Assembly: GCA_029260165.1 (NCBI GenBank)
Contig: JAJDDT010000089.1
Location: 1-64,000 of the forward strand
Length of the DNA stretch: 64,000 nt
DNA from: Phycisphaerae bacterium
GTDB taxonomy: Bacteria; Planctomycetota; Phycisphaerae; UBA1845
Direction: 5' to 3'
Shown here: positions 1-64,000 of the stretch, piece by piece
Numbering within the stretch: position 1 is the first letter of the stretch
How the letters are laid out: each line of letters opens with the position of its first letter
Program-made: the position numbers and the translations under genes
Notes under the pieces: generated by a model
Told to the model about the DNA's origin: nothing
Seen by the model: only the letters and a program-made list of their open reading frames with translations
Databases searched by the model: none

Positions 1-1
1 G

Positions 2-115
2 ATTGGCCGTTACCGTCGGATGAGCAAAGATTACGAAATGTTGCCCGTCAGCAGCGAAGCCATGGTGCTATTGACCATGATCAATCTGATGATTCACCGG
101 CTAAAACCAGGATGA
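2..115 (+). mobile_element. IS5-family transposase, C-terminal tail cut by window edge
   Basis: Reading from base 2 gives 37 codons ending in TGA at 113-115. The tail contains RYRRMSKDYEMLP followed by SSEAMVLLTMINLMIH, which matches the usual end of IS5-group DDE transposases (an R-R-x-S-K-D-Y-E-x-L-P-x-S-S-E-A signature followed by a last amphipathic helix). The rest of the element lies left of the window, so I cannot say whether it is intact. No right-hand terminal inverted repeat can be identified without the left end. This is the only transposase sequence seen in the window. Confidence 0.8.
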
Positions 116-514
116 TCTTGCTTCTCACACACCCTCTCAGATCCATCACAACCGCCAATTATAGAACCACCCGCGACATTCTCCAACGCCGACACAACCA
201 CTCATTCACAAACTACCCATCGAAATTGCCACTGATTCCGATTCTCCGATTCAAGACCTGCACCAACCCACTTGAATTGCGCGCATCAACCCGATACGAT
301 CGGGAGCAGCGAGCAGGGGCGACGATGCCCCCGGGACGATCGATCGCTGACGCCCCATACCCAACAGGCTGGCTTCATGAATATCAATCGCATCTTCCGT
401 TGCCTCACGCTCGTATTGGCATTTGCACCGGGCACAAGCTGTCATTGATGAGCCGTCCGTGGGGGTTGACAATGTACCAAGGTTTTGAATGAGTTCCGCG
501 CAGAAAGGCACTCG
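116..514. other. Intergenic region between IS tail and secreted protein gene
   Basis: About 400 bases without a convincing full gene. It holds a 23-codon signal-peptide-like frame (377-448, listed separately) and a consensus -35-like TTGACA at 466-471. No good -10 box lies 16-18 bases downstream of that hexamer, so I do not call a promoter. The right end of the IS element should lie in the first part of this stretch. Confidence 0.5.
377..448 (+). pseudogene. Orphan signal-peptide-like mini-ORF
   Basis: ATG at 377 opens a 23-residue frame, MNINRIFRCLTLVLAFAP followed by GTSCH and TGA at 446-448. It has a basic start, a hydrophobic core and a Cys near the end, so it looks like the leader of an exported or lipoprotein gene that stops at once. 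It may be the remnant of a gene broken by the adjacent IS insertion, or chance. No clear ribosome-binding site is seen. Confidence 0.25.
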
Positions 515-2905
515 ATGAACACCAAGAAGCATATAGAACCATTTCTCCTGTGCACGATCTCGTTCGTCACAGTATTCTACAACCCGACTGTGGTGACCGC
601 CGAAGGCACAACAGCTCTGTTCGCACCGCCTGGTCTCGGGCACGGTCAATCGGATTTTGGTTCAACTGTTTCGATAAGCGGTGATCGAATCGCCGTCGGG
701 GGAGTATACGGGCTATTCCTCGAAGAGTACATACAGGAGGGCGTCGCAGTCTATTTTTGGGATGGCAATCAATGGAAGACGGAAGCGGTGTTGCTGCCCC
801 CGCCGGGCGAAGGAATTGGCGGGCTTTTCGGACGCCATGTGTATCTGAACGGCGATTTGCTTGCCGTCGCAGCACCTGGTGATCAAGAAAGCGTCACGGA
901 TCCCGGTTGCGTTCCCTATGTTTCTCCTGGCGCAGGAGCCATTTACATCTATAGGTACATCCGAAAAAGTTGGCAGCTTCAGAGAAAGCTGTTCGGCCCA
1001 TCGCGCATCGGACAAGCTCGATGTCCATTTCCAAATCAGTCCCAATGCTGTACGCCTCTGATCTTTGATAAACTCGGCGGAACCGTGTCCGGCAATTCAG
1101 GTAGTATTATCACTGGCGGAGTGGGTTTTCGGTTTTTCGCGGGTGGTTGTTGTAATGGTAAAAAAAATATGACTGCTGAACCTGTCGTGCATGTATACTC
1201 GTTCTCAGGGATTCGTCCAGATCCATTGCTTACCCTCGATAATCCGGAGAGCCCGGCGGATTCTTTGTTTGGACTCTGGAGTCCAAATCTTCAAGCGCCA
1301 TCAAAGGACAGCCGGCAGCAGGTCGTCATGTCGGATGACACGATTGCGGTTCTGGACAGCTGTGTACAACCGTTTGAAGGATCGACTTGTCGCAGTTCTG
1401 TTTACATTTTCTCACTTGCGGGAGGATTCCTTGATCGCGTAGACGTACCACTTGATGCTCGCGCCATCGACTTGGATCACGACACTCTTGTGGTCGCTGG
1501 CCGCTTCAGCGACGACGTCGGGTGGGTGCAATTTCTTGCAAACACTGATGGGGCGTGGGGCCTTTGTTCCGAGATTGAAGTCCCGACGGAGGACATACAT
1601 ACAGCATCGGAATTTGGTGCGTCAGTTTCTGTAGACGGGGATCTAGCACTCGTGGGAGATCCGAGTGCTAACCTCCGAAGCGGCATGGTTCACATCTTTG
1701 GACGTGAGGGCAACACTTGGGACCTCCGGAATACATTGCACGGAGGATCACTCGTAGGATTTGGGGCGGAATTCGGGCGAGCGACCGATATCGAAAATGG
1801 GCGATTTGTGATTGGTGCCCCCAAGTTCAGAAGGGCCGTAATCATTGCGGACAGCGATCATGACGGTGTGCCGGACGACGATGATCAGTGTGCAGGTTTT
1901 GGAGATCACCTGGACTCTGATGCCGACGAAGTCCCGGATGGATGCGATCTTTGCCCAGGCAAAGACGATCGGATTGATATGGATCGTGACGACATCCCTG
2001 ACTGCGCAGATACGTGTCCGAAAGTGTTCAATCCAGATCAGACACAGCCAGATTACGATGGCGATCAAGTGTTGGATTGTGTCGACAACTGCGTCGGTAT
2101 CGCAAATCCTGAGCAGTCAGACGAGGACGGCGACGGTATTGGCGATGTGTGCGAGGTCCCCGTGGATATTCTGTCCCCGAGTAAGGGCGATGTTTGGATT
2201 GCGGGAAACACTCATACGATTCGTTGGACTCCAAATGTGGCGGATTTGGAGTCGATAGTATGTATTTTGCTTAATCGCCCAGGACTGTTTTCATCCATCC
2301 CAATTGGCCCATGCGTGCCAATCGTTGACGGTCAACTCGACGTTGATATCTGTGAAAATATCGGCAACTCGGCATCGTACACAGTTAGTGTGTTCAGCGT
2401 CAGTACCTCAACATCGAGTGGAAGCGATACTTTTGAGATTTCTGGATCCGGCCCGGAATCGACTCTATCGCTGATTGAGCCAACCGAAGGAGAGACATGG
2501 AGAATCGGTGGAACTGAGCGGATCGTATGGGAAGCTCAGAATGTTGGCACAGGCTTCAGAATCCTGCTCTGTGATGCGTTCAGATGCCAGCTAGAATTCC
2601 CCTCCAGTAACGACAATGAGTTGTTGATACACGTCGATGAGGAATTTTCGCCGACTCAATCGGCGCAATTTCAGGTCAGTGTCATTGAGTGCCCCGGAAT
2701 TGGTTTTGCAACGATATCGCTTGCATTCATAAGCGATGGTGACGGCGATAACGACGTCGATCTTTGGGACTTCTCCATGTTTCAGGCATGTTCAAAAGCC
2801 CCAGATGCCTCGTGTCTTGAATCGTTTGACAGCGATGGTGACGGTATGCTCGGAATACTCGATTTTGCAGCACATCAGACTGTCTTCACTGGTCAAGGTA
2901 GGTAA
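515..2905 (+). CDS. Secreted FG-GAP / TSP3 / dockerin-like protein
   Basis: A 796-residue protein of unknown specific role, probably exported to the cell surface. ATG 515 is preferred over the upstream TTG at 485 because AAAGG lies just upstream and a signal peptide follows (about residues 6-30). The first 440 residues carry FG-GAP-like propeller repeats such as SISGDRIAVGG, NGDLLAVAAPGDQ and VDGDLALVGDPSA. Residues about 445-547 are thrombospondin type 3 calcium repeats (DSDHDGVPDDDDQC, DEDGDGIGDVC). Two copies of a Kre9/KNH-like module follow, each with a 'W-x-x-G-x-T/x-x-I-x-W' core (GDVWIAGNTHTIRW; GETWRIGGTERIVW). The C-terminus is a dockerin-like pair of calcium loops (DGDGDNDVDLWDF; DSDGDGMLGILDF). 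No sorting tail is present. A hairpin follows the stop codon. Confidence 0.85.
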   Translation: MNTKKHIEPFLLCTISFVTVFYNPTVVTAEGTTALFAPPGLGHGQSDFGSTVSISGDRIAVGGVYGLFLEEYIQEGVAVYFWDGNQWKTEAVLLPPPGEGIGGLFGRHVYLNGDLLAVAAPGDQESVTDPGCVPYVSPGAGAIYIYRYIRKSWQLQRKLFGPSRIGQARCPFPNQSQCCTPLIFDKLGGTVSGNSGSIITGGVGFRFFAGGCCNGKKNMTAEPVVHVYSFSGIRPDPLLTLDNPESPADSLFGLWSPNLQAPSKDSRQQVVMSDDTIAVLDSCVQPFEGSTCRSSVYIFSLAGGFLDRVDVPLDARAIDLDHDTLVVAGRFSDDVGWVQFLANTDGAWGLCSEIEVPTEDIHTASEFGASVSVDGDLALVGDPSANLRSGMVHIFGREGNTWDLRNTLHGGSLVGFGAEFGRATDIENGRFVIGAPKFRRAVIIADSDHDGVPDDDDQCAGFGDHLDSDADEVPDGCDLCPGKDDRIDMDRDDIPDCADTCPKVFNPDQTQPDYDGDQVLDCVDNCVGIANPEQSDEDGDGIGDVCEVPVDILSPSKGDVWIAGNTHTIRWTPNVADLESIVCILLNRPGLFSSIPIGPCVPIVDGQLDVDICENIGNSASYTVSVFSVSTSTSSGSDTFEISGSGPESTLSLIEPTEGETWRIGGTERIVWEAQNVGTGFRILLCDAFRCQLEFPSSNDNELLIHVDEEFSPTQSAQFQVSVIECPGIGFATISLAFISDGDGDNDVDLWDFSMFQACSKAPDASCLESFDSDGDGMLGILDFAAHQTVFTGQGR

Positions 2906-2909
2906 TAAC

Positions 2910-2946
2910 CTCTCCGAAGCGTTGAGCCACGGCCTTCGTCGGAGAG
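2910..2946 (+). terminator. Hairpin downstream of the FG-GAP/TSP3 gene
   Basis: CTCTCCGAAG pairs with CTTCGTCGGAGAG across a 14-base loop, with one bulged T. It begins four bases after the TAA of the preceding gene. There is no T-run, so it could be an RNA-stabilising hairpin or a weak terminator. Confidence 0.45.
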
Positions 2947-3041
2947 ATTATCGCCTGCACCAAGACTTTGATAGGGACAAGTCAAGAACCAAGACGATGA
3001 TCCCAAAGGTGCATTGAGGCTTCGACAACGACGGCGACCTA

Positions 3042-3845
3042 TCAGCGGAACATGGACTCGTTGGAAAAGTCAATCAGATCGGAATACGTCCCCTCGGGCG
3101 AGGCGAACGGGGTCGGCTTGAGCACCGGGGCACCGTCCTTGCCGGGCTTGGCGGGTTGACCGGGCACATGCGCACGAAACCGCAGCTTGCACGCGCCCAG
3201 CCCGATCTCGTCCCCGTCATTGAGCATCGAAAACATCACGCGCTGCCCGTTCACAAACGTCCCGTTCTCACTGACCAGATCAAAAATCGCAGGCTTGTGC
3301 AAATAGGTGAAAACAATCGCGTGCTCGCCGGAAACCTCTCGATCATCAACCTGATAATCCACACCAGCCGCACGACCCAGAATCGACACCGCCCGCGACA
3401 GTTTCGTCAGCGGCCTACCCTCCCGCTCCATCGCGAAAATCGTCGGGTCAGGCTCGAGGTCCACGATCACCGGACTATCACTCGCACCCGAAATCTCACG
3501 CATCGTGACGTCAAGACGAAATTCCCAAGGCCCCAGCTTCAACTGATCCGCGTCCGCCAAAGCCTCTTCCTCAGCCTTCAGCCCGTTCCGCAGCGTCCTG
3601 CCTTTGGTATTGAGATCGCGAAGGATGAGTTGGCTGCCCGTATTGACGATCACGCATTGGCGTCTGCCAACCGTCGCGTGCTGCAAAACAACTTTACAAC
3701 CACGCTTTCCACCGAAAAGTGACGCCACACGCCGCAATTGAATCGACTGCCCCACACCGGGACCCGTCACGATGCACGCCGAAACCTCCGGCGCCCCTTC
3801 CGGGATGCACGGAGACTGCATAAATGTCGATCCGTGAAGTGTCAT
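3042..3845 (-). CDS. Double FHA-domain protein
   Basis: A 267-residue protein with two forkhead-associated domains, modules that normally bind phosphothreonine peptides. The start at 3845 has AGGG about eight bases upstream; a longer frame begins further out but lacks support. The second domain (about residues 125-215) is canonical: SILGRAAGVDYQVDDREVSG, then EHA, and NGTFVNG. The first domain (about 20-105) is degenerate: the expected 'S-R-x-H' is VGRRQC and the 'N-G-T-x-V-N-G' turn is KGRTLRNG. There is no signal peptide, so it is probably cytoplasmic. No Ser/Thr kinase or phosphatase gene is nearby. It is convergent with the FG-GAP gene and transcribed in the same direction as the GGT gene behind it. 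Confidence 0.85.
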   Translation of the reverse strand: MTLHGSTFMQSPCIPEGAPEVSACIVTGPGVGQSIQLRRVASLFGGKRGCKVVLQHATVGRRQCVIVNTGSQLILRDLNTKGRTLRNGLKAEEEALADADQLKLGPWEFRLDVTMREISGASDSPVIVDLEPDPTIFAMEREGRPLTKLSRAVSILGRAAGVDYQVDDREVSGEHAIVFTYLHKPAIFDLVSENGTFVNGQRVMFSMLNDGDEIGLGACKLRFRAHVPGQPAKPGKDGAPVLKPTPFASPEGTYSDLIDFSNESMFR

Positions 3846-4002
3846 TTCAATACCCTGCCTGCTGACGCATGCGACCAGCATCAGCAGTTGGACCCGGCAA
3901 CCACGTTTCCATCCCCAATACAAACACCGCTAACCACGATCGATATTTGCGCAAAATTGTCGGAGACTCCACTTTCACTCTATCGGCTTGCAAAAACGAT
4001 AT

Positions 4003-5712
4003 CTAGTAGCCAGCCGGCTTACCCCCCTTCCTGGGGTCTGAGGCACCACTCAATTGAGAACGCGATCTCCGCACAACCTGCACGACTCCCGTTTTCCGCT
4101 GCGAAGACAGATAATGACCACGCCGACGAAGCCCCTCTGCGAGCTTCTCAGGCGGGTTCTTGTCGAAAAAAACCTCGTTGGGTTTCCATTGATGATGCAC
4201 TCGCACTAAATCCACCGCATCTTCCAGCGACAATTCAAAATCCACCAACCCCAGAAAAACCTGCAACACCGAGCTGATAATCCGAGGTCCGCCCGCTCCC
4301 CCCAACGCCATGACAGCCTGCCCGTCCTTCAGCACGATTGTCGGCGACATGCTCGACAACGGGCGCTTCCCAGCCGCGACGGCGTTCCCCGCCGAATGCT
4401 CCAGACCGTACGCGTTCGGGCGATCTCGATACGCGCCGAAATCGTCCATCTCGTTGTTGAGAATCAATCCCCACTCGTCGACGGCCAACAGCGATCCAAA
4501 CGACGTGTTGATCGTTTCCGTACTCGCAACGACATTGCCCCAACGATCCATGATGCTGAAATGGCTCGTCCCGGCATCCTCGACAAATTGAACCGTGCCA
4601 TAATCGTCGGACTCGTGCGACGACGTCGGACCCATCTCAGCCGCCAGACTCAGCGCGTAGGTCTTGCTCATCAGTTGCTCGATTGGCGCACTCCCGAAAT
4701 CGGTATCGCCGAGATAACGTGCCCGGTCGGCGAACGCGTGCTTGAGCGCTTCGATGATGGCGTGCCTCGCCTCGACACGGTCGCGTCGCCACATCCCCGC
4801 GATGTCCACGTTTTCCAGAATGTTGAGCGCCTCAGCCAGACAAACACCCCCCGACGATGGCGGTGGCATCAAAACCAGATCGTGCCCACGATAGGTCGAA
4901 TGGATCGGTTCGCGCTGGATCGCGCGATAGTTGGCCAGGTCTTCCCTGGTAATGATTCCCCCATGCTCTTGCATGGTCGCAACAATCGCGTCCGCCACAG
5001 GCCCCTGGTAAAACGCATCAGCCCCATCGCGGGCGATCAATTCCAGCAATCGGGCAAGCTGTGGCTGAACCAGCGGCGAACCAGGCTTGCGGATTTTTCC
5101 CTCGCGCAGATGACGCTGCCAGACGTATCGATGCGTCAGTTTCATTCGCGGGTTGCGGTTGTAGTATTTCACAACCTGGCGACATCGCCTGACGTAGTCC
5201 TCGTCAACATCGAATCCATCGCGGGCCAACCCGATGGCTGGTCCGATCAACTCCGCACGCGACCATGTGCCGAACCGCTCCTGCATCGCCAACCTGCCCG
5301 CGACCACTCCCGGAACCGCCACCGCCAACGCCCCACGCTGGCTCGGTTCGCTGCCAGGCCGACCTTCCGCACGCGCAACCTCGAACATGGCCGCCGTCGC
5401 AGCCGCAGGAGCCACCTCGCGAAAATCGTACGCATACGACTTCTTTTCACCGGCGTCGTAGTAGAGCGCAAATCCACCGCCCCCCAACCCCGTGCTATAC
5501 GGACGCGTGACCGCAAGCGCAAACGACACCGCCGTCGCAGCGTCGATCGCGTTTCCACCCGATCGCAACACCTCCATCCCGATTTCGGAGGCATCCTGCG
5601 AATCGGTCGCGACCATCCCGTTTTGCGCGATCGCGATCCACTCCGAATGCGAAGGCTGACACCCCGCGAGCATCCCCAACACACCAACAATCAGTATCGT
5701 TCGTCTCATCAT
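4003..5712 (-). CDS. ggt: Gamma-glutamyltransferase, lipoprotein form
   Basis: A 569-residue Ntn-hydrolase that transfers or hydrolyses gamma-glutamyl groups, for example from glutathione, outside the cytoplasm. Two tandem ATGs at 5712 and 5709 begin MMRRTILIVGVLGMLAGCQP, a lipoprotein signal with lipobox LAGC. The catalytic threonine that becomes the N-terminus of the small subunit is Thr382 in EDAGTSHFSIMD, close to the family's GTTH(F/Y)SV. Other family blocks are STGLGGGGFALYYD near residue 60, the PPPSSGG motif in the middle, and LNNEMDDF and PLSSMSPTIV in the small subunit. The length fits the family. It is divergent from the HEAT gene at 5874, with 161 bases between. Confidence 0.93.
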   Translation of the reverse strand: MMRRTILIVGVLGMLAGCQPSHSEWIAIAQNGMVATDSQDASEIGMEVLRSGGNAIDAATAVSFALAVTRPYSTGLGGGGFALYYDAGEKKSYAYDFREVAPAAATAAMFEVARAEGRPGSEPSQRGALAVAVPGVVAGRLAMQERFGTWSRAELIGPAIGLARDGFDVDEDYVRRCRQVVKYYNRNPRMKLTHRYVWQRHLREGKIRKPGSPLVQPQLARLLELIARDGADAFYQGPVADAIVATMQEHGGIITREDLANYRAIQREPIHSTYRGHDLVLMPPPSSGGVCLAEALNILENVDIAGMWRRDRVEARHAIIEALKHAFADRARYLGDTDFGSAPIEQLMSKTYALSLAAEMGPTSSHESDDYGTVQFVEDAGTSHFSIMDRWGNVVASTETINTSFGSLLAVDEWGLILNNEMDDFGAYRDRPNAYGLEHSAGNAVAAGKRPLSSMSPTIVLKDGQAVMALGGAGGPRIISSVLQVFLGLVDFELSLEDAVDLVRVHHQWKPNEVFFDKNPPEKLAEGLRRRGHYLSSQRKTGVVQVVRRSRSQLSGASDPRKGGKPAGY

Positions 5713-5873
5713 GAATTCTCGTGCAGAAAAACCGTCGATAAACCATCCGCGCCACGGATACCGCCATTGCACACGGACGCAAGGGGTTACGCAACCGTTG
5801 ACTGGCATACGAAAGTGCATAAGCTACTTGTAGAGCACTGGGCGTTAATCCCCTTTTGGATAAGGATACTGGC

Positions 5874-6569
5874 ATGCCACGAACTGCAATTCTCGTTGTT
5901 GTACTCGCGACACTTTCGATGAGCCAAGAGGCATTTGCTGACCAAGACAGTCAGACATCCCAAAATCGCGAAAAAGACGCCCACGAGCTTGATTGCATCT
6001 TTGGCAAGCTATCCGAAACTGAAGGTAATAAGAGTCCGCCGAAACGAGAAGCCTGGGAGCTCATTCACCGCGCCGTCGTACTCGCAACAGGCAATAATGG
6101 TGTAATCACGGATAATACCGCGAATGATATTCTGGATCACCTCCGAGACAAACCAGGGGCAGGTGGTGTCTATTTTGTCAGAATACTGGGAAAGATTCGG
6201 CATCTGGGAAAACACGAGGAAGAACTGGTGAAGATACTCTGTAAGCTGCTTGATTTTGACGACGACAATACCACCCAAGCAGCAGCAAGATCACTGGGCC
6301 TAATAAAGTACAAAAAGAAAGACGTCCAAAAAATCGCACTGGAATCTCTCAACGCCTACCGACCTGATCCCGAGCAGCCAATAGTTGCCACCTTTGACGG
6401 TGCAATCCATGCGATTGAACCCACAGACTATTATCGCGAGTGGATACTGGCTTCCGGTGCGATCATTGCGGCCGCCTTCGGTCTCCCGATAGCTATTCTT
6501 CAATTGATAACATACAGGAAGATCACAAAAGCCCTGAAGGCTAGCGAAAATCCTCCGCCGACATCGTAG
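5874..6569 (+). CDS. Small exported HEAT-like protein with C-terminal membrane anchor
   Basis: A 231-residue protein of unknown function. ATG 5874 follows AAGGAT at a good distance and opens a signal peptide (MPRTAILVVVLATLSM, cleaved near AFA-DQ). The middle (about residues 45-160) is helical and resembles HEAT/armadillo repeats, for example LVKILCKLLDFDDDNTTQAA followed by ARSLGLI. A hydrophobic helix near residues 187-210 (LASGAIIAAAFGLPIAILQL) precedes a short basic tail, so the protein should sit in the membrane with its HEAT part outside. I do not recognise a named family. Confidence 0.75.
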   Translation: MPRTAILVVVLATLSMSQEAFADQDSQTSQNREKDAHELDCIFGKLSETEGNKSPPKREAWELIHRAVVLATGNNGVITDNTANDILDHLRDKPGAGGVYFVRILGKIRHLGKHEEELVKILCKLLDFDDDNTTQAAARSLGLIKYKKKDVQKIALESLNAYRPDPEQPIVATFDGAIHAIEPTDYYREWILASGAIIAAAFGLPIAILQLITYRKITKALKASENPPPTS

Positions 6570-6578
6570 AGCAGTCGG

Positions 6579-6700
6579 GTAGGTCAGGTCGATCGCAGCG
6601 GACCTGACAATTCGGAAGGCTTGGGCGTCGAATCGTACAGTTGTCGCGGCGTGGACAACGCGGGCCCGTCGTCTGGTTCGCTTCGCTTAACCTGACCTAC
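6579..6700. repeat. MITE-like element with 11-bp terminal inverted repeats
   Basis: GTAGGTCAGGT (6579-6589) is exactly inverted as ACCTGACCTAC (6690-6700), enclosing about 122 bases without a gene. A second GACCTGAC lies inside at 6601-6608. The structure resembles a small non-autonomous element or a repetitive extragenic palindrome. No target-site duplication was confirmed. Confidence 0.5.
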
Positions 6701-6745
6701 GAGACTTGACCGATCGTGTGGTAAACGGGCCCAAGAAATTCGACT

Positions 6746-6774
6746 CCCCCACCACTGAAGCGATGGGCCACCCG
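6746..6774. repeat. CCCCCACC-type intergenic palindrome, copy 1
   Basis: The sequence CCCCCACCACTGAAGCGATG followed by GGCCACCC closely matches a second site at 30523-30550, where the central arms are perfectly palindromic (CCACCTCT / AGAGGTGG). Both copies lie in gene-free spacers, which suggests a dispersed repeat family. Confidence 0.5.
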
Positions 6775-6782
6775 GCGTTGCC

Positions 6783-6812
6783 GTCGGCGCGTCGGTGCGT
6801 CGGTGCGTCGGT
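6783..6812. repeat. Short GTCGGTGC direct repeats
   Basis: GTCGGCGC, GTCGGTGC, GTCGGTGC and GTCGGTGA follow each other in tandem. This is a small unstable-looking array with no gene over it. Confidence 0.5.
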
Positions 6813-6931
6813 GAATCGTGGAGGCAGATGCGGGCACCTGTCCTGCCGAGTAGGTCGCTGGCAATGCTTCGGCTATCGGACAATAATAGAGACGTGTACG
6901 AAACCCCCTCAAACCGACACGGAGGTCTGAT

Positions 6932-7939
6932 TTGTCAAACCACACTCTTGTCATTCGTCACAAACTGATGCCGTTCGTCAGCGTCGTTGTCGTCGCCCTG
7001 ATGACAGGCTGCATGCCCGAAGCGCTCCTGATCGTACCGATCGCACATCGCAAAGCGTTGACCGAAACCACGCTCAACACCGATTGGCCTTTCACACCCA
7101 AGATCGCCATCATCGACGTCGAAGGAACGCTGTCGACCGGCGGGCGTTTGCCGCTGATCGGGTCAGGCGAAAACCAGGTGAGTTTTCTGACCGAAAAACT
7201 CGAACGCGCCCGGTCCGATGACAACGTCCAGGCTGTCATCCTCCGCATCAACTCCCCCGGTGGCACCGTGACCGCCAGCGAACTGATGCAGGACGAAATC
7301 CTGCACTTCAAAAAGACAACCGGCAAACCCGTCGTGGCTGTCATGATGGACACCGCCGCCAGCGGGGGATACTACATCGCCTGCGCGTGTGACGAAATCG
7401 TCGCACACAACTCGACCGTCACCGGGTCGATCGGCGTCATCCTCCAGTTGTTCGACGTTACCGGCACGATGAGGATGATCGGCGTCGCGCCCAACACGAT
7501 CAAGAGCGGGTCTCAAAAAGGCGGCGGTTCGCCGTTCGAGGAGATGGCTCCCGAACAGCGCGCGGTGTTCCAGTCCGTCATCGATGAAATGTACGCGCAG
7601 TTCGTCAGCGCGGTGGACCTGGGACGTCCGAATTTGTCCGAAACGCGCGTTCGTGAATTGGCCGACGGTCGAATTTACACCGCCAGGCAGGCGTTGGCGG
7701 TCGGGTTGATCGACCGCATCGGCACCCTCCGTCAGACGATCAGCCGGCTCAAGGGCGACATCGGATCAGGCTACGTCCGCGTTGTCACCTATCATCGAAC
7801 GTTCACGAGCAAACCAAACATCTACGCCGCCAGCCCGACACCGACCCCCGCAGCGAATCCGTCGGGATCGATTCACATTCAACTCCCGGATTGGCGTGGG
7901 CAAACGCAGGCTCGGTTCCTATATCTGTGGGCACCGTAG
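6932..7939 (+). CDS. sppA: Signal peptide peptidase SppA-type S49 serine protease
   Basis: A 335-residue membrane-associated serine protease expected to degrade cleaved signal peptides or other membrane fragments. The start is a TTG at 6932, supported by GGAGG at 6921-6925. A later ATG at 6968 would trim the N-terminus. A hydrophobic N-terminal segment with a possible lipobox (MTGC) anchors it. Family motifs are in order: INSPGG near residue 107, then TAASGGYYIA with the probable nucleophile Ser144, then TIKSGSQKGGG with the probable general base Lys191. The 47-residue spacing fits the short single-domain SppA group. The C-terminus ends in a Pro/Thr-rich tail. Confidence 0.9.
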   Translation: MSNHTLVIRHKLMPFVSVVVVALMTGCMPEALLIVPIAHRKALTETTLNTDWPFTPKIAIIDVEGTLSTGGRLPLIGSGENQVSFLTEKLERARSDDNVQAVILRINSPGGTVTASELMQDEILHFKKTTGKPVVAVMMDTAASGGYYIACACDEIVAHNSTVTGSIGVILQLFDVTGTMRMIGVAPNTIKSGSQKGGGSPFEEMAPEQRAVFQSVIDEMYAQFVSAVDLGRPNLSETRVRELADGRIYTARQALAVGLIDRIGTLRQTISRLKGDIGSGYVRVVTYHRTFTSKPNIYAASPTPTPAANPSGSIHIQLPDWRGQTQARFLYLWAP

Positions 7940-8020
7940 GATTGTTCCTGCTCTCGGCGCGATACTATTGCGGTATGATCTCGACTGTACGTTTCAAGCT
8001 TGCGAACATCGCTTGATAAC

Positions 8021-8051
8021 CCCGTCACCCACAAGGGGTGACGCTACATTG
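8021..8051. repeat. GTCACCC-type palindromic repeat, copy 1
   Basis: CCCGTCACCCACAAGGGGTG followed by ACGCTACATTG. The arms GTCACCC and GGGTGAC form a hairpin. Four further copies lie at about 37350, 49308, 49391 and 60844, all between genes. Confidence 0.75.
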
Positions 8052-8058
8052 AATTGAA

Positions 8059-8085
8059 GACGTTTCAGTGTGTTTCACTGACGTC
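8059..8085 (-). terminator. Hairpin downstream of the cytochrome c'-like gene
   Basis: GACGT-TT-CAGTG pairs with CACTGACGTC over a 5-base loop, a 10-bp stem with a 2-base bulge. It begins 14 bases past the stop codon of the minus-strand gene and is a plausible end for the leuS-CYTH-cytochrome transcript. Confidence 0.5.
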
Positions 8086-8099
8086 CAACGTTGCGCATG

Positions 8100-8528
8100 T
8101 CACTGATACTTGTCGTGGCAGGCGTTGCAGGTGGTGTTGATTTTTTTCGCCATTCTTTTGACGTCGTCCAGCTTGCTCTCTTTCGCGAAGCCAGCCAGCT
8201 TCAACGCATCCGCTTTCATGTCGAGCGTCCATTGGCGATAGTCCGCGTGCTCCGTCGCGTTCTCATGGAACGTATTGACGTTGGCCATCTCCGCCAGCGC
8301 CAGTCCCGCATGACGCAGTTTGGCGAATCGTTCCTCCTGATCCTTGCGAATCAGATTCCGAATCTTTTCAAAATGACGGTCCTGTTCGACCATCAGCGCA
8401 TACACGGGCATCACCGGCTCGAATTTGTCCGACGCGTTTCTGCCGACAGAAGCGTCATCGCCAGCCATGCCCATTCCGACAGCACCGATAGCCAGTATCG
8501 CCAACGCAACAACCGTTTTCCCAATCAT
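8100..8528 (-). CDS. Cytochrome c'/c556-like monoheme cytochrome
   Basis: A 142-residue periplasmic electron-transfer or gas-binding haem protein. The start ATG at 8528 follows GGAGG by seven bases. A signal peptide covers about residues 1-22 (MIGKTVVALAILAIGAVGMG). The mature part is predicted as a helical bundle, and the only haem-binding motif is CNACH at the extreme C-terminus (TTCNACHDKYQ), the layout of the cytochrome c'/c556 family. It lies 20 bases after the CYTH gene and may be the last gene of a leuS-CYTH-cytochrome transcript. Confidence 0.85.
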   Translation of the reverse strand: MIGKTVVALAILAIGAVGMGMAGDDASVGRNASDKFEPVMPVYALMVEQDRHFEKIRNLIRKDQEERFAKLRHAGLALAEMANVNTFHENATEHADYRQWTLDMKADALKLAGFAKESKLDDVKRMAKKINTTCNACHDKYQ

Positions 8529-8548
8529 CGTTTCACCTCCACGATGCG

Positions 8549-9118
8549 TTATTGTTCTTCAAATCCGACCCCAATGGGTAATCGTCCCATCTGCTCGCAC
8601 GCAACAACCAGCATGCGCACATAACTTCGCGATTCGTGGTCCACGTCACCCAGCCCCAGTTTCCCTCGAACCGTATCGATGACCCGCTCATTCCCGCCTT
8701 CGATCTCGACAAACGTACCAAGGAGCGGAACGTCGTCCAGCTCGACGTGGCATCCGTCCAGGCTCCATCGCTCCCTTGTCTTGCGATACGACATCGTCTC
8801 CACGAAACCGAGCTTCATGAGAATCTCGCCGGCCGCAGACGAATCATCGACGGTCGTTTCGATTTCCTCGCGACGCTTGAACGCACTGCCCATCGCCGGG
8901 CCTTTGTAGGTTAATGTCGCCGGCGCCAGTTCCCCTGCAAGTGTCTTCACCGCCCGAATCCGAAGCCCACACCCCGCCGACCGCAGCCAACCATCCGACG
9001 CGTCGAAAATGCGATTGTCCTCTTCGTATCGTCCGACGAATTGCCCACCGACAGCCTCCAGTTGCTGCCGAATCACCCTCAAATCCTCAACCCGTAGTTT
9101 CGCTTCGATTTCGGTCAT
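8549..9118 (-). CDS. CYTH-domain protein (CyaB/triphosphatase family)
   Basis: A 189-residue CYTH-fold protein. Family members act as class IV adenylate cyclases, inorganic triphosphatases or thiamine triphosphatases. The signature EIEAK lies at residues 3-7, followed by basic and acidic strand motifs typical of the tunnel fold (LRIRAV, LTYKGP, KRREEIET, HVELDDVPLLGTFVEIEG). The start codon directly abuts the leuS stop (TAA-ATG), so translation is probably coupled. The sequence alone does not separate cyclase from triphosphatase activity. Confidence 0.88.
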   Translation of the reverse strand: MTEIEAKLRVEDLRVIRQQLEAVGGQFVGRYEEDNRIFDASDGWLRSAGCGLRIRAVKTLAGELAPATLTYKGPAMGSAFKRREEIETTVDDSSAAGEILMKLGFVETMSYRKTRERWSLDGCHVELDDVPLLGTFVEIEGGNERVIDTVRGKLGLGDVDHESRSYVRMLVVACEQMGRLPIGVGFEEQ

Positions 9119-12100
9119 TTACGTCGCCACGATGTTGACCAGCCGCCCGGGTACGACGATCACCTTGCGAATCGTCTTGCCTGCCAGATCCTGCTGAATT
9201 CCTTCGTTCGCCATGGCAGCCGCTTCGAGCGCTTTATCATCTGCGTCCGCCGGCATCATGATGCGTGCCCGCACTTTCCCTTTGATTTGCACCGCGATCT
9301 CCACCTCGTCATCCTTCGCCAACGCCGCATCAAACGCAGGCCAGTCTGCGTACGCGAGCGACGTATCATGCCCCAACCGTTTCCAAAGCTCCTCAGCCAG
9401 ATGCGGTGCGAACGGCGCGGTCAACAGCACAAACCGCTCGATGGCTGACCGACTTCGCTGCGCGCGAGGCGTCATCTCATTGACGAACTCAAACATCCGC
9501 GCGATGGCGGTGTTGAATTTCATCTGCTCGACATCCTCGGTCACACCCTTGATCGTCTTGTGCAGAATGCGATTCTCATCGACGTCCGGTTCCGCATCGA
9601 TCAGGCGATCCGACAGGTCACCGGTCTGCTCATCGACCACGAGTCGCCAAATCCGTTGCAGCAACTTGTACAATCCCGGGACATCCCGCGTATTCCACGG
9701 TTTCGACGCCTCCAACGGACCCATAAACATTTCGTATAGTCGAAAAGTGTCCGCCCCAAATTCCTCAATGATGATATCCGGGTTGACCACGTTTTTGAGC
9801 GACTTGCTCATCTTCGCAACGATCTGCGTTAGTGATTCACCCGTCTCGCGATGCACGAACGCGCCGCCCTCACGCTCCGCAACAACATCGTTGCTCACCA
9901 ATCGCCCCGAGGCGTCGCGATACGCAAACGCCTGCACCATGCCCTGATGCACCAACTTCGCAAACGGCTCCGCCGTCGAAACGTGTCCGTAGTCAAACAA
10001 CACCTTGTGCCAAAACCGTGCGTACAGCAGATGCAGCACCGCATGTTCCGCCCCACCAACGTACAAATCCACCGGCATCCAGTATTTTTCCGCCTCCGCA
10101 TCACAAATTCGCGATTCATTCGTCGGGTCCAGAAACCGCAGATAATACCAGCACGACCCCGCCCATTGCGGCATCGTGTTCGCATCGCGCGTCCACGTCG
10201 CACCATCCCGCTCGAACCGCATCCAATCTTCCGCCCGTGCGAGCGGCGGTCGCGGCAACGTCTCCGCATCATCCGCCACCGGTTCCGGTGCGAAATTCTC
10301 CATCTCCGGCAACGTCACCGCCAACTCACCCAACCCGAGCGACACCGTCTCGCCATCGTCCGAATGCAACACCGGGAACGGCTCACCCCAATACTTCTGC
10401 CGCGAAAAAATCCAGTCCCGCAACTTGTAATTCACCGCACGACGACCCACCCCGTTGGTCCCAAGCCAGTCGAGAATCCGATCCTTCGCATCCGCCGTCG
10501 ACAGCCCGTTCAAATCACAACCCGCATCCCCCAGCGCCGTCGCGCCCGCCGGTGACTGAATCGCCACCCCCTCGCCGACAAACGGTTCCTCAAACACCCG
10601 CGGCCACGCCACATACATCCGACGCACATCGTCAGCCGACAGGACATCATCCGCCCCCGTTTCGCCCAGATACTTCTCCGCAAACGCCACATGCGACGAC
10701 CGGTCAGCCCCCTCACGCTTCCACCGCTCCACACTCGCCTTCAATGCTTCCGTCGCGGCTGATCGAATCTCATCCAGCGTCCCCTTCGGCAGTCGTGCCT
10801 CTTTTTCCGCCCACTCCTTCGTCGGCTCGACCACCGCAAGGATGTCCAGATCAAACGTCCTGGCGAATTCAAAATCGCGCGTGTCACCCCCCGGCACCGC
10901 CATGATCGCCCCGGTCCCGTAACCCATCAAAACATAGTCCGCCACCCAAATCGGTATCCGCTCCCCATTGGCCGGATTCATCGCGCAGGCACCGGTAAAC
11001 ACGCCGGTCTTGTCCTTCGACTCCGCCGTTCGCACCAGATCCGACTTGTGCCTCGCCGTCGTCACATACGCATCCACCGCACCCCGTTGATCGTTCGTCG
11101 TAATCCGTTCCACCAACGGATGCTCCGCCGCCAACACCATATACGTCGCCCCGAAAAGCGTGTCCGGACGCGTCGTATAAATCCGAATCACGAATTCCTC
11201 GCACCTGGACGGAAACCCTTTCCTGCGACTCGCCCGCCACGCATCAACATCACCCACCGTCGGCGCGTCGGGCCCGCCCGTCAAGATCGGAAAATCCACC
11301 TCACCCCCGACGCTCCGCCCGATCCAGTTCCGCTGCATCAGGTTCGTCGCCTCAGGCCACGACACCAGATCCAAATCTTTCAACAACCGATCCGCATATT
11401 TCGTGATCCGCAACATCCACTGCCGCAGCGGACGTCGATAAACCGGATGATCCCCCCGATCGCTCCGACCCTCGTTGGTCACCTCCTCGTTCGACAACAC
11501 CGTCCCAAGGGCCGGACACCAATTCACCGGAATCCTGTCGATAAACGCCAACCGCTCACCATTGACCACCGTCCGCCTCTGCTTGTCATCCAGCGAACCC
11601 CACGCCAGGCAAGGCTCACTCGACGGGTCCAACGTCACCGTCATCGCCTCCGTCACGCCCAGTTTCCCCGTCGCCAACGCATCCACCAACACCTCCACAG
11701 GGCGCGCTGCCTCGACCCGTGGGTCAAACCAGCTCTCAAACATCAGCGTGAAAATCCACTGCGTGAATTTGTAATACGCAGGCTCCGACGTCGCGAGCTC
11801 CCGATCCCAGTCGTAACTAAACCCGAAATCCTTCAACTGCCGACGCATGTTGTCGATGTTCTTACGCGTGGTGATCGCAGGGTGCACACCCGTCTGAATC
11901 GCATATTGCTCCGCCGGCAGCCCAAACGAGTCGTACCCCATCGGATGCAACACGTTGAAACCCCGCATCCGTTTGTACCTGGTCACAACATCGGTGGCTG
12001 TATACCCCAGCGGATGCCCCACATGCAGCCCCGCCCCACTCGGATACGGAAACATGTCCAGCACATAATACTTCGGCCTGCCTGCATCGAATCCGTCATC

Positions 12101-12214
12101 GCCGGGGTTCGGCGTCCTGAATGTCCGATGCTCCGACCAATACGCCTGCCACGTCGACTCGATCGCCGCCGGTTGATATCCAAAGGTCTTGTCGCTGTTT
12201 TCCGATGATGTCAT
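9119..12214 (-). CDS. leuS: Leucyl-tRNA synthetase, enlarged
   Basis: Charges tRNA-Leu with leucine in the cytoplasm. The class I signatures are HVGH at residues 64-67 (after FPYPSGAGL) and KMSKS at 801-805. The editing domain is recognisable by FEFARTFDLDI and by GTGAIMAVPGGDTRD, the family's GTGAVMAVPAHDxRD block. At 1031 residues it is well above the usual 860 or so. One extra block is visible near residues 160-220 (ARPVEVLVDALATG up to DDKQRRT), just before the PVNWCP zinc-region motif. C-terminal anticodon and tail domains are present, ending near IRKVIVVPGRLVNIV. It is followed without gap by the CYTH gene. Confidence 0.97.
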   Translation of the reverse strand: MTSSENSDKTFGYQPAAIESTWQAYWSEHRTFRTPNPGDDGFDAGRPKYYVLDMFPYPSGAGLHVGHPLGYTATDVVTRYKRMRGFNVLHPMGYDSFGLPAEQYAIQTGVHPAITTRKNIDNMRRQLKDFGFSYDWDRELATSEPAYYKFTQWIFTLMFESWFDPRVEAARPVEVLVDALATGKLGVTEAMTVTLDPSSEPCLAWGSLDDKQRRTVVNGERLAFIDRIPVNWCPALGTVLSNEEVTNEGRSDRGDHPVYRRPLRQWMLRITKYADRLLKDLDLVSWPEATNLMQRNWIGRSVGGEVDFPILTGGPDAPTVGDVDAWRASRRKGFPSRCEEFVIRIYTTRPDTLFGATYMVLAAEHPLVERITTNDQRGAVDAYVTTARHKSDLVRTAESKDKTGVFTGACAMNPANGERIPIWVADYVLMGYGTGAIMAVPGGDTRDFEFARTFDLDILAVVEPTKEWAEKEARLPKGTLDEIRSAATEALKASVERWKREGADRSSHVAFAEKYLGETGADDVLSADDVRRMYVAWPRVFEEPFVGEGVAIQSPAGATALGDAGCDLNGLSTADAKDRILDWLGTNGVGRRAVNYKLRDWIFSRQKYWGEPFPVLHSDDGETVSLGLGELAVTLPEMENFAPEPVADDAETLPRPPLARAEDWMRFERDGATWTRDANTMPQWAGSCWYYLRFLDPTNESRICDAEAEKYWMPVDLYVGGAEHAVLHLLYARFWHKVLFDYGHVSTAEPFAKLVHQGMVQAFAYRDASGRLVSNDVVAEREGGAFVHRETGESLTQIVAKMSKSLKNVVNPDIIIEEFGADTFRLYEMFMGPLEASKPWNTRDVPGLYKLLQRIWRLVVDEQTGDLSDRLIDAEPDVDENRILHKTIKGVTEDVEQMKFNTAIARMFEFVNEMTPRAQRSRSAIERFVLLTAPFAPHLAEELWKRLGHDTSLAYADWPAFDAALAKDDEVEIAVQIKGKVRARIMMPADADDKALEAAAMANEGIQQDLAGKTIRKVIVVPGRLVNIVAT

Positions 12215-12232
12215 GCTCTGTCATTTCCTACG

Positions 12233-12269
12233 AAAAAACCGACCCGCATCAGAAGTGCACCGGTCGGTT
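12233..12269 (-). terminator. Rho-independent terminator of the HEAT/receiver-like gene
   Basis: On the minus strand AACCGACC pairs with GGTCGGTT around a 17-base loop and is followed by six T residues. It lies about 55 bases past the stop codon at 12324, between that gene and leuS, so leuS is probably transcribed from its own promoter. Confidence 0.8.
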
Positions 12270-12323
12270 CAGTTGATCACACAACGCCTGCTACCACGAT
12301 CGAGGAGCAGCCAACCGCGCTGT

Positions 12324-14567
12324 CTAGCCCTTGTGGAATTTCAAAATCGCCCGGCTCGCCTTGTCCGACCCGACATTCAAAGCCCCCAACGCCTGACCAC
12401 CCGCCGTCCGAAGCGTCAGGTCCGATTCCTCGAACGCCAACCCGATCAGCGCGTCGACAGCCTCATGACCGAGTTGGTTTCCGAATCGCCTCGCGGATTC
12501 GCCCAATCCCTGTAACGCAGCCAATCGCAACGAAGCCTCCATCCCGTCATCCAGCGCAACGCCCGCAATCGCCGCCTGTGCGGATCCACTGCCAAGCAGC
12601 GACAACACCTCGATCGCGCTGAAACGAAGCGGCTCATGCTTCGAACCGAGCACGGAAATCAAAGGCCTCTCCGCTGCGACTCCCCCAGGCACCGTCCGAC
12701 CGTCCAGCGCGATACCCTTCAGCACAGACGTCGCTTCAAGCGCCAACGTCAACGCAAGATCCGAATCAATCGGTTGGTGACCCACCTGAGCAGCCGCAGC
12801 CGACCACGCCTCTGTCAGTCCCCGCTCATCCGCACCCGCATCGACTCCCGCAACACCAAACGACCGCCCGACCAGCACCTCCGCCGCCGCCTGCTGACCG
12901 GGTTTGATCATCAGAACAATCGGCGACGCCGCGATTTCGTACTGCTCTCGAATACGTTCGATCCCCATGTCCGCCTCAGGACCGGTCACGTTCGACGCAA
13001 CGAAAATCCCGCCCAAAGACGACAATTCCGTTCGCGCACGTTCCATCCCCGCCAACACACCCGCCGACCCGATCACATGCGTGTCCGAATTGCGAAGCTC
13101 CGACATCACACGATTCAGATTGTCCTCGTCAGGATCGACAACAAGCAGATTCCGCTTCCCCGTCTGCGCGACAGCCATTCCCAGCAGCGGTGTCACAAGC
13201 TCAGAACCTGAAAACGGCTCGCGTGGCAGCGCGGATCCCAACGCGAGGGCAGCCCGAATACGAACAAGCAGCTCCGGGTACTCCAGAGCAGCCACCAACG
13301 GCGCGATATCGTCCGCGTTGCCAATCAACGACGACGCGCCGCCAACCTCACGCAACGCCGCGATCGCACCCAACGCCACCGGAGAATCACCATCCGCAAT
13401 CGCCCGCCTCAACACCTGCTGAGCGTATCGAGGACCCGCCGCACTGGTAAAATACAACGCCCGCGGAAACGCGGCAGGACGCGTCTTGTCATCACCGTTT
13501 GCTTCCGACGCGTCACCGCTCTCCGTGTTCAACCCCAGTCGTGCCTCACGTCGGATGTTGCCCGCCAACCACAACGACACCGCGTCACTGCGATCACTGT
13601 TCGACCCGAGTGCACGCTCGCAGCACCTCATCGACATCACCGCACCGAATATCTCCGTCGGCACGGGAATCGCGCTTAGAAACTGCGTCCCGTCATCCCA
13701 ATACCAGACGTTCGCAGATTGCAACCGGTCGTCCGCCCGCACCGACCCATGCTCGGCATAATACTGATTGGCCAACCTGACGAATTCGGTCGCCGGGTCG
13801 CTGCCATAGGGACGACCACGCTGATGCTCGATCATCGCAGCCGCACGAACCGCCGTCGATTTACTCTCAGGCGACACACCCGAATCATGCATGATTTCCA
13901 GGAGATAAGGTATCGCCTGACCATACCCAAGCTGACCAAGTGCATCGCCGACGATTCGACGAATCCGCTCATCGGAAGATTGCAACGCCATCACCAGAGG
14001 ATTCACCGCGGGATGACCGATCTTCGGAAACGCCCGAATCACCCGAGGCCAAACCGCCATTTTCGATTCGTCCTTCAGCGTTTCAATCATCCACGGAACC
14101 GCGTATTCCCCGGAGTCCGCCAGAGCAGCGATCGCGTAGTACTCATTCTGCGGATCACCACCGAGCTTCTCAATGTTGGACTTGATGCGCTCTTCGTCCT
14201 GACGAAGCCGATGCTCACCCTCGAGAATCAAATCGAGAATCTCACTAGCACGCGAGGATATCGACGAGTTGTGGATAAGGGTCACCAGCGTGTCGACGCT
14301 CTGACCGTTTTCCTGCGACAGTTGCAACAACGCGACCGCGTCGAGATCCTCATGTCCCAGCAACTCACCCGCCAACGAGTCCGCAACGTCAAACCTGCCA
14401 AGAATCGAGAAGTGCAGAAAATCCTCAAAAACCATCTCGAGCGAACGGTCGGCGTCCCCCTTCTGCGCGGTCACGATCGGCTGAAACGCCAATGTGACCG
14501 CAATCGCCAACATCCATGTGCCGGCGGACGACCCAAGCCCCGCCATCTTAAGGACCCGATTGAACAT
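12324..14567 (-). CDS. Exported HEAT-repeat protein with an embedded receiver-like domain
   Basis: A 747-residue protein of unknown function. The start at 14567 is preceded by GAGG, and a signal peptide covers about residues 1-35 (MLAIAVTLAFQPIVTAQ). HEAT/PBS-lyase-type repeats run through most of it, for example VIRAFPKIGHPAVNPLVMAL and IVGDALGQLGYGQAIPYLLE, and again at the C-terminus. Between them, about residues 470-570, lies a response-regulator-like fold: NLLVVDPDEDNLNRVMSEL for the acidic start, GGIFVASNV where the phosphoacceptor aspartate should be, and SPIVLMIKPGQ for the conserved Lys strand. The phosphoacceptor is missing, so it is a pseudo-receiver. A T-rich hairpin terminator follows the gene. 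Confidence 0.8.
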   Translation of the reverse strand: MFNRVLKMAGLGSSAGTWMLAIAVTLAFQPIVTAQKGDADRSLEMVFEDFLHFSILGRFDVADSLAGELLGHEDLDAVALLQLSQENGQSVDTLVTLIHNSSISSRASEILDLILEGEHRLRQDEERIKSNIEKLGGDPQNEYYAIAALADSGEYAVPWMIETLKDESKMAVWPRVIRAFPKIGHPAVNPLVMALQSSDERIRRIVGDALGQLGYGQAIPYLLEIMHDSGVSPESKSTAVRAAAMIEHQRGRPYGSDPATEFVRLANQYYAEHGSVRADDRLQSANVWYWDDGTQFLSAIPVPTEIFGAVMSMRCCERALGSNSDRSDAVSLWLAGNIRREARLGLNTESGDASEANGDDKTRPAAFPRALYFTSAAGPRYAQQVLRRAIADGDSPVALGAIAALREVGGASSLIGNADDIAPLVAALEYPELLVRIRAALALGSALPREPFSGSELVTPLLGMAVAQTGKRNLLVVDPDEDNLNRVMSELRNSDTHVIGSAGVLAGMERARTELSSLGGIFVASNVTGPEADMGIERIREQYEIAASPIVLMIKPGQQAAAEVLVGRSFGVAGVDAGADERGLTEAWSAAAAQVGHQPIDSDLALTLALEATSVLKGIALDGRTVPGGVAAERPLISVLGSKHEPLRFSAIEVLSLLGSGSAQAAIAGVALDDGMEASLRLAALQGLGESARRFGNQLGHEAVDALIGLAFEESDLTLRTAGGQALGALNVGSDKASRAILKFHKG

Positions 14568-14578
14568 GCCTCAACCCT

Positions 14579-14621
14579 CGTTCTTTCGTGGGAATTCTTC
14601 CGCGTTCTCTTGTGGGAACCC
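14579..14621. repeat. 24-bp-spaced direct repeat upstream of the HEAT gene
   Basis: TTCTTTCGTGGGAATTC (14581-14597) recurs as TTCTCTTGTGGGAACCC (14605-14621), offset by 24 bases. It lies just upstream of the start at 14567 and could be a paired operator or a leftover repeat. Confidence 0.35.
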
Positions 14622-14763
14622 TCGCGCCCAACTCGGCGCGAAAACCTCGGGCAGGACTCGCGAGCAGACCAACCCAAGCCATACCGCAGTATAGCGCAGC
14701 CCATGCACGCGTCAACAAAACCGCGAACCGATGGATCAATTGCGAAGGGTTGCGCTTTGCCCG

Positions 14764-14925
14764 TCAGATGTTCTGCAGAATGGCGATCGCACCCGCAGCC
14801 GTGACCCCCAGAAAGACGGTCTGCGCGATTTCCAGAAATCCCGTCAGATCGCAACCGGTCATCTGGAAAAGGGTCGCGCTCGGAACCGCCAATTTCAACA
14901 CCCGCATGATTCGCGAAAACGTCAT
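14764..14925 (-). CDS. Tiny lipoprotein-like protein, 53 residues
   Basis: The start ATG at 14925 is preceded by GGGAGG at five bases, one of the best ribosome-binding sites in the window, and the frame ends in TGA at 14764-14766. The product has a basic start (MTFSRIMRVLKLAV), a hydrophobic stretch, a possible lipobox (FQMTGC-DLTG) and a second hydrophobic helix ending in ILQNI. It should therefore be a very small membrane-attached protein. I do not know a function. Its neighbours are the HEAT protein (same strand, about 200 bases downstream) and the divergent exopolysaccharide operon. Confidence 0.65.
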   Translation of the reverse strand: MTFSRIMRVLKLAVPSATLFQMTGCDLTGFLEIAQTVFLGVTAAGAIAILQNI

Positions 14926-15247
14926 CGTCGCCTCCCGGTTGCTCTTGTTACCAGCATGTAAAGGACCGCTTTAGAAGCACGCAACGGCGGCCCGACGAAG
15001 GCGGAATCCTATACGCCCAACCGAACCAGTCAATTGTCAGTTCACAACACACCAACACGACGCCACTTCCGATAACCAACCGCTTGACAGTCCCCGCAGT
15101 TCGACGTAACCCAATGGCAGAGGGGACGATACGCGACAACGAGTTGAAGGTACGCCTCGTCTCGTGCCGATAAAACCCCACGTGAACGTCGACAGGAACA
15201 CGATCGCAGGCGAGTGCGTATATCATCCTAAGTGATTGTCAGACATA
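14926..15247. other. Divergent upstream region of the exopolysaccharide operon
   Basis: About 320 bases between the tiny lipoprotein gene (minus) and the Wza-like gene (plus). It should hold the promoters of both. I see no clear consensus boxes, hairpins or reading frame in it. Confidence 0.5.
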
Positions 15248-17008
15248 ATGTTGAGCACCAAAATGGCACGGGGAGACGTCGCGGTGATCGCCACGTCTCT
15301 CCTCCTGACCACCGTGGGTTGCAATTCCATTCTCAACGGGTGGTTGACCCCGACGGAACTCGGTTCGTTCACGCGTGAACGAACGAACGAGATTCGCGGG
15401 TCGCTGAGCATTCAGGACCCGGAACGCGGTATTCGCGCTGCCACCGAACCCACCCCTGCCGACCTTGTTCCGACGTACGAGGAGTACCGGCTCACCCCCG
15501 GGGATATTGTCAACGTTTTCATCTACGAGCTGCGCGGTCCCGGTGATGAATCGGGGCAGCAAGCCACGGTGGACAATCGCGGGATGATCAATCTGCCGGT
15601 CGTCGGCTGGATCGACGCGTGGGGATTCACCGCGCGCGAGCTTGAAGACGAAATCCGCGGGATTCTGGAGAAACGTGAGATTCTCTTCGAGGCGGAGGTG
15701 CTGGTGCAGTTTGCGTCCCGCCGTGGATTGACGTACACGATCTTTGGAAATGAAAATCTTGCAGTGAGACTGAACCGTGGTCCGGGCGTTTTTCCGATCC
15801 CGCGGGCCGATTTTCGAATTCTCGATGCTGTTTCGGTGAGCGGTGGTTTGTCGGAGCTGGTTCGGATGCTCTACGTTTTTCGCAACGTTGAGCGGGACAA
15901 GGCACAGGAATCAGCCATCCGCGAGCTGAAGGCTGCGCGGGAACGTGATTCGTCGCAGCCTGATGAATGGATTCCGCCGCTTGACGAGAAGGAGCCTGTG
16001 GTGCCCCCCCCACCTTTGCCCGGGACGTTTGAAAATGGTCTAACCGATTATCAAAAAACGAGTTACGACGTTTCAGGCTTCTCGTTCAGTGGGGCGGGAA
16101 CGATTCAGGTGGCTGACCAACCCGCGGAAGCGGAAAAAGACAGTGGTTCCGCAAAAGATGAAGTACCGACGGACGTTCAGGAGTTGATCGACCTGATGTT
16201 GCCGGATGGAAATCCGGAATCTCCGGGGACAAGGCAGACGCCTGAGGAAGAACAGTCGGCGGAGGTGCCGGCGGCGGATATTGTACCTGCGACGCAGCCG
16301 GTTGAGGTTGATCCTGCCGCGACGCCCGACGGAGCCCCGGCGAAGTGGATTTTCCTGAACGGGGAATGGGTCGAGGTCGAGGATGGCGGGGTTGATCGCG
16401 GTTTGACCCGGGAATCGACGCCGCCTGCGGTTGATCCACTGGCTGACGGACCTGCGTCGGCGATTGACTGGGATTTGTTGGCTGCGGACTCGATGGATGT
16501 TCGGGTGATACGCATTCCTGCGACGGCGTTGCGGCAGGGTGAATCCGGGTACAACATTGTGGTTCGTGCGGGCGATGTGATTCGTTTGTACAGCGGGGAC
16601 ATTGGTTTTTACTACATGACGGGTCATGTGCGTGGTCCGGGAATTTTCCGGTTCCAGGGTGGGACGCAGGTGACGCTGAAGAACGCGGTGGCTGCTTCCG
16701 GTGGGCTTGATGCGCTGGCGTGGCCTGATCGGGTGTCGGTTTATCGTCGGATCGGTGAGCGTGAGCAGCTTATTCAGGTGAATCTTGATCGAATTTATGC
16801 GGGCCTGGATCCTGACTTCTATTTGAAACGGGATGACATTGTGAATGTCGGGACGCACCCGTTTGCACCGTTCCTGATTCAGATTCGGAATTTCACGGTT
16901 CCGCAGGCGCGCGGAACGATTTCGTATTTCTACCAGTTCATTCGCACTGAAACCTTTTTCCGGAACGAGAATCTCGACGCTCCGAGCAATCCGGGATTGT
17001 TCCCGTAG
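15248..17008 (+). CDS. Wza-like polysaccharide export protein with long acidic insert
   Basis: A 586-residue outer-membrane polysaccharide export (OPX) family protein, first gene of the exopolysaccharide operon. ATG 15248 is chosen, with TTG 15236 and ATG 15263 as alternatives. An N-terminal lipobox is visible (LLLTTVGC-N). The export domain is at about residues 80-140 (RLTPGDIVNVFIYEL, VDNRGMINLPVVGWI). SLBB-type segments follow at about 145-220 and 455-505 (YYMTGHVRGPGIFRF). Between them, about residues 245-405, sits a Pro/Glu/Asp-rich low-complexity stretch not normal for Wza. The exosortase gene starts 10 bases after the stop. Confidence 0.88.
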   Translation: MLSTKMARGDVAVIATSLLLTTVGCNSILNGWLTPTELGSFTRERTNEIRGSLSIQDPERGIRAATEPTPADLVPTYEEYRLTPGDIVNVFIYELRGPGDESGQQATVDNRGMINLPVVGWIDAWGFTARELEDEIRGILEKREILFEAEVLVQFASRRGLTYTIFGNENLAVRLNRGPGVFPIPRADFRILDAVSVSGGLSELVRMLYVFRNVERDKAQESAIRELKAARERDSSQPDEWIPPLDEKEPVVPPPPLPGTFENGLTDYQKTSYDVSGFSFSGAGTIQVADQPAEAEKDSGSAKDEVPTDVQELIDLMLPDGNPESPGTRQTPEEEQSAEVPAADIVPATQPVEVDPAATPDGAPAKWIFLNGEWVEVEDGGVDRGLTRESTPPAVDPLADGPASAIDWDLLAADSMDVRVIRIPATALRQGESGYNIVVRAGDVIRLYSGDIGFYYMTGHVRGPGIFRFQGGTQVTLKNAVAASGGLDALAWPDRVSVYRRIGEREQLIQVNLDRIYAGLDPDFYLKRDDIVNVGTHPFAPFLIQIRNFTVPQARGTISYFYQFIRTETFFRNENLDAPSNPGLFP

Positions 17009-17018
17009 GCGTTTGACC

Positions 17019-18014
17019 ATGAGCAGTTCTGTGACGTCGTCAACGGGCGGTGGTTCGTCCGCTCAGAAGCAGAAGCTCGGAAGCACGCCGACGCTTGCGG
17101 ATGCTTTCGGTCGGGCGGGTTTCATTCAGACTGCGATTTTGGCGGCGTTGCTTTTCACTATTTTCTGGCCGTCGTTGGAGCAGGTGGCGTTTCGTCGGTG
17201 GATTGATGACAGCGACTGGTCGCACGGTTGGCTTGTGCCGTTGTTCAGCCTGTATTTTTTGAACACGCGTGCGGCTGACCTGTCGCGGGTGGAGCGAAAA
17301 ACGAACTATGTAGGGCTGGTGGTCGTTGTTCTGGCATTGCTGGCCTATTTTGTGACGTTCACCTATTTCCGCACATCCTATCCCCGTCCATTGCTGTTTC
17401 TGGTAGCGGGGGCGGGTTTGACGCTTTTTTGCGCGGGTTGGCAGGTGTTGAAGCTGGTTTGGTTTCCGATTGCTTTTCTGGTTCTCGCGGTTCCCTTACC
17501 CGACAGTTACTATGTGACTTTAACTCAGCCGCTGCAGCGGATTGGTGCCATCGTGGCTGCGACGCTGCTGGGGTTATTCCCGGACCTTTATACGGAGGTT
17601 TCGGGTGTTGTGATCGATTACAGTTACAAAACGGTCCGCAACTCGCTGAATGTGGAGCAGGCGTGTGCGGGGATGCGTTTAATGATGGCGTTTGTGACGC
17701 TGGGCGTTGCGATGGCGTACCTTGGTGACCGGCCATTCTGGCAGCGAGGGATCATGCTGGTGTGCTGTGTTCCGATTGCGGTTTTTTGTAATGTGATTCG
17801 CGTGACCCTGACGGGTATTTTGCACGTATTTAAGGATGAGCCTGTTGGGACGAGCCTGCACTTTGAAGCGCTTTCCGGTGGGACGCCTCACGCGTTGTTG
17901 GGGATTGCGATGTTGCCGATCGCCCTTGGTTTGTACGCGATGATCGGATGGGTGCTGGCGAATTTGTTCGTGGACGCATCCGATCCGGCAGACGGGAGCC
18001 TTGAAACATCATGA
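17019..18014 (+). CDS. Exosortase (EpsH-family transpeptidase)
   Basis: A 331-residue polytopic membrane protein of the exosortase/archaeosortase family, which cuts proteins at a C-terminal PEP-CTERM signal and attaches the new end to a surface carrier. The catalytic set is present: Cys216 in VEQACAGMRLMMAF, Arg261 in CNVIRVTLTGIL and His281 in TSLHFEALSGG. About eight hydrophobic segments are visible. There is no C-terminal EpsI domain, and no separate EpsI gene is nearby. The start is ATG 17019, or TTG 17013. The end overlaps the next start by four bases (ATGA). A likely substrate, a PEP-CTERM protein, is encoded at 33331-33981. Confidence 0.92.
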   Translation: MSSSVTSSTGGGSSAQKQKLGSTPTLADAFGRAGFIQTAILAALLFTIFWPSLEQVAFRRWIDDSDWSHGWLVPLFSLYFLNTRAADLSRVERKTNYVGLVVVVLALLAYFVTFTYFRTSYPRPLLFLVAGAGLTLFCAGWQVLKLVWFPIAFLVLAVPLPDSYYVTLTQPLQRIGAIVAATLLGLFPDLYTEVSGVVIDYSYKTVRNSLNVEQACAGMRLMMAFVTLGVAMAYLGDRPFWQRGIMLVCCVPIAVFCNVIRVTLTGILHVFKDEPVGTSLHFEALSGGTPHALLGIAMLPIALGLYAMIGWVLANLFVDASDPADGSLETS

Positions 18015-20251
18015 CGACGATACCAGCCACTGTTCGAGAACGGATAGACCTTCCCGCGCCGAGGTCGGCGTCGGCAGCGAAGACGACCGACTCGGGCATC
18101 ACGTTTCAGGATATTGTGACGGTGTTGAAGCGGCGGATGGTGCTGCTGATGACGCTGTTTTTCTTTTTCAGCGTGTTGTTTGTAGGGTTGTGGATCGTTG
18201 GGTACAGGTGGTTTCCGTTGTACGGTGCGGAGGCGTTCATCGAGTGTATTTCAAACAAGCCCAAGGCACCGGGTGCGTTGACGGACGAGGATTCGGGGCG
18301 ACTGGAGTATGAGCGGTTTATTCTGACGCAGGCGGAGTATGTGAAGTCGCCTGACGTGTTGCTCAAGGTATTGAGTTCGCCGGAAATCGAGGGGACGCAA
18401 TGGTTTCGGGACACTCCGCCGAGCAAGCGTGTGCTGGAGTTTATCGATTTGATTAACGCCTCGCCGCAGCGAAACACGCAGCTTCTGGTCGTTTCGTGCA
18501 AGACGCGTTCGGAGACTGATCCGCATAAGATTGTGAATCAGGTGGTTGAATCGTATCTGCAGAAGGTCAGGGCGTTTTCGACGGATCCGTACCGTGACGA
18601 GCGTGAGAGTCGTGAAAGAGAGCGCGAGGAGATTGAAACGCAGATCGTTGACAAGCAGAGACAACTGGCGGAGGTGCAGCGACGGTTGCCGCCGGGTGTG
18701 GCGTCTGGTGTCGGCAACAGTGTGGGGGCGGAGTACGAGCAGCAGAATGTTGTGGTGACGCAATATGAGTTGATGCTGCGCGAGCTGGAGGGCATGTACT
18801 CGCTGTACAACTCGCCGTCCGGTCCTGCATTGACACCTCAGGATACGCAGTTGGTAGAGCAGGATCCGGTGATTGCGACGCTGTCGAATCAGCTTTTTTC
18901 GATCAATCAGCAGGTTCAGGTGTACGATGCAACGCTTGGGCCGAAGAATCGAACGATCAGGAGGTTGCAGAAGACGCGTGAGGTTGTTGAGAAGCAGTTA
19001 AGCGAGGCGCGTCAGCGTCGGTTGGCGGAGATACTTGCGTACAAGCGGGAGCAGGTGAATTCGGCGATTGCCAATGTTCGTCATGCGTTGCTCCTTTCCC
19101 AGGAGGATCTGGCTGACAAGCGTGCGATGCTGGCGGATATGGATGCGGTCATGTCGGAGTATCAGTTGCTTGAGGAGGATCTGTTTTTGCTCAAGCAGCG
19201 TCGTGAGCTTCTGGTGACGTCGATTGAGGATCGCGACCGTGTTGTTCGCGAGCAGTCGGCTGTTCAGATCGAGGTTCGCCAGTTTGCGATCGCGCCGCTG
19301 GAGCGTTCGTTTCCGCAGATGTTCCTGCTTCCGGGGGCGGTTTTGTTGGCGGGGATTTTCTCGCTTGGGGTCGTGTTGTTGCTCGAGTTTGTGGATACGT
19401 CGTTGCGGACGCCTGCGGACATGGTGCGCCATCTGAATATTCCGCTGCTTGGGGTTGTGCCCGATGCGGATGATGAGGAAGTGGACATCAAGGATCTGGA
19501 ACTGGCGGTTCTTGAGGCACCGCAGTCGATGTTTGCGGAGTGTTTCCGGACGATGCGGACGAATCTTCAGTTTGCCGCTCCGGCGGAGCGTGAGCGCAGT
19601 TTGCTGGTCACAAGCCCACGTCCGGAGGATGGGAAGACGACGATTGCGGCGAATCTTGCGATCGCGATGGCGCAGAATGGCAAGAGGGTGTTGATTGTTG
19701 ATGCGAATTTCCGGCGTCCTGCTTATCACCGTATTTTCGGGGTGAGTCCGAAGCGCGGGTTGAGCAATGTCTTGATTGGTGACGCCCGGTTTGAGGATAT
19801 TGTTGTACAAACGCAAGTTAAGAATCTCGATGTTGTGGTGTCCGGACCGCTGCCACCGAACCCGGCGGAGATGCTGGGTAGTGAGCAGATGGGGGATTTT
19901 ATCGCGCATGTGTCGAATGTTTATGACCATGTGATTCTTGATACGTCGCCGGTGCTTGTGGCGAGTGATGCCTGTGCGCTGGCGACGCGGGTTGATGGTG
20001 TGATCCTGGTTTGTCGGGCGCGGTTGAATTCGCGTGGTGTCGGCGGTCGTGCGTGTTCGCTGTTAACGCGCGTTGGGGGTCATATATTTGGTGGTGTGTT
20101 GAATGCGGCTCAGATCAGTCGGGGCGGTTACTTCCGCGAGCAACTGCGTACGTTCTATGATTACAACGCGGATGATGATGAACAGCTTGTTCGTGCGGCG
20201 TTGCCCTCTGCGACGGGTTCGGCCGGCGGTGACGGATCGTCCGAGGCGTAA
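18011..20251 (+). CDS. Wzc-like chain-length protein with BY-kinase domain
   Basis: A 746-residue inner-membrane protein combining a polysaccharide co-polymerase with a bacterial tyrosine kinase. It controls chain length and export together with the Wza-like protein. The first membrane helix is at about residues 42-64. A long coiled-coil periplasmic part follows, with heptad-rich text around 195-420. The second helix is at about 440-460 (LPGAVLLAGIFSLGVVLLLE). The kinase part has Walker A near 533 (SPRPEDGKTT), Walker A' near 560 (VLIVDANFRRP) and Walker B near 640 (HVILDTSP). The C-terminal tyrosine cluster is short (GGYFREQLRTFYDYN). The start ATG overlaps the exosortase stop. Confidence 0.93.
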   Translation: MTTIPATVRERIDLPAPRSASAAKTTDSGITFQDIVTVLKRRMVLLMTLFFFFSVLFVGLWIVGYRWFPLYGAEAFIECISNKPKAPGALTDEDSGRLEYERFILTQAEYVKSPDVLLKVLSSPEIEGTQWFRDTPPSKRVLEFIDLINASPQRNTQLLVVSCKTRSETDPHKIVNQVVESYLQKVRAFSTDPYRDERESREREREEIETQIVDKQRQLAEVQRRLPPGVASGVGNSVGAEYEQQNVVVTQYELMLRELEGMYSLYNSPSGPALTPQDTQLVEQDPVIATLSNQLFSINQQVQVYDATLGPKNRTIRRLQKTREVVEKQLSEARQRRLAEILAYKREQVNSAIANVRHALLLSQEDLADKRAMLADMDAVMSEYQLLEEDLFLLKQRRELLVTSIEDRDRVVREQSAVQIEVRQFAIAPLERSFPQMFLLPGAVLLAGIFSLGVVLLLEFVDTSLRTPADMVRHLNIPLLGVVPDADDEEVDIKDLELAVLEAPQSMFAECFRTMRTNLQFAAPAERERSLLVTSPRPEDGKTTIAANLAIAMAQNGKRVLIVDANFRRPAYHRIFGVSPKRGLSNVLIGDARFEDIVVQTQVKNLDVVVSGPLPPNPAEMLGSEQMGDFIAHVSNVYDHVILDTSPVLVASDACALATRVDGVILVCRARLNSRGVGGRACSLLTRVGGHIFGGVLNAAQISRGGYFREQLRTFYDYNADDDEQLVRAALPSATGSAGGDGSSEA

Positions 20252-20254
20252 GAC

Positions 20255-21445
20255 GTGAGTGAGCCTGTGACTGATTCCTGTGAGGCGGATGGGTTGCAGT
20301 CGGCGGATGATCGCGCGGGTTTGTCGGTCGGTCGGAAGGCATTCTTTGCGTTCGTTCTCCTGGGATTGATTCTGGTTTCGGTTGAAGTGGCTGGCCGTGT
20401 TTATTACGCATCGCGCACGGACGGCGATCGGTATTTGCGGCAGGCGTATTATCAGGACCGCGACTGGTCGGAATCGTATTGGCAAGTGCATGAGCGGCTG
20501 CGTATGCGCTATGAACCCTATCTTGGCTGGCGGCGAATGGATGTTTCGTCGGAGAATATCAATATATTGAATGGTGTGCGGCGGTCGGTTGGGGCTGCGA
20601 CGTCGTCGGATGATGCGCTGCGGGTGTGGTGTTTTGGTGGATCGGCGATGTGGGGCACGGGGGTTCGGGATGGTTGGACGATTGCGTCGCAACTGGCGAA
20701 GTTGGCGGGTGAGGCGGGCTATGATGTGGCGGTCCGGAATTTTGGGGAATCGGGGTGGGTGTCGACTCAGGAAGTGATTCTGCTGGACCGGATGCTTCGT
20801 CGCGGGGAGGTGCCTGATGTTGTTGTGTTTTATGACGGGGTGAATGATACGTTTTCGGCGTTTCAGTCGGGTGTGGCTGACGGATCGCACCAGAATCTGG
20901 GTATGTTTGAGAACTATTTTGAACTTGGCTACGACCCGCGGCGTTCTATTGTTTCGCGGTTGGCGATTGTTCGGGGAATGGGGAGTATTGGTCGGCGGCT
21001 GGGGATCGACCGGCGTCCACCGACGGAGGATGAATCGTCTCGTGAGGCGTTGGCGGATGGGGTGGCGGAGGTTTATGGTGCCAATGTACGATGGGTTCGG
21101 AACCGTGCGGCGGAATATGGGTTTTCGTGTTTGTTTGCCTGGCAGCCTGTTGTGTCGTGGCAGAAGGATTATGTGGAAACCGAATCGGATGGTTATGGGC
21201 ACATGAGTGGTATGCAGATGGATGCGATGTTGTCTTTTTATGACAAGACGACGGCGAAGGTGGCTGGTGAGGATATTGTTTTGATGCGGGGTTGTCTTGG
21301 TGATTCGCCCGAGGACGGGTATTTCATCGATCATAACCATGTTGGTGAGGAGGCCAACGCGTTGCTGGCGGCGTGTCTGTTTGAGCACCTGGAGCGGATG
21401 CTTCGCGAGCGATCGGCGCGTGATGAGGGGATGGGCGGGGTATGA
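20255..21445 (+). CDS. Membrane-anchored SGNH/GDSL hydrolase
   Basis: A 396-residue SGNH-fold hydrolase, probably an esterase acting on acyl groups of the polysaccharide (inference from context). GTG 20255 starts four bases after the Wzc-like stop. A single membrane helix at about residues 30-50 (FFAFVLLGLILVSVEVAG) places the catalytic part outside. The nucleophile Ser130 lies in CFGGSAMWG, the oxyanion block is YDGVND near 192-197, and the Asp359/His362 pair lies in IDHNHVG. AlgX/AlgJ-like acetyl-transfer is an alternative. The end overlaps the next gene by ATGA. Confidence 0.8.
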   Translation: MSEPVTDSCEADGLQSADDRAGLSVGRKAFFAFVLLGLILVSVEVAGRVYYASRTDGDRYLRQAYYQDRDWSESYWQVHERLRMRYEPYLGWRRMDVSSENINILNGVRRSVGAATSSDDALRVWCFGGSAMWGTGVRDGWTIASQLAKLAGEAGYDVAVRNFGESGWVSTQEVILLDRMLRRGEVPDVVVFYDGVNDTFSAFQSGVADGSHQNLGMFENYFELGYDPRRSIVSRLAIVRGMGSIGRRLGIDRRPPTEDESSREALADGVAEVYGANVRWVRNRAAEYGFSCLFAWQPVVSWQKDYVETESDGYGHMSGMQMDAMLSFYDKTTAKVAGEDIVLMRGCLGDSPEDGYFIDHNHVGEEANALLAACLFEHLERMLRERSARDEGMGGV

Positions 21446-22656
21446 TGGCCTTGTTGGTGGTCGGGGCTTTGTTGTTGTATCTGCCGGTCCGGGTGATGAG
21501 GGGATTTCCTGCGTCGGTCAGGGTGACGGCGTGGGTGCTGGTGGCAGTGAAGGCGGTGATCCTGGTCGGGTTTCATCTGCATCAGATAGGTGAGAATAAT
21601 CACCCGATCGTACTGGACGAATCGACGGACGCGAAGGGGTATTATGATGTCGGGTCGGCTGTCATGGGGATTCCGTTGTGGCAATTGACGGTGGACGATG
21701 TTATTGACGTTCGTGGGGGCACGGGCAATCTCGCGTATTATATGCTGAACGTGTACGCGTTTCAGGTGAGTCCCGATCATCCGATTTTGCTTATTCGGCT
21801 GTTCAAGCTGTTGTTCTTTTCGGTGGCGACGGGGATGTTGGCTTCGGTATGGTTGCGTCGGACCGGTTCTGTCGGGAGGTCGTTTTTCGGTTATATTGTT
21901 CTTAGCGTCTTCTTTTATCAATTTTTGTATTTCACGTTTCGCAATCTCAAGGATGACCTCATTCTGTCGCTCTTTATTTTGATAATGGCGATCGTGGATG
22001 GGTATCTTGTCAATCCCGATTTGCCGGCGGAGGCGAAGACGCGTGGCAAAACGATTCTGCGATGGGGAGCAGTGGCGGTTCTTGTTTATGTGATGTCATC
22101 CATGCGGTTTTACGCGGGGTTGGCGGTCGTTTGCGGATTGGCTGCGCATACGGTTATTGGTCCTGGCATGAAGGCGTCGACGCGGGTTGTCACGAGTGTC
22201 CTGTTTTTGGGGGGATTTGTGGCGTTGATGGGGACGGCTGGTGGGGCGTTGGTGGCAAGTGAAGGTGGGTTGGGCGCTATTTTCAAAGCGGCGGCCAACA
22301 TTGGGGGCGTGTTTAAGATTATCGTAACGCCGGTTCCCTGGAAACATCAGATTCCCTGGCAGATTCCGGCGCATCTGGTGTATCTCCTGTTGTTGTTGCC
22401 GGCTGCGATGGTCGCGTTTATTGCGCGCATACGTCAGAATCTGGATTGGAAACTCGTGGTGGTTTGTTTGATTGCGTTGGCTGTCGGCGGTCACATTCTT
22501 AACTTTTCGCCGCGCAAGCGATTCATGATGTACCCCGTATTTATGAGTTGGGTCGTCATGATGGGCCGACGCAGGTTGGTCGAGGCTGGGGAATCAGACG
22601 AAGCTAAACCGTTCGACGTGGATGCCTATTTTGCCCGGCATGGCGCTGTGACCTGA
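21442..22656 (+). CDS. Polytopic membrane protein, candidate polysaccharide polymerase
   Basis: A 404-residue protein with about ten hydrophobic helices, in the operon position where a Wzy-type polymerase is expected. ATG 21442 overlaps the previous stop. A large non-membrane loop at about residues 50-110 contains DESTDAKGYYDVGSAVMG, an acidic motif of the kind seen in the first outer loop of GT-C enzymes. FRNLKDDLILSLF follows a membrane segment. I recognise no defined family. Polymerase function is inferred from position, because no other polymerase candidate except the DUF2723 protein is present in the operon. Confidence 0.6.
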   Translation: MMALLVVGALLLYLPVRVMRGFPASVRVTAWVLVAVKAVILVGFHLHQIGENNHPIVLDESTDAKGYYDVGSAVMGIPLWQLTVDDVIDVRGGTGNLAYYMLNVYAFQVSPDHPILLIRLFKLLFFSVATGMLASVWLRRTGSVGRSFFGYIVLSVFFYQFLYFTFRNLKDDLILSLFILIMAIVDGYLVNPDLPAEAKTRGKTILRWGAVAVLVYVMSSMRFYAGLAVVCGLAAHTVIGPGMKASTRVVTSVLFLGGFVALMGTAGGALVASEGGLGAIFKAAANIGGVFKIIVTPVPWKHQIPWQIPAHLVYLLLLLPAAMVAFIARIRQNLDWKLVVVCLIALAVGGHILNFSPRKRFMMYPVFMSWVVMMGRRRLVEAGESDEAKPFDVDAYFARHGAVT

Positions 22657-22708
22657 TAACTGATTCTGCCTGTTTTGATTCATGGACCGGAGCGAGCGTC
22701 GTTGAGCG

Positions 22709-24280
22709 ATGAATGATGGAACGACAGGCAGGGAGGCGAGAGATTCCGGATCATCGGGCGGCGTGACGGCTGTCGGAGCGGACGCCGGGGCGGTGACGCG
22801 TGCTGCTCATCGTGGTGCTTTCTGGTCGCTGGTGATAGCAGGGATTGCGTTTCCACTTCCGATCCTTCGGAATTGGTTTGCGGGGCAGATTGATGCGACC
22901 GGGTCGCTGAATGGCCAGGTTTATCTGTTCATTTTGTTTGTGACGGCGGTCTACACGTTTTGCTATCCGGGTGGGCGAAACGTGTTTCCGACGTACCTGC
23001 CGAAATTGCGTGACGTGCGCGAGCGATCGCAACTTATTAGTGGTTATCTTGTTCTCATTTTGATTTCCGCCCTGGTGGCGATTGTTCTGACGTCGATCTT
23101 CCCGGGTATTTTCGATGCGATGCTGACGAGCGGCGGTGCGGAAATCGCGCGCGGGCCGATTTCCTCGCAGACGCGACATCTGTTGCAGGTGCTGATTCCG
23201 CTGGTGTTGTTGTCGCTGTTGTGCACGTCAGCGGTGATGGGGAGTATGTCGTTTGTCTGGGCGGCGGTGTTGTTGCGGGCGGAATTGCTGTTTGTGACGG
23301 GTTTTCTTGGCCTGGTTTATTTCGGTTGGATTGATCTGGCTGACGGAATTGCGATTCGCTGGTTGGCGATCGCTTTTGGGGCTGCGTTTGTGGTCTCGGT
23401 TGTTGTGGCTGGTTCGATTCTGCTGGGCAGCCATCGTCTCACATGGCGCATTCGGTTTCCGAAGGGGTGTTTTCGGTTCGCCGGTCTGACGTGGCTGGAC
23501 ACGGTGATGGTGTTTGCCTATCTGTCGATTGACAAATATTTCGTTGTGGCAGCGTTGGGTGATGCGACGCTCGGTGTCTACGGTGTACTTCTCGATTTGG
23601 CGCGATTGATTCCGCTGGCGATGCAGCAGGTGGGTCATCTCCTGCTCGCGACGTTCTCGAAACTGTTGGGCAGCAATCAGGAGGAATCACTGGCCCACGC
23701 ATACCGTCGCGTGTCGCGGGTCAACGTCGGGTTTTACGCGTCGGCGGCGTTGGTATTTGTTTTCTTTTCGCGACCGCTTGCGTCGTTTTTCGGCGATGCG
23801 TTTGAGTCGCGCCACGCGGTCCTGATCGGGTTGGCGGTTGCGCTGAGCATCGACGCACTCAAGACGCTGAACGCCATGACGCTGATGGCGTTTGAGCGAA
23901 TGGGGACGGTCCTGTTGAGCAAGGTTGCACAAAACGTCGTGCAGTTTGCGGTGATCTGGCTGACGATCGAGCGGTGGGGATTGGCGGGTGTTGTGCTGGG
24001 AAAGGCTGCGGGACATGTGGTCAACGCGGTTATTTCCTGTGTTGCGGTTGCACGGGTTCAGACGCGTTTTCCACTGTTGCCGCCGAAAGCACTGGTGGTC
24101 TTGCCGCTAATCGTCGGGGGGGCTGGCGTGGGTGCGTATTTTGCGGATGGTCGGTCGTGGCTGGTGTCGGTGGTGGGGGTTGTTTCGGGTTGGACGGCGG
24201 TCTGGTTCGCGGGTGGATATTCCGTGGCTGAGGTTCGGTCATTGTTGCCGTTTGGTCGTGGCAGGAGTGTACAGGAGTGA
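22709..24280 (+). CDS. Oligosaccharide flippase (Wzx/MOP superfamily)
   Basis: A 523-residue membrane protein with about 14 hydrophobic segments, expected to flip lipid-linked repeat units across the inner membrane. The N-terminal 30 residues are hydrophilic. The core begins RAAHRGAFWSLVIAGIAFPL, similar to the opening helix of Polysacc_synt/MurJ-like flippases. Family-like features include LDTVMVFAYLSIDKYFVVAA and GVYGVLLDLARLIPLAMQQV. The gap to the preceding gene is 52 bases, the largest in the operon. It overlaps the next gene by GTGA. Confidence 0.85.
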   Translation: MNDGTTGREARDSGSSGGVTAVGADAGAVTRAAHRGAFWSLVIAGIAFPLPILRNWFAGQIDATGSLNGQVYLFILFVTAVYTFCYPGGRNVFPTYLPKLRDVRERSQLISGYLVLILISALVAIVLTSIFPGIFDAMLTSGGAEIARGPISSQTRHLLQVLIPLVLLSLLCTSAVMGSMSFVWAAVLLRAELLFVTGFLGLVYFGWIDLADGIAIRWLAIAFGAAFVVSVVVAGSILLGSHRLTWRIRFPKGCFRFAGLTWLDTVMVFAYLSIDKYFVVAALGDATLGVYGVLLDLARLIPLAMQQVGHLLLATFSKLLGSNQEESLAHAYRRVSRVNVGFYASAALVFVFFSRPLASFFGDAFESRHAVLIGLAVALSIDALKTLNAMTLMAFERMGTVLLSKVAQNVVQFAVIWLTIERWGLAGVVLGKAAGHVVNAVISCVAVARVQTRFPLLPPKALVVLPLIVGGAGVGAYFADGRSWLVSVVGVVSGWTAVWFAGGYSVAEVRSLLPFGRGRSVQE

Positions 24281-25488
24281 GCAAGGTCCTGCACTGTATT
24301 GCGTCGCTTCGTGCGGGTGGCGTTGAGAGACGCGTGATGAACGCCGTGTTGCGGCTCGCTGAAACGGGTAGTCGTCATCAACATTCGGTTTGTGCGTTTC
24401 AGGATGGTGCTCTTCGGGAAGTTTACGAAGACAAGCTTCGGAATCCGGGTGTTGATCTGTATGTGCACGAGCGTGCGTCTCGTTATAGTCTGGCGTTTTA
24501 CAAGGCGCTGCGAAGGACGGCGAACGTTGTCGAACCGGACATCATTCATGCCTACAATGAGACGGCGGGGCTGTGGACGCGGATGTTGTTGGGGGGTGAT
24601 CGACGGTGGAAGATCATCATTCATTGCGGGGGGGGCGGGGCGTTGCGATGGCGGTTGAAGATTCTGGAGAGGTTGTTGAAGTCGCGGGCGGATCAATTTG
24701 TTTTCAACTCGCAGGCAACAAGCCATGTTTGGCGTGATGATATAAACATTCGCGATCGATATCGTGTTATTTACAACGGCGTTGATATTGACAATATGGA
24801 CGATGGTCCGTTGCCGATGGTATCGCCGTCGCCCTTTCGATTACTAACGGTATGTCGCGTCGTGGCCATCAAGAATTTATCCGCGCAGATTCGCGCGGTG
24901 AGACTGCTCCATGATCGCGGTCAGAACGATGTGCAATTGACGATCGTGGGAGATGGTCCCGGGTTGGATGGGTTGAGGCGATTTGCTGCGGAATCGGGCG
25001 TTGCGGATTTCGTGACGTTCGCGGGTTATCAGGCTGATACGCGACAATACCATGCCGGATCGCATGTTTATATTTGCTCGTCTTACAATGAAACGTTTGG
25101 CTTGGCGCTGGCGGAGGCGATGTTGGGTCGGATGGTGTGCGTTGCGCCGAGCGTTGGTGGTCCGTCCGAGATTATTCGCCACAGGGAGAATGGATTTCTG
25201 GTCGGGTGCAGTGAGCCGTTGCCGGCCTCTCTCAAGGGGGCGTTGCCGCATGGTCAGACCATCCCGGGGCGCGTGTATGATTTCCAAACCGATGGGTTGC
25301 GGCCTCCGTTGGGGATCCATGTTGAGGCGTTGGCGGATCAGATCGAAGCGATCCGAACGGATTACGAAAACATGGCGACGTTACGAAAAGCGGCGAGGCA
25401 GCGTATCGTCGAGGATTTCAGTCTTGATGCGTATTGTGCCGGTCTTGAGAATCTGTACGACGAGTTAAGTCAGGATTCGTCGCGTTAA
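24277..25488 (+). CDS. GT4-type glycosyltransferase 1
   Basis: A 403-residue GT-B fold glycosyltransferase that probably adds a sugar to the lipid-linked repeat unit on the cytoplasmic side. The start is GTG 24277, overlapping the flippase stop. The N-terminal part has the glycine-rich acceptor motif SLRAGGVERRVMN. The C-terminal half has RLLTVCRVVAIKNL, VGDGPGLDGL and the donor-binding E-x7-E region CSSYNETFGLALAEAM with VGGPSEIIRH. Donor and acceptor sugars cannot be told from the sequence. Confidence 0.9.
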   Translation: MSKVLHCIASLRAGGVERRVMNAVLRLAETGSRHQHSVCAFQDGALREVYEDKLRNPGVDLYVHERASRYSLAFYKALRRTANVVEPDIIHAYNETAGLWTRMLLGGDRRWKIIIHCGGGGALRWRLKILERLLKSRADQFVFNSQATSHVWRDDINIRDRYRVIYNGVDIDNMDDGPLPMVSPSPFRLLTVCRVVAIKNLSAQIRAVRLLHDRGQNDVQLTIVGDGPGLDGLRRFAAESGVADFVTFAGYQADTRQYHAGSHVYICSSYNETFGLALAEAMLGRMVCVAPSVGGPSEIIRHRENGFLVGCSEPLPASLKGALPHGQTIPGRVYDFQTDGLRPPLGIHVEALADQIEAIRTDYENMATLRKAARQRIVEDFSLDAYCAGLENLYDELSQDSSR

Positions 25489-25500
25489 CTGGTGTTGTGA

Positions 25501-26730
25501 ATGGCAACAATGGATGCGATCAGTATGGGTGAATGCAAGGCGATCGATGAGGGAGCAACCACCCGTCGGGCGAATCGGTCGATGAAGATTCTGCACCTCC
25601 TCGGTGTGCCGAGCATCGGTGGGACGGAGACGCATTGCATCGCGGTTGTTCGTGGTTTGATCGAACGGGGGCACGATGCGGTCCTGGCGAACACCTGGGA
25701 CGATGGCTTGGTGAACGATTACGCAGTGCGGGAGGGAATTCCGTTTTTTGGGATCCGCGGTGGGACATATGCGGTCGGGCCTAAGTGGTTTTGGCGGGTT
25801 GGGCGATTTCTTCGCAGGCATCGGTTCGACATTGTGCAGTCGCATGGGCTGCGGGTGAGTCTGGCGTTGCGGATGATGCAGAATGTGGTTGGCGTGAAGC
25901 ATCATATCAAGTGTATTCGTGGTCTCGAACGACAACGAAGAAGAATCGAGATGTATTTCGATCGGGTGACGGAGCGAAGGTTGTCGGTGATTTTGTGTAA
26001 CTCGCAGGCGGTGGCGGATCGCCGACATCAGATGGCGGGGACGCGTCGTGAACGGATGTTGTTGATTCCGAACGGCATCGATGTAGACGAATTCGGTCCC
26101 GATTTTCCGATGTCATCGCGCGAGGAGTTGGGTTTGCCGCCGGGGTTTTTATTCGTCAAGGTGGGGAGTTTTCGTGAGGAAAAAGACCATGGCACGCTGC
26201 TTGATGCGTTCGGCAGGTCGCGTGATCTTTTGCAGGATGCAAAAATCGTTCTGGTGGGTGGTGGAAAGCTGGAGTCGGAGATTCGGGCGAAGACAGAGCA
26301 GCTTGGATTGGCTGACCGCGTGGTATTTTGTGGTATTTCCGCGGACGTTCGGCCTATCCTGAAATCGTGCGATGCGTTTGTGATGAGTTCGCACAGCGAG
26401 GGGATGCCTCGTGCGATGATGGAGGCGATGTCGATGGGGATGGCTGTTGTGGCGACGGCTGCGGGTGGTGTGCCGGAGGTGGCAGAGGATGAGAGGAGTG
26501 CGTTGATCGTGCCAACGCGTGATGCGGCGCGGTTGGCGGACCGAATGGTTCGCGTGTACAAGGACGCGTCGCTTCGGGAACGATTGGGAGGGGCTGCAGC
26601 AGCGCGGATTCGTGGGCATTTCAGCCTGGAGCTGATGCTGGATCGTTACGAAGAGATTTATCGCGGCGTGCTCGCCGGTCAGATTGGTCCGTCGTTATCG
26701 CATGCGAAACCGGAGATTGAATCGAACTGA
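25501..26730 (+). CDS. GT4-type glycosyltransferase 2
   Basis: A 409-residue GT-B glycosyltransferase. The true start may be ATG 25582 (MKILHLLGVPSIGGTETHCI), because the first 27 residues are unlike the family and no ribosome-binding site precedes 25501. The glycine-rich loop is SIGGTETH. The C-terminal half has KVGSFREEKDHGTLLDAF, LVGGGKLESEI and SSHSEGMPRAMMEAMSMGMA, then AAGGVPEVAE. Its stop overlaps the start of the next gene (TGATG). It acts with the two neighbouring transferases on the same repeat unit (inference). Confidence 0.9.
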   Translation: MATMDAISMGECKAIDEGATTRRANRSMKILHLLGVPSIGGTETHCIAVVRGLIERGHDAVLANTWDDGLVNDYAVREGIPFFGIRGGTYAVGPKWFWRVGRFLRRHRFDIVQSHGLRVSLALRMMQNVVGVKHHIKCIRGLERQRRRIEMYFDRVTERRLSVILCNSQAVADRRHQMAGTRRERMLLIPNGIDVDEFGPDFPMSSREELGLPPGFLFVKVGSFREEKDHGTLLDAFGRSRDLLQDAKIVLVGGGKLESEIRAKTEQLGLADRVVFCGISADVRPILKSCDAFVMSSHSEGMPRAMMEAMSMGMAVVATAAGGVPEVAEDERSALIVPTRDAARLADRMVRVYKDASLRERLGGAAAARIRGHFSLELMLDRYEEIYRGVLAGQIGPSLSHAKPEIESN

Positions 26731-27959
26731 TGTCTGATCGCCCGAAAATATTGACGCTCTGCGCGGTGGATTCGACGCTCGTGGTGTTGATGTGGGCGCA
26801 GCTTCGGGCGATGCGTGTGGCTGGTTACGAGGTGTTGACGGGCAGCACGCCTGGTCCGAATCGTCAATGGCTTGAAGAGCAGGGTATTCGTTACCATACG
26901 TTTGATATTCGTCGTGCTATTTCACCATGGGCGGACCTGCGGACGTTGTGGCGTCTCGTCCGGTTCATGAGGCGTGAGCGAATTGCCATCGTGCACACGC
27001 ATACGGCCAAGGCGGCATTGCTGGGGCAGTTGGCGGGGAAATTGACGGGGGTTCCCGTTGTCGTGAACACACTCCACGGTTTTCATTTTGACGAGGACAT
27101 GCACTGGTTGCAAAAGGCGTTTTATATTGTGATGGCCACCGTGGGTAGTCGGTGTGCGACCATGACGCTCAGTCAGAACCGGGACGATATCGAGGCAGCC
27201 ATCAGGCTGAAAATTTGTTCAAGGAAGCGCATTCGGTATCTGGGTAATGGGATTGACCTGACGCGGTTTGATCCGAATCGATTCAACGAGGATTTCAGGA
27301 AGAAAAGACGTGTCGAGCTTGGTCTGCCCCTCGATAAGAAACTCGTGTTGATGGCTGCTCGACTGGTGGAGGACAAGGGGTTTTTGGAGATGTTTGAAGC
27401 GGTTCGGCGACTGGGTGAATCGCGCGATGATTTTCGGTATGTTTTCATTGGTGTGCATGAACCTGCGCGGGGTGGGGCTATCCCGATCGACGAGTACAAG
27501 CGGTACGGTATTGAATCGCGTACGATCACGATGGCGCCGTGTGGCGAGATGGAGGCATTGATGGCGTGCGTGGATGTTATGGTGTTGCCGAGTCGTCGGC
27601 GCGAGGGTGTGCCTCGTTCGCTGATTGAGGCGGCTGCGTCGTCGCTTCCGATTGTGACGACGAAAACACGCGGGTGTCGCGACGTGGTCGAGGACGGCGT
27701 GAACGGGTTTCTTGTTCCACCGAAGAATTCGGAGAAACTGGGAGAGGCGATCGGGAAACTGCTGGACGATGACGAGCTTCGTGTTCGTATGGGTAAGGCA
27801 GGGCGCGAACGTGCGATCGAACGGTTCGATGAAAAAGTCGTTTGTCAGCGGGCGATTGGGTTGTACGAGGAGTTGCTGACTACGAGGAAACGGGTTGTGC
27901 CATCGCCGATCGCTGAGCTTGACGACCATTTGCCGAAAGAGGCTCCGTGCGTGTGGTGA
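26730..27959 (+). CDS. GT4-type glycosyltransferase 3
   Basis: A 409-residue GT-B glycosyltransferase of the same broad family as the two upstream genes. The N-terminal half has HTHTAKAALLGQLAG and NTLHGFHF, typical of GT4 enzymes related to WcaA/CapM. The C-terminal half has AARLVEDKGFLEMFEAV, LPSRRREGVPRSLIEAA and TRGCRDVVEDGVNGFLV. ATG 26730 overlaps the previous stop. The end overlaps the next gene by GTGA if GTG 27956 is the start there. Confidence 0.9.
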   Translation: MSDRPKILTLCAVDSTLVVLMWAQLRAMRVAGYEVLTGSTPGPNRQWLEEQGIRYHTFDIRRAISPWADLRTLWRLVRFMRRERIAIVHTHTAKAALLGQLAGKLTGVPVVVNTLHGFHFDEDMHWLQKAFYIVMATVGSRCATMTLSQNRDDIEAAIRLKICSRKRIRYLGNGIDLTRFDPNRFNEDFRKKRRVELGLPLDKKLVLMAARLVEDKGFLEMFEAVRRLGESRDDFRYVFIGVHEPARGGAIPIDEYKRYGIESRTITMAPCGEMEALMACVDVMVLPSRRREGVPRSLIEAAASSLPIVTTKTRGCRDVVEDGVNGFLVPPKNSEKLGEAIGKLLDDDELRVRMGKAGRERAIERFDEKVVCQRAIGLYEELLTTRKRVVPSPIAELDDHLPKEAPCVW

Positions 27960-29551
27960 GTCAGATTGATGGGACATCCGCCGCCCTGGCTGTGGGCGAT
28001 TCGTTGGATATGCAACCGGACAAACCTTGTCCTGTTCGCTGCTGGTTGGTTGCCTTTGTGCTCGCGGGGGCGTTGTACTGTGCGACGGTTGTTCCGGGTG
28101 TTGCATTTGGTGATTCCGGAGACGCACAGCTCCGCGTGGAACTGGGCTGGTGGAGTGACGTAAAGGAACTGTCGCGGTCGCACCCGCTCTACTATTTTCT
28201 TGCGATTGGGCTGAAGAGTCTGGGAATCAGGGCGGCGACGGCTGCTAATTATGTGAGCGTCGTGGCTGGTGCGTTGACGGTCGCCAATCTGGCTGCATTG
28301 CTCGCGTTGATGCGGTTGTCTCGCACCGCTATCGTGTGTGCTGCGCTCGTTTTGGGAATGTCACATGCGATGTGGCACATTTCGACCCTAGCAGAGGTCA
28401 TGTCGCTTTCCACGGCGTTGCTGACTTTTGAGCTGATTTGTATCCATCGTTGGACGGCGACGGAGAATCCCCGCTGGCTGGTGCTGGCTGCGATGGTCAA
28501 TGGTCTCGGGCTTTCGACCCACAACATGGCCGTCCTGAGCTGGCCTGCGTACGTTGTCACGTTTTGGCTGGTGCGAAAAAGGCACCATATGCTAAATCTC
28601 CGCGTTTTTGTGGCGTGTTTATTCGCAGGATTGCTCGCGTCATCGCCACTGCTTGTTATTTTCGTCGAATCGATGCAGCGAGGGGCTGGTGTATTCACGG
28701 TTCTGCACGAGATGGCCTCCGGGCGTTATTCGACGCATGTGTTCCAACTTTTCCCGGGCGTCACGCAAACTCTGCGGATGGGCGCGTACACGGCGTACAG
28801 TTTTCCGTCGCCGCTCATACTGCTCGTTCCCTCAGGCCTGTTGGTTGCGCACCGTCTATTGAAAAAGCCTTTGTTTGTGTTCGCTGTGTCTGCCCTTGCA
28901 ATTCATTTTTTGTTTGCTATTCGTTACAACGTAGCCGATCAACATGTGTTTCTCCTGCATTCATATGTCCTTGGGATGGTCTTTTTTGCATTTGGTGTAG
29001 ACAGATGGGTACACCGAGACAAAAAGCAACGCCGTGTATTCGTGGCTGTTCTATTGAGTTGCCTTGCGCCCGTCGTGTTCATGGTTGTGCCGAACACGCT
29101 TCGGGCGTATTTCCCCGATGTTCCGGTCATTCCCACTCGTGAGTTGAAATATCGCGAGCCGTACGACTCGTTTCTCAAGCCCTGGCGACAGGGGCAGGAC
29201 GGAGCCGATCGATTCGCCCGCGAGGTATTGGGCGCAATGCCGAAGGACGGGATTCTTGTTCTGGATACGACCGTCAAACCCCCGATTCTATATATTCAAC
29301 AGGCTGAGGGCATTCGACGCGATGTGCGAATATACAATGCCGATCCTTATCAACGGTTTTTTGAAGAGCGGGTCGACCTGTCGAAAGCGAACATACAGCG
29401 TTGGATTTCAGAAAGGCGACTGTGTACCGTGACCAATGACCTTCGATATCTGAGCGTGAGAATTTCGGGTGAACGGTTTGCATACGTCCCCGAAGGGCCT
29501 GTCTATTTCGTCGTTGATGCCGTTCGTCCGGGAAAATCCAAGAATGAGTGA
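27956..29551 (+). CDS. DUF2723-type GT-C membrane protein
   Basis: A membrane protein of about 531 residues with some ten hydrophobic segments, in the DUF2723/TMEM260-like group related to dolichyl-phosphate mannosyltransferases. GTG 27956 gives a GTGA overlap like its neighbours; GTG 27947 in the same frame is an alternative. The first outer loop carries the family motif GVAFGDSGDAQLRVELGWWS with RSHPLYYFL, where the acidic residues should serve catalysis. The last 150 residues are soluble and outside. A likely role is transfer of a sugar from a lipid carrier to protein or polysaccharide (family knowledge plus inference). Confidence 0.8.
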   Translation: MSQIDGTSAALAVGDSLDMQPDKPCPVRCWLVAFVLAGALYCATVVPGVAFGDSGDAQLRVELGWWSDVKELSRSHPLYYFLAIGLKSLGIRAATAANYVSVVAGALTVANLAALLALMRLSRTAIVCAALVLGMSHAMWHISTLAEVMSLSTALLTFELICIHRWTATENPRWLVLAAMVNGLGLSTHNMAVLSWPAYVVTFWLVRKRHHMLNLRVFVACLFAGLLASSPLLVIFVESMQRGAGVFTVLHEMASGRYSTHVFQLFPGVTQTLRMGAYTAYSFPSPLILLVPSGLLVAHRLLKKPLFVFAVSALAIHFLFAIRYNVADQHVFLLHSYVLGMVFFAFGVDRWVHRDKKQRRVFVAVLLSCLAPVVFMVVPNTLRAYFPDVPVIPTRELKYREPYDSFLKPWRQGQDGADRFAREVLGAMPKDGILVLDTTVKPPILYIQQAEGIRRDVRIYNADPYQRFFEERVDLSKANIQRWISERRLCTVTNDLRYLSVRISGERFAYVPEGPVYFVVDAVRPGKSKNE

Positions 29552-30206
29552 TACGAACATTGGAATGATTTTTGATCTCGATGGTGTGTTGATCGATTCG
29601 TCCGAGCCACACCGTCTCAGTTGGATGCGGCTGGCGGACGAAATCGGCACATCCATCACGGACGAACAGTTTCGCCAAACGTTTGGTCGGCAGAATCGCG
29701 ACGTCATTGCGATTCTGTTCGGCCAGGTATTTTCCCCTTCCGAAATGGCGTCACTTGGTGAGCGAAAGGAAAGGTACTATCGGGACATTGTTGGTGACGA
29801 TCTGGTGATTCTTCCGGGCGCTGTTGAACTGGTTCGTGCCTGTGCGGACATCGGAATCCCATGCGCCATCGGGTCGTCGGGCCATCCCCTCAATATTCAA
29901 CTCGCCATTGACAGGATGGGCGTCGCTGATTGCATCCAAAAAGTCGTCACCGGCCATGACGTCACTGTTGGCAAACCGAATCCGGAGGTGTTCCTGCTCG
30001 CAGCCAGGGGTTTGGAACGTGAGCCGGGTCGTTGTATCGTTGTTGAAGATGCGCCAGCAGGCGTTCAAGCTGCGATCGCAGGCGGGATGAAGGTCGTGGC
30101 AGTCACCACCGAGCACGCCCGTGAAAAACTCGCCGACGCCGATTGGATCGTCAATTCCCTCAAGGAAATCACTGTGGACAGGTTACGGCCCCTTGCCGAC
30201 GCGTGA
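29544..30206 (+). CDS. HAD-superfamily phosphatase/phosphoglucomutase-like protein
   Basis: A 220-residue cytoplasmic HAD hydrolase. Its start ATG at 29544 lies inside the end of the DUF2723 gene, so the two are translationally coupled. The motifs are complete: FDLDGVLIDSSEPH (nucleophile Asp), IGSSGHP (motif II Ser), VGKPNPEVF (Lys) and VVEDAPAGVQAA (acidic pair). The helical cap fits beta-phosphoglucomutase or sugar-phosphate phosphatases. As the last gene of the operon it may supply or recycle sugar phosphates for the polysaccharide. Confidence 0.9.
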   Translation: MSDTNIGMIFDLDGVLIDSSEPHRLSWMRLADEIGTSITDEQFRQTFGRQNRDVIAILFGQVFSPSEMASLGERKERYYRDIVGDDLVILPGAVELVRACADIGIPCAIGSSGHPLNIQLAIDRMGVADCIQKVVTGHDVTVGKPNPEVFLLAARGLEREPGRCIVVEDAPAGVQAAIAGGMKVVAVTTEHAREKLADADWIVNSLKEITVDRLRPLADA

Positions 30207-30422
30207 TGCGTTTGCGTGCAGGCCGCCGTTTGATTGTCGTTTCGTCAGAGAGTCCACGGACACGAATGCCTGACGCCCGGGCTGATTCGCGGTCGGGCGA
30301 TTCACCTCGCACTTGCTGCATCCCACACTGTCACCCCCGGTCATGGAGCGACGAAATCGACGCAAAAGAAAAACCGAAGCCATCAGGACTGCGGTCATTG
30401 TTATCAGAAATTCAGACGTCAC
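30183..30422 (-). CDS. Possible small Cys-containing single-pass membrane protein
   Basis: A 79-residue frame on the opposite strand, starting with GTG at 30422 with GGAG about ten bases upstream. It has one N-terminal membrane helix (LITMTAVLMASVFLLRRFRR) followed by a short loop with a Cys pair (GCSKCE), reminiscent of FeoB-associated Cys-rich proteins. The C-terminal half is unremarkable, and the frame overlaps the 3' end of the HAD gene by 24 bases. It could be chance coding. Confidence 0.35.
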   Translation of the reverse strand: MTSEFLITMTAVLMASVFLLRRFRRSMTGGDSVGCSKCEVNRPTANQPGRQAFVSVDSLTKRQSNGGLHANASRVGKGP

Positions 30423-30612
30423 GGCAGAGTACTCCCTGACACCAATAATTCGCTACTCGTCTTTTGATGCGTGGCCCATGGCCTTAGCCGCGGAGAACAC
30501 GAATCCAAAACAGCAATCGAGTCCCCCACCTCTAAAGAGGTGGGCCACCCATGTATTGTTATGATGAATTCAAACATCACGTCAGAGCTTTCGGCGTGAT
30601 CGCCGCGTCTCG
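30423..30612. other. Spacer between the operon end and the TSP3 gene
   Basis: This gene-free stretch holds the second copy of the CCCCCACC palindrome (30523-30550). With 30207-30422, which may hold one small minus-strand gene, it forms a 406-base gap between convergent units. No clear terminator was found. Confidence 0.5.
30523..30550. repeat. CCCCCACC-type intergenic palindrome, copy 2
   Basis: CCCCCACCTCTAAAGAGGTG followed by GGCCACCC. CCACCTCT and AGAGGTGG form a perfect palindrome with a 2-base centre. It is similar over its whole length to 6746-6774. Confidence 0.6.
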
Positions 30613-33189
30613 TTACACGCCCAGCCAACGACGACGACGCATTGTGGCCAACCCCGCCATCAACAAGGGCATGGCCATTGTTCCCATCATGCCGCAGGGT
30701 GCACCGCAATCCGGGGCGTCCACAGGAGCATCCTGAGTGGGTGACTCCTCTTCGACGGTTTCATCATCACCGGCGTTGTCTTCCGGCACCGGCTGGTCGC
30801 CGGAATCTTCTGTCGGTTCATCCACGGGTTCGTCGACCGGCTCCACATCGGGCTGAGCGGGGAGTTGCGAAGGACCGAATATCGACGCACCCACCGTGTA
30901 GACACTAAATCCGTCACGGCGTGCCCAATAGCGAATCCGACCGTCGATGAGCGTTTCGTATCCGTACTCACCGATGGTATCGGTGGGAGCAGAGTTGCCG
31001 ACGAATACCTCGCCGGCGCGAACCCATGTCGGTGGAACCGCATCTTCGTCGAGGACGTGCATGTCCAGGTCCGCGGGATCGAGGCCCAAACTGCCGACGA
31101 AACCGGGCGGCACGATCATCTGAAACAGAACGGAAAAATCATCCGACAGGGTCGTCGTTGCTTCAAAGGCGAAGGCAATGGCATCGTCGTCGGCGAGACC
31201 TTCAAACGTCTCATTGCCCGGTGTGCCCGGTCCATCGGTGCTGTCGAACAGCGTGACGTCGAGCGTTTCGTTCGTGGTTCCCCGAGTCACCTGAACGATG
31301 ACGGTCACGGTCGAATCGAATGAGTTGAGGTTGATCAGCGCGTTTCCATCGCCATCGACAGTGTCTGTTGCAAACGGGAAGTCGCCCTGCTCAACAGCCC
31401 CACCTTCGGTACCGTCGTTGCTTCCGCCTCCACCACCGCCTCCACCACCGCCGCCATCGACGGTGTCACCGGCGTTGCAGATACCGTCGCCGTCGTCGTC
31501 CGGACCATCATTGCCCGGTGTGCTGTCGGTCAGTGCTCCGAAATCGTCCGTACCGATCGAGCAGTCGTCGCAGGTGTCGTTGTCGCTGTCACCGCAAATA
31601 TTTGGGTCCAATGTGTTCGAATCAGCACCGTCGAGGACGCCATCGTTGTCGTCATCGGTATCGCTCAAGTTGCATTGCCCGTCGGCGTCGGTGTCGAGGC
31701 CGTCATTGTTGGGCTGGTTGTCCGCCAAGGGTCCGAAACCATCTGTTCCGACCGCACAATCGTCGCACGCATCGCCGTCAGTATTGCCACAGAGGGCCGG
31801 ATTCATCGGAGCCAAATCATTCCCGTTGGCGACGCCATCGTTGTCGATGTCGCCGTCACACAAGTCACCGTCTCCGTCACCGTCCGTGTCGGTTTGCTGG
31901 GCATTCGCGACGAGATTGCAGTTGTCACACAAATCGCCGACGCCGTCGCCGTCGAAATCCGTTTGAACATCGCCGTCGTCGGCTCCGTTGGCGTCCGTTT
32001 GGCAGTTGTCGGCACAGTTCGTCGTCTGGCCCGTGGTGCAGGCGGTCAACCCTTCGTTGTTCAGCACACCGTCACAGTCAGAATCGTGGGTCAGGCCACC
32101 GCGTTCGAGTGTTGTCAGCTCGGACAAGTCAAAACACTCGCCTGCAATTCCACTGCTGATCGAAATCTGAAACGTGTCGTTCATCGAGAATGGAGGGGAA
32201 CCCGGGAAGTTATAGGTGACTGTGTCACCGACGACGTCAACGCTGAAAGGCCTCAACAGGATGCCCGTGGAATTGACACCCACGATCGTATCCGTGGTCA
32301 CCGTTGACGGCTCAACGTTGGAATCGAACGTCACGACGATCTCAAGGTCTTTCGAGGTCGTGAAACAGGACGGCGTCACGCTCGTCACGACCGGCGCGGT
32401 TCCGTTGCCGGTTGGCAAGACACCGCCGGCTCCGGCGCTGAACAGGGCGTTGTCGGCGGCATCAACACAACCGTCATCATTCAAGTCAGCGTATGACTGC
32501 GCTTCTGTCAGTTCATTGGGGCAGGTGCCTTCATTGGTCGTGCAGTCACCACACGCTATGGATGCCTGATTTAGTACACCCACGTCAAAAACATTAACAT
32601 CGCCATCACGGTTGGCGTCACCTGCGATGATCGTGTACTCGAGCACACATTCACCACCCTCAACCTCCGAACCGTCGCTTCGGCGGTTGCCTGTGGGCAG
32701 AGTTGGGTTCGTCGGATTGTCGGTTTCACCATTGAGAGCACCGTTCTCGTCCCCGCCCAGCGCCAGGACCGCAGCCGTTACTGCGTCGGAAATGATCACC
32801 TGCACGCGCTTCGGGGCAGCCGCGTTCCCATTACCCGCATCAAACGCGGGAATGGGCGGATCGAATTGGATCGTAAATGTTGTCATGTCACCGGTGTCGA
32901 CGACATTGACGGGCGCGTTGCTCATCGACAAACCACAAGTGTTTCCAGCCGCCGACAGGACGCGAGCTGAGACCGCTCCGTCTACATCCGTGACCGGTTC
33001 GCTGAATGTCACTGTGATCGTACTGAGTGGATCACCGCTTGAAACCCAATCATTCGGGTGGGGTTGAAGATCGACGATGGTCGGGATACCAGCCATCGCC
33101 TGTCCCGATATCACCATGGACACTGCCAGGGCGGAGACTACCAGTAGTCGTCGTACAAAGTTGCCAGTTTGGATATGTTTCACTTTCAT
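30613..33189 (-). CDS. Secreted TSP3/Ig-like protein with Cys-containing C-terminal anchor
   Basis: An 858-residue surface protein. The start at 33189 has GAGG five to eight bases upstream, and the signal peptide ends near AMA-GIP (residue 33). Order of parts: SbsA/Big-type Ig-like domain (about 35-150), a dockerin-like calcium pair (GDANRDGDVNVFDV, DLNDDGCVDAADN), a second Ig-like domain, then thrombospondin type 3 repeats (DSDCDGVLNN, DTDGDGDGDLCD). Next come an 11-glycine run, a beta-rich domain and an acidic Pro-rich spacer. The C-terminus is a short tripartite anchor: DCGAPCG, a hydrophobic helix (TMAMPLLMAGLATM) and RRRRW. This resembles the layout of MYXO-CTERM or GlyGly-CTERM tails rather than PEP-CTERM. 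Confidence 0.85.
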   Translation of the reverse strand: MKVKHIQTGNFVRRLLVVSALAVSMVISGQAMAGIPTIVDLQPHPNDWVSSGDPLSTITVTFSEPVTDVDGAVSARVLSAAGNTCGLSMSNAPVNVVDTGDMTTFTIQFDPPIPAFDAGNGNAAAPKRVQVIISDAVTAAVLALGGDENGALNGETDNPTNPTLPTGNRRSDGSEVEGGECVLEYTIIAGDANRDGDVNVFDVGVLNQASIACGDCTTNEGTCPNELTEAQSYADLNDDGCVDAADNALFSAGAGGVLPTGNGTAPVVTSVTPSCFTTSKDLEIVVTFDSNVEPSTVTTDTIVGVNSTGILLRPFSVDVVGDTVTYNFPGSPPFSMNDTFQISISSGIAGECFDLSELTTLERGGLTHDSDCDGVLNNEGLTACTTGQTTNCADNCQTDANGADDGDVQTDFDGDGVGDLCDNCNLVANAQQTDTDGDGDGDLCDGDIDNDGVANGNDLAPMNPALCGNTDGDACDDCAVGTDGFGPLADNQPNNDGLDTDADGQCNLSDTDDDNDGVLDGADSNTLDPNICGDSDNDTCDDCSIGTDDFGALTDSTPGNDGPDDDGDGICNAGDTVDGGGGGGGGGGGSNDGTEGGAVEQGDFPFATDTVDGDGNALINLNSFDSTVTVIVQVTRGTTNETLDVTLFDSTDGPGTPGNETFEGLADDDAIAFAFEATTTLSDDFSVLFQMIVPPGFVGSLGLDPADLDMHVLDEDAVPPTWVRAGEVFVGNSAPTDTIGEYGYETLIDGRIRYWARRDGFSVYTVGASIFGPSQLPAQPDVEPVDEPVDEPTEDSGDQPVPEDNAGDDETVEEESPTQDAPVDAPDCGAPCGMMGTMAMPLLMAGLATMRRRRWLGV

Positions 33190-33330
33190 GATTTCCTCAA
33201 AAGGATCGCTGCAGACGGGATTCTCAAACCCTCTCGAACGTCCAACCCCAACCCGATGTGTGTCTGGAACGCCAAACCCGGCGACGCGCCAAGCGTCACC
33301 TGCCTTCCCCCGAAGCCCGTTCAATCGTAA

Positions 33331-33981
33331 TTATGCCTGTTTCCGACGATGTCGAAGCAGGCTGATGATACCGCATCCCGCCAGAAGAATGGTCGCCGGT
33401 TCCGGAACAACAGTGACGGTCGTCGCAACGGTGTCAAACCCGATCGGCTCAAAACCCTCGCCCGCAAGTGCGGTCGGCGAGATCAACTCGATTCGGAACT
33501 GTCCTGTGGCATCTCCGGAAACGTTAAACCATGCTTCCGCCAACGCATCGCTCAAACCCGACGCAGCCGCCGGAACGGTCATCAAGCTCTGTGTCACCGC
33601 ATTGAAGAAAATACCCCCGTCAGCGGCAGGTCCGACGAAACTGAACGTCGGATGAAGTGACGCACTGACCTCGCTCTGGCCAATCAGATTCCGCGCCATT
33701 GCGAAATTTGACGCCTCGATATCGCGTGTGATCGTGCCCGTTGACCCCTCCAAGGGCACAACGCGGACAGCCACCGAGTAACCAACGAGCGCCTCGGTCG
33801 AGTCACTCAAAAGTATCAGCGCCGACAACGGACCCCCGGCATCAACCTCACCACCTTCAGGTCCGACGACCGAAATCGTCTCGCCGATAGAAGCCAGCGG
33901 CATCATACCGAGTACTATTACCATCCATGGCCACACACGACGAACGACAGGCCGTCGAGTGGCATTGCTTTCGCAGGCCAT
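33331..33981 (-). CDS. PEP-CTERM protein, likely exosortase substrate
   Basis: A 216-residue exported protein. The start at 33981 is supported by an AAGGGAG/GGGAGG stretch, and a signal peptide spans about residues 15-38 (VWPWMVIVLGMMPLAS). The body is beta-rich and resembles the cohesin-like domains common in short PEP-CTERM proteins. The last 26 residues are a textbook signal: VPEPAT, then LLAGCGIISLL, then RHRRKQA. The exosortase at 17019-18014 is the obvious processing enzyme. It lies 141 bases upstream of the TSP3 gene on the same strand. A different tail type on that neighbour suggests two anchoring routes. Confidence 0.92.
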   Translation of the reverse strand: MACESNATRRPVVRRVWPWMVIVLGMMPLASIGETISVVGPEGGEVDAGGPLSALILLSDSTEALVGYSVAVRVVPLEGSTGTITRDIEASNFAMARNLIGQSEVSASLHPTFSFVGPAADGGIFFNAVTQSLMTVPAAASGLSDALAEAWFNVSGDATGQFRIELISPTALAGEGFEPIGFDTVATTVTVVPEPATILLAGCGIISLLRHRRKQA

Positions 33982-34257
33982 CCTCCCTCTCCCTTGTCTT
34001 TTGTACCAGGCGCAGACGTACATCGACCGTCCAGATACCTGGTCACGCATTAGTTGTTCCGTCGCTCGGTGAAGAAGTTGGCATGAAAACGACCCGTCAG
34101 CCGTCTGAACTGCAACTTTCTCTCTCTTCCCGAGTTTCCTCCAAAACTCTCACAGGACTGTAATCGGGCTGGACAGCGAAGTCAATCAAACTCCCCGAAA
34201 CCTCATCAAGGGAGTTATCGGACTTTTTGTCGCATTCGCCGCAGCTCGTTCGACGGC

Positions 34258-34273
34258 AACCGGAAGACCGGTT
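34258..34273. promoter_or_regulatory. Perfect 6-bp inverted repeat, possible operator
   Basis: AACCGG and CCGGTT separated by AAGA, in the middle of a divergent spacer. It could bind a dimeric regulator. The assignment rests only on symmetry and position. Confidence 0.25.
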
Positions 34274-34480
34274 CCGTCGCTAAGTCCCTGTCTGACAAAA
34301 GATAGCGGCATTATCCCCGCATTTCAAGCGAATTCCGTCGCGATCGTCGCCCGAGCCGGTCACTGGCCGATAAGAATTGGCGGGTTGGGGTCACGGGCTG
34401 GTTTCTGAGGCTCGAATAGTCCCGAAATTTTCTTGTCAGCAATATTTACCCGATTGGCGGAGTTCCTGCCGTTCGTCGCG

Positions 34481-34486
34481 TATAAT
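34481..34486 (+). promoter_or_regulatory. -10-like TATAAT upstream of the TIGR03790/Ig gene
   Basis: A perfect TATAAT 51 bases before ATG 34538. The region 16-18 bases upstream has no good -35, although TTGGCG lies 21 bases away. Confidence 0.3.
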
Positions 34487-34537
34487 CACCACCTGGAATG
34501 GGATTCGGAAGTCATTGGAATTGGTGGATACCAGCGG

Positions 34538-37240
34538 ATGAAGATGCGGATTGCCTGTTTTAACAGCACGGTGTTGGCGGGGCTGATGGCCATGACGGCT
34601 GCCACCGGTGCGATGGCGGGTGGCGGACCGGAAAATGTCCTGCTGCTCGTCGATCCGAACGTGGCTGATTCACTGGAGGTCGCCAACCACTATCAGGCTG
34701 TTCGCGGCGTGCCCGATCGCAACGTCATCTATCTCGCCCCGACCCCTGACTCGTTTCAGGAATTCGCCGATTTTCATCGTCACGCGGTGCCCGGGATGAT
34801 CGAACAGCGTGGCGTGGCGGACCACATTGACTACATCGTGATTCCGCCGGGCGGGAACTTTTTCGTCGGTGGATCGGGTCTGGTGGACGACGCCGGTTGT
34901 CAGCAGGGTGGATTCGGTCGGTTCTCAGCCTCCTCGGTTTACACGACGACATTCATCACCGACGCGATTCTCGGTGGCGGGTTGTCCGTTCTGGAACCCA
35001 ACCGATATCACAGTGCGTCTGATCAACCTGTTGTGTTTGACAGCAACATCACATGGTCACAAGGGCAGCCTGACGATGTTCTGTCCGCCCGTCGCTACTT
35101 TATTGGCTTCATGTTGGGATATTCCGGTGCCCGCGGGAACACGATCGACGAAATTATTGAGATGATCGACCGGAGCGTGGCCGCTGACGGGACGCGTCCT
35201 GTCGGCACGTTTTATTTCATGGAAACGGACGACGCCTTCCGAAGCCCGCCACGCGATCCGTTGTTTGAAAATACGATCAATTCGATGCTTGGAATCGGTG
35301 CTCAGGCGGAGGAAATTTTGGCGGACCTGCCGATTAGTGAAACAGACTGCCTTGGTATTCTGACCGGTGAGGATGTGTTGCCGATCGAGGGCGGGAATTT
35401 CGAGATACTACCGGGTGCGTTCTGCGATCATCTGACGAGTTTCGCGGGCACATTTGATACGAACAGTCAGACGAAGATGTCCGAATGGATCCGAAAGGGT
35501 GCAAGCGGGACCATGGGCACGGTTGAAGAGCCTTGCGTTTTCGGTCTTCCCGAGGGTGGTATCCCCGGAAAATTTCCGCACCCCCAACTGCACAACTGGT
35601 ATTTCTGGGGGCTGTCGCTGGGCGAGGCCTTGTTTCGCAGTATTCAGTGGACGCCGTTCGAGTGTTTGTTCTACGGTGACCCGCTCACCCAGCCATTTGC
35701 CCGTTTTCCCGTGGTGTCGGTGCCTGATGCGCCCGTTGGTCCTGTCGCGGGATTGCTCACGCTGTCGCCCGTTGCGACGACCGATTCGCCCGGCGTGGGC
35801 ATCGAGCGTGTCGGTCTGTTTGTCGATGGAAAAATGTTGCAGAGTCAGCCATCGGGGACAGCGTTTACGGTGGATACGGGTTTGCTGGACGACGGATGGC
35901 ATGAGGTTCGGATCGTCGCCACCGACGATTCAGCCGTGGGGACGCAGGGGCGGTGGGTTGGTGAGATGGTCGTCGATAACCGGGGGTTGTCCGCGTCGAT
36001 CACATCGGGTGTTTCGGTCGGAGGCCCTGAGACCGTTTTTGCGATCGACGTGAGCGCGAGCGGCGGTGTTGTCTCGTCGATCGAGTTGATGCACAACCGA
36101 CGTGTGCTCGCCGCCGTCGAAGCCAATACAGGCTCGTTTCCGATCGCGGCGAGCATTTTGGGTCAGGGATCAACCCGTCTCTTCGCGGTTGCCAATTTTG
36201 AAAATGGTGGCAGGGCTGTCAGCGAACCGCTTGTTTTGCAAACAAAAAAGACGGTTTCGTCGCTTCGACTGGCGCAAGGGAATTCCACGCCGCAATCGTA
36301 TTCGTACACGGCGGACGTGCTTCCCGGGCAGGCGGTGCTAATCGATCTTCCAGCGTTGGATGCTGATGGTGACGGTCTCGAAATCAACGTGCTGAGTTCA
36401 CCGACGCAGGCGACGGTGGAGCTTGGTTTCGGTGCGCATTTGTTGAGAATCGACGAGGACGCCGTCGGCGGGGACACGCTGACGTTTGAGACGACTGACG
36501 GCTCGTCCACGAGTAATGTTGGCACGGTGACGTTGCGTTATTGCACTGCCCCGGTGATTTTGGAGCAGCCGACGGATCAGGAGGCGTGCGCGGGCAGTGA
36601 TGCGACGTTGGCCGTGCAGTCGGAGCCTGGCGTGACATTTCAGTGGTTTCGTGGTGACGCGCCGATCCCGGGTGCGACCGGTTCAGATTTGACGATCGAA
36701 GATGTTTCTGACGGTGACGCGGGTTTCTATTCCGTCGAAATGACCAGGCGATGTGGTGATGTTCAAGCGAGTCTGCGCAGTCAGTCTGTTTTTCTGAATG
36801 TTCCCGCTCCGGTCGCGATCACGTCCGATCCTGTTGGGGATGAGTTGTGCGCCGGGGACGATTGGACGGTGTTCGTCAGTGCAAGCAGCGCGTCGGATTT
36901 TCAGTGGTTTCGCAATGGACAGCCTCTGGAGGGCGAGACCAATTTCTTCCTGTTCCTGACCGATGTTGGTATCGCGGACGGGGGCATCTACACGGTTCGT
37001 GCCAGCAACGGTTGCGGTTTCGTGGAATCCGAGCCTGCCCAGCTGGTCGTCGCCGGTTGCGGAGACGGTGATTTTGACAACGACGTTGATCTGACCGATT
37101 TTGGCCGGCTTCAACTTTGCAGAACCCCCGAACCGTCGTTGGGCTTGCCAATCGGTTGCGATCCGTTTGATTTCGACGCGGACCTCGATATCGATTTGTT
37201 TGACTACGACCGATTCGTCGACCTTGTCACAGGGCCCTGA
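34538..37240 (+). CDS. Secreted TIGR03790-type protein with Ig-like and dockerin domains
   Basis: A 900-residue exported protein. ATG 34538 (or 34544) opens a signal peptide ending near AMA-GGG. Residues about 28-420 match the TIGR03790 pattern: VADSLEVANHYQAVRGVPDR followed by NVIYL, HIDYIVIPPG, WSQGQP, GASGTMGTVEEPC and FYGDPLTQPF. This family of unknown function has its own paralogue at 47638-49272, but here it is fused to more parts. These include Ig/cadherin-like beta domains (about 430-690), two Ig-like domains with Cys and FQWFRG/FQWFRN motifs (about 690-875), and a C-terminal dockerin-like pair (GDGDFDNDVDLTDF; DFDADLDIDLFDYD). No sorting tail is present. Confidence 0.82.
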   Translation: MKMRIACFNSTVLAGLMAMTAATGAMAGGGPENVLLLVDPNVADSLEVANHYQAVRGVPDRNVIYLAPTPDSFQEFADFHRHAVPGMIEQRGVADHIDYIVIPPGGNFFVGGSGLVDDAGCQQGGFGRFSASSVYTTTFITDAILGGGLSVLEPNRYHSASDQPVVFDSNITWSQGQPDDVLSARRYFIGFMLGYSGARGNTIDEIIEMIDRSVAADGTRPVGTFYFMETDDAFRSPPRDPLFENTINSMLGIGAQAEEILADLPISETDCLGILTGEDVLPIEGGNFEILPGAFCDHLTSFAGTFDTNSQTKMSEWIRKGASGTMGTVEEPCVFGLPEGGIPGKFPHPQLHNWYFWGLSLGEALFRSIQWTPFECLFYGDPLTQPFARFPVVSVPDAPVGPVAGLLTLSPVATTDSPGVGIERVGLFVDGKMLQSQPSGTAFTVDTGLLDDGWHEVRIVATDDSAVGTQGRWVGEMVVDNRGLSASITSGVSVGGPETVFAIDVSASGGVVSSIELMHNRRVLAAVEANTGSFPIAASILGQGSTRLFAVANFENGGRAVSEPLVLQTKKTVSSLRLAQGNSTPQSYSYTADVLPGQAVLIDLPALDADGDGLEINVLSSPTQATVELGFGAHLLRIDEDAVGGDTLTFETTDGSSTSNVGTVTLRYCTAPVILEQPTDQEACAGSDATLAVQSEPGVTFQWFRGDAPIPGATGSDLTIEDVSDGDAGFYSVEMTRRCGDVQASLRSQSVFLNVPAPVAITSDPVGDELCAGDDWTVFVSASSASDFQWFRNGQPLEGETNFFLFLTDVGIADGGIYTVRASNGCGFVESEPAQLVVAGCGDGDFDNDVDLTDFGRLQLCRTPEPSLGLPIGCDPFDFDADLDIDLFDYDRFVDLVTGP

Positions 37241-37349
37241 TGGGTGCGTAACAAATTCGGAGGACACAATCGTGGTGTGCTGCGGGTACCCATTCTGAAG
37301 CGTCGCTCCTTGTGGACGGCGCGATTGTAAGCTGACATCGTTTCGTGTT

Positions 37350-37378
37350 CCCGTCACCCACGAGGGGTGACGCTACAA
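37350..37378. repeat. GTCACCC-type palindromic repeat, copy 2
   Basis: CCCGTCACCCACGAGGGGTG followed by ACGCTACAA, in the same orientation as the copy at 8021. A degenerate relative (GAAGCGTCGCTCCTTGTGGA) lies about 50 bases upstream, near 37298. Confidence 0.7.
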
Positions 37379-37493
37379 CGATCAATGGCGCGCCGCCGAA
37401 ACGGTCATGCACAAGTCCCTGACGACGACTCCCAATTATTGACCGCCGATCACGCACGAACTATTGTCGCGTCAGCTTGCGAAGGAGCGACCT

Positions 37494-38285
37494 ATGTGGG
37501 TTTGGACCGTGCTCAGCGGGACTGTTTTCAATGTTATTACCGTGGCGGTTGGATCCACGGTGGGACTGCTGCTGTCCGGCAAACTGCCCGAACGATACCA
37601 ACGCATCGTGCTCGACGGATTGGGATTGATCACGATCACGCTTGGCATCGACGCAGCCGTCGTGATCATGACCGACACGGTCGGCAGGTATCGCCCGTTG
37701 GGAGCGGCTGGTACGACCTACGGTGCCAAGCTCGCGATGATCACCGTCGGTTCGTTGCTGATTGGTTCGTTGATCGGGACAAGCCTGCGTCTGCAGGATC
37801 GGGTCGAGCGACTGGGCGGACTGATCCACAAGCGTTTTGGAACAGGTGATTCGGGGAAATTTGCGGAGGGATTTCTGACGGCGAGTGTGATTTTCTGCGT
37901 CGGTCCGCTGACGCTGCTGGGATGTCTGGAAAACGGGCTTAACGGCGATCCGCATCTGTTGATGATCAAGTCGCTATTGGACGCATTTTGCTCGATGGCG
38001 TTGGCGGCCAGTCTTGGTATCGGTGTGTTGTTCAGCGTCTTGACGGTGATCGGGTTCCAGGGTTCGATGTCGATCGCAGCCTATTACATTGCCGGGGACC
38101 TGCCGGACCTGTCACAGCAACTCATGAACGTGGTGGGCGGGTATCTGCTGTTGGCGACGGCATTGACCCTGCTCAACATCAAACGCATTCCCGTGGCGGA
38201 CATGCTGCCGGGTATTTTCATCCCTCCGATTGCCGTCTGGCTCGTCGAACGCGTGTGGCCTGGATCGTTGATGACCCTGGGGTAG
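37494..38285 (+). CDS. DUF554 family membrane protein
   Basis: A 263-residue polytopic inner-membrane protein of the DUF554 (YdfK/YqgA-like) family, whose transport role is unproven. ATG 37494 has AAGGAG eight bases upstream, which rules out the longer frame. Family features are the opening GTVFNVITVAVGSTVGLLLS, TLGIDAAVVI, and the central FCVGPLTLLGCLENGLNGD block. It has about seven hydrophobic helices. The Bpt gene follows 13 bases later, so the two may be co-transcribed. Confidence 0.9.
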   Translation: MWVWTVLSGTVFNVITVAVGSTVGLLLSGKLPERYQRIVLDGLGLITITLGIDAAVVIMTDTVGRYRPLGAAGTTYGAKLAMITVGSLLIGSLIGTSLRLQDRVERLGGLIHKRFGTGDSGKFAEGFLTASVIFCVGPLTLLGCLENGLNGDPHLLMIKSLLDAFCSMALAASLGIGVLFSVLTVIGFQGSMSIAAYYIAGDLPDLSQQLMNVVGGYLLLATALTLLNIKRIPVADMLPGIFIPPIAVWLVERVWPGSLMTLG

Positions 38286-38298
38286 TCGGAGGGAATCG

Positions 38299-39057
38299 GT
38301 GAGCCGGTCGCAACCACCCTGTGCGCGTGATCTTGTCGACGAATTTCTGGAACGAAGTTCGCTACCGACCAGCGATGCGCATCCCTGTCCCTATTTGCCG
38401 GATCGCGAAATGATCAACGAAGGCTTCGCGTGTCGCGAACTGCCGTCATGGGTTTATCGCGAATTGCTCGATCGAAACTTTCGCCGCAGCGGCAGGTCTT
38501 TCTATCGACCCGGTTGCCCGACCTGTCGGGAATGTCAGCAAATTCGCGTTCCGGTGCGGACGTTTCGCCTGTCGCGGTCTCAAAGACGCACATGGCGACG
38601 CAACAGGGACCTGTCGGTGAAGATCAACAGGCACCCGATTCCCACCGAGGAGAAGTGGTCGATTTTCAAACGCTATGTGCACCAGCGACACGATGACGTT
38701 ATGTCCACTGCCTATGACGATTTTGTCGATTTTCTGTACGATTCGCCCATTCGGACGATTGAAATCGAATACCGTATCGGGGGTGCCATCGCAGCCGTCA
38801 GTATTCTCGATCGCTGCCCCGGGGTGCTCAGCAGTGTCTACGTCTATTTCGAGCCGACCCTTGCATGGCGCGGTCCTGGACATTTCACCGCGTTGTGGGA
38901 GATTGAATACTGTCGGCGGACGGGGTACGACTACTACTATCTTGGGTATCACATTCGGGGTTGTGAAAAAATGGAGTACAAATCCCGGTACCAACCCTGT
39001 GAACTGCTCGTGGATCGCTCCGTGTGGGTGTCGGGCACCGTGGACATTGCATCATGA
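38299..39057 (+). CDS. bpt: Aspartate/glutamate leucyltransferase (bacterial Bpt)
   Basis: A 252-residue cytoplasmic aminoacyl-tRNA-protein transferase that adds leucine to N-terminal Asp/Glu and so marks proteins for the N-degron pathway. GTG 38299 follows GGAGG. The family's N-terminal part (CPYLPDREMINEGFACRELP) and the Cys-rich block FYRPGCPTCRECQQIRVPV are present. The C-terminal GNAT-like part has LSSVYVYFEP, then YLGYHIRGCEKMEYKSRYQP. It overlaps the next gene by ATGA. Confidence 0.93.
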   Translation: MSRSQPPCARDLVDEFLERSSLPTSDAHPCPYLPDREMINEGFACRELPSWVYRELLDRNFRRSGRSFYRPGCPTCRECQQIRVPVRTFRLSRSQRRTWRRNRDLSVKINRHPIPTEEKWSIFKRYVHQRHDDVMSTAYDDFVDFLYDSPIRTIEIEYRIGGAIAAVSILDRCPGVLSSVYVYFEPTLAWRGPGHFTALWEIEYCRRTGYDYYYLGYHIRGCEKMEYKSRYQPCELLVDRSVWVSGTVDIAS

Positions 39058-40112
39058 GCCGGCGTATTCTGCTGATCAAGCCCAGCTCCCTCGGGGATAT
39101 TATTCACGCACTCCCGGTGTTGTACGCCCTGCGCGATCAATATCGGGACGCGAAGATTGACTGGCTTGTCAACGATGGTTTCGCGTCGATGATCCGGGAC
39201 CTGCCAGCCATTGACAACGTGATTCTGTTTGAGCGAAAACGGTATTCAAAAATCGGGCGAAACTGGGAGGCGACGACCGGATTCCTTCGATTTCTGAAAG
39301 AGTTGCGAGCAAGGAACTACGATCTGGTCATCGACCTGCAGGGGTTGTTCCGAAGCGGTTTCATGGCGTTTGCAACGGGCGCTCGCGAACGTGTCGGATT
39401 CGCCGGGGCGCGGGAGGGTGCGGGGTTTTTCTACAACCATCGCGTGCCTGACGCGTCCTGTGACGTACACGCTGTTGACCGCAATCTTTCGCTGGTGACC
39501 GCCCTTGGGTGTCCGGACGGCGACGCCCGGTTTGACCTCGCCCTTGTCGATGCGGAGTTGGACATCGCCAAACGGTTGCTCGACGGTGTGGGCATCCAAC
39601 ACGACGAGCGATTCGTGGCGGTGCTTCCGGGTGCCCGATGGGAAACGAAACGTTGGGCTCCCGAGCGGTTTGTCGAACTGATCGATCTTCTGGACCGGGA
39701 CGGTGTTCGATGTCTTCTCCTCGGTGGTCCTGACGAGCGAGACCTCTGCCGGCAGATCGCCGATGGTGCCTCGACCAGCACGTCCAACCTTGCCGGTCGA
39801 ACGTCCCTTCGTGAATTGGCCGCCGTTTTGAACCACGCCGCTGCTGTCCTGACGCACGATTCTGGTCCGATGCACATCGCCGATGCGCTGGGTCGGCCCC
39901 TCGTCGCAATTTGCGGTCCGACGAACCCCGCGCGGACCGGACCTTACCACCAGCGGTCCGGGGTTGTGCAGACCGACCTCCCGTGCGTCCCCTGCTACTT
40001 GAAAAGCCTCCGGCAATGCCCGTATGATCACGAGTGTATGCGGACCATCGGCGTGGCGACCGTGGCTGGGAAGCTGATCGGTATGCTCAGGACGGAGTCT
40101 CGCACGGGGTGA
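39054..40112 (+). CDS. GT9 lipopolysaccharide heptosyltransferase-like protein
   Basis: A 352-residue GT9-family ADP-heptose:LPS heptosyltransferase-like enzyme. ATG 39054 overlaps the Bpt stop. Motifs are MSRRILLIKPSSLGDIIHAL at the N-terminus, VIDLQGLFRSG, a donor-site block VAVLPGARWETKRWAPERF and THDSGPMHIADALGRPLVAI near the C-terminus. It suggests a lipid A-core type outer membrane, but the substrate cannot be fixed (WaaC, WaaF or WaaQ-like). Confidence 0.9.
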   Translation: MSRRILLIKPSSLGDIIHALPVLYALRDQYRDAKIDWLVNDGFASMIRDLPAIDNVILFERKRYSKIGRNWEATTGFLRFLKELRARNYDLVIDLQGLFRSGFMAFATGARERVGFAGAREGAGFFYNHRVPDASCDVHAVDRNLSLVTALGCPDGDARFDLALVDAELDIAKRLLDGVGIQHDERFVAVLPGARWETKRWAPERFVELIDLLDRDGVRCLLLGGPDERDLCRQIADGASTSTSNLAGRTSLRELAAVLNHAAAVLTHDSGPMHIADALGRPLVAICGPTNPARTGPYHQRSGVVQTDLPCVPCYLKSLRQCPYDHECMRTIGVATVAGKLIGMLRTESRTG

Positions 40113-40257
40113 CTCTGGAAACGTCGCTGATCTATTGTAATATGGTTTTGGGGTGTCGGAATTTTCGATTCAAAGGGCAGACCGGGGGGCGGTTGGCCGA
40201 TAAACTACCCAGCCCTTGCTATTGGGGCAGGTTGGACACCCGCCGTCGAGGAATGAT

Positions 40258-40848
40258 GTGACTGCAGTTTGGCGAAAAACCAGGCGATTCGTTCTCCACA
40301 ACGTGCTGCATGCGGACGACACGCCGCACCGCATCGCGCTCGGTCTGGGACTGGGCATTTTCGTCGCTTTCACGCCCACCGTCGGCGTGCAGATGATTAT
40401 CGCTCTCGCGCTGGCCGCACTTTTCAGGGCAAACAAAGCCGTCTGCGTTCCGATGGTCTGGATTACCAATCCGGTCACGATTATCCCGGTTTACGCGATG
40501 TGCTACAGACTCGGAGCACTTCTTCTCGGTCGCGTCACGCCCGACGCCAACAACGAAGTTCAAACCATGGTCGGACCGGTCGTGGAGGCGGTCAAAACCG
40601 GCGGATTCGCTGCCTTTCTCGAATGGTCGTTCTGGTCCAGCCTCGGCAGTGCCTTTATGAAATTCGGCAGTGAATTGTGGGTCGGATGTTTGCTGGTGGC
40701 CGTGGTTGCAGGACTGTTGGGATACGTCGCGTCTTACTGGACCGTCTCATCCTACCGCCAACGAAGACGTCAGCGCATCGAACGCCGGGCCAGACGCCGT
40801 GCCGCCCGGTTCGCCAAGGCGGTCCCGGTTCGTGGCACCTCCGCGTAG
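40258..40848 (+). CDS. DUF2062 membrane protein
   Basis: A 196-residue membrane protein of the DUF2062 family, of unknown function. GTG 40258 is supported by GAGGAA just upstream, so the longer frame is rejected. The signature TPHRIALGLGLGIFVAFTPT, then VGVQM, is followed by hydrophobic segments at about residues 30-60, 65-95 and 145-170, and the C-terminus is strongly basic (RRQRRRQRIERRARRRAARF). It lies 145 bases after the heptosyltransferase gene. Confidence 0.85.
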   Translation: MTAVWRKTRRFVLHNVLHADDTPHRIALGLGLGIFVAFTPTVGVQMIIALALAALFRANKAVCVPMVWITNPVTIIPVYAMCYRLGALLLGRVTPDANNEVQTMVGPVVEAVKTGGFAAFLEWSFWSSLGSAFMKFGSELWVGCLLVAVVAGLLGYVASYWTVSSYRQRRRQRIERRARRRAARFAKAVPVRGTSA

Positions 40849-40953
40849 TCTGTCCGTTTTTCCGTTCAAACAACATGTTCGTACAGACAATTGGCCACGC
40901 ATCCGTTAGACTCCGTTTGTGGTTGATCGGGGGGATGGTACGGGAGCTGACTG

Positions 40954-41568
40954 GTGGTCGTTTGCGATCGACAATCCACGCGCGTCACGTCGCTGGTCCT
41001 CGCCTCGTCGAGTCCGAGGCGTCAGGATCTTTTGCGCAGCGGTGGTTACGCGTTTGACGTCATCGCACCGACCCTGTGCGAACTCACCGAATTCGGCCCC
41101 GGCGTTCAACCGGGTGCCCAGGCAGAAGCCCTCAGCTATTTCAAGGCAAGAAGCGTTGCCCAAACGCTGACCTCGGGGTTCGTCATCGGGGCTGACACCA
41201 TCGCCGCGCTGGACGCAACCGTCTTTGGAAAACCGACCGACATCGAGGACGCCCGCCAAACCCTCTCCACCCTTTCGGGCACGGAGCACAAGGTCATCAC
41301 CGGACTAACGGTCATCGACGCCGCCACCAATTTCCGCGTCATCACCCGCGACACGACGTCCGTGCGAATGAAACAATTGTCTGACGACGAGCTTGATGCC
41401 TACCTCGACGGGGGTGCGTGGAAAGGCAAAGCCGGTGCGTACGGTATCCAGGACGAAAACGATCCGTTCGTGGAGAACATCACCGGGAGTTTCTCCAACG
41501 TCGTCGGGTTGCCCATGGAACTGCTCGCGGACGTGCTCAAGACCGTCGGTTACACCGGCAGTCACTGA
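40954..41568 (+). CDS. maf: Maf-family nucleotide pyrophosphatase
   Basis: A 204-residue nucleoside triphosphate pyrophosphatase that removes non-canonical or excess nucleotides. GTG 40954 has GGGAG upstream and is the only start that keeps the whole family. The motifs are LASSSPRRQDLLRSGG, VIGADTIAALD with FGKPTD, and GAWKGKAGAYGIQD. It is convergent with the FloA-operon unknown gene, leaving a 14-base gap. Confidence 0.92.
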   Translation: MVVCDRQSTRVTSLVLASSSPRRQDLLRSGGYAFDVIAPTLCELTEFGPGVQPGAQAEALSYFKARSVAQTLTSGFVIGADTIAALDATVFGKPTDIEDARQTLSTLSGTEHKVITGLTVIDAATNFRVITRDTTSVRMKQLSDDELDAYLDGGAWKGKAGAYGIQDENDPFVENITGSFSNVVGLPMELLADVLKTVGYTGSH

Positions 41569-41582
41569 CCCTGGCATTGACC

Positions 41583-42194
41583 TCATCCGGGCAGGTGCTC
41601 TTCTTCGCGCAACGCGAGCGGCGGTTGGAGTATTTCGTTCAGGACGATCGCCCGCCGCAGGTCCCCCAGGTCAACACGCCCCGGAACAACCCTTCTCCTG
41701 GGCTTTTTGAGTGGAACGTCATCGAGGAGGATCGCTTCAAATTCATCCTCCGCCGCGACCGCCGCCCTGGCCATCGCCTGTCGTGCGGCGCGATCCCTGT
41801 CCTGCGCCTTTCTTGCGACCGGTGTCGGGGGGGGCGGTGAAAACGGTGGATGGGTCACAACGGGTCGCTGAGGCGTCGCCCTGGCAACCGGGCGAGCCGC
41901 CGGGGGTTTCACGACGGTGATTGGCTTCGGTGGCGGCGCGGCAAGCGTCTGCCTGATCTGACCAGGGATCCCAAGAATCGGGGGCCGCTTGCCGGGACGA
42001 TCCGGTTTCGCGACCTTGCCAGCCACGGGCGCGTCGCCGTCGGTCGGCTCACCTGTCATACCCGATTTTTTCCGAATCCATTGGCCCAGCGAACTCAGTG
42101 CGGGCAGGATAAAAAAGAGCAGCAGGTAAGCCCACTCCCCCCAGTCAGAACCTTCCTGACCGATCAAACCTGTGATCGCCACCCCGTCCTGCAT
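41583..42194 (-). CDS. Unknown FloA-operon protein with Pro-rich linker
   Basis: A 203-residue protein that I do not recognise as a named family. It has one membrane helix near residues 20-40 (WAYLLLFFILPALSSLGQWI), a long Pro/Ala/Lys-rich middle (about 60-140) and a short conserved-looking end (LGDLRRAIVLNEILQPPLAL). It starts 3 bases after the FloA stop and so is probably the fourth gene of the NfeD-NfeD-FloA operon. This position suggests a partner in membrane microdomains (inference). Confidence 0.75.
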   Translation of the reverse strand: MQDGVAITGLIGQEGSDWGEWAYLLLFFILPALSSLGQWIRKKSGMTGEPTDGDAPVAGKVAKPDRPGKRPPILGIPGQIRQTLAAPPPKPITVVKPPAARPVARATPQRPVVTHPPFSPPPPTPVARKAQDRDRAARQAMARAAVAAEDEFEAILLDDVPLKKPRRRVVPGRVDLGDLRRAIVLNEILQPPLALREEEHLPG

Positions 42195-42197
42195 GTT

Positions 42198-43262
42198 CTA
42201 CCCTTCGTCCGTTGGCTTCTTGTCATCCTCGCCACCGATCGAATTCCGCATCGACGTGTCAGCCACAATGTTCTTCATGCGGTAATAATCCATGATGCCC
42301 ATGTTGCCACTGCGAAACGCCTCCGCCATCGCCAACGGAACCTGAGCTTCCGCTTCAACAACCTTGGCACGGTTCTCCTCAACCGCAGCAGACATCTCCG
42401 CCTCACGTGCGACCGCCAGCGCCCGACGTTTCTCCGCCTCCGCCTGAAACCGTCGCTTGTCCGCTTCCGCCTGCTCCGCCTGCAACTTCGCACCGACGTT
42501 GGCGGATTTGTCGACGCCCGCCACACTCACATCCGCGATATCCACCGACAGGATTTCAAACGCCGTCGCAGCATCCAACCCCGACGCCAACGCCCGTTGA
42601 GCGATATGATCCGGATTCTCCAAAACGTCCTTGTAGGTCGCGGCTGAACCGATCCCGCTGACGATCGCCTGACCGACACGCGCAATCACCGTCTCCTCGG
42701 TCGCACCACCGATCAACTGCTTGATGTTCGTCCGCACCGTCACCCGAGCCTTCACCAGCAGCCGAATTCCGTCCTTGGCCACCGCGTCAAGTTTGTCCAT
42801 CTCTCGACCCGTCGCGTCCGGCGAAGGGCAGTTGATCACCTTCGGATTCACCGACGTGTTCACCGCATCGATGATGTCTCTGCCGGCAAGGTCGATCGCG
42901 CAGGCGGTTCGCCAGTCCAGATCGATGCTCGCCCGATTCGTTCGGATCATCGCACCAACAACCGCGGGCACACGTCCGCCTGCCAGATAATGACTCTCCA
43001 GCTCATTCGTCGATATGTCGTGAATGCCCGCCTTGACCAGTTGAATCTTGCTCGTCACGATCGTCTGCAAATGCACCTTCCGCATCCGCATCCCGATCAG
43101 ATCGAGGAAACTCACGCCCGCACCACTGAAGTAGGCCTGCACCCAGATGCCAATAAACTGAAACAGCACCGCGATGATGATCAACGCAACCACAATTGCG
43201 ATGGCGCCGACGATCCAACCCCATGTTGACATCGCGGCGATGATATTCAAACCGTTTTGCAT
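42198..43262 (-). CDS. floA: Flotillin-like protein FloA (SPFH domain)
   Basis: A 354-residue membrane-associated scaffold protein that organises lipid microdomains. The start at 43262 has GGAGAGG eight bases upstream. An N-terminal membrane segment (about residues 14-45) is followed by the SPFH region, with [20 protein letters not shown] and [20 protein letters not shown]. The C-terminal third is an Ala/Glu-rich coiled coil ([20 protein letters not shown]). This is the FloA/YqfA type rather than the large eukaryote-like flotillin. Two NfeD genes lie upstream, the usual partners. Confidence 0.95.
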
Positions 43263-43285
43263 GACGAGTACCTCTCCTGTCGGTT

Positions 43286-43789
43286 TCAGACCGACGTCGT
43301 TGCATCCTCAGCCGAAGCTACCTCAAGATTCTTACCGCGAACACCAACAACCCGAACGACCGCACCCGCGGGGATCATTCCAGTCTCACAAACACACTCG
43401 ATCCGTTGCCCCTCGATCTCGCACTTGCCAACCGGTCGCAACGCCGTCAGCGACCTGCCCGAAACGCCGACAAACCGCCGCAATGCCTCAACATCCGTTC
43501 CAAAGTCACCCCTGGCATACGTCGGATTCGGTGGAATGACCCGTTTCCCGATCCATGTCGAAGGCCAGGTTTTCACCGCCACCACCATAATCGTCGGCAA
43601 CAGGATGGCCGACGCCACGATCGAGATCACACCTGCCGCCTGACCGTACGCGAACGTTTTGTAGATCGCAGCCACCAGAAACCCCACGCCAGCCACCGTC
43701 AAAACACCGTGCGAAGGCAGGAATATCTCCGCCGTCAGAATCAGCACAGCCGCCAGGTACAACATCACCAGGATGGCTGCCTCATTCAT
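43286..43789 (-). CDS. Short NfeD-family membrane protein
   Basis: A 167-residue NfeD-like protein with hydrophobic segments in the first 85 residues ([20 protein letters not shown] and later ones) and a C-terminal OB-like domain. The latter has [20 protein letters not shown] followed by the usual 'G-x-x-V-x-V-V' strand. It has no protease part. It lies between the long NfeD protease (gap 15 bases) and floA (gap 23 bases). Confidence 0.88.
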
Positions 43790-43804
43790 GGGTACACGAC
43801 TTCC

Positions 43805-45445
43805 TCATACGCTGACCGATCGACGCACCACGATTCGGTTGCCGTGATGCTCGACGACCTCCACCTGCTCGCCAGCGTCAATCATCTCACATTCACTCAC
43901 CACGTCCACCAGCGTCGATCCGAAACGCACCTTGCCCGACGGTCGTAGTCCGCTGACCACCACGCCGAAATCGCCCACCCGCGCTGCCCCATGATACACG
44001 TCCGCCACCGCCACATCCGACGGCGTCGGGTTGGCTGGCACGATCCGTCTGAAATACGGCAACGTCGGAAGATACCTGGCCAACACCGCCATCGCAACGA
44101 CCGACACCACCATGGACGCCCCGACCGCCTGAATCCCGTTTTTCAGACCCAATACCGACTCGTCCAGCCGAGGCCAATAAATCGGCAACCGACCGGGCGA
44201 ATCAGGCATGAACGTGAAAACCAGCCCCACAAAGAGCAACAACAAACCACTGATCCCGGCTATCCCAAACCCCGGAATCACAAAAATCTCAACCGCCAAC
44301 AACGCAAACCCCGCAAGGATCAACAACACCTCCCAGATGTTCGCCAACCCCGTCAGAAACGGCGCCCCCAGGAAAATCCCCAACGCAATCAACGCGACCA
44401 GACCCGCCACCCCAACCCCGGGCGTGTTGAATTCCACATAGGCTCCGACCAGCACAATGACCAGCAGGAACATGCGCACGCCCATCGACGTCATCCAACG
44501 AGTGAATACCTCAAGCCCGGTAAACTTCAGCCGCTCAATCGGACCAGCCAACCCGTAGCGCTCGCGAAGATCCTCTTCCCCGCTGACGATCCCCTTTGAA
44601 AACCCGAACGCATACGCCCGACTCTGCGACATCGTCAGCAACTCCGTGGATTTCACCACGGGCTGATCCACCGGCATCGACTTGTCCAGGCCCGAATCAT
44701 GGTAGCTTTCAACCAGCTTCCACGAATCATCTCCCCCGCTCAGGTCCGGCAGCTCAAGCCCCAATATCTTCCTCTTCTCGCCCAACCCGTCGACAAGCTC
44801 TTCCTTCTCTTCTGTCTCGACGAATCGCTTCTCACCGGTTTTGGTATTCTCGATCCACCAGACCTCCATCTCGCTGCGCACCATCGACTCGCACAACAAT
44901 GTCTCATACCCGTTGCGGGCGGCTGAATCCCGAAACTGCTCCAGCACCGGACTCTCCGCCTTCGCACGAATCCCCTCGGGCACCTCCTGCGGACCGGTCG
45001 GACCGCCAAGAATCACCCCGCAGTCACCAATCACCGACGCCGACGACATCACGATCTCGTCACAGGCAGCCGAAATCATCGAGCCGGCGGAATACGCCTG
45101 CGAGTGGACCCACGCCACCGTTTTCACGTCACCCAGATTCTTGATGTAATTGCAGATATCCAGCGCGCTGGTCACATATCCACCAGGCGTGTCGATTTCA
45201 AAAATGATCGTCTTCGCGCCGTCTTCGATCGCCTGATCAACCCGACGCGTGATACTCTCGGTCGTAACGTCCGAAATCTCCTTGTTGATCGTGACAATCA
45301 CGCCCTTGCCATTTTCAACAACGTCAGCCTCAACGTTCTCGTCGACACTGCCATCTCCCAACGCGGGCATCGCGGTCAGGCACAACACCACCGCCAGGCA
45401 AACGCCTCTCAAAAACCGCCATCGATCCCGGCACCAGTCATTCAT
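43805..45445 (-). CDS. NfeD1b-type membrane serine protease (ClpP-like)
   Basis: A 546-residue protein. The start at 45445 is chosen because GAGAGG stands seven bases upstream and a signal peptide follows (FLRGVCLAVVLCLTAMPALG). A ClpP/SppA-like protease domain occupies about residues 50-260, with IFEIDTPGG, then Ser122 in AYSAGSMIS and Lys162 in IRAKAESP. The 40-residue Ser-Lys spacing is like the archaeal stomatin-cleaving protease. Four to six membrane helices follow (about 310-440), then an NfeD OB-domain (LRPSGKVRFGSTLVDVV). It is the first gene of the floA operon and may cleave or regulate the SPFH partner. Confidence 0.92.
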   Translation of the reverse strand: MNDWCRDRWRFLRGVCLAVVLCLTAMPALGDGSVDENVEADVVENGKGVIVTINKEISDVTTESITRRVDQAIEDGAKTIIFEIDTPGGYVTSALDICNYIKNLGDVKTVAWVHSQAYSAGSMISAACDEIVMSSASVIGDCGVILGGPTGPQEVPEGIRAKAESPVLEQFRDSAARNGYETLLCESMVRSEMEVWWIENTKTGEKRFVETEEKEELVDGLGEKRKILGLELPDLSGGDDSWKLVESYHDSGLDKSMPVDQPVVKSTELLTMSQSRAYAFGFSKGIVSGEEDLRERYGLAGPIERLKFTGLEVFTRWMTSMGVRMFLLVIVLVGAYVEFNTPGVGVAGLVALIALGIFLGAPFLTGLANIWEVLLILAGFALLAVEIFVIPGFGIAGISGLLLLFVGLVFTFMPDSPGRLPIYWPRLDESVLGLKNGIQAVGASMVVSVVAMAVLARYLPTLPYFRRIVPANPTPSDVAVADVYHGAARVGDFGVVVSGLRPSGKVRFGSTLVDVVSECEMIDAGEQVEVVEHHGNRIVVRRSVSV

Positions 45446-45671
45446 GAACAAACCTCTCGAAATCAATTGCCAATGATGGGCAATGGGCACACGTTCCCGC
45501 AGTCATTGTAGATTTCAGGCGATACGCTGGCAAGATCATTCAAATCCGACATACGTTCACCACAAACGCTCGAAGCCTGTGGGGCGCAGCGTTGGGTGGG
45601 GGTACGAACGTTCGATTGAATTCTCCGGGATCAGTCGCAACGCACCTTCGCGACCAAATCGCAGGCGAAAC

Positions 45672-47423
45672 TCACGACGATCCGTCGAAGTTGATCTGAA
45701 AAACCCGGTAGTCGAGAATGTTCATCACCCCGTCACGATTCAAATCCGCACAACCGCAGCCGGGTGGCACATCCGATGGCGCTCCCGCAGAACACGAAAC
45801 GAATCTTCCCAGGTCATTCAAATTGACGACGCCGTCCATGTTGAGGTCGCCCGGTGGCGGGGGACAATCGCACCCGCCGCCCGGATCACACTCCACTTCT
45901 TCGGGGCAAAGGGACTGGACTTCACAGGTTCCCACGGGCGTGCAGATGTTCACCGTACACGCATCCTGATCACCACACTCGCGGCTGTCTTCACATCGGC
46001 AGGGATTCGGATCGCAGGACGTGCCGTCACCCTCATACGATCCGCCGACCTTGTTGACGCACGATTGCTGCGTCGCGGGCTGGCAGCGGTCGGCCAGGCA
46101 ACACGCTCCGCAGTCGGGGTTGTCGTTCGGCAAAAACAGGCAGCCTTCGCCCGGATCGCAAAAATCAGTCGTGCAGGGATTGCCGTCATCGCAATCCGGA
46201 ATGACGACAGCAGGTCTGCAGAATCCGCCTTCGCAGAATTCCGTTCCATCGCAAAGGTCGTCATCCTGGCAGGCATCGTCATCGGTGCAAAAGCACGGAT
46301 CGGGCGTACAGTCGAGTTGATTTCCCAGAAAGACCGCGTTGGGCACTTCGTTGCAATCGAATTCAGAAACGAAAAAGCAGGTGTCCGGTGGAGCGCAGCA
46401 GGCCCCAAGCTCGAAGCAGTCAGCATCCGCACACGACACGCCCGGACCGAAAAATGGCGTTTTCAGCATGTTGCATTCCTCAACGGTGACGCTGACACAA
46501 TCATCCACGCCGGCACAGCAGGCTCCGTCACATATGTCGGGGTCGTTGCACGACGTACCGATACCGCGAAACGTTCCACTTTCCACGGAGGTACACGCCG
46601 CTGAACTGGTTCTGACGCAACCTCCGATCGTCTTGCAGCAGGCCCCGCAGTTGGATTCTGCGTTGGGTGTGAACTGACAACCGGAAACAGGATCGCACAT
46701 GTCATCCGTACAAGGGTTGTCGTCGTTGCATTCCAGCGAGACACCGGGACGGCAATCTCCATCAGCACCGCAAGTCTCGACGCCATTACAGACATCCCGG
46801 TCAGCGCAATCCTCGTCACTTGTGCATAGATCGCAGGGCGTTTTTCCCGAGCAGTCCGATCCGCTGCCCCGATAGCTGCCGTCCACGCCATCACACTCCG
46901 ACCGGCTTTGGTCCGCGACACAGCTGGAATCGACCATGCAGCACGCCCCCCGGCACATCGAGGGATTGTCCGGATCGCATACACTGCCGTCACCGAGAAA
47001 TTCGCCACCGATCAGTTCGACGCACGCGAATTCGGTCTCACGGATACAAAAACCGGAATTGAAGCAACATGCACCGCCGAATGGCGCACATGGGCGCACG
47101 TCCTTGCAGTCCGTCCCAACTCCCTGAAAAATCCCCTGGCTCGATTCACATTGCGCCAACGTCACCCTATCGAGACAGTTCCCCGCCGCGAAGCAACACG
47201 CACCCGTCCGGCCGGCAATCATCGGCCCCGCACAAGTGGTCTCAACCCCGTTGAATGTTCCCCCGACACCCTGACAGCGCTCACGGGTCACGCCGCCGAT
47301 GCACGCACCCGAACCCAGCCGACAGGTTCCCGACTCGTCCGTGCCATACAGATGTGCGACACATCCGAAAAGGGTCAACGAAAACACGACACACCGACAG
47401 ACATGCTTGTTTCGCAACTGCAC
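45672..47423 (-). CDS. Secreted GACC-repeat, Cys-rich dockerin protein
   Basis: A 583-residue exported protein. The start is taken as GTG 47423 because GGAGG lies exactly five bases before it. ATG 47435 upstream would leave no room for a site. It consists of about nine modules, most starting G-A-C-C and running 'GACC-x(5)-C-x(8)-C-x(5)-GxF-x-G-x-G-x-x-C', for example GACCMVDSSCVADQSRSEC. They are broken by two EGF-like/Cys-rich inserts (TSDEDCADRDVCNGVETC; TDDDACQDDDLCDGTEFC). The C-terminus is dockerin-like (GDLNMDGVVNLNDLG; DLNRDGVMNILDYR). No sorting tail is present. The function is unknown; disulphide-stabilised surface display is likely. Confidence 0.82.
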   Translation of the reverse strand: MQLRNKHVCRCVVFSLTLFGCVAHLYGTDESGTCRLGSGACIGGVTRERCQGVGGTFNGVETTCAGPMIAGRTGACCFAAGNCLDRVTLAQCESSQGIFQGVGTDCKDVRPCAPFGGACCFNSGFCIRETEFACVELIGGEFLGDGSVCDPDNPSMCRGACCMVDSSCVADQSRSECDGVDGSYRGSGSDCSGKTPCDLCTSDEDCADRDVCNGVETCGADGDCRPGVSLECNDDNPCTDDMCDPVSGCQFTPNAESNCGACCKTIGGCVRTSSAACTSVESGTFRGIGTSCNDPDICDGACCAGVDDCVSVTVEECNMLKTPFFGPGVSCADADCFELGACCAPPDTCFFVSEFDCNEVPNAVFLGNQLDCTPDPCFCTDDDACQDDDLCDGTEFCEGGFCRPAVVIPDCDDGNPCTTDFCDPGEGCLFLPNDNPDCGACCLADRCQPATQQSCVNKVGGSYEGDGTSCDPNPCRCEDSRECGDQDACTVNICTPVGTCEVQSLCPEEVECDPGGGCDCPPPPGDLNMDGVVNLNDLGRFVSCSAGAPSDVPPGCGCADLNRDGVMNILDYRVFQINFDGSS

Positions 47424-47637
47424 GAAAACCTCCATTCCCTAGATGCGACGTGATTCTCTCGTCCTGCCCGAAGTCGGACGCATCCCACTGGACTCACTGA
47501 AGGTATGTTCGAATGGCCCGAATCAAATCAGCGGTCCGCCCAGCCAGACCACATTATATCAATTTCTTCCCCCGAATCCTATCCTTTATTTCAGCGCTGC
47601 AGGCCATCACCAGGGCGGTTTTTCACCTGAATCCGCT

Positions 47638-49272
47638 TCAATTCCACGCAGGCAACCAACCCGCCGGCATCTGCGGATTCTTCATAAAAGGCCGATACAA
47701 AGGGTCACCAATCAACGCCATCTGCCACGAGAGAAATGGCTGCGTCGCCGCAAAAACCTCACCCAGCGAATACTCCCCCGTCATCAACAACCCGAAAAAC
47801 GCCGTCGGCTTGGGAAACGCAGACAAATACGGTTCGTTCACCGCACCCAACGTCGCCACCACCCCATCCTTCAACAACTCCTTGCACCAAAATCGTTTCG
47901 TCTCATCACGCAGACTCACCAACTCAAAACTCGCGATATGATATCCAACCGCCCCCGGCACAAAATCAAACGCATCCACATAACTCTTCACATTGTACCA
48001 TCCGCAATACACCGCCGCCCGCGGACACTCCCCCGCCTGAAACACCGCACCCTTACGATCCAGCGTCAACGGCATCTCCGACTTCTTCCGCAACATGCTC
48101 GCCAAACGGATCAAATCACGATCGTAGTCGATGTAGCCATCGTCTTTTCGCAACCCCCGCGCATCGATGTAAACGTTGCCGTCAAGACCCGTCTTCTCCA
48201 CCGCCACCGTCGTGTCGATCATGCGATGAACCAGCTTCACCGTCGGACCGTCCAACCGCGACACGATCAACACCCGCTCGGTCACGCCGACCCCAATCGC
48301 CTCCTCCCCGAACTTGCCGTACAACGGATTCGAGACCCAGCCAGCCGGCGAATAACGACCACGCAACACCAACGCCAACTCGCTATCAAACGACGATTTT
48401 GAATCACGTCCCACCAGCCCCGTCATGCGCGACCGCAACACCCGCGCCAATCCAAACAATCCGCGACTCTCCCGAACGTCCTTCAACGCCGCATCAAAAT
48501 CGCTCGCCGAAGACTTGTAGGCGATCAATGGACCGATCCGCCGCTCCAGTTCGACAACACGATCTCGAATCTGCCCCATCTGATCCGTCGTCGCATGCCC
48601 CAACTGTTCCGCCGCCGTTGAACCCCGAGCGATGATCCCCGTCCGTCCCTCAGCCGCATAAACAAACCCCAGCGCCGCTCGTCGCCGCTCCGACAATTCT
48701 TTCGCATCCGCCCCCGGCGACTGGTTGATCAACGCCCGCTGACCCTCCAGAAACAACCGATACAAATCGTCGAGCGACGCATCATCCTCGATCTTCCCCC
48801 AACTGCCTTGCCGACCAGCCGGCGCATCGGACCGATCACGAATTCTCAGGATCAGGTCCCTGACTCTTCGCCCGGCCTGAACCAGTTCCTGCCCCAAAAC
48901 ACCCGACCGCACCTTGTTCGCCTCCGTCGCATGATGCGACGCCACCTTCAACGGCAAATCATAGCACGTCACCAAACAGCGAATCCGCGATCCATTCTCG
49001 TGCGAGGTCAACCACTCGCGAACCTTTGGCACAATCTTCGTTTCATACGTCTCGCGCGAGACTTGCTCCCGATACCGAACCCCCAATCCGAGCAACTGAT
49101 CCGCCGGCACCCCGCGAACCCGTGCGTAATGACGCGCGACAGACTCCGACGCCTCGCTGTTCCTGTTATAGACAACCGCACACTGCTCCGCTGTCAGTTC
49201 CCCCAGCGCATTCGCCGACAACACCCCCAACACCAACATCGCAATCCAACAACGGATCAAAACAGCTTCCAT
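47638..49272 (-). CDS. TIGR03790 family exported protein
   Basis: A 544-residue protein of a family of unknown function common in Planctomycetota. ATG 49272 opens a signal peptide (LIRCWIAMLVLGVLSANALG). The core pattern is VVYNRNSEASESVARHYARV followed by RGVPADQLLGL. Next are RIRCLVTCYDLPLKV, a variable helical part, and AAVYCGWYNVKSYVDAFDFV with GVVATLGAVNEPYLSAF. LIGDPLYRPF lies close to the C-terminus. Unlike the paralogue at 34538, it has no Ig or dockerin additions. It lies 214 bases upstream of the GACC gene on the same strand. Confidence 0.85.
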   Translation of the reverse strand: MEAVLIRCWIAMLVLGVLSANALGELTAEQCAVVYNRNSEASESVARHYARVRGVPADQLLGLGVRYREQVSRETYETKIVPKVREWLTSHENGSRIRCLVTCYDLPLKVASHHATEANKVRSGVLGQELVQAGRRVRDLILRIRDRSDAPAGRQGSWGKIEDDASLDDLYRLFLEGQRALINQSPGADAKELSERRRAALGFVYAAEGRTGIIARGSTAAEQLGHATTDQMGQIRDRVVELERRIGPLIAYKSSASDFDAALKDVRESRGLFGLARVLRSRMTGLVGRDSKSSFDSELALVLRGRYSPAGWVSNPLYGKFGEEAIGVGVTERVLIVSRLDGPTVKLVHRMIDTTVAVEKTGLDGNVYIDARGLRKDDGYIDYDRDLIRLASMLRKKSEMPLTLDRKGAVFQAGECPRAAVYCGWYNVKSYVDAFDFVPGAVGYHIASFELVSLRDETKRFWCKELLKDGVVATLGAVNEPYLSAFPKPTAFFGLLMTGEYSLGEVFAATQPFLSWQMALIGDPLYRPFMKNPQMPAGWLPAWN

Positions 49273-49301
49273 CCAAATGAAACATCACCCTCCGTACGCG
49301 A

Positions 49302-49465
49302 CGAAACCAATGTAGCGTCACCCCTTGTGGGTGACAAAAATACCAACCAACCTCAACCCATCCCGACCGTCGCACCTGCGACAACGAAACCAATGTAGCG
49401 TCACCCCTTGTGGGTGACGGGAAAACCAACCAACGTCAATCCGCCCCGACCGACACACTTGCTGC
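49302..49465. repeat. Two tandem 83-bp units, each carrying a GTCACCC palindrome
   Basis: CGAAACCAATGTAGCGTCAC at 49302 recurs 83 bases later at 49385, and similarity continues through GGGTGAC and AAACCAACCAAC to CCCCGACCG. The palindrome copies are at 49308-49335 and 49391-49421, in opposite orientation to those at 8021 and 37350. It lies between dtd and the TIGR03790 gene. Confidence 0.75.
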
Positions 49466-49474
49466 GAACGCGTG

Positions 49475-49924
49475 TCAAAACAACTTCCGCGAATCCAACA
49501 ACATGCAGATCGGCCCGTCATTAACACTGGAAACGTCCATATGTTCCCGAAATCGACCGCGCTCAACACGCACCCCCGTCGCCGACAATGTCTCACAAAA
49601 CAGCCCGTACAAAGGCTCAGCCAACTCAGGCCCCGCAGCCTTGTCAAACGACGGTCGCCGACCCTTGCGCGCATCACCAACAGTCGAAAACGCACTGATG
49701 ACCAACACCGCGCCACCCGCATCCACCACGTCACGGTTCAGCGGTTTGTGATCATCCGGAAATATCCGCAAATACCGAACCTTCTCGCTCAGGTACGCAA
49801 CATCCGCCTCGCCATCGTCAGGCCCCACCCCCAGATAAACCAACAACCCGACCCCGATCTTCCCAACAACAATTCCATCGACCACCACCGACGCTGACTG
49901 AACCCGTTGCACCACCGCACGCAT
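49475..49924 (-). CDS. dtd: D-aminoacyl-tRNA deacylase, divergent active site
   Basis: A 149-residue DTD-fold protein that normally removes D-amino acids or glycine from mischarged tRNAs. It begins MRAVVQRVQSASVVVDG, as the family does, and has GLLVYLGVGPDDG, RKGRRPSFDKAAGP and GRFREHM. Two usually invariant places are changed: the 'S-Q-F-T' block reads SAFST, and the 'N-D-G-P-V-T' block reads NDGPIC. The Gly-Pro pair itself is kept. The start lies 3 bases after the WYL regulator stop, so it is the last gene of a four-gene operon. Confidence 0.9.
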   Translation of the reverse strand: MRAVVQRVQSASVVVDGIVVGKIGVGLLVYLGVGPDDGEADVAYLSEKVRYLRIFPDDHKPLNRDVVDAGGAVLVISAFSTVGDARKGRRPSFDKAAGPELAEPLYGLFCETLSATGVRVERGRFREHMDVSSVNDGPICMLLDSRKLF

Positions 49925-49927
49925 CGT

Positions 49928-50917
49928 TCACCTCGCCGGAGACGTCGAATTCCGCCTGTACTGCTTCAACATCTGCTCCGCATGTTTCGCCAGGTTCGCC
50001 CGCAACGCGTCAGGCTCGACCACCACCGCCTGATCCCCATACCCCAACACCCACCACAAAATCTCGTCAATCCCATCCACGTCCGCCTCGAAAACCAGTG
50101 AACCATCCGACCGCCGACGCGTTCGCTGCGTCGGATGCCACATGACCTCCTCTACATTGCCCGCCACCTTCGCCCCAAACACGATCTCCACATGAAACCG
50201 CTCGTCCCCGCGAATCATGTTCCACGCATTGCCGAAAAACGCACGCAGCGAAAAGTCCTTGTCCATCCGAAACGTCCCCGGCGTCTTCTCCATATCCACA
50301 ATCCGCTCGAGCTTGAACATCCGCACCTCGCGATGACGCTCCGAATGACCCACCACATACCACCCACGACGCCGGAAAAACACGCGAAAAGGCCTCAACG
50401 TCGTCTCGATCTCACGCTTGTCGTAGTACGAGTCATACCGAATGTGAATCTTCCGCCTCGCGATGATCGACTTCTCAACCCGAACGATCAGGTCCGAAAC
50501 CGGGTCCACATCCGAAATCTGCGACCACTCAAAATCCACGTTCTCCAGAACCGCCCCGCAGTGCTCGCGAATGTCATCAGGCACCGCAGCCTCGATCTTC
50601 AACCCCGCCGACACCGTCGAACGATACGCCGGCAACACCCGCTCACTGATCACCTTGCGCGTGAGCATTAACAACGCCATCCCCTCCTCCAGCGTTAAAT
50701 CCAATGGTCTCAAATAGAACGACTTTTCCAGCGCGTACGACTCAGTCTCCGCGTCAAAATGACACGCCAGCCCCGCATCACGCAGCACGTTCATGTCCCG
50801 AAAAACCGACCGCCGACTGACCCCGAATTCATCCGCCAACGTCGAAACACCACACTTGCGACCGGCGTGCAATATCTCCACGATCCGAATCAGTCGCTGT
50901 GTCCGCGTTAGTTTCAT
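49928..50917 (-). CDS. WYL-domain helix-turn-helix transcriptional regulator
   Basis: A 329-residue regulator with an N-terminal winged HTH (MKLTRTQRLIRIVEILHAGR, then VSTLADEFGVSRRSVFRDMN) and a central WYL ligand-sensing domain. This includes IRYDSYYDKREIETTLRPFR followed by GWYVVGHSERHREVRMFKLE. A WCX-like C-terminal part ends EQMLKQY. ATG 50917 is separated from the preceding stop by one base. WYL regulators often answer nucleic-acid ligands or DNA damage. Here it may control the unknown membrane protein and isomerase genes in its own operon (inference). Confidence 0.92.
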   Translation of the reverse strand: MKLTRTQRLIRIVEILHAGRKCGVSTLADEFGVSRRSVFRDMNVLRDAGLACHFDAETESYALEKSFYLRPLDLTLEEGMALLMLTRKVISERVLPAYRSTVSAGLKIEAAVPDDIREHCGAVLENVDFEWSQISDVDPVSDLIVRVEKSIIARRKIHIRYDSYYDKREIETTLRPFRVFFRRRGWYVVGHSERHREVRMFKLERIVDMEKTPGTFRMDKDFSLRAFFGNAWNMIRGDERFHVEIVFGAKVAGNVEEVMWHPTQRTRRRSDGSLVFEADVDGIDEILWWVLGYGDQAVVVEPDALRANLAKHAEQMLKQYRRNSTSPAR

Positions 50918-50918
50918 C

Positions 50919-52406
50919 TCAAACACCTACCATCAACAATCCCGCGTCAACAACCCCGATCATCAACTGCACCGTCGTCGACACATGAGGCTGCGACCGC
51001 ACGATCACAAAACCCAACATCGAACCCAGCGTCAACAACGTCAGCCCCCCAAAACTCGACCGACCAATCGTCCGCCGACCCCACAGCAGGACCAGCAGCA
51101 ACAACAAATGCACCGTCACCGCCGCCGACATCCTGCCAATCGTATCATCCTCAACCGCCACCGACCGCAGCACAGGCCACATCGCCATCAACCCGCCCAA
51201 TCCGACGGTCATACACGCCGAAAAGAACGCGTACCGGTGCGTCAACGGAATCAATCTTCCGCCGATCGTCCACGCACGGCCATCATCCAATTGCTGTCGC
51301 CATACCCCGCCAATCCAAACCCAGAACGCCGTCATGAACGTGAACCCAAACATCATCGCGTTGAATACCACCGGAAACTGCGATCTCAGCGATACCTCCG
51401 ACAGCGGCGACATCACGATACACCCCGTCGCCGCACACATCGTCAACAATCCCAGCGCGACCTCCGCAACACCCGCATGCCAACGAGATCCTGCCAACAC
51501 AAAAACCGACATCCCAACTGCCAACCCACAACAGGTCATCACCATCGCCTGCCTGCGAATCCCCAAACCCGTCGCGTCAAACGGAACCGACACCTGAAAC
51601 GCCATCAACACCATCATCAACCCACCGACCACACACGCCGCCGTCCGCATCCCAGGCCAGTCAATTCGCCCGGTAACAAGCAACATCGGATCCACCCTCG
51701 CCGCTCGCCAACGACGATTGATCCGGTACACCCAAAACGACCCCACAAACCCGCAATGCACCACCGTCAGCTCGATCAACAAACGCAAAGACCAATCGGT
51801 CAACACATAACCACCACCGTCAACATACCGCAGAACACCCCCGCCAACCGAACGCCAAAACACCAACGCAATCGCCAACCCGTAAATCCACGCGACCTGA
51901 CCCATCTCACGCATCACAATCAACCGCACCACGCAGCCAACCGCCAACAACAATACCATGACAGGCACCACCCCACCCACCGAACGTCCCGTCCCATCCC
52001 CCATCGGAACCCGCTCCAGCGTCTCGAGCACCGCCCGAACCACCGAGTCGCCAACCATCACGCACAGCACTACCCCGCCCAGCACCGACAGCGTCAGCGA
52101 CGACATCCGCGCCGTCTGATCCAACAATCGCCAACGCGATACCTCTTTCCACCAACCCAACACGCGCAACCCACCACGAAACACCGACCAACTCGCCGCC
52201 AATCCCGCGCACACCAAACCCGTCAACGACAGCGCGTCCATCCCATCCGAACAGACCGCCACCCCGATCATCGCCAACCCCGTGTTGGCCATCACACCAA
52301 ACGCCACCCACGCCTTAACAGGGGAAAACCATCGCGTCAGAAACAACGGAAGAACCGCCCCGACCAGCAACACCCCCGCAGGCATACCGATCGACATCAA
52401 CACCAT
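50919..52406 (-). CDS. Unknown 495-residue polytopic membrane protein
   Basis: I do not recognise this family. It is very hydrophobic, with about 13-14 membrane helices and short loops, for example VLLVGAVLPLFLTRWF, GVVPVMVLLLAVGCVV and MMFGFTFMTAFWVWIGG. There is no signal peptide or large soluble domain. The length and helix number recall antiporter-like or NADH-dehydrogenase-like subunits, but I see no diagnostic charged residue pattern. Its start overlaps the isomerase stop (TAATG) and it ends one base before the WYL regulator starts. Confidence 0.75.
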   Translation of the reverse strand: MVLMSIGMPAGVLLVGAVLPLFLTRWFSPVKAWVAFGVMANTGLAMIGVAVCSDGMDALSLTGLVCAGLAASWSVFRGGLRVLGWWKEVSRWRLLDQTARMSSLTLSVLGGVVLCVMVGDSVVRAVLETLERVPMGDGTGRSVGGVVPVMVLLLAVGCVVRLIVMREMGQVAWIYGLAIALVFWRSVGGGVLRYVDGGGYVLTDWSLRLLIELTVVHCGFVGSFWVYRINRRWRAARVDPMLLVTGRIDWPGMRTAACVVGGLMMVLMAFQVSVPFDATGLGIRRQAMVMTCCGLAVGMSVFVLAGSRWHAGVAEVALGLLTMCAATGCIVMSPLSEVSLRSQFPVVFNAMMFGFTFMTAFWVWIGGVWRQQLDDGRAWTIGGRLIPLTHRYAFFSACMTVGLGGLMAMWPVLRSVAVEDDTIGRMSAAVTVHLLLLLVLLWGRRTIGRSSFGGLTLLTLGSMLGFVIVRSQPHVSTTVQLMIGVVDAGLLMVGV

Positions 52407-53314
52407 TACGCCCTGGAACCCGCCGCCTCGCCAGGCTTCGCCTTGAACAGCGGCTTTTTCTTGTCACCCTTGTAGGCTGTCAGTACCGCTTGTTTTTCAG
52501 CCACACGTTCCTTCAGAAATGACGCCGCCGCCGGCAACACCGTCTCCGCATCCGCCAACGAGGGTTCCCACAGCCTAGGCCACTCAAACATCAAATATCC
52601 GTCGTAACACATCCCGCGCAGCAGCTCGATCGCCCGACCAACCTCGACGTTCCCCTCACCGAGCATCCTGTATCCACCCCGCATGAATCCCTGGTCGTCA
52701 AACTCCGCATCGCAAACATGCACCATCCCGATCCTGCTGCCCAACCGTGGCAAACTCACCGTCGGACGATCCAACTGCAACATCGCCGTCGCCAGATTCC
52801 AGCACGCCTTTATCCCCGGGTGCGACACATAATCACACAGAAACCACAAATCCGCACTGTTCGCAAAATCCCCCGCATTCTGAACCAGCACCGTCACCCG
52901 TTTTTCACCCGCATAGGGTGCGATCTTCCCCAACTCCGCTCCAATCCGCGCCAACGCCGACTCCCGCGTGTCACCAGACTGCTTCTCACCCGGAAACATC
53001 CGCACGAAAGGACACCCAAGCCGCGACGCCAGGTCGATGGTCTCGCAAAGCTCCTCCCGCGCGCGGGCGACTTTCCTGCGATCCTTCGAGTCCAGCGTGC
53101 AACTCGTCGACAGGCACACCAGATCAACCTCCGCCGCCGCGAAAAGCTGTCTGGTCGATTCCGGATTCCCCGCCAGTTCGGGCAGACTCGTCAGGTCCAG
53201 ACGACCACCGAGACCGCGAATCTCCACACCCGAAAAACCAAATTCCGCCGCCTTGGCCACAACGGTTCTCAAGTCCCAGCCGGGACACGCCAACGTGCTA
53301 AATCCAATCTTCAT
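52406..53314 (-). CDS. Sugar phosphate isomerase/epimerase-like TIM-barrel protein
   Basis: A 302-residue AP endonuclease-2/xylose isomerase-like TIM barrel. The start at 53314 has GGAAGAG seven bases upstream. Family-like strands are KIGFSTLACPGWDL, EFGFSGVEIRG, LVCLSTSCTL, CPFVRMFPG, VLVQNAGDFANS (where many members have a metal-binding E/N-x-H), IGMVHVCDAEFD and YDGYLMFEWPRLWEP. The acidic and His residues suit a divalent metal site. The substrate is unknown. The final 30 residues are basic (YKGDKKKPLFKAKPG). It is the first gene of the operon with the membrane protein, WYL regulator and dtd. Confidence 0.85.
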   Translation of the reverse strand: MKIGFSTLACPGWDLRTVVAKAAEFGFSGVEIRGLGGRLDLTSLPELAGNPESTRQLFAAAEVDLVCLSTSCTLDSKDRRKVARAREELCETIDLASRLGCPFVRMFPGEKQSGDTRESALARIGAELGKIAPYAGEKRVTVLVQNAGDFANSADLWFLCDYVSHPGIKACWNLATAMLQLDRPTVSLPRLGSRIGMVHVCDAEFDDQGFMRGGYRMLGEGNVEVGRAIELLRGMCYDGYLMFEWPRLWEPSLADAETVLPAAASFLKERVAEKQAVLTAYKGDKKKPLFKAKPGEAAGSRA

Positions 53315-53502
53315 CAATTCGCTCTTCCGGATCGACCCAAACCACTGCCACCGCAATCTTCAGCCCACATCTGCCGCGAAGCCCAAGGGTATCCCCAACA
53401 CCCCACGAGTCAACGCCATTCTCCTTGACGACCCCGACACGCTCCCTACACTTCCCGGACCAAACGAGCCGTTAAATCACGCGAATTTTTCAGGACAGAT
53501 TC

Positions 53503-54621
53503 ATGACCACCAGGACCGACATCGCCGTCCCACTCGTGGACCTCCGCGCCACCTACCTGCCCATCAGGGATCAGATTTTTGCCGAATTCGAAAACATCTT
53601 CGATCGAATGGGCCTTTTCCTCGGCCGGAATATCCGCGATTTCGAGCGGGAATTTACTTCCTACTGTGACGCCAACTTCGGTCTCGCCTGCTCCAACGGT
53701 ACCGATGCCCTGACTCTTGCACTGAAGGCCTTCGATTTTTCACCCGGATTCGAAGCCATCATCCCATCCCACACTTTTTTCGCCACGTTTGAATCCGTCG
53801 TCCACGCAGGCGGCGTGCCCGTCATGATCGACATCGACCCCCAAACCTACTGCATGGACCCCAACCGCATCGCAGAAGCCCTCTCCGACAAAACCGCCGT
53901 CATCGTCCCCGTGCACATCTACGGTCAGTGCGCAGACATGGACGCCATCAAATCCATCGCCCAAAAACACGATCTGAAAACCATCGAGGACGCCGCCCAG
54001 GCCCACGGCTCAGCCTACAAAGGACAAAAAGCAGGCTCGCTCGCCGACGCAGCCGCCTTCAGTTTCTACTTCACAAAAAACCTCGGTGCCTTCGGAGAAA
54101 CGGGTTTCTGTACCGCAGCCACGGAATCGGTCTTCAAACGCATGCAGCTTCTGCGTCACCACGGACACGCCGGCAAGTTCGAGCACGAAATCATTGGTCA
54201 CAACCTCCGCCCCGACGAACTCCAGGCCGCCATCCTCCGCGCCAAGCTCCCACTCCTCGACGCCAACAACCGAAAACGGCGCGATATCGCCGCCCAATAC
54301 GACAACGCTTTCGCCGACCTCGACATCACCACCCCACACGTCGCCGATCACAACGTCCCCAACCACCACTGCTACGTCATCCAAACCCCAAACCGCGACG
54401 ACCTCGTTGCCCATCTCGCTAATCACAACATCGGGACCGGCATCCATTACAAAACACCCGTCCACCACCAACCCGCCATCCGAACCGTTGAGCATCGAGC
54501 CCTGCCCATGCCCGTTACCGAATCCGTCTGCAATCATTGCCTGACTATCCCATGTTACCCTGAACTCGCAAACAACCAAATCAACCATGTCATTCAGTCT
54601 GTCACATGTTTTTTCCAGTGA
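53503..54621 (+). CDS. DegT/DnrJ/EryC1/StrS-family sugar aminotransferase
   Basis: A 372-residue PLP-dependent aminotransferase that converts nucleotide keto-sugars into amino sugars for surface polysaccharides. ATG 53503 follows AGGA at eight bases. The PLP lysine is Lys192 in FSFYFTKNLGAFGETGFC, and the cofactor pocket includes LACSNGTDALTLAL, IPVHIYGQ-like text (VIVPVHIYGQCADM) and IEDAAQAHGS. The length fits the family. It stands alone on this strand. Its product could feed the polysaccharide operon at 15-30 kb (inference). Confidence 0.94.
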   Translation: MTTRTDIAVPLVDLRATYLPIRDQIFAEFENIFDRMGLFLGRNIRDFEREFTSYCDANFGLACSNGTDALTLALKAFDFSPGFEAIIPSHTFFATFESVVHAGGVPVMIDIDPQTYCMDPNRIAEALSDKTAVIVPVHIYGQCADMDAIKSIAQKHDLKTIEDAAQAHGSAYKGQKAGSLADAAAFSFYFTKNLGAFGETGFCTAATESVFKRMQLLRHHGHAGKFEHEIIGHNLRPDELQAAILRAKLPLLDANNRKRRDIAAQYDNAFADLDITTPHVADHNVPNHHCYVIQTPNRDDLVAHLANHNIGTGIHYKTPVHHQPAIRTVEHRALPMPVTESVCNHCLTIPCYPELANNQINHVIQSVTCFFQ

Positions 54622-55035
54622 ATAAAACAACACCTCACCAACACAGCAACACGCGATAAATATCAATACTTCCCATATTGACTTGGGAAAATCACCAGGA
54701 CGCTTGTAAAGACCAAACGGATCGTTACAATCGTCACTGTATATTGTGCGCTGTCATTCGCAACAGATGTCTGCGCTGCAGATTTGCGTACAGCACCGCC
54801 CGTTTGGTGAATTAGCCGTGTTTGTGGATGCGGCAAGGCGTATCACCGGTCGTCCCGGGGCAGGTCTTTTGGACGTGGAAAAGAACAAACGGGGTGATTC
54901 AAGCTGTTCGGTGAAAACCGCTACCTCGATAGTTCAAATAGCGGACCTAGGGTATTTAGATATAATAGTGATTTTAGGGCGAATAGGCGAGTGCCGTGCC
55001 CCAAACAGTTTGGATCAAGTTAGAAGGAGAGTCCC
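54622..55035. other. Intergenic region upstream of the cohesin-like/dockerin protein
   Basis: A relatively AT-rich gap of 414 bases. It ends with AAGGAG at 55023-55028, the ribosome-binding site for ATG 55036, and contains a perfect TATAAT at 54961-54966. A short open frame crossing it has no ribosome-binding site and unusual composition, so I reject it. Confidence 0.5.
54961..54966 (+). promoter_or_regulatory. -10-like TATAAT upstream of the 55036 gene
   Basis: A perfect TATAAT 70 bases before ATG 55036 in AT-rich sequence. No good -35 stands at the right spacing; the nearest is TTCAAA, 22 bases upstream. Confidence 0.35.
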
Positions 55036-56448
55036 ATGAGAGTGAAATCGATGTCGGGAGTCAGTCCGTTGTGTTTTGTATTTGCGCTCGCAAGTGCGCC
55101 GGTCATCGGCCAGAGCGTGTACATCGTACCGCAGGGTGAAGACCCGCGAACCCCTCCGTACAACATTACCGCCAAGGGCGGTGATGTGCTCAGGCTCGAA
55201 GTCTGGATCGATGATATTCCAGCGCCGGGTTTGCGTGAGTGGAAGGTTGCGCTGCCCTGCACGGCGGATAACGGCGTAGCTGGGAGGATCAGCTACGCCG
55301 GGGGCAACCTGACGACGGAGGATCAGCATCTGGAGTATGTCTTTTCGGGCCTCACACCCATCGTGACGGGCGACGCTTCCGGTAAGTGCCCCACGGCTGC
55401 GATCGCAGATCTTCCATATGCCTTGCGCGGGGTCGGTTCCGCAAACAGCGTCGTTTCATCGGTGCCGAAACTGATGGCCAGTTTTGCCTATAAAGTCTCT
55501 TCCAATGCGGAGGGCGTGTTTAGTTTAGAGCCTGTGGCGGGTACCTGCCTCGGGGCGGGATCCTACTTTCGCGAGGGTACGGGAGGTTGCTTCAGCGCGG
55601 TGAGCTACCTGCCAATAAAGATCAACGTCCCGAGCGGAAGCTGTTGCATCGACCAGGGTTGCAACCAAACCTGTCAGATCGCAACGGAATCCGCATGTGA
55701 CGGTCTGGATGGCCTGTTCTCGGCCAATGCCGATTGTCTGGCTGGTTGTCCGTGCGTGACAAACTCACATTGTGACGACGGAGACTCATGCACCCGGGAC
55801 ATTTGCACGAGCGGAGTCTGCTCTAATCCGAGCGGCACTATGTACGGGGACATTGCCCCGTGCGGCGGGGACGGTTTTGTCAACCTGTTCGATCTTCTTG
55901 CCATGCAGGATGCCTTGTTCGGTGCCAATCCGCTTTGTCCTGTGTGTGATGGTTCCGGTGGCGAATGCGGAGCGACTCCCGTTCCGGTCGATTTGGGCAC
56001 CATTGCCCCGGATCGTTTCAATCTTGTTGCGATCGGGAAATTCCATCGAAAGGGCAGTTCGCACAGCGTGGACGTTTTTGCCCGGGATATCGAGAATGTG
56101 CAAAACTATTCAATATCGGTCGGGGTTTCCGGTGGTGATTTCGGCGAATTGACACTGGAGTCCGCCGGGGTCGACCAACTGCGGTCTGACTATATCTTCG
56201 CCCGGGAGGGCAGTTATTACCTCCTGGTAGACAAGGCCGGCGCTAGAATCGACGCGATTCAGGTGGGCGGTCCCGTGACGACCGAGGGGCCTGTCTACCT
56301 CGGAACATTTACGTTCCGCTCATCGTCAGACGCCACCGGTGCGTTTCGTGTGAGTCTGCACACGGATGACGGACGAATGTTGACAACTTCCGCAGTTAAA
56401 TTCGACGCCGAGTCGTCAGAAGCAACCGCGATCATCAACATTCGCTGA
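55036..56448 (+). CDS. Secreted protein with cohesin-like and dockerin-like parts
   Basis: A 470-residue exported protein. ATG 55036 follows AAGGAG, and the signal peptide ends near VIG-QSV. Residues about 25-195 are beta-rich with a cohesin-like pattern (GGDVLRLEVWIDDIPAPGLR; LMASFAYKVSSNAEGVFSLE). One GACC-type module follows (GSCCIDQGCNQTCQIATESA), then an EGF-like Cys segment (NSHCDDGDSCTRDIC) and a single dockerin-like loop (GDGFVNLFDLLAM). A second cohesin-like domain occupies about 330-470 (HSVDVFARDIENVQNYSISV; YLGTFTFRSS). The cohesin assignment is by pattern only. A strong hairpin follows the gene. Confidence 0.75.
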   Translation: MRVKSMSGVSPLCFVFALASAPVIGQSVYIVPQGEDPRTPPYNITAKGGDVLRLEVWIDDIPAPGLREWKVALPCTADNGVAGRISYAGGNLTTEDQHLEYVFSGLTPIVTGDASGKCPTAAIADLPYALRGVGSANSVVSSVPKLMASFAYKVSSNAEGVFSLEPVAGTCLGAGSYFREGTGGCFSAVSYLPIKINVPSGSCCIDQGCNQTCQIATESACDGLDGLFSANADCLAGCPCVTNSHCDDGDSCTRDICTSGVCSNPSGTMYGDIAPCGGDGFVNLFDLLAMQDALFGANPLCPVCDGSGGECGATPVPVDLGTIAPDRFNLVAIGKFHRKGSSHSVDVFARDIENVQNYSISVGVSGGDFGELTLESAGVDQLRSDYIFAREGSYYLLVDKAGARIDAIQVGGPVTTEGPVYLGTFTFRSSSDATGAFRVSLHTDDGRMLTTSAVKFDAESSEATAIINIR

Positions 56449-56481
56449 TCGAAACAGCAACGTCATCAAGACGCGTTTTTC

Positions 56482-56522
56482 GCAAGCCGTCCGTCGACGA
56501 TTCTGCTCGACGGGTGGCTTGC
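56482..56522 (+). terminator. Long hairpin after the cohesin-like gene
   Basis: GCAAGCC-GT-CCGTCGA is mirrored by TCGACGG-GT-GGCTTGC around a 9-base loop: 14 paired bases with one 2-base internal loop. It begins 33 bases after the stop codon. No strong T-run follows, so it may act as a terminator or stabiliser. Confidence 0.6.
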
Positions 56523-56652
56523 TGCTTCATACCACGACAGGGGGGATTCCGACCGGAAAAACACTTCCCGATTGGCCTGTTTTGAGCTACGCTGGACGGC
56601 GCGACGGATCGATCCGCCGTGACACTTCGTCCCAGTGAGCAGGAGCACAAAC

Positions 56653-57108
56653 ATGGACCGCGAAGCCATCCACCAGCAAATTCAGATTGAACAGGATCTG
56701 CTTCGTCACGTCGTCGACGCCCTTCGAGCAGCCGTCAACTGGTCCGCGGTTGATGAGGGTGTCACGCGGAAAATTTCAACGGTTCGGTTTCTCGCCGAAA
56801 CGTTGCAGCGACACACGCAGCGTCTCTGGGCCATCCACGAGTATGACGGGTACATGTCCTTCATCATCCAGACCGCCCCTGAAATGACGCACACCGTCGA
56901 AGGGCTTAAGAGAGAGCACGAGAAATTCCGTCAGCGTGTCCAGCAACTCGTTCTGCGGCTTGAAAAAACGTCTGACACGAATGAGCGAAGCGTCAGTGAT
57001 GCGATTGACCTCACTCGCAAGGTCCTCGATGAATACGAAACCCTCAACGCCGACGAACTGAAACTGATCCTGGACACCTTTCTCCGCGACACCGGAGGCG
57101 AGGGCTGA
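56653..57108 (+). CDS. Hemerythrin-like helical protein
   Basis: A 151-residue soluble helical protein without signal peptide. ATG 56653 follows AGGAG at eight bases, so the earlier GTG is rejected. Its histidines and acidic residues fall in hemerythrin-like spacing: IHQQIQIEQDLLRHVVDAL, TLQRHTQRLWAIHEYDGYM and LKREHEKFRQRVQQL. The family binds a di-iron centre and senses or carries O2 or NO. The HxxxE patterns are not a perfect match, so a divergent HHE protein is the safest call. Its reading frame stays open for 60 codons after the TGA (see next entry). Confidence 0.65.
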   Translation: MDREAIHQQIQIEQDLLRHVVDALRAAVNWSAVDEGVTRKISTVRFLAETLQRHTQRLWAIHEYDGYMSFIIQTAPEMTHTVEGLKREHEKFRQRVQQLVLRLEKTSDTNERSVSDAIDLTRKVLDEYETLNADELKLILDTFLRDTGGEG

Positions 57109-57171
57109 ACGATCGGACCGAATCCGGAACTCGCCGAACCCATATGGGCGTGGAAGTGTCCGGCCGGCGTT

Positions 57172-57291
57172 ATGAGTCCGACGACCGTCGAGGCCTACAC
57201 CTATTTCGTGGATGTCGAAACCGGTGCACTCATCACCATCCAGGACAACTTCGCCGGCGGCGAACTTGAAAACTCCGCCTGCCTCCCCTAG
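57172..57291 (+). pseudogene. Small in-frame fragment after the hemerythrin-like gene
   Basis: ATG 57172 begins a 39-residue frame ending TAG at 57289-57291 (MSPTTVEAYTYFVDVETGAL, then ITIQDNF and so on). It is in the same frame as the hemerythrin-like gene, and no stop lies between that TGA and this TAG. Codon use and residue content look protein-like rather than random. It has no ribosome-binding site. It could be the remnant C-terminus of another gene. Confidence 0.35.
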
Positions 57292-57358
57292 TCTACCCGT
57301 GCGACTGGTTTAAGATGGCACCGGCCGGATGGCTTACCAAACTGTCTGGAGGACAAAC

Positions 57359-58036
57359 ATGTACAAAAATTCGATCGTCGTTGCGTGCTCAACCGTGGCT
57401 GTTGTGGGTTTTTGCTGGATATTGGCGCAATCGGCACAGGCTGATCCGAATGTCGCGCCGCACTTACTTGCCCGGGCAGCCATGGGAGCAGGTGCACAGG
57501 GTGGGGCTTCCGGCGATGCCCACGCGTACGTCGGAACCCGGGGCTGCAAGAAGTGTCACAGCAATTATGCGCGTTCGTGGAAGACAACGCCTCATGCGAG
57601 CGCGTTCGACGTGTTGAAGCCAGGTGAGCGTGCCGAGGCCAAGACAAAAGCAGGGCTTGATACCGAAAAAGACTACACGACAGACGCGAAATGCCTTCCC
57701 TGTCACACGACCGGATATGGGAAGCCGGGCGGATACGTCATCCCAGACATGGACGACAAGAAATCCGTGCGGGCCGCCAAAAAGCTGGAGAACATCGGAT
57801 GCGAGATGTGTCACGGCCCCGGCGAGAAGTACGCGGAGTTATTCTCCGAGATTTTGAAATCGGGTCGCAAGTACAAGACCGAGGAACTTCGCGCATTGGG
57901 GTTGGCGGAGATTTCCGAGTCCACCTGTACCGCCTGCCATAACAAGGACAACCCGACCTACAAACCGTTCGACTACGAAGAGCGTTTGAAAGTCGGAGTG
58001 CACGATCAGCATCCGCTCAAGCAACGCAAGGAATAG
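57359..58036 (+). CDS. Tetraheme cytochrome c554-type protein
   Basis: A 225-residue periplasmic multihaem cytochrome. ATG 57359 follows GGAGG at seven bases, and a signal peptide spans about residues 1-25 (VACSTVAVVGFCWILAQSAQ). Four haem-binding motifs are present: CKKCH (63), CLPCH (112), CEMCH (148) and CTACH (190). The context GTRGCKKCHSNYARSWKTTP and the GCEMCHGPG block match the cytochrome c554/c-type family found in nitrogen and sulphur redox chains. The electron partner is unknown. The hemerythrin-like gene upstream might be functionally linked. A strong terminator follows. Confidence 0.92.
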   Translation: MYKNSIVVACSTVAVVGFCWILAQSAQADPNVAPHLLARAAMGAGAQGGASGDAHAYVGTRGCKKCHSNYARSWKTTPHASAFDVLKPGERAEAKTKAGLDTEKDYTTDAKCLPCHTTGYGKPGGYVIPDMDDKKSVRAAKKLENIGCEMCHGPGEKYAELFSEILKSGRKYKTEELRALGLAEISESTCTACHNKDNPTYKPFDYEERLKVGVHDQHPLKQRKE

Positions 58037-58120
58037 ACATTCCAGACGAAATTCGGGTATCGCCTGGGACCGTCCCGAATCCCGCCCGATCAGTCCAACA
58101 CGTTCGCAACCCGTCAGAAA

Positions 58121-58159
58121 CAGGCCACGCGGAGCGATTCGCCCTGCGTGGCCTTCCTA
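58121..58159 (+). terminator. Terminator of the cytochrome c554 gene
   Basis: AGGCCACGC (58122-58130) is perfectly inverted as GCGTGGCCT (58146-58154), and the loop is partly self-paired (AGCGATTCGC). TTCCTATT follows. Confidence 0.7.
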
Positions 58160-58271
58160 TTGGACGTCAGATTGACCCAACTTGTCTGCAGGAAACCGCC
58201 GTTTGAAGGCATCGAGTCGTTACAATGCACCGACGGCGATTTGACGCTGTTCGACAGGTGATCCGAGGCCC

Positions 58272-59585
58272 ATGAACCGACGCAGCCCCATAAGAGCGGC
58301 CACACGACTGGCAATCGCCCTTGCCCTTTGCCATCAATCCCAAGTGATTGCAGACGACCTCATTCCACCGCTGAACATCCACGTCGTAGGCCAATGGGAC
58401 CAGCACCCACCTGATTATGTCGCCGCCGACGTCTGGGCGGACGACCGCGGATACGCCTACGTCTGCAATCGACGAGGGGCCACCATCGACATCATGGACA
58501 TCCGCAATCTGTCCGATCCCACCCTCGTCACCACCTATCAGATCCCGCCACCCAACCAGTTCGCCTTCGCCAAGGACGTCAAATACCAGGATGGACTCAT
58601 GTTCGTCGGCCTCGACAGTGACGGAAACGACGGCTGCCAGATCGTCGACGTTCGCGACCCCGCGAATCCAACCCACCTCGTCAACATCCGCATCCCGGGA
58701 TTTTCCGACGTTCACAACCTCTTCGTCGAGGGCAACCATCTCTACCTCGCCGACGGCAGATCACCCGAACTCGCCGTTGTCGATCTCACAAACTTCGACC
58801 CCGACAACCCACCCGCCGAAACCATTACCGATCCCCAATGGCTCGTCACCAACATCGGCGTCAACTTCGTCCACGACGTCACCGTTCAGGATGGCCGAGC
58901 CTACCTCGCCGCATGGGACAGCGGACTGTGGATCTACGACGTCACCGACATCGCCAACCAGCCGCCCCGGTTCATCGCCAACGCACCCGGCGACTCCACC
59001 CACGCATGTTGGCCAACACGTGACGGACGATGGATCGTCACCAACGAGGAACGCTCTAACGGAGGACCGGTCAAGCTCTACGAATACACCGAACCCCAAG
59101 GCCTCCCCACCCTCACGCACACCTTCACCTTCTCAATCCCGACCGACCAGGCCCCAAGCTCGCACAACGTTTATGTCATCGGATACCGCGCCTACTGCGC
59201 ATGGTACAACCGCGGGCTGATGGCCTTCGACATCAATCCCGAATCCAAATCACTCGATCTCGTTGCACACCACGACACCTCCACCCAAACCGGAAGTTTC
59301 CTCGGAGCGTGGGGCGTCTACCCGTTCAATGGCAGGGACCAGGTCCTTGTCTCCGACAAACAATCCCAGTTCTGGATATTCGACGTCAGGATCCCCGGCT
59401 CAGGAGACTTCGACGGCGACGCTGACAACGACATCCTCGACTACAGCGCCCTCACCCGCTGCCTTACCAACGACGGCACCCCATACGCCTACCCATCCTG
59501 CGAAACCCTCGATTTCGACAATGATAACGACGTCGACCTGACCGACTACGCCGAACTGCGTTCCCAACAAACCGGCCCGAGGTAG
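58272..59585 (+). CDS. Exported LVIVD-type propeller protein with dockerin-like end
   Basis: A 437-residue secreted protein. ATG 58272 opens a signal peptide ending near VIA-DD. The body (about residues 30-370) has repeated 'V-D-I/V-x-D-P-x-x-P' units of LVIVD propellers: IDIMDIRNLSDPTLVTTYQI, CQIVDVRDPANPTHLVNIRI, AVVDLTNFDPDNPPAET and LWIYDVTDIANQPPRFIANA. The C-terminus is a dockerin-like pair (GDFDGDADNDILDYSALTRC; LDFDNDNDVDLTDYAELRSQ). No anchor tail is present. The role is probably extracellular binding; no catalytic motif is seen. Confidence 0.82.
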   Translation: MNRRSPIRAATRLAIALALCHQSQVIADDLIPPLNIHVVGQWDQHPPDYVAADVWADDRGYAYVCNRRGATIDIMDIRNLSDPTLVTTYQIPPPNQFAFAKDVKYQDGLMFVGLDSDGNDGCQIVDVRDPANPTHLVNIRIPGFSDVHNLFVEGNHLYLADGRSPELAVVDLTNFDPDNPPAETITDPQWLVTNIGVNFVHDVTVQDGRAYLAAWDSGLWIYDVTDIANQPPRFIANAPGDSTHACWPTRDGRWIVTNEERSNGGPVKLYEYTEPQGLPTLTHTFTFSIPTDQAPSSHNVYVIGYRAYCAWYNRGLMAFDINPESKSLDLVAHHDTSTQTGSFLGAWGVYPFNGRDQVLVSDKQSQFWIFDVRIPGSGDFDGDADNDILDYSALTRCLTNDGTPYAYPSCETLDFDNDNDVDLTDYAELRSQQTGPR

Positions 59586-59741
59586 AATCAGGAAAAATCG
59601 CGAACGTCGCGTCTCGCTTCCTAGAGTCGAGAAATTCAAGGATAGATTTTCCCGAAAGGGCTTGGTCCCCACCCCCACCCACGATACGATGGCGTTCCCA
59701 TGTCTGATTATCGGTCGAAGGCTCGCCTCGAGGAGTAAGCG

Positions 59742-60827
59742 ATGAAACACATGACAGCAGGATGTATTGCCTTGTGTTGCGGTCTGTTCGTTGGGATCGG
59801 CTCTGTAACCGCCGCTCCCTGCCCATGCAACGGCAACGTCAACAACGACACGATCGTCAACGTACTCGACGCCCTTTGTATTATCGAATGTCAGAATGGC
59901 GACTGCAGTTGCTGCATCAACTCCTGCGACATCAACTGCGACGGCGTGGTCGACCAACTCGACGTCAACGCCGACGACCCCGTCAACATCGACAACACAT
60001 GGCTATGCCTGTTCGCAGGCGGATCAGCCGAAACCTGCTGCCCGGTGATCGTGACCGGTGCCTGTTGCAACACGACCACCGGCACCTGCGCCGGCGCCGT
60101 GCAGGAAGCGGAGTGCACCGCAACAAATGAGATTTGGACCGAAGCCACCGACTGCGCCAACGTCACCTGCCAGGCACCGACCACCGGTGCCTGCTGCGAT
60201 ACGTCCACGGGCGGCTGCGACAACGGTGTGCTCCAGTCTGCCTGCACCGGCGCGAGCCTGACCTGGACCGAGGGAGCAAATTGCGCGGGCGTGTTCTGCC
60301 CGACGCCGCCCATCGGTGCCTGCTGCAATCTCGGCAACGGCCTGTGTGAAGACGAGGTTTTCCAGCCGGTATGCTCGGGACCCGATTTCGTCTGGACCCC
60401 TGGAACCGCCTGCACCGCGATATCCTGCTCGGTCCCCCCACAAACCCCTTGTACCTGCAACGGCAACGTCAACAACGACACGACGGTCAACGTGGTCGAC
60501 GCCGTTTGCATCTTTGAATGCCAAAACGGCGACTGCAGCTGCTGCATCAACTCCTGCGACATCAATTGCGACGGCGTGGTCGATCAACTCGACGCCAACG
60601 CCGATGACCCCGTCAATATCGACAGCACATGGCTTTGCGAATTCGTAGGCGGTTCACCCGAAAGCTGCTGCTCCGCTGAATTCCAGACTCAACTGGGACA
60701 AACCCCGGCGATACCCGCAACCACCGACTGGACAATGTTGGGATTCTTCACTGGAATGGCAGCCTTCACGGCATTCATCGTACGAAGCCGAAAACCTTCG
60801 ATGACCTTCGAATCCGCCGGCGACTAA
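59742..60827 (+). CDS. GACC-repeat protein with duplicated Cys-rich dockerin block and C-terminal anchor
   Basis: A 361-residue exported protein. ATG 59742 follows GAGGAG at seven bases, and the signal peptide ends near VTA-APC. A Cys-rich dockerin-like block of 72 residues (NGNVNNDTIVNVLDALC; INCDGVVDQLDVNADD) occurs twice, at about residues 29-100 and 239-310, nearly identical. Between them are three GACC modules, for example GACCDTSTGGCDNGVLQSAC. The tail has IPATTDW, a hydrophobic helix (MLGFFTGMAAFTAFIV) and RSRK, which resembles IPTL-type C-terminal sorting signals, followed by 10 more residues. The function is unknown. Confidence 0.8.
   Translation: MKHMTAGCIALCCGLFVGIGSVTAAPCPCNGNVNNDTIVNVLDALCIIECQNGDCSCCINSCDINCDGVVDQLDVNADDPVNIDNTWLCLFAGGSAETCCPVIVTGACCNTTTGTCAGAVQEAECTATNEIWTEATDCANVTCQAPTTGACCDTSTGGCDNGVLQSACTGASLTWTEGANCAGVFCPTPPIGACCNLGNGLCEDEVFQPVCSGPDFVWTPGTACTAISCSVPPQTPCTCNGNVNNDTTVNVVDAVCIFECQNGDCSCCINSCDINCDGVVDQLDANADDPVNIDSTWLCEFVGGSPESCCSAEFQTQLGQTPAIPATTDWTMLGFFTGMAAFTAFIVRSRKPSMTFESAGD
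59826..60671. repeat. Internal duplication of a 216-bp dockerin-coding block
   Basis: Bases 59826-60041 and 60456-60671, offset by 630, are nearly identical, for instance both begin TGCAACGGCAACGTCAACAA. The frame is kept. Confidence 0.8.
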
Positions 60828-60843
60828 GGCAATCCTCGTTACG

Positions 60844-60870
60844 GTGTATCGTCACCTCTCGTGGGTGACG
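60844..60870. repeat. GTCACCC-type palindromic repeat, diverged copy
   Basis: GTGTATCGTCACCTCTCGTG followed by GGTGACG, 16 bases after a stop codon. It has the same orientation as the copies at 49308 and 49391, with several changes. Confidence 0.6.
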
Positions 60871-60960
60871 AGAAGGCAGGCAGAACCGCAGGCCAGGTCG
60901 CGGCCTACGGATTTGTGACCCCGAATTGTTTCGAGGCGCACTCACGCTGAGGCGTTGACC

Positions 60961-62121
60961 CTACATCCCCGCCCCAACCCCATTCCGAACTACCGCAATC
61001 ATCGGATCATCAGGACTGACCCGCTCCCAACGCTCAATCGCCAACCGCGCCCGATCAACCCTCCCCAACTTCCCCGCAACCACCGCCTCCAGCATCAACG
61101 AATCCACCCGCATCTCCATCCCGCTGCCTGCTCGATCAATCGCAGCCAACGCACGCCCCCAATCCTCAGCCATCGCGAAATGTCGCCCCGCCAGATACCA
61201 AACCTCCGCCTTCATCGCATCGCAGTCAACAGGCTCGTCGCGCAGGTCGCGATCCGTCATCTTCCCACCGTCCAAACTGCCACGCCCACAAAGAACTCCA
61301 ACAACCCCCAGCGCCTCATCCGCTTCACCCGTCGACGCCAAACACCGCGCCAACTCCCACCCCGCACGCTCCCGCTCCACAAACGTCTCATCCTCCCACA
61401 ACTCACGAACCAACCTCGCCCCCGAAGCGCCACGACCCATCTCCCGATACAACCCCGCTAACTCCATCGCAATCCAACGCTCATTCCTTTCCCCACGCAA
61501 ACCCGCCAACGCCATCGCCCGACGATACAACGTCGCCGCCAACCCTTTCTTACCATCCGCACGCTCAATCTCAGCCAACACAACATACATCCCCGCCGTC
61601 CCCGCCCGACCGGCAGCACATTCCGCGTACAACGTCCGCGCAGACGAGACATCACCGGCCGCCAGATACGCCTCAATCCCTGCCGTCGCCAAACCAAGCC
61701 GATTCCGATCCACCCGCCACGCCATCGCGTAAAACCCTGCCGCTGACGCATATTCCTGCGACAACTCGTCCAACATCCCGCGTAGATTCAACGCCTCCGC
61801 CGACGGATCATCCCACGTCGCAACGTCACGCAACAACACCGCCGCCTCGCTCATGCGTTGCTCGCGAACCGCCACCGTTGCGAGCAGCGTCCGCGCCCAA
61901 ACATGCTCAGGCTTCTCCGACAACACCTGACGCAACTGAACCTCTGCCTTGCCCAAATCGCCCGACGCCATCGCGTCCTCTGCCAACTGACACAGCACCT
62001 CATTGCGCATCGATCCCCAACGCTGATGTGCCAACTCACGTTCAACACTCACGGGCTTCACGCAACCAACAACCACAAACCCACTTCCCAAGGCCCACGT
62101 CAGCAAAAATCCCCTACTCAT
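60961..62121 (-). CDS. TPR-repeat lipoprotein
   Basis: A 386-residue lipoprotein. ATG 62121 follows GGAGG at six bases and opens MSRGFLLTWALGSGFVVVGC, a signal with lipobox VVGC. The remainder is tetratricopeptide-like, with paired helices such as LAEDAMASGDLGKAEVQLRQ, ARTLLATVAVREQRMSEAAV and YRRAMALAGLRG. It overlaps the secretin gene by eight bases and is probably its partner, perhaps a pilotin-like or scaffold protein of the secretion system (inference from position). Confidence 0.82.
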   Translation of the reverse strand: MSRGFLLTWALGSGFVVVGCVKPVSVERELAHQRWGSMRNEVLCQLAEDAMASGDLGKAEVQLRQVLSEKPEHVWARTLLATVAVREQRMSEAAVLLRDVATWDDPSAEALNLRGMLDELSQEYASAAGFYAMAWRVDRNRLGLATAGIEAYLAAGDVSSARTLYAECAAGRAGTAGMYVVLAEIERADGKKGLAATLYRRAMALAGLRGERNERWIAMELAGLYREMGRGASGARLVRELWEDETFVERERAGWELARCLASTGEADEALGVVGVLCGRGSLDGGKMTDRDLRDEPVDCDAMKAEVWYLAGRHFAMAEDWGRALAAIDRAGSGMEMRVDSLMLEAVVAGKLGRVDRARLAIERWERVSPDDPMIAVVRNGVGAGM

Positions 62122-63943
62122 CGCCCACCTCCACCAGGTCATCGCCCCCATCAACGCCAAGACGCCTGGCCAACTGCGGATCAACCGACTCATGATGACC
62201 GCCCGTGCGACCCACGGGCCCGCGAAAGTACGCTCCGGGAACTTCGACAGGCCGGCGCATTTTCGGATCAAACGCGGGCTTCGCATTCAACTGCCTCGCC
62301 ACCCAGTCGCGCAGTTCATTGTCAGGCTGAACCACGTCCAACTCATGCTCGATCATGTGCCACAGCCGACGAGCATCCGACATCACCGGATCCGCCGACC
62401 GTGCCAGCCGCGCATGATAGGACGCCAACCGCATTTTCCCCTGCTCCAGATCGTCGATCGCCGACGCAAGATGCGCCTCCGCCAGCCGCCGCCGACCAAA
62501 CCACTGAATCCGCTCGCGATTCCCCAGTCGAATCGCGTCAATCTCCTCCAGCATCTGATCCCCAAGCTCCTCCATCAATTCCGGATTCGAAACAACATGA
62601 ACCGTCAGCAACACCATCACCTCTTCCCGCTGACTCGTGTCCTGCGTTCGGCGAAAAGCCGCCCCAAGAATCGGAATCTCCCCCAGCCCGGGCGCCTGAC
62701 TCCGCGAAACGTCGTCACGCGTTCGGAACAACCCACCAATCAGGATCGTGTGCCCGTTGCGAACCAAAACGTTGCTCGTCGATTCCGTCGTCGCCTCAAA
62801 GGGCAGATCAGACGTCGTCAACCCCCCGGCACTGTCCTCGACATGAATCTCCATCCGAACCTGATCGTCGCCCAGAACAAAAGGCCTGAACCGAAGCTGC
62901 GTCCCCGTCTCCAGAAACTCGACCGCCTGAATCGCCGCCGTCTCCGTCACCGTCGTCGTGATAAAACCGTCGCGACGACCCACGATCACCTCGCCACGCT
63001 GCTTGTTCAGCGTCAGAATCTTCGGGTTCGCAACGACCACCGTGTCCGTCAGTTCCTCCAACGCCCGGAGAAAAACCGCAACATTGTTCTTGATCAAACC
63101 AAACGTGAATCCGCCAACATTCAACGGAATATCAAAATTCGTCCCAACCGCCGTCGTCGTGTTCTGAAGCTGCGCGGCCGGCAACGTTCCCGTCGCCAAA
63201 TCAAAACCCGCAGGACTCGTTGATCCAACATTCTCAAAATCCACGCCCGCCAAAAACGTAAAATCAATCCCAAGCTGCGTGTCATCACTCAACGCAGCCC
63301 GGATGATCGTCGCCTCCACCAATACCTGCGCAGGCTGAACATCAATCTCCTCAATAACACGCAACACCTCCTCCAACCGGTCAGCCGTGTCCTCCACAAT
63401 GAGAAAATCCTCCCCCGCCAACGAATCACCACCCGTCTCGTCGCTGTCAATCCCCGTCTCCGCATCCGGACTCGCGACCGCACGACCCTGATTGCTCAGA
63501 AACGGCGTGATCATCTCCACCACCAACGATGCGCGAACGTACTTCAGAGTCACCACGCGCATCTCTGTCGGCACGCCGGCCACCGACTCCCCGCCAGCCA
63601 GCTGCACGACGATGTATTTGCCATGATCCTCGTACTTGCAACCCGCCGTCGGCAGCATTGCGTCCAATAACTCGATCAACGTCATTCCACCCAGAGACAC
63701 CGTCACACGCGTTTGATGCACGTCGGGCGCGATCACAAAATTGCGCCCCGTCGCCTCCGACAATTCCCGAAGAATATCCACCAACCGCGTATCATTCGCA
63801 CGGATGTCGATGTCACCGCACTCATGAGGTGTCACCTTCGCAGGCGAATCACCAGCGATCTCCCCATCAGGCGACTGAGCAATCACAAGCGGTGACCACA
63901 CCAATACCGTGACGACCGATCCCAAAGCATATTTCCAGGTCAT
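62114..63943 (-). CDS. gspD: Type II secretion/type IV pilus-like secretin
   Basis: A secretin of about 609 residues, an outer-membrane ring for protein secretion. The start is uncertain: ATG 63943 gives a good signal peptide (MTWKYALGSVVTVLVWSPLV), with ATG 63967 as an alternative. N-domains occupy about residues 35-230 (IDIRANDTRLVDILRELSEA; MRVVTLKYVRASLVVEMITP). The secretin core has VLVEATIIRAALSDDTQLGI, VANPKILTLNKQRGEVIVG and ILIGGLFRTRDDVSRSQAPG with IPILGAAFR. A C-terminal extension of about 150 residues, helical and charged, follows the core (LGNRERIQWFGRRRLAEAHL). Other secretion genes would lie right of the window. Confidence 0.92.
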   Translation of the reverse strand: MTWKYALGSVVTVLVWSPLVIAQSPDGEIAGDSPAKVTPHECGDIDIRANDTRLVDILRELSEATGRNFVIAPDVHQTRVTVSLGGMTLIELLDAMLPTAGCKYEDHGKYIVVQLAGGESVAGVPTEMRVVTLKYVRASLVVEMITPFLSNQGRAVASPDAETGIDSDETGGDSLAGEDFLIVEDTADRLEEVLRVIEEIDVQPAQVLVEATIIRAALSDDTQLGIDFTFLAGVDFENVGSTSPAGFDLATGTLPAAQLQNTTTAVGTNFDIPLNVGGFTFGLIKNNVAVFLRALEELTDTVVVANPKILTLNKQRGEVIVGRRDGFITTTVTETAAIQAVEFLETGTQLRFRPFVLGDDQVRMEIHVEDSAGGLTTSDLPFEATTESTSNVLVRNGHTILIGGLFRTRDDVSRSQAPGLGEIPILGAAFRRTQDTSQREEVMVLLTVHVVSNPELMEELGDQMLEEIDAIRLGNRERIQWFGRRRLAEAHLASAIDDLEQGKMRLASYHARLARSADPVMSDARRLWHMIEHELDVVQPDNELRDWVARQLNAKPAFDPKMRRPVEVPGAYFRGPVGRTGGHHESVDPQLARRLGVDGGDDLVEVGDE

Positions 63944-64000
63944 AGGCTTGCCCGCAACAATCATCATTTCCACCAGGTTCAAGGGTGCGTCCGAGTACTC

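Follow-up and report, generated by a model that had tools for sequence, protein, structure and literature searches.

An exosortase in a Phycisphaerae exopolysaccharide operon and the apparent relocation of its EpsI and TPR partner genes

The operon described here is very probably an exopolysaccharide (EPS)-linked PEP-CTERM/exosortase locus that carries the ancestral exosortase of Phycisphaerae, and from which the genes for EpsI and a TPR protein were relocated as a unit in the common ancestor of two families, f1 (the family of the source genome) and f3, their products acting in trans. The gene content, the conserved residues, the class-wide synteny, the relocation, and the tree are established by the comparisons given below. 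Exosortases inside EPS loci are already known from the literature, and what is new, as far as the literature searched shows, is the order of the Phycisphaerae core and the relocation of the EpsI–TPR pair. The locus represents a known system in rearranged form and not a new EpsI-free system.

The window, i.e., the whole stretch of 64,000 nucleotides that was analyzed, corresponds to positions 1–64000 of contig C107 from a Phycisphaerae genome of 4.43 Mb. ORFs, codon-score gene calls, and family matches place 11 consecutive plus-strand genes at 15248–30206 (Table 1), as an earlier note on this DNA had described; its placement of an exosortase between Wza- and Wzc-like genes, in an operon lacking EpsI, also agrees with the gene and family calls. 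Most of the genes were said to overlap by four bases, but only three of the ten junctions do so exactly, the others being overlaps of 1, 13, and 8 bases and gaps of 10, 3, 52, and 12 bases. A chance or artefactual operon was ruled out, given that 10 of the 11 genes match protein families, and the gene order is identical in G071, which belongs to the same genus. The exception, gene 5, had no Pfam or NCBIfam match and yielded a poor structure model (pLDDT 52); of the loci read, only those of G071, G148, and G196 contained orthologues of it.

Table 1. Genes of the operon and a nearby PEP-CTERM protein gene in the window.
Feature	Position	Strand	Evidence
Wza-like outer-membrane polysaccharide export protein (Poly_export + SLBB)	15248..17008	+	PF02563 51.4 bits, SLBB_2 38.3 bits, over cut-offs
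Exosortase, 8TM EpsH type, conserved Cys/Arg/His	17019..18014	+	PF09721, TIGR02602
Wzc-like chain-length / BY-kinase	18011..20251	+	TIGR01007 173 bits, cut-off 108
SGNH/GDSL hydrolase, one N-terminal hydrophobic segment	20255..21445	+	PF13472 33.1 bits, cut-off 32.9
Gene 5, polytopic membrane protein, candidate polymerase	21442..22656	+	~10 hydrophobic segments
MATE/Wzx-like flippase candidate	22709..24280	+	PF01554 23.1 bits, just under cut-off 24.9; ~13 hydrophobic segments
GT4 glycosyltransferase, first	24277..25488	+	PF00534/PF13439
GT4 glycosyltransferase, second	25501..26730	+	PF00534/PF13439
GT4 glycosyltransferase, third	26730..27959	+	PF00534/PF13579
TMEM260-like GT-C membrane protein (DUF2723 in the earlier note)	27947..29551	+	PF11028 33.6 bits, cut-off 24.2
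HAD-family sugar phosphatase / beta-phosphoglucomutase-like	29544..30206	+	PF13419 94 bits; TIGR02009 139 bits, below cut-off 153
PEP-CTERM protein, candidate exosortase substrate	33331..34050	-	PF07589 over cut-off; tail VPEPATILLAGCGIISLLRHRRKQA

The exosortase scored 163.3 bits against PF09721 (cut-off 25.7) and 115.2 against TIGR02602 (cut-off 105.55), and its C216, R220, R261, and H291 were invariant across 15 aligned sequences. Cys, Arg, and His residues are absolutely conserved in the EpsH family, for which a transpeptidase-like role has been proposed (Haft et al. 2006, PMC1569441). None of the named exosortase subtypes exceeded its curated cut-off (XrtA, 117.8 vs 208; XrtW, 134.7 vs 425; others lower), and we therefore dropped the assignment of a subtype. 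A search for solved structures related by sequence to the exosortase or to EpsI gave no credible match. A protein search found a related exosortase in 287 of 298 Phycisphaerae genomes, which means that the gene is spread across the class and is no peculiarity of this locus. PEP-CTERM profile matches occurred at 27 places in the whole genome, one of them inside the window (33343–33408); 22 were over the cut-off, which amounts to the several PEP-CTERM proteins by which a genome with this system is recognized. Together with the gene content, these 22 matches support the proposal of the earlier note that a surface glycan locus is coupled to exosortase sorting. Since the same genome has a second exosortase–EpsI pair, on contig C78, the substrates are not assignable to one enzyme.

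The setting of the exosortase is conserved well beyond this genus. The arrangement Wza–exosortase–EpsI–giant TPR–Wzc recurs in three further families of the same order (f2, f5, and f6) as well as in other orders, with giant TPR proteins of 1468–1601 aa; the f6 contig stops within the exosortase gene, leaving Wza out of view. Seven such loci (L070–L075 and L127) have the order exosortase–EpsI–giant TPR–Wzc, preceded by Wza in every case in which the contig extends that far. All 17 exosortase loci read in f1 and f3 have Wza–exosortase–Wzc, with Wzc immediately after the exosortase gene, and none of them gave a match for EpsI or TPR. What lies further downstream is variable. Of 12 f1 loci read, only three (G071, G148, and G196) have gene 5, the flippase, and the glycosyltransferases (GTs) beside the exosortase, and only the first two of these have the SGNH and TMEM260 genes, whereas in other f1 genomes the place is taken by genes resembling DegT, epimerase, UDP-glucose dehydrogenase, or MetH (named by eye). 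Hence the SGNH and TMEM260 genes count as accessory, and what had been taken as built into the exosortase locus is a cassette confined to a few closely related genera. The presence of the glycan genes at only 3 of the 12 loci, with DegT-, epimerase-, or MetH-like genes at others, is what would be expected if the exosortase were a passenger in a plain capsule or EPS operon, functionally unconnected to the glycan. We consider this unlikely, because Wza–exosortase–Wzc is kept without exception in f1 and f3 and the wider core is kept across the class, and because genetics in other organisms ties exosortase/PEP-CTERM systems to EPS: floc formation by Aquincola involves prsT and a PEP-CTERM protein (PMC9850573), and an exosortase is needed for polysaccharide adherence and biofilm in Nostoc (PMC12188702).

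EpsI and PrsT had been reported as absent, which holds for the operon but not for the genome. A PF11984 search of the genome returned two EpsI genes over the cut-off of 26.1 bits, on contigs C5 (34.6 bits) and C78 (60.5 bits). The C5 copy was below the cut-off of TIGR02914 (20.7 vs 42.8); it retains the invariant H121, P123, and C126 and an open frame, and its orthologues adjoin exosortases in 109 genomes. At 42 bp past it lies a gene for a 1497-aa TPR protein, whose best NCBIfam match is PrsT. We call this protein only PrsT-like, as it scored 254.6 bits against TIGR02917, below the cut-off of 312.2. Because of this score, and because the PrsT model is non-specific, giving matches in 13 of 14 control genomes, the orthology of the TPR protein rests on synteny and on an N-terminal MAK(K/R)xN-type signature that is common to the linked and relocated copies. 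For PrsK (TIGR02916) and PrsR (TIGR02915), the genome gave only generic matches below the cut-offs (92 vs 300 and 412 vs 503, respectively), consistent with their reported absence.

Comparison of gene order around Phycisphaerae exosortases, which the earlier note had proposed, revealed that EpsI is normally adjacent and has been relocated in f1 and f3. Outside these two families, exosortase and EpsI genes adjoin each other in 109 of 110 sampled genomes (15/15 in f2, 14/15 in f5 with the exception at a contig edge, and 80/80 in others), with gaps of 33–606 bp. They are unlinked in all 27 f1 genomes with a match and in 5/5 of f3; G216 has the two on a single contig, approximately 100 kb apart. 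The genomes compared are mostly draft assemblies; nevertheless, an assembly artefact was ruled out as the source of the split by the contiguity of exosortase and Wzc at the 17 loci and by the shared contig in G216. The relocated EpsI and TPR genes are still together in nearly all loci, and their continued pairing after parting from the exosortase points to a single functional unit. We looked for a new location of the pair common to f1 and found none; RibH–NusB–FtsY genes (named by eye) lie upstream of the C5 pair in the window's genome only. Outside Phycisphaerae, weak EpsI matches occurred in only 2 of ~110 sampled planctomycete genomes, where they adjoin exosortases.

The earlier reading of the locus as a distinct version without EpsI and PrsT is not supported by these results, because the genome has an EpsI–TPR pair whose EpsI is orthologous to those next to this exosortase in nearly all other sampled Phycisphaerae. 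Such an outcome is what the earlier note had itself named as refuting its reading. A truly EpsI-independent exosortase, with the C5 pair doing other work, would fit the operon itself, which has neither gene, and would have precedents in exosortase systems without recognized EpsI or Prs proteins, such as those of the planctomycete Rhodopirellula baltica and of Nostoc (PMC1569441). It is nonetheless quite improbable, as EpsI orthologous to the linked copies is kept in 27/28 f1 genomes, the one without a match being an 87% complete assembly, and in 5/5 f3 genomes. EpsI is also absent from 10 of the 11 genomes without an exosortase protein match, several of the ten being incomplete; the eleventh has EpsI with an adjoining exosortase fragment.

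In the EpsI tree, which follows taxonomic families, f1 (92) and f3 (99) form one clade with a modest SH-aLRT support of 83, and the linked state changes to the relocated state once. The exosortase tree is congruent with it except for the long-branch f6 sequence, and it requires two changes because this sequence is truncated. One relocation of the EpsI–TPR pair in the ancestor of f1 and f3 would be the simplest account of these sequences. Horizontal gain of the C5 EpsI, also considered, found no support in the EpsI tree. That the exosortase of the window instead uses the EpsI of the second locus, the C5 copy being a decaying leftover, is highly improbable: the C78 copy has the stronger PF11984 score, but its gene overlaps that of its own exosortase by four bases, its branch in the tree is very long and falls outside the clade that holds the EpsI sequences adjacent to the window-type exosortase, and the C5 copy has kept its invariant residues and its open frame next to the TPR gene.

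On the preferred reading, that of a relocated pair, the ancestral core Wza–exosortase–EpsI–giant TPR (PrsT-like)–Wzc would have been split in the common ancestor of f1 and f3. The EpsI–TPR pair would have moved away as a unit, leaving the exosortase between Wza and Wzc. Downstream of it, a few genera have a Wzx/GT cassette that includes SGNH and TMEM260-like genes. We infer all of the biochemistry that follows and the cooperation in trans. The GT4 enzymes may assemble a lipid-linked glycan, which would then be flipped, polymerized under the control of Wzc, and exported via Wza. The exosortase would cleave PEP-CTERM tails with help in trans from the EpsI and TPR proteins encoded on C5, and the cleaved proteins may join the exported matrix. 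The model of Haft et al. (PMC1569441), which we follow for the mechanism, leaves EpsI without a known function. It is conceivable, though doubtful, that EpsI serves as a periplasmic chaperone, anchored in the membrane and with a DcrB/Eag/PsbP-like fold, whose binding partner would be the PEP-CTERM helix or the exosortase. It would act with the giant TPR protein, and in f1 and f3 the pair would do so in trans, having left the exosortase operon.

The operon resembles the Wzx/Wzy-dependent pathway in having Wza, a Wzc-type BY-kinase, a MATE/Wzx-like protein, and GT4 enzymes; unlike that pathway, it adds an exosortase, a TMEM260-like protein, and an SGNH hydrolase, and no model matches a polymerase. 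Its exosortase gene is flanked by those for Wza and Wzc, an arrangement not known from the eps cluster of Methylobacillus sp. 12S. That large EPS cluster likewise contains an exosortase, and EpsI comes directly after EpsH (PMC1569441), as in most other Phycisphaerae, whereas EpsI is relocated in the window's genome. The PEP-CTERM/EpsH system with an EPS locus (Haft et al. 2006, PMC1569441) is similar in that the exosortase gene is surrounded by genes for EPS export and GTs, and in its many PEP-CTERM proteins and its genomic EpsI and PrsT-like TPR genes. It differs in that here the EpsI–TPR pair is far from the exosortase, PrsK/PrsR are unrecognized, and the TPR protein and exosortase fall outside the equivalog models of the XrtA system. 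The comparison defines Wza–exosortase–EpsI–giant TPR–Wzc as a conserved Phycisphaerae core and recasts a seeming loss of EpsI as a traceable relocation. The split loci constitute a natural experiment that helps in designing tests of EpsI.

A literature search for DUF3485 found no paper. The structure model of the C5 EpsI was confident (pLDDT 90.6), and Foldseek gave no match to it at E ≤ 0.001. In a second structural comparison, DcrB ranked top (Z 7.2, rmsd 4.0, 114 aligned), followed by SciW (Z 6.7), EagT6 (Z 6.1), PsbP, and Mog1; in this comparison the best Z is typically 7–8 even without a clear match, and values below 8 are not decisive. The chaperones SciW and EagT6 have been solved with effector transmembrane or N-terminal segments. 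DcrB, SciW/EagT6, PsbP, and Mog1 constitute one fold group, to which most of the top-ranked matches belong, and EpsI may have a DcrB/PsbP/Eag-chaperone-like fold, its best Z of 7.2 lying within the no-clear-match range.

The genome of the window (G000) carries a second exosortase on contig C78, whose gene lies downstream of its own EpsI gene and overlaps it. No EPS genes were recognised around this pair (locus L018), which adjoins a gene for a 188-aa protein with no family assigned. Four small exosortase-like genes are also present; the three that were tested were XrtH-like, scoring 64–77 bits, below the model cut-off of 86 bits. Three of the four are directly followed by an overlapping gene for a membrane protein without a family, and a PEP-CTERM gene is located directly 3' of such a pair on contig C24.

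The top PrsR score in the genome (412, below the required 503) belongs to the tandem on C6, possibly a distant PrsK/PrsR counterpart. Many EpsI matches in the Phycisphaerae families f17, f21 and f23 contain one in-frame stop codon, which is perhaps nothing more than the natural gene end falling within the match.

The large secreted protein of the window ends in a Cys-Gly-hydrophobic-RRRR tail, resembling sorting signals of the MYXO-CTERM type. Segments related to the dockerin-like protein of locus L020 occur close to the EpsI-TPR pair in several genomes of the window's family (f1). Within the dockerin-like repeats of the window, a segment of ~140 bases recurs ~600 bases further on with high identity.

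Coordinates and strands of the features (bare coordinates, window)
Feature	Position	Strand	Remark
Large secreted protein, TSP3 repeats	30613-33324	-	adjoins window PEP-CTERM gene
Cys-rich dockerin-like repeats	59850-60640	+	window
Histidine kinase/sigma-54 response regulator tandem	G000:C6:20342-22429	+	
Second exosortase with its own EpsI	L018:15038-16704	-	C78
Small exosortase-like gene	L021:9048-10269	+	
Small exosortase-like gene	L022:8718-10011	+	
Small exosortase-like gene	L024:7600-9044	-	
Small exosortase-like gene	G000:C116:14223-14684	-	
Dockerin-like protein	L020:15970-17499	+	directly 3' of relocated EpsI-TPR pair (contig C5)
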